A DNA stretch of 24,155 nucleotides from IMG/VR virus record IMGVR_UViG_3300047557_003836, positions 1 to 24,155 of that record; one strand, written 5' to 3'. This document shows, piece by piece, positions 1 to 24,155 of this stretch. Below the pieces are notes generated by a model. That model was not told the origin of the DNA. It ran no database searches and saw only the letters and a list, made by a program, of their open reading frames with translations. The number at the start of each line of letters is the position of its first letter. Position 1 is the stretch's first letter. This stretch comes from a virus. The position numbers and the translations under genes were made by a program.

Positions 1-147
1 TGCTCCACTTTTACTTGTGGTATGCTCCCGCTCAACTTTAGTCCCCATTTTAACTTGCTTCATAACAGAAGATAAAGAAACTTTATGCTTCTTTGCAATT
101 TCCTCTGGGGATCTGTAGGGTTTGGTTGGTCCTTTAGGATCTCTCAT
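1..147 (-). CDS. DUF5661-like small protein, 3' end outside window (partial)
   Basis: This is an open frame of 49 codons from an ATG at 147-145 to the window edge. It starts 7 bases after the gp16 stop. The first 10 residues are MRDPKGPTKP, followed by a predicted helix-turn-helix-like stretch, SPEEIAKKHKVSLSSVMKQ (residues 13-31), and then MGTKVEREHTTSKSGA (residues 34-49). From memory, the pattern 'helix, K-Q-x-x-M-G-x-K-V-E-x-E-H-T' is that of DUF5661, a small domain of unknown function that normally continues with an alanine- and histidine-rich helix ending in 'YYTKL'; that part would lie outside the window. In T4 the large terminase gene 17 follows gene 16 directly, and this N-terminus does not resemble a gp17 N-terminus. 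It is therefore either an extra gene inserted between 16 and 17 or, less likely, a new N-terminal extension of the terminase. No strong Shine-Dalgarno is visible. Function unknown. Confidence 0.6.
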   Translation of the reverse strand, partial: MRDPKGPTKPYRSPEEIAKKHKVSLSSVMKQVKMGTKVEREHTTSKSGA

Positions 148-154
148 TTTTATA

Positions 155-571
155 CTATTCTTCTGTATTATTTAGAAGTCCCTGTTTTAACAGTTTTGAT
201 AGTTCTGCTGTAGATCCAACAAACAAAGAATTATTAACTGTTGTGGGTCCATTCTTCTGAGGGGCATCAAGATCTTTCATCTTTTTTTGGAGGTCAATTA
301 GTTTATCACTAACATCACCTACTGACTTAATCAATTGCCCAGCAACTTCATATGCTCTTGGGTGATCAGAACTTTGTGCAATCTCTAAAATTCCATTAAT
401 TGCTTCTTGACCCTTTTCAATTAATTGATATAGGTTTGCTCTTGTATACTCATAATCTTTTTGAGGATCATCTGGTACTTCTTTAATTTCCTCAGAAACT
501 TTCTCTATAGAAACTAGTTTAGTTTCTACATCTAAGGTGTCGCCAATTTTTTCAAAATTTTTTTCTTTCAT
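155..571 (-). CDS. 16: Terminase small subunit (T4 gp16-like)
   Basis: This 138-residue protein is the probable small terminase, which in T4 forms a ring, recognises concatemeric phage DNA and regulates the gp17 packaging motor. T4 gp16 is 164 residues. The acidic N-terminus (residues 1-40) is followed by a helical core (about 43-102) that aligns with the T4 coiled-coil core: SSDHPRAYEV at 67-76 corresponds to T4 'NADSPRHMEV', and LQKKMKDL at 94-101 to T4 'LHKDMKDI'. Near the C-terminus, NSLFVGSTAEL (114-124) matches T4 'ATVFMGSPTEL'. The start ATG lies 1 base after the gp15 TGA stop, which suggests translational coupling. There is no evident Shine-Dalgarno. Position directly after gp15 is as in T4. 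Confidence 0.9.
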   Translation of the reverse strand: MKEKNFEKIGDTLDVETKLVSIEKVSEEIKEVPDDPQKDYEYTRANLYQLIEKGQEAINGILEIAQSSDHPRAYEVAGQLIKSVGDVSDKLIDLQKKMKDLDAPQKNGPTTVNNSLFVGSTAELSKLLKQGLLNNTEE

Positions 572-572
572 A

Positions 573-1427
573 TCAAATATCTACATCTGTTCCTTGAGTT
601 GAACTATAAGTTTTAAAATCTCCAAATTCTTCTAGATTCTGATTAAATCCAAAATCATCTCCATACTCAATTAATGGATCGTCTAATGAATTGATAACCC
701 CATCATCATTATAATCTTCTAATGCCTTTGGAGTGGAAGTATACCTCATCACTCTCTTAGCACTTAGAATAGAATCTGCTGCATAGTCAACCTGTACTTT
801 CTTAATAAGACCACTACTATCCTCTGGAATCTGACTAAAGATATAGGTCTTTGCGGTAAAGGTTAAAGTATAAAACAGCAACCTTCTTTGCTTAAAGTCT
901 TCTTCGTAACTATCTCTAAAATTAATTCTGTTAAGAATAATTGGAATATCCTTTAATTCTGATATTTCGGGGATTAAATTTACAGTAACATTAAATGATG
1001 GTTGAAAAAACGGAACAATTTGTTCTATAATTTGAAGAACATCATCTTGTGTTTTTGAAACAATATTCAATTCAAATCCAATATCATAGGGGACAGGATT
1101 GTAGACATTTTTTACTTCCTTACCATCCTCTATACTAGTTGCTTTAAATGTCTGTATAGTTGATGCCTTTCTTTGGGGATTGTAGTCGATAGAAATCATT
1201 TCAAATGACATTCTTGGGAGAGTTGTAGCAACTCTTCTATTCCCATCTTTACTTTGTTCTACTCTTGATAGAAACTTTTGAATAGGACCATATGCTAAAG
1301 GAACTTTAAAAGTGGTAATATCGTTACCATCCTCATCTAGATGTTTAATACTTATATTATTAAAAAGAGTACCAAATGCCACAACAGTTTTATGAATGCA
1401 TTTGTTATAAAAATAATTTCCAAACAT
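573..1427 (-). CDS. 15: Tail sheath terminator / proximal tail completion protein (T4 gp15-like)
   Basis: This 284-residue protein matches T4 gp15 (272 residues), which forms a hexameric ring capping the contracted-tail sheath and tube and joins the tail to the neck proteins gp13 and gp14. Matching segments are the N-terminus MFGNYFYN (T4 'MFGYFYN'), LFNNISIKH at 21-29, TLPRMSFEM at 69-77, YNPVPYDIGFEL at 109-120, and IIEQIVPFFQPSFNVT at 133-148 (T4 'IVEQILPYFQPHFNTT'). RRLLFYTLTF at 181-190 follows. After residue about 225 the protein has an acidic tail containing an EF-hand-like loop (residues 238-249) and GDDFGFNQN, which has no clear counterpart in T4 gp15. It sits in a 23-base gap after gp14, where only a poor promoter-like sequence is seen. 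Identification is firm; calcium binding is inference. Confidence 0.93.
   Translation of the reverse strand: MFGNYFYNKCIHKTVVAFGTLFNNISIKHLDEDGNDITTFKVPLAYGPIQKFLSRVEQSKDGNRRVATTLPRMSFEMISIDYNPQRKASTIQTFKATSIEDGKEVKNVYNPVPYDIGFELNIVSKTQDDVLQIIEQIVPFFQPSFNVTVNLIPEISELKDIPIILNRINFRDSYEEDFKQRRLLFYTLTFTAKTYIFSQIPEDSSGLIKKVQVDYAADSILSAKRVMRYTSTPKALEDYNDDGVINSLDDPLIEYGDDFGFNQNLEEFGDFKTYSSTQGTDVDI
681..716 (-). other. EF-hand/dockerin-like calcium-binding loop in gp15
   Basis: Residues 238-249 of gp15 read DYNDDGVINSLD. This fits the 12-residue EF-hand loop: acidic or amide oxygen ligands at loop positions 1 (D238), 3 (N240), 5 (D242) and 9 (N246), glycine at 6 (G243), a hydrophobic at 8 (I245) and an acidic residue at 12 (D249). 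Aspartate at position 12 is typical of dockerin-type loops. A second acidic run (EYGDDFGF, residues 254-261) follows. Only one loop is seen, so it is not a paired EF-hand. Calcium binding is inferred from the pattern alone. Confidence 0.55.
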
Positions 1428-1450
1428 TTGTTTTATAGTTATTTAATACG

Positions 1451-2821
1451 TTAAATTTCGCCAAAGGGATTTAATTCACTAAAATCAATAATAACATCAC
1501 CTTCATCTTCAATAACTTCATTATCATCATATGTTGTAGATGAGGTCGGTGTAGTATATTCTTTGATTATATAGGCAGCGTTGGAAGTTTCTCCAGTTAT
1601 TGTTTCCCCAACTATAAAATCAGTTCCAATACCCGAAACTTTTAGTATCTTTTGTTCTGGGTTCCAGTTTTGAACAACACCCTTAATATTTCTAATAGAT
1701 GAATTGATATATTCTCCAAAAATAAAGTTTCCACTAGAAACTATTGAACCTCCAGATATAGATATTGTTGGTGCCATAGTATATCCAAAACCTGCATTTG
1801 TAATTCTAATTTTTTCAACTCTACCTAAATTATTTAATACTGCCTCTCCAGTTGCTGTAGTTCCTCCTGAAACAGGGGATGAGAATGTTACTGTTGGTGG
1901 AGAAACATACCCACTTCCAGGACTACTTATTGTAACTATTCCTATACTTCCAGTTGAAGCAATACCAACTTTTAAAGAAACTCCGTATCCACCACCACCA
2001 AACAAAGATACAGTTGGTGCAGATGAATACCCTATTCCGGGATTTTCTAATAATATTCTTGATAAACTTTTTTTGTTTAATAGACCTCTAGATTCGGTCA
2101 TTATACCCACTGCAGATGCCTGAACACCTGAAGTGGGGCTGCTAATGATGATAGATGGGGTTGAAGTGAATCCATAACCACCATCAATAATCTCTATTTT
2201 TTGTATTCCACCTTGAACTAGTCCTGTATATGCAGTTGCTGTAGAACCAATACCAGATAATACTAACGTTGCAGTATATCCAAGGTCTTTAACTTGAGAG
2301 TCTATTTCATAATTTCCTGTTCTAATTTCATCATCTTCAATCTCATAAACCTCACATCTTAATTCATAAACATAATTTTTATTAAGTTGGTAAAATGGCC
2401 TTCTATTTTCAACAAACTTAATCTCCATTAAGCTGTCTGAAAGTGGTACATAAATCAAATCACCTTCACAAGGTCTTAATGAACTTTTTATATCTGGAAG
2501 TCTTTTTATAAGTTCTGAAATATAAAGTTCGTATCTTTCCTTTGAAATAACTAATGTCATTTCATCGGTGACTTTAACTCCAAATTTACTCATCAAAACA
2601 CTATTTTGGTCAAATCCTTCATAGTTCATAATATATGCTTCAATTGGGAAAGCATTAGTAAATTTTGAATATATCACATCCCTTATTACTTTCCCCTCAG
2701 AAAATATTTGCCTTGGCATATAATACACATCAACTCCATACATTCGGAGTTGTTCATTTACTAAGTCCTGGACAAGACCCTGTTCAAGATTTGAACCTTG
2801 TAAAAAGAATGGATTTAACAT
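1451..2821 (-). CDS. 14: Neck protein (T4 gp14-like) with inserted beta-repeat array
   Basis: This 456-residue protein is the neck protein that, with gp13, seals the portal vertex and joins head to tail. Recognition rests on the N-terminal MLNPFF and the block EQLRMYGVDVYYMPRQIF (residues 23-40), followed by FTNAFPIEAYIMNYEGF (54-70), the typical gp14 'upstream' domain, and on location between gp13 and gp15. T4 gp14 is 256 residues; the extra length is mainly residues about 190-420. That insert has four copies of a 'GG/PG-x-G-Y/F ... P-x-I/V-x-I' repeat (GYGF 215-218, GIGY 262-265, GSGY 302-305, GFGY 344-347), followed by a segment of the 'V-G-E-x-I-x-G' type (FIVGETITGETSNA, 402-415). The native C-terminus FSELNPFGEI closes the protein. 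The start lies 1 base after the gp13 TAA stop. Confidence 0.9.
   Translation of the reverse strand: MLNPFFLQGSNLEQGLVQDLVNEQLRMYGVDVYYMPRQIFSEGKVIRDVIYSKFTNAFPIEAYIMNYEGFDQNSVLMSKFGVKVTDEMTLVISKERYELYISELIKRLPDIKSSLRPCEGDLIYVPLSDSLMEIKFVENRRPFYQLNKNYVYELRCEVYEIEDDEIRTGNYEIDSQVKDLGYTATLVLSGIGSTATAYTGLVQGGIQKIEIIDGGYGFTSTPSIIISSPTSGVQASAVGIMTESRGLLNKKSLSRILLENPGIGYSSAPTVSLFGGGGYGVSLKVGIASTGSIGIVTISSPGSGYVSPPTVTFSSPVSGGTTATGEAVLNNLGRVEKIRITNAGFGYTMAPTISISGGSIVSSGNFIFGEYINSSIRNIKGVVQNWNPEQKILKVSGIGTDFIVGETITGETSNAAYIIKEYTTPTSSTTYDDNEVIEDEGDVIIDFSELNPFGEI
1736..2206 (-). repeat. Four-copy beta-repeat array inside gp14
   Basis: This stretch encodes gp14 residues about 206-362. Each unit has a rising strand (KIEI, RILL, IVTI, KIRI), a turn with G-x-G-Y or G-x-G-F, then S/P-x-P-T/S-I/V and a serine/glycine-rich linker. 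The G-Y/F turns lie about 47, 40 and 42 residues apart. At DNA level the copies are diverged, so this is a protein-level repeat rather than a recent tandem duplication. Confidence 0.75.
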
Positions 2822-2822
2822 A

Positions 2823-3653
2823 TTATCCGATTAAGTCCATAGGTGGTAATTCAAATTCGAGCATCATTCTATCTTGGATATCTTGTAAATCTTTCAGAGC
2901 ATCATCATAAATTTGTCTTCCATTCAATTCAACTCCTCCCGGAAGTTTAACTCCTTGGAATTTAATTAAATTTTGCCCCCACTGCCTTTTAATTAATGCC
3001 GTTAGATATAATTTTAGGAAATAATCATCCCAAACTTTAGTATAATTGTTAGGGTCCAATACTCTATAGCATTCAATTAATAGATAATCATCTACTTGAA
3101 GAGTATCCCAACTTGTATCTAAATAAAGTCTATTTTGTCTCTTATTAAATCTTATTTGTCTTTCTGGATTAATAATCCAATCAATATCTTCAAGATATCT
3201 CTTCGTGACAAAGTAGTTCAACATTTCTGTTGAACTAAACCAATAAATGTCATTAAGAAATAACTGATAATTGACATTAAATAAATTTGATGCAATAGTT
3301 CTATTACTTAATTTAAAAACTCTTTCTACTCCAATTACTGCATCTGGAACGGGAATATAATTACTGTTTTCCTCCCAAGCAAAAGTTCCAATTCCCGAAG
3401 AAGCATAAGATGTCACAATCCCAGCAACTGATTCTCCACCTCTTGCTCTACCTCTGTCTTTATCATTTTGAGTTATTTTATATTTAAGAAACATTTTTTC
3501 CACACCATCAAAATGTCTCTCATAAAAATATTGAAGGGCATCATCAACTAAATCTTCAATTTGCTCCTCAGCTACATTAATTTCTAAAACTGGCGCACCA
3601 AGTTTTCTCAAACAATAATCTATTAATTGTTGTCTAGATGCCGGTTTTGCCAT
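2823..3653 (-). CDS. 13: Neck protein (T4 gp13-like)
   Basis: This 276-residue protein (T4 gp13 is 309) is the head-completion neck protein that binds the portal and works with gp14. The N-terminus MAKPASRQQLIDYCLRKLG, then APVLEINVAEEQIEDLVDDA and YFYERHFDG (residues about 20-49), is the characteristic start of the T4-like cyanophage gp13. The C-terminal half contains ALIKRQWGQNLIKF and GVKLPGGVELNGRQIYDDA, a conserved helical stretch ending in LQDIQDRMMLE. The gene is preceded by a 25-base gap carrying a late-promoter core at 3683-3676, so it probably has its own transcript as well as read-through. No clear Shine-Dalgarno precedes the ATG. It overlaps nothing and is followed by gp14 after 1 base. 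Confidence 0.92.
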   Translation of the reverse strand: MAKPASRQQLIDYCLRKLGAPVLEINVAEEQIEDLVDDALQYFYERHFDGVEKMFLKYKITQNDKDRGRARGGESVAGIVTSYASSGIGTFAWEENSNYIPVPDAVIGVERVFKLSNRTIASNLFNVNYQLFLNDIYWFSSTEMLNYFVTKRYLEDIDWIINPERQIRFNKRQNRLYLDTSWDTLQVDDYLLIECYRVLDPNNYTKVWDDYFLKLYLTALIKRQWGQNLIKFQGVKLPGGVELNGRQIYDDALKDLQDIQDRMMLEFELPPMDLIG

Positions 3654-3675
3654 TTTATAATTCTACTTTTAGAAT

Positions 3676-3683
3676 TATTTATT
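3676..3683 (-). promoter_or_regulatory. Candidate T4-type late promoter core (AATAAATA) before gp13
   Basis: On the minus strand this reads AATAAATA, one base from the T4 late consensus TATAAATA and a full match to the looser NATAAATA form used for cyanophages. It overlaps the TAA stop of the preceding 60-residue gene (3681-3679). It lies 22 bases before the gp13 ATG, a suitable spacing for a short leader. Chance matches are expected in AT-rich DNA, so the support comes from position and from the matching site before gp8. Confidence 0.5.
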
Positions 3684-3861
3684 CCAAAGATACAATACTA
3701 TTTTTTTGCATATATTCTTCCAACCCAAGATATAGTTTTACGTAACATTTGCAAATATTTCTAAGTAAATCAATATTTGTACAAGTATCAAGCTCTCTCG
3801 ATATTTTTTCATATTCAAATAACTTTGAATATGATTCAAGTTTTAATTCATCTGGATCCAT
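3679..3861 (-). CDS. Small helical protein of unknown function (60 aa)
   Basis: This 60-residue gene begins inside the end of the preceding small gene (14-base overlap) and ends just before the gp13 promoter. It is preceded by a good Shine-Dalgarno (AAGGA, 7 bases before the ATG), which supports the start. The protein is predicted to be two helices: residues 4-25 (DELKLESYSKLFEYEKISRE) and 30-51 (IDLLRNICKCYVKLYLGLEE). It has three cysteines (27, 37, 39). Similar small ORFs occur beside neck genes in T4-like cyanophages as far as I recall, but I know no function. Its size and helical-hairpin pattern vaguely resemble NblA phycobilisome-degradation proteins; this is weak. An adaptor or chaperone role in tail or neck assembly is equally possible from context. 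Confidence 0.75.
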   Translation of the reverse strand: MDPDELKLESYSKLFEYEKISRELDTCTNIDLLRNICKCYVKLYLGLEEYMQKNSIVSLE

Positions 3862-4078
3862 TAGAAATTCCTTTTAGTAAATTTTTAATCTCTTCTATAG
3901 AATCTTTTAAATAATCTAATTCTTTTTTAATAGATTCTATTTGATTTTTTTGAGATTTTCTAGACTCTACTGACCTATCATAATTAGATGCTGAAATAGA
4001 ATCTGTATTAATAATTGCATTTGTATCCAAATCCCTTACAAGATTTGGATACCCATCAACCTTTGCATATTTCTTCAT
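3848..4078 (-). CDS. Small coiled-coil protein of unknown function (76 aa)
   Basis: The ATG shares its A with the TAA stop of the DUF4815 gene (TAATG at 4080-4076), which points to stop-start translational coupling. The N-terminal part MKKYAKVDGYPNLVRDLDTN (residues 1-20) followed by AIINTD (21-26) looks like a compact conserved motif; I recall similar proteins in T4-like cyanophages. Residues about 42-70 (IESIKKELDYLKDSIEEIKN within it) form a clear coiled coil with hydrophobic heptad positions. It ends 14 bases inside the next small gene. Function is unknown; coupling to the giant structural protein suggests a chaperone, assembly factor or minor virion component. Confidence 0.8.
   Translation of the reverse strand: MKKYAKVDGYPNLVRDLDTNAIINTDSISASNYDRSVESRKSQKNQIESIKKELDYLKDSIEEIKNLLKGISNGSR
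3869..3873 (-). promoter_or_regulatory. Ribosome binding site of the 60-aa gene
   Basis: AAGGA on the minus strand, 7 bases before the ATG at 3861. It lies inside the coding end of the 76-residue gene and fixes the start of the overlapping 60-residue gene. It is one of only two clear Shine-Dalgarno sequences seen in the window. Confidence 0.55.
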
Positions 4079-7000
4079 TATCTTAAAGCAATAACTCTTA
4101 AGTCTTTAATAATTGGGGAGTATGATTGATTTGTTGATGTTCCAATAATCTTAATAGCAAACGATGTGAATGGAGAAATATCATCAGCAGTGAAAGTATA
4201 ATCACGATATTGATTAAGATTACTTTCTGGAACTTTTACATCGGAACTTCCATCATTATTACTAGAATTTATTATATTACCATTATTATCAATATTAGAA
4301 TAACCTGGGAATAAAATCCAATTTCTCGTATTATCCGCACCATCATTCCTGAATATTTTGTATAGAACACGAATATCAGAAGATGAATGTCTATATGCAG
4401 ATAATAAAACTTTAAGTGATGAAGAAGATTCTTCTAAAGAAATAGTCTTTGATACATATACAAATTCATTTGGTTCAGTAGTATCTAAGTTAATTCTGGA
4501 GTCTGTGATGTAATTTGAAACAGGTTTATTAATTCTATTATTCTCAAGAGATACTAATGAATTTTCTAAGTTTATTATTGGAGAAACATTAGTATCTGAA
4601 GTTGTTAGATTTATATCTAAGGTAAATGATTTATTTGAGGCAAACTGAGAATCGGATAAGTATTCTAATTCATTTTCTCTAGAACATATCATTCTTGGGT
4701 CGGTAAAAGTAGTTATACTACTTAATCCTACAGTTTCAAATCCTTTATCTACAAATGAAACTTCTGTACCATTTACACTTGTTGAAGATACAGTTCTTAC
4801 AGATGATGATACCTCTGTATTATTGTAATTTGTGATAAAATTATTATCAAAATCTATTTTACTAAACTGTATATTTTTAGTGCAATAAGCATTATCTCCA
4901 CCACCTGTTTTAGTAGTAGTAAATAAAGTATCATCATCTATTTGTACATAGAATCTATCTATAGTTGGATTCACAATTGAAGTAAATGTTTTATTAATTC
5001 TGGATAGAGAAACTCCACTAAATTCATACTTATACACAGAGGACCCTGATTTATGAGTTACTGAGTTTGTTCCAAGTTGTGATCTAGTAATTCCAGTAAG
5101 TTGACCTGTTGAGGTTCCAGTATACTTAATAATTTCATCTCCAATTAAAACATATCCAGGGTCATCAGTGGACACAGCAACACCATTAAATGTGATAAAG
5201 TTTGATTCATCCCCTGAAGTAATGTTTATTGAAGATGTTGACGAATTATCGTAATTTGAAGTTAATTTAGTGGGTAGTGAATCTGGGAGGATTCCAGAAA
5301 TAGAAACTTGATTATTTTGAGAGTACATACCGTGATTTGGGTATGTAACTAGAATATATCTGCCATTATGATAAGAAGATTCTCCAGAATTTGAGAATAC
5401 TGTGATTGGATTTTTTGGAAGTCTATTATTTAATGATTTAGTTGAAACAGTTGAATTAAATAAACGACAAGTTCCTACTTTATCAGAGAACTTAGCTTTT
5501 TTGATTACAAACTTTAAATCATCTTCTTGTGTAGGAGTCCAAGTAGAACCGTTTTGAGATACAAATAAAGAACCTAAAGAAGGTTGCTTATTGATAATAA
5601 TCTTTTGAATCTCTGGTAAATTAGCAGTAGAAATTTCAACTTCTCCTACTCTTGAAATCCAAACATTATATGAATTTGAATCTGATAATAGAACAATAGC
5701 GTACTCTCTATTTCCCTCAAGTCTTGTTAAATTATCAAATGTAAATGTGGTTGCAACAGAAGCATCGGAACTTACCTTAACATCACTGGCATTTAGTACC
5801 TTTTCTAAAGTACCAACAATTTTATCAGGTCCACCTGGAATTCCAGAAGAAACTTCCCTAATCTGGAGAGTTACTGGTATTGAACTATCCTTTGATTGGA
5901 AATAAACATCAACAGAGGTTGGGAAAATACCATTATCCTCATTAACAAAGAATGATTGTGCTAATGGGTCATAATAACCAATTGTAGTTGTAATAACTTT
6001 TTGACCTGATGAAGTGAATGTTGCTTCTGCAGAACTTGTTACTTCTCCTGGTGTTCCGGAAGATGTGACAGATGTTGTTAATTTTGCAGTTGTATTGCCA
6101 GTTCTATATTTAATGTCACTACTTTCTGGATTTGGTATAAAGAAGCTTCCTACTAATGAACCATTATCATCGGATATTAATCTTAAATTTGAAATAGTAG
6201 CACTAGCATTACTGGATGAACCATAAACCTTCATTCCCTTAGTAATATTTCCAAAATATTGACTTTCTGATGATACTTGCAAACTATCGACATCAACGTT
6301 TAATATTGTTGATTGAGTTCCGTATAATGTTGATATTCCAACATTAGTTTGGTATGGATTTATCGTATATGTAGATGTTGGGTTATCAATTGGACCAGAT
6401 TTATGATTTGGTGAGCAAATTTTAAATGAAACTGTATTTCCATTTGTGTCATAACCACGAACTGTTTCGCCAACAGTAAATACCCCATTAACATCAGTTA
6501 TTTCTAGTAGTTTGGGGAAAGCATATGTATTACCATTTGTAGATGATGAAGAAATGTTTCTTGAGTCGAAATAAAAATCAAATTGCGTAGATGGTTTTAA
6601 TCTAGTTCCGGTAAATTTAACATTTCTAGACCTTATATAAGGTAAAGAATTTCTTGTCACTATGGTCTCTGAAGTACCTCTTCTAGAAAAATCTGCAATA
6701 TTTTCCTGCTCACTTATATTAATTGACCAATAATCTGTATATGGACTTAATTCCAATTTGCCAGTCCAAGTTACAATATTAAAAGGATTTACGTTTATAA
6801 TTCTACTTGCAAATGCTTGCTTAGTATATTCTACTTCAATATAATCTAATGTTATAGATTGATTAGTTTTCTTAAGATTGCTAAGTGTTCCTACAGTTAG
6901 GTCAACTCTTTCTGTGGTTTTAGGAGATGATAATGTATTATTTCTAATAAGAGCACTATAGGATTCATTATCTAAATTTGATGTATCATATGAACCAAAA

Positions 7001-10000
7001 TTATCTACAAAAAATCCAGATTTAAATCTATTTAAACCCTCAGAATCTGTCACTAGAAGACTTTCTGTAGATAGTTCCAGTAAAGAAAGTGAGGTATAAT
7101 ATTCTAAATCTACTATTCTCTTTTCAATTTCCCTTAAATCTGACATAGTATATCTTCTATTATCAGTTAAATCAATTTTTATATCTTTAGATACATCAAA
7201 AACATAAGCAGAGCTGGAAATAGTAGCTACATCAAGTACTTCTTTTGATATCTTTGGAACTACTGGTGATGTACTTGATTTTCCATAAACAATAGAAAAT
7301 GTTCCATCGGAAGATAAAGTTAGTTTATCTTTTCTTGGTAAGTAGAATGAATAATCAAATACTATTGATTCATTTGACTTTAATATTTGTGCAGATACAT
7401 TAGAACCAATATTAAAACTCCTCGATGTATAGTCAAATGGACTTATAGAACTTGATGTACTATAGTCGGAGACTCTTGGTCTAACATCTATTACATCAGT
7501 ATTTCTTACAGAATCATAATATGGTATTTTACTTCCATATAATTCTGATGGGTAACTATTTACTGTAATTAAATCACCACCATCAGTTGATTCAAATCTA
7601 AAGTAATCAAATACAATTTTTAATCTTCTAGATGGTTGCTTGGATGCTTCTTTTCTAATTAATCTACCAATATCATAAAATTGCTCTCTTTGACCATTAT
7701 CTAAAATAAATTCTGAAATAATATTCGAGTCTCCCTCGGATACACTTGTAATTGTAGCTTCTTTATTAGACTCTGTAAATGTTACATATTCATTAGCAAC
7801 AAATTTATTTGAATTTTTATATACAAATTCCACCACAGAAGAAGAAGGTGTTGATACACAAATAGCAACTGCCCCTGAAGTTTTTCCAATTGCAACCTCA
7901 CCAACAATAATATTTGATGTATTTAATCCTGATATTGTAATCGAAGGTAAAGTTGCATTATTGTTTGTTGATGATTCAAAAATACCGTGAACTTGAACTA
8001 TATCTGGATAATTTAAGCTAATATCAACATCTTCTACTCTAGTTCCATATACAGTACTGGTAGTTAATCCATTTGATGCAGTTGAGTATTTTGTTCTAGT
8101 TACATTAACTGTTTGACATCTTTGTAATTTTTTATATTTTGATGTCACATTAGATTTAATTAATGTAACTATGAGTCTAGCCGCAGATGCTGATGCTACG
8201 CTTAAATTATCAATTGTTCCAGATTTGCTACCTGTATTTAAATTGAATTTATCATCGGATAAAAATATATTGTTTCCACTATCATCAATTAAAACATAAT
8301 TTTCTTCATCAAATGAAGAGTACACAAAATCAGTATTTGATAGGTCTGGTAAAGTTAAAGAATTTGAAGTTATAGTAACGGTATACTCTTTTTTAACATA
8401 TACACTGGAATTTAATAGACTTATTTCTGAAATGTTTTTATTTTCTAACTCAGAATATAATGATGAATTTTGATTATTAAATGTCTCTGGTCTTAGTATT
8501 TTAATATTTTGTAGAGTAGTTGTTATTCCAACATTACCTGAACATACTAAAGAAACATTTGAAATTGACTTAACCGATACCGAAGTTTTTGTTGAATTTA
8601 TAGAAGTTACTTCTGTAAAGATTGGAACTGTTAATCCTACTCCAGAATAACTGATAATATCATTAACTAAAATTGAAGAAGCAAAATTTGTCCCATCTGA
8701 TTTTACAATAGTTGCATTAGAACCCGAAACCGTGATATTAAAAGGTCCAGTAATTGAAGATTCCTTGGATAAAACAGTATCCGCAGTAAAATCGGACAAA
8801 TCTGAAACTGCTTTAACATCATTTATAGAATAGTCAGATAAACTTGAAATTGTAGAAGTTGTAGATATTCCTGAAACAGTTAATGATTCATTTAATTGAA
8901 ATTGTCCAGAAATTTGATATAATGATAAAGATGTTCCTGAAACTGTTCTAACATAACCAGATGCACCACTATTATTACCTTGAACAAAACTACTAACGGT
9001 TATTCCAGGAATTGAAGAACTTAAAGTAATGTCAGTGAAAGTTTGAATGTCAAATAAGTATAAATTTGATTTACTTGCTGCATTTTCATATGATGTATTA
9101 TCATACTCAAAGTCATAAACCCTAGCATATCCTATACTTTTTGCACTTCCTACTGCTCCAGAGGTAAGTCTTGAATTATATAAAGTTACACTATAATTAG
9201 TTGATAAACCTATTTTTGGAGAACTTTTTAAATTATTAATTTTTAGAACATTACCAGATGTAAAAACGGAAGAAGAAGATTCTACAGATTTAGTTTCTCT
9301 TGGTTTCTGATAATCTAAAACAGTAGTTGAGGTTGGAACTTCATATCCCTTTACGTAAGATTTTCCTGGGGAAATCTTTAGTAATGCTAAATCATCTGAT
9401 GGAGTAGACCCACCTGAAGTTTTTTGATCTGATAGATATAATCCATTATTTCCAAGTCTATCATTTAGAGATTCTAATGATTCTATTGTATACTGATTTA
9501 AAGAATAATTTCCAGACTCATCATAAGTTCTTCTAGCTAAAATATCAGTTATGAATGAATATGGGTCATTTTTAATTATTTTCTTTAAGATTCCATTTTC
9601 TACTCTAAAGAGTTCTATAAAATCATCATCATAGAAATCATCTAAACTTTTTTTGGTTAAAGTTGCTTGTATTTTTAATCTGTCTGCCCCTGGTGCAGCA
9701 TAATTTGAGAATCCTTTAGCATTATCTACTAGGGAAGTATCATCATTTGAATCGATAATACTTTCTACTACGTTAAGACCAACTCGATAAGATGGAGTGT
9801 TTGAATATGGGTCTAATATTACTGTACTTGAATATACATTTACAAAATACCCCCTAATAAAATAGACACCAGATTCTATTTTGGCGCAAGAACCAACTGA
9901 AGTTGCTTTTCTAGTTTCTGGAGTCAAAACTCTGAATAAAGATGACCCAGCAGGATATAAAGTATTTGAAATTAATAAATCTTCTTCAATTACTAATTCT

Positions 10001-10449
10001 TCACCATCGATAAAAATTTCAGTTGAAAAGTCATCGGATGAAGAAGATTGATACTTTACAAATAAACAAACAGTATTTCTAGTCGATTCTACATCAGATT
10101 TCCTTAAAACATAGTCAACTTTAGCTGTTACATTTGTGGTTTTTCCTTTAAAAGTATATCCTACTACTTCATCTAGATAATCTTCTACTGATATTCCAGC
10201 AAAAATATCATCAACCTCTACACAATTAAATGTATTGTCATACGCATAATTACCTGGTATAACCATACCTCCTTGAGAGTATAAACTACTCCCAAATTTA
10301 TCAATTTGATTTTGTAAAGACGATTGCAAATTATTTAATTCTCTTGCCTGAATAGAGGTTCCTGGCTTAAAGAGAATTTTATAATAATTTTTTAAATCAT
10401 CAAAATCTGAATAATAAGGGTTTACATTTAAGTTAGTGCTTTGTGGCAT
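4078..10449 (-). CDS. Giant DUF4815-type virion structural protein (2123 aa), baseplate/tail-appendage candidate
   Basis: The protein has DUF4815 hallmarks. The N-terminus NPYYSDFDDLKNYYKILFKP and QARELNNLQSSLQNQIDKFG (residues about 10-53) is followed by the 'MVIPGN' motif. Mid-protein are 'DVRPRVSDY', then NRRYTMSDLREIEKRIVDLE with YYTSL (about 1090-1120), and DPLAQSFFV with SVDVYFQSKD and IPVTLQIRE (about 1494-1530). The C-terminal part (about 1985-2123) has SAYRHSSSDIRVLYKIFRND and ends SPIIKDLRVIALR. Between these lie many serine/threonine-rich beta-repeat segments, for example GEVAIGKTSGA, GETVRGYDTNG and IGDEIIKYTGTSTGQLTGI. DUF4815 proteins are large virion structural proteins of tailed phages; cyanophage annotations sometimes place them at gp9/gp10. 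Here the gene fills the place of T4 genes 9 to wac, suggesting a role in the outer baseplate or short fibres. The start is 1 base after the gp8 stop. Confidence 0.82.
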   Translation of the reverse strand: MPQSTNLNVNPYYSDFDDLKNYYKILFKPGTSIQARELNNLQSSLQNQIDKFGSSLYSQGGMVIPGNYAYDNTFNCVEVDDIFAGISVEDYLDEVVGYTFKGKTTNVTAKVDYVLRKSDVESTRNTVCLFVKYQSSSSDDFSTEIFIDGEELVIEEDLLISNTLYPAGSSLFRVLTPETRKATSVGSCAKIESGVYFIRGYFVNVYSSTVILDPYSNTPSYRVGLNVVESIIDSNDDTSLVDNAKGFSNYAAPGADRLKIQATLTKKSLDDFYDDDFIELFRVENGILKKIIKNDPYSFITDILARRTYDESGNYSLNQYTIESLESLNDRLGNNGLYLSDQKTSGGSTPSDDLALLKISPGKSYVKGYEVPTSTTVLDYQKPRETKSVESSSSVFTSGNVLKINNLKSSPKIGLSTNYSVTLYNSRLTSGAVGSAKSIGYARVYDFEYDNTSYENAASKSNLYLFDIQTFTDITLSSSIPGITVSSFVQGNNSGASGYVRTVSGTSLSLYQISGQFQLNESLTVSGISTTSTISSLSDYSINDVKAVSDLSDFTADTVLSKESSITGPFNITVSGSNATIVKSDGTNFASSILVNDIISYSGVGLTVPIFTEVTSINSTKTSVSVKSISNVSLVCSGNVGITTTLQNIKILRPETFNNQNSSLYSELENKNISEISLLNSSVYVKKEYTVTITSNSLTLPDLSNTDFVYSSFDEENYVLIDDSGNNIFLSDDKFNLNTGSKSGTIDNLSVASASAARLIVTLIKSNVTSKYKKLQRCQTVNVTRTKYSTASNGLTTSTVYGTRVEDVDISLNYPDIVQVHGIFESSTNNNATLPSITISGLNTSNIIVGEVAIGKTSGAVAICVSTPSSSVVEFVYKNSNKFVANEYVTFTESNKEATITSVSEGDSNIISEFILDNGQREQFYDIGRLIRKEASKQPSRRLKIVFDYFRFESTDGGDLITVNSYPSELYGSKIPYYDSVRNTDVIDVRPRVSDYSTSSSISPFDYTSRSFNIGSNVSAQILKSNESIVFDYSFYLPRKDKLTLSSDGTFSIVYGKSSTSPVVPKISKEVLDVATISSSAYVFDVSKDIKIDLTDNRRYTMSDLREIEKRIVDLEYYTSLSLLELSTESLLVTDSEGLNRFKSGFFVDNFGSYDTSNLDNESYSALIRNNTLSSPKTTERVDLTVGTLSNLKKTNQSITLDYIEVEYTKQAFASRIINVNPFNIVTWTGKLELSPYTDYWSINISEQENIADFSRRGTSETIVTRNSLPYIRSRNVKFTGTRLKPSTQFDFYFDSRNISSSSTNGNTYAFPKLLEITDVNGVFTVGETVRGYDTNGNTVSFKICSPNHKSGPIDNPTSTYTINPYQTNVGISTLYGTQSTILNVDVDSLQVSSESQYFGNITKGMKVYGSSSNASATISNLRLISDDNGSLVGSFFIPNPESSDIKYRTGNTTAKLTTSVTSSGTPGEVTSSAEATFTSSGQKVITTTIGYYDPLAQSFFVNEDNGIFPTSVDVYFQSKDSSIPVTLQIREVSSGIPGGPDKIVGTLEKVLNASDVKVSSDASVATTFTFDNLTRLEGNREYAIVLLSDSNSYNVWISRVGEVEISTANLPEIQKIIINKQPSLGSLFVSQNGSTWTPTQEDDLKFVIKKAKFSDKVGTCRLFNSTVSTKSLNNRLPKNPITVFSNSGESSYHNGRYILVTYPNHGMYSQNNQVSISGILPDSLPTKLTSNYDNSSTSSINITSGDESNFITFNGVAVSTDDPGYVLIGDEIIKYTGTSTGQLTGITRSQLGTNSVTHKSGSSVYKYEFSGVSLSRINKTFTSIVNPTIDRFYVQIDDDTLFTTTKTGGGDNAYCTKNIQFSKIDFDNNFITNYNNTEVSSSVRTVSSTSVNGTEVSFVDKGFETVGLSSITTFTDPRMICSRENELEYLSDSQFASNKSFTLDINLTTSDTNVSPIINLENSLVSLENNRINKPVSNYITDSRINLDTTEPNEFVYVSKTISLEESSSSLKVLLSAYRHSSSDIRVLYKIFRNDGADNTRNWILFPGYSNIDNNGNIINSSNNDGSSDVKVPESNLNQYRDYTFTADDISPFTSFAIKIIGTSTNQSYSPIIKDLRVIALR

Positions 10450-10450
10450 T

Positions 10451-12040
10451 TTAGAACTCTATAATAATTTTGATATCTTCTCTTTGATTTGATTGTCTTG
10501 TAATAGTGGACCTATTATCCACATACAATATATCACCACTCTTTATATTTATATCTGGATTTGATAGTCCATTAGTAAAGGACTGTCCCAAATAAACTCC
10601 TTGATATTGGTCTACAGTTGAACCAGAACCAATATCAACTACATTATAAGTAGTACTACTTATTCCTATAGTTACACTTGTATTATTGAAAGGTGAATAA
10701 GTATATGAAGATGATGTAGATAACCCAGTAAAATCTGGATTTAATATGAATGGGTCGAATGTCTTTAAAATTCCTTGTGATGGAGAAGAATAAGTATCTA
10801 CATAATTATCTCTTGGTTGAATATACTTGATAATAGTTACAGAACCAATCTCTTCAGAACTTACGATATTTCCTATTGCACCAGTAGATGATTGTCTAAT
10901 TATGGAATCATCTGTAATACTTAGACCAGTTGCATTAATTGCGATACCATGTACTCCAGAACCAGTACTTGATGTAAATAATGATGATGAACCAAATGCT
11001 CTTATATTTTTACTAATTCCTACTCTACAAAATTGATTTCCTACAATAAAATCTGGATTTGTGGATAGATTTTCTATTCTACTATAAACTAAACATCTAA
11101 ATGCCCCCAACTCTTTATAGAGGTCAAATCCATGTCCACCTTGTGGTGGAATGATAACTGTAAATATTGCCTTTTCAGAACTGCTATCTAAAGCAACTAC
11201 GGAATCTAAATCAAGAGTAGCATAAGTATAACCTGAACCTGGTGATGTTACTTCTGCTGATGTAACATTTCCCTCAGAATCAAATTTTACTAGTGCAATA
11301 CCACCTGTCCCATCACCCCTAATATTACAAGAAACTCCTAATTGAGGATTAGTTCCAACCAAATATTTACCACTTCTCTCTACTACTATTGCTCTTATAG
11401 AACCAGAAACTGCACTATCTCTAACTGCAACTATATCAGAAGAATTTGAAGTATTCCAATTATTTGGAACTGGAATATAATTTGTAGAATCAAATTTCAA
11501 ATAATCCGATGGACTAATAGAATACACATACTTCCAAATATATCCGTCTCCCCTATCTATATACTCACTTGGGTCAGTATGAGTTGGCTCTATTGTGGAA
11601 GGAACTCCTGATGGATTAGCATATCCAGATCCATTATAAATGCAAATATAAACTCTAAACTGACTATTGACTACGTAAAAATTGCTATCATATAATCTTG
11701 TTGTTCCGGAATTTGGTGTTAATTTATAGGGACTATAATCGTGCCTATACATATCATATTTTATTCCAGTAACCCACTGAACTTTTGGTATAGCTCTAAT
11801 AACCTCAGAGGAAGTTAATTTTTTAACACCTAATATACTTTCCTTATAAGAATCGGAATAATTAAAATTATCAATAGGATTTTGTACGTTACTATCCCAA
11901 GATACCCAATTAGTAGTTGGATTTGGATATCCAATAAATGTATAAAAACACTCTGAAGATGAAGATTCTGATGCAGAGATAGATTCTATAAAATTAGAAC
12001 AATTTTCTATCTTTAAATTGTCAGTTATTATTGCTGTCAT
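10451..12040 (-). CDS. 8: Baseplate wedge subunit (T4 gp8-like)
   Basis: This 529-residue protein (T4 gp8 is 334) is a baseplate wedge component that in T4 binds gp7 and gp10. Matches to T4 are spread along it: the N-terminal TAIITDNLKIENCSNFIESI, the FYTFIGYPNPTTNW block (T4 'IFITFGRSEPW'), VIRAIPKVQWVTG (T4 'MLDAVIPRRDWGDT'), YVVNSQFRVYICIYN, IEPTHTDPSEYIDRGDGYIW with KYVYSISPSDYL (T4 'GTIEPGDGYVWEYLFEIPP'), YIPVPNNW, and the C-terminal IKIIIEF (T4 'INILFTF'). Added length includes at least one beta-repeat (GNVTSAEVTSPGSGYTYA, about residues 255-275). A 26-base gap in front holds a late-promoter core. No near Shine-Dalgarno is visible. Confidence 0.88.
   Translation of the reverse strand: MTAIITDNLKIENCSNFIESISASESSSSECFYTFIGYPNPTTNWVSWDSNVQNPIDNFNYSDSYKESILGVKKLTSSEVIRAIPKVQWVTGIKYDMYRHDYSPYKLTPNSGTTRLYDSNFYVVNSQFRVYICIYNGSGYANPSGVPSTIEPTHTDPSEYIDRGDGYIWKYVYSISPSDYLKFDSTNYIPVPNNWNTSNSSDIVAVRDSAVSGSIRAIVVERSGKYLVGTNPQLGVSCNIRGDGTGGIALVKFDSEGNVTSAEVTSPGSGYTYATLDLDSVVALDSSSEKAIFTVIIPPQGGHGFDLYKELGAFRCLVYSRIENLSTNPDFIVGNQFCRVGISKNIRAFGSSSLFTSSTGSGVHGIAINATGLSITDDSIIRQSSTGAIGNIVSSEEIGSVTIIKYIQPRDNYVDTYSSPSQGILKTFDPFILNPDFTGLSTSSSYTYSPFNNTSVTIGISSTTYNVVDIGSGSTVDQYQGVYLGQSFTNGLSNPDINIKSGDILYVDNRSTITRQSNQREDIKIIIEF
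10546..10553 (-). promoter_or_regulatory. Candidate late promoter core (TATAAATA) inside gp8, before the DUF4815 gene
   Basis: The minus strand reads TATAAATA, the exact T4 late-promoter consensus, within the 3' end of the gp8 coding sequence and 96 bases before the DUF4815 gene ATG. It may give the 6.4-kb gene its own late transcript. The coding context (codons for INIK) and high AT content mean a chance match is possible. Confidence 0.35.
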
Positions 12041-12060
12041 TTTTTAGACGTATTTTACCT

Positions 12061-12068
12061 TATTTATT
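12061..12068 (-). promoter_or_regulatory. Candidate T4-type late promoter core (AATAAATA) before gp8
   Basis: The minus strand reads AATAAATA, 20 bases before the gp8 ATG at 12040. Its first two bases belong to the TAA stop of the 901-residue gene (12069-12067), and the following in-frame TAA makes a double stop (TAATAA). The arrangement copies the site before gp13 almost exactly, which strengthens both calls. Confidence 0.5.
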
Positions 12069-14772
12069 ATATTTTTCTCCATATTCTAACTGTATAATTT
12101 CCAGTTGTTGCATTAGTTGCTGATGTAGATAATCCTATAGTACTAGAACCTATGGAAACAATTTTATAAGAAGAAGTGTAATCAGATTCTATATAATCAT
12201 TTACTTGAATTCCAGAAGTTGTAATTCCTAGAGATGTTGCATATGTAGTTGTAAAACCGGCAGTTAATGTTGCAACAGAGGTAAATCCAACATACTTAGA
12301 TGCTAAAGAATCTCTAGATTTGCTAATTAATTCACCACCTATGAATAAATCCTTTGATTGTGGAGTGAAATTTACAGGTCTATAAGTGAATGAATCATAT
12401 GATAGACCTTTATCATTATAAATTTCCGTATTAAGAGAATCTGAAGATACGATTTTCTTTACAGTCCTTATATTTTGATTATCTGGTAATTTAGATATAT
12501 TTTTCTCAACAACCAAGTTATCACCTACTTTTATTCTGGGATCTATATCGTATAAAAATGAATCCCCATCACTTCCCTCATAAAAATAAACTTTTAATGT
12601 ACTTCCAGTAGGAGGTGCCTCGCTCATTATAATCTGTGTTCCTCCATTAAAATAATATGATTCTTCTGGTACTTGAATAACGTCATTCAAAAAAACTAAA
12701 ACATTTTGAGAAATCTCTATATCAGATCCTGGTAAAGATTCTAAACTTAGCAATTGACCGTTTTCTTTTAAATTAAAGGATCTTCTTGTCCCATTTACTT
12801 CAGGACTTAAATCATCTAATTTTCTAAGTTTTCCTATATTCCAAGCAGAAAAAGTATCTTTTCCAACTGATAAAACTACTATTTCAAGTTTTTCAGAATC
12901 TATTTGAGTTGAATAACCAACTAAATTGGGTAAAGTCAAAACATCACCAGAACTATATCCATATCCAGGATTTGTGAACTTAAAATTGTCAATTTTACCA
13001 GAATCGGAAATCGTTAAATTTATTTTAGCACCAATTCCAGAAGTTACTCCAACTGGAGATAAGTTATCATATTCTAATGGTGGATCTATTTTAATTATTG
13101 GAGTGGAAATTCCAGTATAGGTGCAAGGTCCAACTATATTAATAGATGTTATATATCCAGATGATATTATAGCTGTTCCATATCCAGATATTCTAGTTCC
13201 ATTTTGTTCAAATGAAACTGATGTAGCATATCCAGGAGCATATCTATATCCTGAACCAGAATATGCTATTCCAATATTATCATTATTAATTGTATAAACT
13301 CCATCAGACTCTATTTTTGATGTTTCATACAAAACTGCAGATTTTAATGGTTGATAATTTGTTCCAGAAGATAAGGCATAACCAACTATTATTCCACCTC
13401 TAGGAAGTCCCTTTACATTAACATCATAACTTTTTGTTCCATCTCCAGTTGTTCCAATTCCTATAAAATTGAGAAAAGTTTTTCCACCTTCTTCAACAAA
13501 TGAAAATGATTCTTCAAATTCCGGATATTGAAAAATATTATTTACTAATACTATTCCGTTATCTGAGGATATTCCGGAAGTTGATAATCCAGAATACTTT
13601 AATTCAAATGAAGATGATATTCCATTAAATTGATTTGAAAAATCGTCAAAAACTTTATTACCATCGTAATTTGATCTTAAAAATACTCTACCATTAAATT
13701 TAGATCCAAAACTAAAATTGAAAAATGTCAAATCAAATGGTAACACTGGGGTTAATTGATCATATTGTCCAGTGGTCTTATCAAAAGAAATTTTAACTTC
13801 ATTTATTGCATCTTCATATGAATTTGCAAAACTAAAATTATTTTCATAATTTTTTATGGCAAAATAAACTTTATTGCTCTGTAGACCTAAAGGTGGATTT
13901 TGTGATACTAATAAAAGTCTAGATCCTGTTTTAATATCAGTATTAAACAAATTAAAAGAATCTGTACTATCAAAAACATCTGAAAGTGGGATTTTATATG
14001 TAAATCTTTTACCTTCAAATGGAGCATCTGTAAAATAAATTTTATCCTGAACAATATTATATTGACCATTCATTATAGTTGCATATTTTGTTGATGTAGA
14101 AAAGGGGACTAAAGGAGTACCCAATACAGTTACTCCTCTAAGTAAAGAAACTGTACCAACACCAACATTAGTATTTGAATATGAAATATTTGTAATTTTT
14201 GTCAATTCATTTCCAATTTTTAAAACAGTACCTACATTAATATTTGTTAAATCACTCAGAACAATATTTTGAGAATTGATATAAGTTACAATACCAACTG
14301 TATTTCCAGCAGAAAGAGGTGCCTGTATTATATTATCTAAAACTATTAAAGATCTAGAATTTTGTTTTTCTCCCTCAAATCCATGATTGTTACCTACTCC
14401 TAAACTTATTATATCTAAATTAGTCCCAGAAAGAGCCAAATTCTTGGTAAAGGAAAGTTTAATATTATTAGAATCTACTACTATTGCATATACTTCATCT
14501 GGCATAAATGAAGTTGAAATAGAATTTCCAGGACTTGTCGTAGATATTCCTAGTTTATTTCCAGATCGAGGAAATGTATATTTTAATTTTTCCCCAGTTT
14601 TGAAAAAGTGGTTTTCAATTAAAATACTGTTATTTAAGATATCAACTGTTTCACTAGAACTTCCATCAAATTTTTTATAAAAAACTGAATCACCTTTATG
14701 TTTTATTCTAAATGAAGATGAACCGAGAGTTGTTGGGATATATATCCCTCCTGATGAATTATTTAATGCCAT
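12067..14772 (-). CDS. Baseplate or fibre-like virion structural protein (901 aa)
   Basis: I do not recognise a T4 counterpart. It sits between the gp7-like gene and gp8, starting 3 bases after the stop of the former with a Shine-Dalgarno, so it is probably a baseplate or tail-appendage subunit. It is beta-rich with recurring segments. A 'V-L/F-x-N-x-I/V-I/F-Q-x-P' motif occurs three times: IVLDNIIQAP (143-152), IVLVNNIFQYP (407-417) and VLVFLNDVIQVP (691-702). The first and third are followed by I-Y/M-x-x-x-AP-x-x-G (YFTDAPFEG 246-254; IIMSEAPPTG 714-723), as in beta-sandwich repeats of phage fibres. Residues 54-67 (ENHFFKTGEKLKYT) and 94-107 (YAIVVDSNNIKLSF) form another repeat type, also found in the gp7-like protein. 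GSGY and GYGY turns occur at about 506-510 and 602-606. No signal peptide or enzyme motif is visible. Confidence 0.8.
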   Translation of the reverse strand: MALNNSSGGIYIPTTLGSSSFRIKHKGDSVFYKKFDGSSSETVDILNNSILIENHFFKTGEKLKYTFPRSGNKLGISTTSPGNSISTSFMPDEVYAIVVDSNNIKLSFTKNLALSGTNLDIISLGVGNNHGFEGEKQNSRSLIVLDNIIQAPLSAGNTVGIVTYINSQNIVLSDLTNINVGTVLKIGNELTKITNISYSNTNVGVGTVSLLRGVTVLGTPLVPFSTSTKYATIMNGQYNIVQDKIYFTDAPFEGKRFTYKIPLSDVFDSTDSFNLFNTDIKTGSRLLLVSQNPPLGLQSNKVYFAIKNYENNFSFANSYEDAINEVKISFDKTTGQYDQLTPVLPFDLTFFNFSFGSKFNGRVFLRSNYDGNKVFDDFSNQFNGISSSFELKYSGLSTSGISSDNGIVLVNNIFQYPEFEESFSFVEEGGKTFLNFIGIGTTGDGTKSYDVNVKGLPRGGIIVGYALSSGTNYQPLKSAVLYETSKIESDGVYTINNDNIGIAYSGSGYRYAPGYATSVSFEQNGTRISGYGTAIISSGYITSINIVGPCTYTGISTPIIKIDPPLEYDNLSPVGVTSGIGAKINLTISDSGKIDNFKFTNPGYGYSSGDVLTLPNLVGYSTQIDSEKLEIVVLSVGKDTFSAWNIGKLRKLDDLSPEVNGTRRSFNLKENGQLLSLESLPGSDIEISQNVLVFLNDVIQVPEESYYFNGGTQIIMSEAPPTGSTLKVYFYEGSDGDSFLYDIDPRIKVGDNLVVEKNISKLPDNQNIRTVKKIVSSDSLNTEIYNDKGLSYDSFTYRPVNFTPQSKDLFIGGELISKSRDSLASKYVGFTSVATLTAGFTTTYATSLGITTSGIQVNDYIESDYTSSYKIVSIGSSTIGLSTSATNATTGNYTVRIWRKI

Positions 14773-14775
14773 GGT

Positions 14776-17700
14776 TTATCCTAGTATTGGATTCGTTGAA
14801 CGTAATATACTCTTTTTATAGAATTTTATATCGTAAGTTGCCAGTTCATTTGGATAATATATTAGTGAATAAGTTCCAGCTGGCTCATCGTATATTGTTT
14901 GAAAATTTAAATCATCATAATTTCCAATAATTCCATAACTAATATTATTTAAATACTTCTCTTGACCTTGAATTACGTTGTAATGAATTGAATTTAATTG
15001 TATAATATTAAATGTTGTAGTGACACCTACAGTTTTTTTAACTTCAATTACAAATTTACTTGCCGCATATTCATTTGAAAAAGTGTTTATTCCAACAGCA
15101 TTTAAATTACTATTTGTAAATTGTACTCTAGAACTATTTAATAAACCTTGTTCTAAATTAATTGTTGATGGGGAAGTAACTGTATTTACCAATAAAGAAG
15201 CATTAATATAAAGGTATGTATTAGTATTAGGTATTGAACTATAACCTATTGCAATATTATTTCCATTAGTAGATATCCCAACGGTTCCTAAATTTTTTAT
15301 CTCAGTATCTGAGTATAAATTTGATATTAATGTTTGACCATTATATACAAAAGATAATTCAATAAATTCAGAAATATGTCCATTTGTAGTGCCAACTCCA
15401 ACATAAACGGTCCCAGAATTACAAGAATCTTTTGATATTAAATCAACATATATTGTAGATGGGGAAGGATTTGAAGCATAAGAAGTTGTGATTCCAATAT
15501 TTCTTACATTTCCATAATTAGATTCCACAGTAGAAGTGTCTAAAGGTACTATATCACTTATTAATTTTGAAGAATAGATGTTATTAATATTGAAAGGTAT
15601 AAATTGAAGAATAACCTGTGTCGAATCTTCAGGATCTACTTGCGAATAAAAGGATCCAATAGGTATATCCTCAAAATAGGAATAAGAAATGATATTTACA
15701 TCGTTTCCATTTCTAGATAAGTACAACTCGGCAAATAATGGAAGTTCAAAATCAGTATATAAAGAAGTGGTTCCTTCTATAAAAATTAAATATTTTGATA
15801 TAAAACTACCACTACCATAAGATGGTAATATATCAATATCTAATGCTGCAAAAGCAGCATCATTATCAAAACTTGAAGAAATATCGTCAATCGATAAAAC
15901 TCTATTTTCTTTAGATAGAAGGTAGTCACTTAATTTGATAGTATTGAAGGTTAATGTTTCGGAATATAAATTGTCATTTTCATCAACATCTTCTAATACC
16001 AAATCAATATTATTAATTGTATTAACATTTACATAAGAGTCGAGAGATACATTTACTACAGACGAATCTTCAGTAGTTATAGTACTAACTCCAACTGATT
16101 CTATTTCCAAATCACTGAATTTTTTAAATCCAGATATATGAGCTAAATCTGAAACTGGAGATTCCCACTTTTTAATTTCCTTTGAACTCTTTAGTGAGTA
16201 TGAAAAATACTGATAATAATCACTATCTTGTATCTTTTGGAGATTTGAAGAAATATATCCTCTATCTTCTAAAGAACCCAATTCTTTTGAAAAACTTTCT
16301 GATAATTTAAACTTTGCTGTATTTTTATCTATTTTTACTATAGTTCCCTCTGAATTTGATTTATCTCCTTTAATTTGTTCATTTATTGATAATAAAGTAT
16401 CGTCATAAACATTTACTACAGAAGTAAGTTTCCCACCATCTTTGTTATTAACTATATTTGTGTTTTCAATAACTTCATTAGGATAAAATTCATTAACTGC
16501 CATGGTTACTTTTGCTGATGGCATATTCTTTGAATTTATAACATAGGCAAAATCGTAAGAAACTACAGAACCTGGGTCTTTGTTTAAATTATATCTGACA
16601 ATTGATTGATTTGGACTTGAATATGAAGTGACTATTCCGACAACATCAAAGTAATTGTATGAATAATATTCGGAATTAAACCCATTTCCTACAGACTGTA
16701 TTCCTTCTACGAAAATTTTATCACCAATTTCAAATGGTAATGAATTTGTTGTGGTAAATCCTACAGATGGTGTTTCTAATCTTAAAGAAACTGTAAATAT
16801 TCCCGGAGATGTTTCTTGTTTTGTTGCCTCTAATATTTTGATACCATTTGTATTTTCAACAAATACTATTTTATTTCCATTTTCGGGAATACCAAATCCA
16901 CTATTAGCAATAATGACACTATCTACACAACCATTCTTTAATTCTGTAAAACCAGTAAAACTCTGATAGATTAAATTAGTATTCTGATTATACAGTTTAA
17001 TTTTAGGAGCACTTAAATAATTTGAACCTCCATTAATTAGTTGAATATTTTTAACTTTATAATTATCTTTTAGATATAGTGAAGAGTATAATTTTGAATT
17101 TGGTTTAAGAGTTCTATCTGATGGGTATATATTTCCAACTACTGGAGATATTTTTGTAATTTTGCCAATATTATTAGAATATGGATATAATTTTGCATCA
17201 GAACCACTATTTCCTATGGAAACTACAACTGGTAATTTTTTATAATTTTCACCTTTAAATATCATTCTTGTAGACTTAATAGGACCAGAAATAGCAGAAG
17301 AATTTACTGAATATGATAATATAGTGCTACCAATAGAAGCATAATAATTTTTTTCTGGGAAATTAGGTAAATTAATTGAAAAATTACTAGTAGAAACACC
17401 AACAATAGTTGACTGTATATTATAAAGACTTGGTAAAATTTCGATAACATTATGCTTTGCTATTGAAGTATCAATATTCACTTCCTTTGTATTTGATACT
17501 ATATTGTAGTAAAGTGTTGATGGAGTTTCTGAGTTTATATTTAATGTTAATTTATCATTAGTCTTTACGACTTCATTAACAGTATTACCCACTCCAAGGT
17601 ATTCATTTTCAAAAAATTCATCTCTATATAATTTAAATTCCGTTCCAGATAAAGTAGATGAAGATAAATTAAATTCTACTTTTTCATTTCTGTAAACTTT

Positions 17701-20700
17701 TAAATTTGGATTTGTGGATGAATTTACCAGCAATCTAGATGATGCTGATGAATATGAAACAGTAAATGATGTTGTATTTCCAACAACTGCAGATAAAGTT
17801 ACAACATCATTTACAGATAAGTTATGACTTTCATTAGTATATACTGTAGTATCATTAAATTGAATATTTCCTTTAACTAAATTTCTCTTAGTTTTAAGTT
17901 GATGTAGGTTTCCAGAACCAGATGATGGATAATATATTAAATTATCTAGACTTTTAACACTCTTCTTATCATTTGTCAATCCTATAATATCATTACCTAA
18001 ATCTACAACATAAAGAGGATTTATATTTTCCAGAAAATCTCCACCATCTATTGTGGTTACAATTTGAGTACAATCATCTCCAATTTCATAATCAACCTCT
18101 TCACCAGAAACAAATTTATGACCTGGCATCCATATTCCGCCAGTTCTTACATATTTTGATTCTGTTATTCCTACACCTAAAGGTCTTCTGTATAGAGTAT
18201 TTCCATTACCTGGAGTTGTTCCTACTCCGACTGAAATCAGATTGGATTCAAAATAATAAACTTCATCATTAACTAATGTGTCCTTAATTTCAGAATTAGA
18301 AAATGTAAATTTATTTTGTAATAAATTTACATCAGATTGAGATGAGTGGGATGAGGATGTATTACCTCTCTTTACATTTATTTGATTATTTTTATTATTA
18401 AATCCAATAATTGTAAGTGTCTCACCGCCTACCTGCAATTTCTCATTTATATTAAATTTTGTAATAGAGTCTCTAATTTCTATAGATGTTACTAATCCAA
18501 CATTAGAAGGTAATGCCTTTGTAAGTTTTGTTGTTACGGTTTCAAAATTAATTCTTTCAAATCCTTCTAAACCTGAATATTTTGATGTGGATATTCCGGA
18601 TATTTTTACATAATAATTATCCTTTAAGTTTAAAGGAACTGATGATATTCCAATAATTGTATTTTTATTATTAAGAAATGTTATGTTATTATAACTTGTT
18701 GAACTTGATGCTATTGAACTGATTCCAACACCTTCAAGTTCAGAAATAATAGATTTTGCACCATATCCAGAAGTTCCTGTGTTATCAAATATTACTTCAT
18801 CTCCTATGTAATAACCAGTTCCAGGATAAATGACATCTAATCCATCAATATTTCCAACTTGAGTGTTTAATACAATAAAATCTTCCTTTTCTATTGATGG
18901 ATAAAAATCAAAAAATTCATAATATTCTTCTTTATCCTCAACATAATATGGATATGTATGTTTAATAATATCTAATTCATTTAAGTCTATATCTTGATTG
19001 TAAGTGGAATAAAAATTCTCCTCTACTGGTTCATACTTATAATTTTCACCTATGAAAAATGGATATGATGAAGTAGAAAAATATGCATAAACTCCATTTG
19101 GAAACTCTGGAGTTTTACAATATCTACCATTAAATTCGTCTAGTGTTCCAAGACCTTTTTCATATACATAATCTTCTATACAATCTAAGTTAATAGAATT
19201 TGATACAGAAGGTGATACTCTAGTATTTCTATAACTACTGGTCATTCTTATTATATTTCCAGTTCCATCTACATTTGCATATGCAAATGGACCATAAATT
19301 GGACATCCATCATAAGCCCAACCTATAATTGGTGAATGGGTTGTTGAATTAATTCCAATAGAAGATGATAAAGAATTTGTTAGATAATATATTCCAATTT
19401 GAGATTTTCCGGAATAATTTGAACTAACTAATATTCCAGAATTAATCTGAGAAGAACTATACTTACTGACTTCATTAATAGTAAATGTATTTAAATTTGA
19501 TTTTAGGAAAGCTCCAGTACCAACTTCTATAACTTCTAAAGTTGTATACTGGTCGTATCCAACACCACCATTAATTAATTTAACATCAGTAATTACGCCA
19601 TTAGAAATTATTGGAGTAAGAATGGCACCCGTTCCTTTTCCATTTACTTTTATTTCTACATTATTGTAATAACCACTTCCACCAGATAATACAATTACAT
19701 CTACTAATTTACCTGAAAATACTAGAGGTTTTAATGTGCAAGATGTTCCTTTTTGAAGGGTAATGGTTGGTCCATTCTCTACATTTAAGAATGTATTTCC
19801 GTAAGTTAGAGAATTAAAGCATCTAACATCATAAATTTCACCTAATACAATTGGTTTAATTTCTGCAGAATAACCAATTGTAGAAATTCCTAAAGTTGTT
19901 AATTTGCCAGAAATTTCTACCCTTAGTGGTGAATATCTTAAAGAAAATACAGAAGAACTTTGTAAAGTTCCAAAATCTATGTTTACTTCAGATCCAGTTA
20001 AAGTTTTGTTTGTATATAATTTAATGCTATCCTTATCAAGTACTTTTATATAATAGTATGAAGTGGTATTAATGCCAGTTAAAGTTTCCCCATCATACTG
20101 ATATACAACCTCCTCTCCATCCTTAAATCCGTGATTTTCTAAGGTGATTATATTATCGTACTTATTAATATGTGTAGTTTTAAATGGAATAACCTTATGA
20201 TCAACTATACCACCATTATCAATAACGTTTATTCTATCTACTACATTTACATATTTTTCAGTTGTAAATTTCTGAATACCAGTTCCTCTAGTTCTTAAAT
20301 TAATGGTATTAATACCAGAAATAGCATCAGAATAAGTTGAATATAAACTAAATGATGTCCCAGAACCTACATTAGAAATATAATAAACTCCATTATTTAA
20401 TAAAAATCCATCTTGAACTTCTGTTCCAATTCCTATCGGAGAATTTCCTTGTGTACTATAAATTAACGCATCTCCAGGAACAAGTCGATGGGAATAACCA
20501 AAAATAATCTTGTCTACTCCATCAAGAGTATTAACAACTGAACTATCTCCTGCATTAAAAGAAAATTCTTTTTGAATTTTCTTCATTTTAGTCGATACTT
20601 TTATATTATTATTGTTGCCACCCCTAACTTCAACTATAGGTTCTTCAACATAATCATAACCTGGGTCAGTTACAAGAATTTTTTGGAGGTATCCCTTTAA

Positions 20701-23019
20701 AGATACATAGGTTTTTGTAGTTGTATCTTGACCGTTATTTACTAAAATTTTTGGTGGATTTAGTAAATCATAATTACTTCCACCATTTAGTACATCAATT
20801 GAGGTAATCTCTCCGTAATAGATTTTATCAAAAGATTTTACATTTTGAATTTCTGTTCCATTATATAAAACTCCAATAGAACCAGGAAGTGTTTTATATT
20901 TTTTTGTTGGTATTTTAACTTGCTTTGGAAGTTTTTTAAATAATTTTAATGGATAAAGATTTTTTCTATAAATTGAAGTTAAAGATAATCTAATAGTTGT
21001 AATTGCAGCACCTACAGTATTTGTAGGAGATGCTTCTGCAAAATTAATATATCTACCTTGAATTAAATCATTTCGAGTATAGCAAAGTTTAATCTGGTCA
21101 GAATCTATTTTTTTGACATATAACTGGAGACCTGTTTGAATTCCAGCTTTATTTGTAAAAGTAAAATTACTTGCAAAAACAGTTGAGGAATATCCAACAA
21201 CAGAAACAATCTCACCATCATAAAAATTATGAAGACCAATAAATGATGATGAAATACCGGAATTTGAATTTAAAGATAAATCAAAGTTAAATTCTTTTTT
21301 ATATGGATTTATCGTTCCACTTGGGAAACCATTAGATGTAAGATAATAATTATCATCATCTTCATAAGATGATTGAATATCAATTAAATATCTGCCATTT
21401 ATATCGGGATAATTAGTGGATGTTGATGTTTTTACAACTCTTCTAAATTTAATCCTATGATTTACTGTTAAATTTGATGAGTCGGAAATACTGAAAGAAT
21501 AATTGCTTTGATTATTAACGTTACTTACAGTGGCTGTATATATTTTTTGGTTTGTAGTTAAACTAAAAACCTCTACAAAATCTCCATTCTTAAGATAGTT
21601 TGGATATTTTGTTCTAACTAATCCAGTACTTTTATCTATTCCATATTTTTCACTTGGAAGTGTATTATAAACAGTTCCACCAACTATAGATGTTGGTACA
21701 TTATATGATAAAGAATTTGTGAATACATTAGGTGAAGTAATTCCAATATTATCAATTTTTAAGAAATCATATTCAGAAGCTAGTTTAGTATTGTTAGAAT
21801 CAATATTTGATAATGTATTTAAAATTCTAAATTTAACTATTGAACCGTCTGCTTTTTGTGAATAGACATAATTTGTTCCAAAAACAATAGATGCATTTGG
21901 AATTGAAGAAGATATTCCAATACAACCTATAAACTCTGTGTCAGTTTTGTCAGTATAATTTATAGTAATTCCATTTACAATAATGGATCCAGATTGTTCG
22001 AACCCAATAGTAGATACTACTCTAATTGTATCTGAGCCCGAAGATACATCACTAATTACATATGTTTTTGGTGTAATTTTAAATTGACCAAAAATTGAGC
22101 CTTTTGGATTTAAGTTATTAGAGTATCCAGAAAAAATATCAATATTATAATATTGGTCGTAATTTTTTGAGAATGAAGATACTTCATATATTGAACCATT
22201 TGCCTCTAAAATGGTCCCAGAAGAGTTCTTATCTTGGTATAAGGTCTGACCCTTTAAATTATTAGGATTGCCCTCTATAAGTTGTCCTATAAACCTCTCA
22301 ACGACAATCCATTTTGAGTCTGAAGGAGTAGCAACAAAGTCTTTTGGTTTAATTACTTCAACTTTTTCTCCATACAAAACTTTGAATAAAATTTTAAATG
22401 CTTCTTCTGTACCCTTTGACTTATAAAAATCTTTTGCTTTACTTATGAAATTTGGAGCATTAATTCTTGAATCGAAATCAATATTTTCAAATCCTGGAGT
22501 AAATTGATACTTAATTTTTCTAAAAAATTCAAGTAAGAATAAATTACTGAGATTTTTTACAATTGATCCATTAGAATGCTCATCTACCTCACTAGATGAA
22601 AATTTTAAGAATCCTGGATTATTTTCATCAGATAAAGTTTCGACTCCACTAAACCCCCTAATGCAACCTGTGAATGAAGTGGAAGTAATTCCAGTATAAC
22701 TGATAATTTCGTTATCAATCTGAAGCAAACCATATTGATTTGGCCAACCAGAGGTTGATGCAACATTAATTACATCATCAAAGAAAGATGCCTCAGATGT
22801 TAAAGTAGTTGATGTAGTAAGACCAATAGAATCAAAAGAATCTATATTTTTATAAGAAACTAAATTTTCAGCAAGGTCAATTGTTGACCCCTGATATTCT
22901 TGAGAAACATAATATTGCTTTAAGAATTCAGAAAAATTTGGATTTTCTGACAGAATAAATTCTGGTATTTGACTATCAATAATGTCACTAATTTTTACTA
23001 CTTTCTTATCTTGATTCAT
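14776..23019 (-). CDS. Giant baseplate wedge-type protein in gp7 position, with YHYH domain (2747 aa)
   Basis: It directly follows gp6, where T4 has gp7 (1032 residues), the wedge initiator. The N-terminus has IPEFILSENPNFSEFLKQYY (about 18-37) and FYKSKGTEEAFKILFKVLYG (about 196-215), a start shared by many phage tail structural proteins. Near residues 2262-2303 is the matching end motif, with DSDYYQYFSYSLKSS, SPVSDLAHISGF and KKFSDL. Between them, about 1230-1325 is a YHYH domain: HSPIIGWAYDGCPIYGPFAY (W at 1234), TLDEFNGRYCKTPEFPNG and VYAYFSTSSYPFFIG. Around these lie many small beta repeats: GGSGY 1113-1117, GGVGY 1151-1155, and ENHGFKDGEEVVYQYDGE near 963 with YYIKVLDKDSIKLY after it. 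The C-terminus is SILRSTNPILG. The frame is open throughout. In T4-like cyanophages the YHYH protein after gp6 is taken as the gp7 equivalent; sequence similarity to T4 gp7 itself is not visible to me. Confidence 0.82.
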   Translation of the reverse strand: MNQDKKVVKISDIIDSQIPEFILSENPNFSEFLKQYYVSQEYQGSTIDLAENLVSYKNIDSFDSIGLTTSTTLTSEASFFDDVINVASTSGWPNQYGLLQIDNEIISYTGITSTSFTGCIRGFSGVETLSDENNPGFLKFSSSEVDEHSNGSIVKNLSNLFLLEFFRKIKYQFTPGFENIDFDSRINAPNFISKAKDFYKSKGTEEAFKILFKVLYGEKVEVIKPKDFVATPSDSKWIVVERFIGQLIEGNPNNLKGQTLYQDKNSSGTILEANGSIYEVSSFSKNYDQYYNIDIFSGYSNNLNPKGSIFGQFKITPKTYVISDVSSGSDTIRVVSTIGFEQSGSIIVNGITINYTDKTDTEFIGCIGISSSIPNASIVFGTNYVYSQKADGSIVKFRILNTLSNIDSNNTKLASEYDFLKIDNIGITSPNVFTNSLSYNVPTSIVGGTVYNTLPSEKYGIDKSTGLVRTKYPNYLKNGDFVEVFSLTTNQKIYTATVSNVNNQSNYSFSISDSSNLTVNHRIKFRRVVKTSTSTNYPDINGRYLIDIQSSYEDDDNYYLTSNGFPSGTINPYKKEFNFDLSLNSNSGISSSFIGLHNFYDGEIVSVVGYSSTVFASNFTFTNKAGIQTGLQLYVKKIDSDQIKLCYTRNDLIQGRYINFAEASPTNTVGAAITTIRLSLTSIYRKNLYPLKLFKKLPKQVKIPTKKYKTLPGSIGVLYNGTEIQNVKSFDKIYYGEITSIDVLNGGSNYDLLNPPKILVNNGQDTTTKTYVSLKGYLQKILVTDPGYDYVEEPIVEVRGGNNNNIKVSTKMKKIQKEFSFNAGDSSVVNTLDGVDKIIFGYSHRLVPGDALIYSTQGNSPIGIGTEVQDGFLLNNGVYYISNVGSGTSFSLYSTYSDAISGINTINLRTRGTGIQKFTTEKYVNVVDRINVIDNGGIVDHKVIPFKTTHINKYDNIITLENHGFKDGEEVVYQYDGETLTGINTTSYYYIKVLDKDSIKLYTNKTLTGSEVNIDFGTLQSSSVFSLRYSPLRVEISGKLTTLGISTIGYSAEIKPIVLGEIYDVRCFNSLTYGNTFLNVENGPTITLQKGTSCTLKPLVFSGKLVDVIVLSGGSGYYNNVEIKVNGKGTGAILTPIISNGVITDVKLINGGVGYDQYTTLEVIEVGTGAFLKSNLNTFTINEVSKYSSSQINSGILVSSNYSGKSQIGIYYLTNSLSSSIGINSTTHSPIIGWAYDGCPIYGPFAYANVDGTGNIIRMTSSYRNTRVSPSVSNSINLDCIEDYVYEKGLGTLDEFNGRYCKTPEFPNGVYAYFSTSSYPFFIGENYKYEPVEENFYSTYNQDIDLNELDIIKHTYPYYVEDKEEYYEFFDFYPSIEKEDFIVLNTQVGNIDGLDVIYPGTGYYIGDEVIFDNTGTSGYGAKSIISELEGVGISSIASSSTSYNNITFLNNKNTIIGISSVPLNLKDNYYVKISGISTSKYSGLEGFERINFETVTTKLTKALPSNVGLVTSIEIRDSITKFNINEKLQVGGETLTIIGFNNKNNQINVKRGNTSSSHSSQSDVNLLQNKFTFSNSEIKDTLVNDEVYYFESNLISVGVGTTPGNGNTLYRRPLGVGITESKYVRTGGIWMPGHKFVSGEEVDYEIGDDCTQIVTTIDGGDFLENINPLYVVDLGNDIIGLTNDKKSVKSLDNLIYYPSSGSGNLHQLKTKRNLVKGNIQFNDTTVYTNESHNLSVNDVVTLSAVVGNTTSFTVSYSSASSRLLVNSSTNPNLKVYRNEKVEFNLSSSTLSGTEFKLYRDEFFENEYLGVGNTVNEVVKTNDKLTLNINSETPSTLYYNIVSNTKEVNIDTSIAKHNVIEILPSLYNIQSTIVGVSTSNFSINLPNFPEKNYYASIGSTILSYSVNSSAISGPIKSTRMIFKGENYKKLPVVVSIGNSGSDAKLYPYSNNIGKITKISPVVGNIYPSDRTLKPNSKLYSSLYLKDNYKVKNIQLINGGSNYLSAPKIKLYNQNTNLIYQSFTGFTELKNGCVDSVIIANSGFGIPENGNKIVFVENTNGIKILEATKQETSPGIFTVSLRLETPSVGFTTTNSLPFEIGDKIFVEGIQSVGNGFNSEYYSYNYFDVVGIVTSYSSPNQSIVRYNLNKDPGSVVSYDFAYVINSKNMPSAKVTMAVNEFYPNEVIENTNIVNNKDGGKLTSVVNVYDDTLLSINEQIKGDKSNSEGTIVKIDKNTAKFKLSESFSKELGSLEDRGYISSNLQKIQDSDYYQYFSYSLKSSKEIKKWESPVSDLAHISGFKKFSDLEIESVGVSTITTEDSSVVNVSLDSYVNVNTINNIDLVLEDVDENDNLYSETLTFNTIKLSDYLLSKENRVLSIDDISSSFDNDAAFAALDIDILPSYGSGSFISKYLIFIEGTTSLYTDFELPLFAELYLSRNGNDVNIISYSYFEDIPIGSFYSQVDPEDSTQVILQFIPFNINNIYSSKLISDIVPLDTSTVESNYGNVRNIGITTSYASNPSPSTIYVDLISKDSCNSGTVYVGVGTTNGHISEFIELSFVYNGQTLISNLYSDTEIKNLGTVGISTNGNNIAIGYSSIPNTNTYLYINASLLVNTVTSPSTINLEQGLLNSSRVQFTNSNLNAVGINTFSNEYAASKFVIEVKKTVGVTTTFNIIQLNSIHYNVIQGQEKYLNNISYGIIGNYDDLNFQTIYDEPAGTYSLIYYPNELATYDIKFYKKSILRSTNPILG
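14778..14782 (-). promoter_or_regulatory. Ribosome binding site of the 901-aa gene
   Basis: AGGAT on the minus strand, 5 bases before the ATG at 14772. Its last base overlaps the first base of the upstream TAA stop (14778-14776), so termination and re-initiation happen at nearly the same place, a typical coupled junction. Confidence 0.5.
19495..19707 (-). repeat. Two-copy beta-repeat in the gp7-like protein
   Basis: This encodes residues about 1105-1175. Two adjacent units share the plan 'V/I-x-D-V-x-L-x-x-GG-x-GY ... G-x-G-A': VDVIVLSGGSGYYNNVEIKV then ITDVKLINGGVGYDQYTTLE, each followed by GTGA. It is the same repeat family as the array in gp14. Further diverged copies occur near residues 742-790 (NGGSNY, DPGYDY) and elsewhere in this protein (YPGTGY, NGGSNY). 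Confidence 0.7.
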
Positions 23020-23020
23020 T

Positions 23021-24155
23021 TTAGTTTCTTATCTTTGTGTCTATAGTATAGCTTGATTCTGGTAAAAATACACTTCCCGAAGAATTTTCTCCTGAGGATA
23101 TTAAATCCTTAAGTATTTCTACTTGACTTGCACCAACATCAAATTTTAAATATATTGATTTTTTAGCAATAATATCATTTGAGTATGGAGTAGCTTCAAT
23201 TTCAATCACGTTATTTGGTTTTTCAGTTGAAACTACATTTATATTATCTATATTAACAATTCCATTAGTATAATCAACCTTTCCAACAGCATTTACTTCT
23301 ACTTTAATTTCATTTTTATCTAATGAAAATAAGAAAAGATTTCCATAATTATTATCTACAGGAACATCAGATAAGTAAAGTGTTCTTGGATTATCTTTAA
23401 TTTTAAATCCAGTAGTTCTAATGTTATATCCAGAAGATGACCTATAAAATCTATTTTCAAAACAAATAAAATAATTTGCTGCTTGATTTACGGTTCCTAT
23501 ATTTCTTCTTATTTTAACTTTTGTTATATTTGATGTTATAGCATTATTGGTAGAATCAATTAATCCAATAACTTTACTGTACTTAAATCTTCCCCCAAAC
23601 TTATTTAAATCTGTGGAGTTTGAATAAGAATTTAGTGAATTAATTACTTGAGTTTTTAAATCACTTTCCGAATTAATTAAATTGGAATTAAAGTAAACAG
23701 AAGATTCTATTTCGACATAAAGAACCTCGATATCAATAAAGTTGACTTTAATTCCGGCACTAGAATATTGCTTTAATTTATTCAGAATTACATCTTTAGT
23801 TGACTGTGATAAGTAATCTGAATTTTTTGGTTTTATTGCCAGGAAAACGTTACCATATTGAGGTGGGGATAATTCCTCTCCACCATAAGCAGTTACAGAT
23901 TCTATGTTGGGGAAAACTGATGGCAAAAGTGCTTCATAATCTGCTGCAGTTACAGCTCTATACTGAGAAGAATATACTCTAGGAGCATAGTATCTGACAG
24001 ATTCTGCAGATTGAATATCATCTCCATTTGATGCTATAGTGTTTGTAACAATTATACTAGCATTTCCACTTAAATTTGAGTTTGTATTTGATACTATATT
24101 TCCAGAAAAACTAAAGTTTGATGGACCATTACCACCTTTTCCATCAGTGGTAATG
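23021..24155 (-). CDS. 6: Baseplate wedge subunit gp6-like, C-terminal part (5' end outside window)
   Basis: The frame is open from the window edge to a TAA at 23023-23021, giving about 377 residues of what in T4 is a 660-residue protein. gp6 forms the backbone of the baseplate wedge (Baseplate_J-like). The visible part has the segment SAESVRYYAPRVYSSQYRAV with TAADYEALL, the usual conserved Baseplate_J core with 'APR...RAVT..DYE'. It continues PSVFPNIESVTAYGGEELSP, and later VNFIDIEVLYVEIESSVYFN and FGGRFKYSKVIGLID. The C-terminus has GKVDYTNGIVNIDNI and ends SYTIDTKIRN. There is no ATG in the visible frame that would be the true start; the TTG at 23926 is internal, since the conserved motif lies upstream of it. 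One base separates its stop from the ATG of the giant gp7-like gene. Confidence 0.88.
   Translation of the reverse strand, partial: ITTDGKGGNGPSNFSFSGNIVSNTNSNLSGNASIIVTNTIASNGDDIQSAESVRYYAPRVYSSQYRAVTAADYEALLPSVFPNIESVTAYGGEELSPPQYGNVFLAIKPKNSDYLSQSTKDVILNKLKQYSSAGIKVNFIDIEVLYVEIESSVYFNSNLINSESDLKTQVINSLNSYSNSTDLNKFGGRFKYSKVIGLIDSTNNAITSNITKVKIRRNIGTVNQAANYFICFENRFYRSSSGYNIRTTGFKIKDNPRTLYLSDVPVDNNYGNLFLFSLDKNEIKVEVNAVGKVDYTNGIVNIDNINVVSTEKPNNVIEIEATPYSNDIIAKKSIYLKFDVGASQVEILKDLISSGENSSGSVFLPESSYTIDTKIRN

Follow-up and report, generated by a model that had tools for sequence, protein, structure and literature searches.

A giant gp7 ortholog built on a two-block wedge scaffold in a T4-like, cyanophage-type virus

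The 2,747-residue protein encoded in a 24,155-base IMG/VR fragment (the whole stretch analysed here, hereafter the window) is in our estimate, at a probability of about 0.88, a true gp7 ortholog of a T4-like, cyanophage-type virus that has been expanded by insertion; the direction of growth is something that we infer. Homology links its two end blocks with the scaffold of short gp7 proteins and with residues ~646–759 of T4 gp7, and, weakly by sequence, with residues 865–892.

The giant gene and its neighbours

Every larger gene in the window is on the minus strand. These genes are the end of gp6, the giant, a 901-residue ORF (gp7b), gp8, a DUF4815 protein, and neck and terminase-small-subunit genes; four of them are set out here:

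23021–24154, minus strand: gp6, C-terminal part (context); phrog_219, E 5e-94; Pfam Gp6_C-I and C-III, both under cut-off
14776–23019, minus strand: giant gp7 ortholog, 2,747 aa; phrog_2885 "baseplate wedge subunit", E 0; matches T4 gp7 724–758 by sequence
10451–12040, minus strand: gp8 (context); PF09215, E 6.5e-9; phrog_438, E 1e-133
4078–10449, minus strand: VrlC-position protein, 2,123 aa, DUF4815 (context); PF16075, E 1.6e-56

The gene order is gp6, gp7, gp8, with gp7b sitting between gp7 and gp8. At the loci of relatives, gp6 lies directly upstream of gp7 in all 140 cases and gp8 lies downstream in 76 of 79. A megablast of the window against phage records gave no match, and in tblastn the annotated cyanophage giants share ~28–34% identity with the window protein. 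The Pfam family PF23786 (Baseplate_wedge; curated cut-off 27 bits) scores 21.1 bits on the whole giant and 27.1 bits on residues 1–250 alone. The phage tail domain TIGR02242 reaches only 12.4 bits in the window, under its cut-off of 51.85, and is likewise under it on gp7 of phiM12 (25.6 bits, E 1e-5). The name gp7 is not new for the giant, since many database records say gp7 or baseplate wedge initiator; an account of the expanded gp7 scaffold was not found in the open-licence literature searched.

Conserved end blocks and their counterparts

A preliminary description of this DNA had drawn attention to two pairs of motifs, described as the start and end of much shorter tail proteins. Both pairs are present, FYKSKGTE at residues 198–205 with LFKVLYGE at 211–218, and YYQYFSYSLKSS at 2268–2279 with HISGFKKF at 2294–2301, although the positions first given were 1 to 6 residues off. 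The spacing of about 2,000 residues (198–218 versus 2268–2301) was as described, and 446 residues follow the second pair where roughly 450 had been reported. The motifs belong to a scaffold in three parts:

22834–23019, minus strand: scaffold part 1, N-terminal helices, residues 1–62; profile match to the first 58 short-ortholog columns, E 4e-16
22285–22557, minus strand: scaffold part 2, N block, residues 155–245, with the KGTE motif at 198–218; T4 gp7 724–758, E 7e-4; PF23786 columns 179–223
16093–16296, minus strand: scaffold part 3, C block, residues 2242–2309, SYxLKS..HxxGxKxF motif; short-ortholog profile E ~1e-25; T4 gp7 counterpart 865–892

Helices are modelled in part 1 at residues 10–17, 20–25, 27–41 and 49–54. 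Profile comparison of short orthologs with giants gave E ~1e-19 for the N block (~130 columns) and ~1e-25 for the C block (65 columns), while the next-best match of the C block anywhere else in the giant had an E of only 0.09, and neither motif can therefore be put down to chance.

Searching with one profile per block recovered 153 ORFs, from cyanophages, T4-type phages and uncultured viruses, in which the two blocks follow each other in order, 73–2,229 residues apart. The gap is under 120 residues in 10 of these ORFs, 120–300 in 12, 300–600 in 54, 600–1000 in 19, 1400–1700 in two, 1700–2000 in seven and 2000–2300 in 49. The N block was seen without the C block in 38 ORFs, 37 of which run off a contig end, the last being the frame-broken gene of S-SKS1; no uninterrupted ORF with the N block but without the C block was found. 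The set led by S-SM2 was retrieved with N-terminal residues 1–1002 only, so the presence of the C block in every ORF of that set uncut by a contig end, S-SKS1 excepted, was not selected for. Seven giant N blocks, once aligned, proved too diverse to serve in the locus search. In the S-SKS1 record (L012, HQ633071.1, 9965–22357) gp7 is split into ORFs of different frames, and in two other loci (L095, N block at 1425; L084, N block at 294) a long extension precedes the scaffold, as in T4 gp7.

Much shorter proteins do hold both motifs. Natural orthologs of ~390–630 residues, including many IMG/VR ORFs, carry both blocks, among them pf16 gp212 (523 aa), IME-SM1 gp109 (503 aa), Ochrobactrum phage OC p050 (631 aa) and the IMG/VR ORF L015 (449 aa). 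Pieces of the giant also match three PHROG families at two places each, at columns 84–135 and 379–459 of phrog_26741 (497 columns), 80–138 and 676–758 of phrog_17744 (765 columns), and 4–208 and 721–773 of phrog_3465 (978 columns), and in PF23786 (284 columns) the N block (163–223) and the C block (233–280) are ~10 columns apart. The short forms represented by pf16 gp212, IME-SM1 gp109, OC p050, PF23786 and phrog_26741 resemble the window protein in having both end blocks, with gp6 upstream, and differ from it in having 73–254 residues between the blocks rather than ~2,000. Family phrog_3465 is labelled "head closure Hc2" yet matches both gp7 ends. In another locus, L006:4091-5974 and the next gene are both labelled "T4-like gp7"; the former is more likely gp6, because it is located between gp25 and gp7.

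T4 gp7 (1032 aa; PDB 5IV5 and 5HX2, with the Klebsiella phage KP1-type 9F4A) has both blocks in the same order and lies between gp6 and gp8, but it has ~640 residues ahead of the scaffold helices, only ~86 (domain V) between the blocks, and no match to module A, B or C or the YHYH domain of the giant (see below). A single-sequence search with the giant reached T4 gp7 724–758 at E 7e-4, and the short-form profile matched it at E 6e-9 and 6e-8 over 646–759, with a weak second match at 865–892, which places the two blocks on either side of Pfam domain V (766–861). A structural comparison with T4 gp7 had also been proposed. Models were made of L015 (449 residues; pLDDT 67, pTM 0.40) and of window residues 1–620 (pLDDT 65, pTM 0.35), and for each the top-ranking solved structure is T4-type gp7. 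In Foldseek the sole three matches of the L015 model below 0.001 are T4-type gp7 (4e-12, 6e-11 and 5e-10), followed more weakly by baseplate chains of XM1, a Streptomyces contractile system and phi812, and T4-type gp7 ranks first for the window model (E 7e-5). Both models run from N-terminal helices through KGT helices to strands that follow one another in the same order, the window having module C between the helices. The fold match is a local one (3Di); since the models do not predict how domains are oriented, TM-scores are low, and the high rmsd indicates that domain orientations are not reproduced. Searching solved structures with the C block and its surroundings gave chance matches only.

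Could the motifs instead be short and convergent, and the giant an unrelated adhesin at the gp7 position? By sequence the C block alone is only weakly similar to T4 gp7 (E 5e-4, probability 31%), and a published survey found T4 gp7 absent from cyano- and pelagimyophages, with VrlC in its place (PMC7029224); another study lists gp7 only in the non-cyanophage core (PMC3037559). However, convergence would have to account for blocks of ~130 and 65 columns matching at E 1e-19 and 1e-25, for their identical order in 153 ORFs, for the same neighbours in 140/140 and 76/79 loci, and for the top rank of T4 gp7 among solved structures with either model. The window holds both a VrlC-position protein and gp7. 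We regard the adhesin reading as nearly refuted and the giant as a gp7.

Similar small wedge proteins are found further afield. XM1 gp17, of 242 residues, is described as the ortholog of T4 gp7 and has a spike-binding loop (80–106) inside its scaffold domain (PMC10457771). Like the window protein, XM1 gp17, P2 gpI and other small gp7-type wedge proteins adjoin a gp6 homolog, and P2 gpI has the KGT motif; they differ in their size (176–242 aa), in being without the large insert and in their weak sequence link. The link to P2 gpI amounts to a weak in-register match in the N-half (E 0.0017), with none in the C-half, and a claim, from sequence alone, that the C block is homologous to P2 gpI was rejected. 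In AlgoCIS, compared by published description only, the gp7-like part of Alg12 is fused to a gp6-like part, and this is another system.

Insertion zones, repeated modules and gp7b

The preliminary description pictured one insertion between the ends. The insert of 2,000 residues is there; growth is seen in three zones rather than one, however, and numerous repeats had correctly been noted, modules A, B and C recurring in profile self-comparison (the basis of all module rows below with nucleotide positions):

22558–22833, minus strand: insertion zone 1, residues 63–154, a stretch of ~92 residues without counterpart in short orthologs
Residues 67–121, in insertion zone 1 between scaffold helices: module C copy 1, a beta module in the model
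16303–22284, minus strand: insertion zone 2, the large insert, residues 246–2239; gap of 73–2229 aa across orthologs
22114–22314, minus strand: domain V-like beta domain, residues 236–302, at the start of the large insert; strand order as in L015; hhalign 82%
21919–22077, minus strand: module C copy 2, residues 315–367
21040–21309, minus strand: module A copy 1, residues 571–660
20644–20823, minus strand: module B copy 1, residues 733–792
20317–20586, minus strand: module A copy 2, residues 812–901
19984–20175, minus strand: module A copy 3, residues 949–1012; weak Pfam E1_FCCH match at 961–1002
19549–19716, minus strand: module B copy 2, residues 1102–1157
18985–19473, minus strand: YHYH-family domain, residues ~1183–1345; PF14240, E 2.5e-25; alignment with cellular homologs
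17935–18156, minus strand: module A copy 4, residues 1622–1695
17470–17703, minus strand: module A copy 5, residues 1773–1850
17116–17289, minus strand: module B copy 3, residues 1911–1968
16882–17064, minus strand: module B copy 4, residues 1986–2046
14779–16092, minus strand: insertion zone 3, first part, residues 2310–2747; 438 aa past the C block
12067–14772, minus strand: gp7b, 901 aa, a gene of its own that continues the C-terminal extension; phrog_2885 columns 3536–3869, E 1e-132

The large insert thus contains module A five times, B four times and C once, together with the YHYH-family domain. Module C copy 1 is homologous to residues 318–371 (E 2e-14). At the start of the insert, a short-form domain V profile found no match in giants with HMMER, and hhalign gave 82% probability for domain V next to the N block, with two other places scoring similarly; because of this null result and non-unique match, continuity of domain V rests on the modelled strand order. 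The YHYH domain described earlier belongs to its family (PF14240, 90 bits against a cut-off of 25, best stretch 1220–1322) but has lost the residues that give it its name: the window and the five further phage copies in the alignment all have other residues in place of the tetrapeptide, while HSPIIGWAYDGxPIYG is retained. Cellular homologs (Bacteroidota, Verrucomicrobia, others) have the tetrapeptide. Seven genome-contig YHYH matches titled as bacterial or archaeal MAGs (L209, L210, L212, L214, L215, L216, L224) were excluded, being probable phage DNA in bins because their ORFs (1,131–1,502 aa) resemble cyanophage gp7.

Modules B and C and the YHYH domain occur in 58 of 58 giants and module A in 56; module B is found in 53 of 85 mid-sized forms, and no A, B, C or YHYH was found in the 10 shortest. 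Elsewhere in the window, module A occurs once in gp7b and module B weakly in gp8. A neck-type ORF (1451–2821, minus strand, 456 aa; PHROG head closure Hc2) has about three repeats of module B, similar to those of gp7.

Past the C block, the chains of phiM12 and ME01 end after 16–47 residues. The annotated cyanophage giants of phrog_2885 (P-SSM2, 5195 aa; Sf-CH8, 4878 aa; S-SM2, 4156 aa) have the same scaffold, module set and YHYH domain and are colinear with the window protein over ~2,700 residues, but in them the gp7b part is fused, whereas in the window it is a separate gene, colinear with the stretch of S-SM2 gp7 that starts at about residue 2990. That gp7 and gp7b share a frame, with only TAA and one codon between them, and form one ORF in S-SM2 and likewise in P-SSM2, might suggest a sequencing error or programmed stop readthrough, the real product being one chain of ~3,650 residues. 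We consider this very improbable, as 11 related contigs in which the junction is visible, some of them near-identical, keep the split, the stop-to-ATG spacing ranges from none to more than 10 bases with varying frame, and AGGA stands shortly ahead of the gp7b ATG in the window. Fission is the simpler account of gp7b, because an end-block tree (built by a quick method from 143 columns, with many forks left unresolved) puts the clade of the window next to P-SSM2 and Sf-CH8, both fused.

Direction of growth and possible role

The origin first suggested, insertion of domains into a small ancestral scaffold, is supported by the short orthologs, while its direction is read from small outgroup proteins and has no firm root. 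The reverse, that ancestral gp7 was large and the short forms lost their middle, seems unlikely to us. Gp7 size classes change 7 times on the scaffold tree, which is poorly resolved and whose T4 rooting depends on a long branch, and because several changes are needed some shortening is possible. Yet the smallest forms, such as XM1 gp17 and PF23786, come from diverse systems, the 10 shortest forms have no remnants of the modules or the YHYH domain, and the giants have one module set in common and nearly all group together on the scaffold tree. Close relatives also show insertions into modules: in L186 and L190 (residues ~110–200) module C copy 1 is interrupted by an extra ~77–88 residues between ...DEIITYTG and FTGCIRG. 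On the favoured reading of growth, insertions would have entered scaffold loops, modules A and B would then have been duplicated, and gp7b would later have split off in the window's clade.

T4 (PMC3004832), XM1 (PMC10457771) and AlgoCIS (PMC8894135) are the basis for placing the scaffold with gp6 and the inserts at the periphery, binding fibres or spikes. By analogy with these and with related contractile systems, the wedge may hold the scaffold blocks paired to two gp6 chains, in the core bundle and trifurcation, and the insert and extension could project to the baseplate periphery, carrying or replacing peripheral wedge and receptor-contact parts. Host contact is a possible role for the insert. 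S-PM2d081, a "hypothetical protein" with early mutations in Synechococcus coexistence cultures (PMC9910659), is a giant gp7 of 3,048 aa by the block test (L229:4531-13677; N block 149–240, C block 1805–1869, YHYH 720–871), and these mutations are consistent with a host-contact role of gp7. A tentative proposal, to which we give slightly less than even odds, is that cyanophage-type gp7 is a growth platform, in which a small scaffold with three zones had beta-modules duplicated and cellular domains captured, taking over peripheral functions that in T4 are spread over several proteins.

These results support and delimit the gp7 of cyanomyophages, so that scaffold boundaries are available for wedge modelling; the published claim of gp7-less cyanomyophages should be revised, and the S-PM2d081 of PMC9910659 can be re-read as gp7. 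The range of gp7 sizes, from 500 to 5,200 residues, offers a testable case of growth by insertion and module duplication, in which the conserved ends locate the scaffold of the giant and show a way in which a protein of this size could have arisen.
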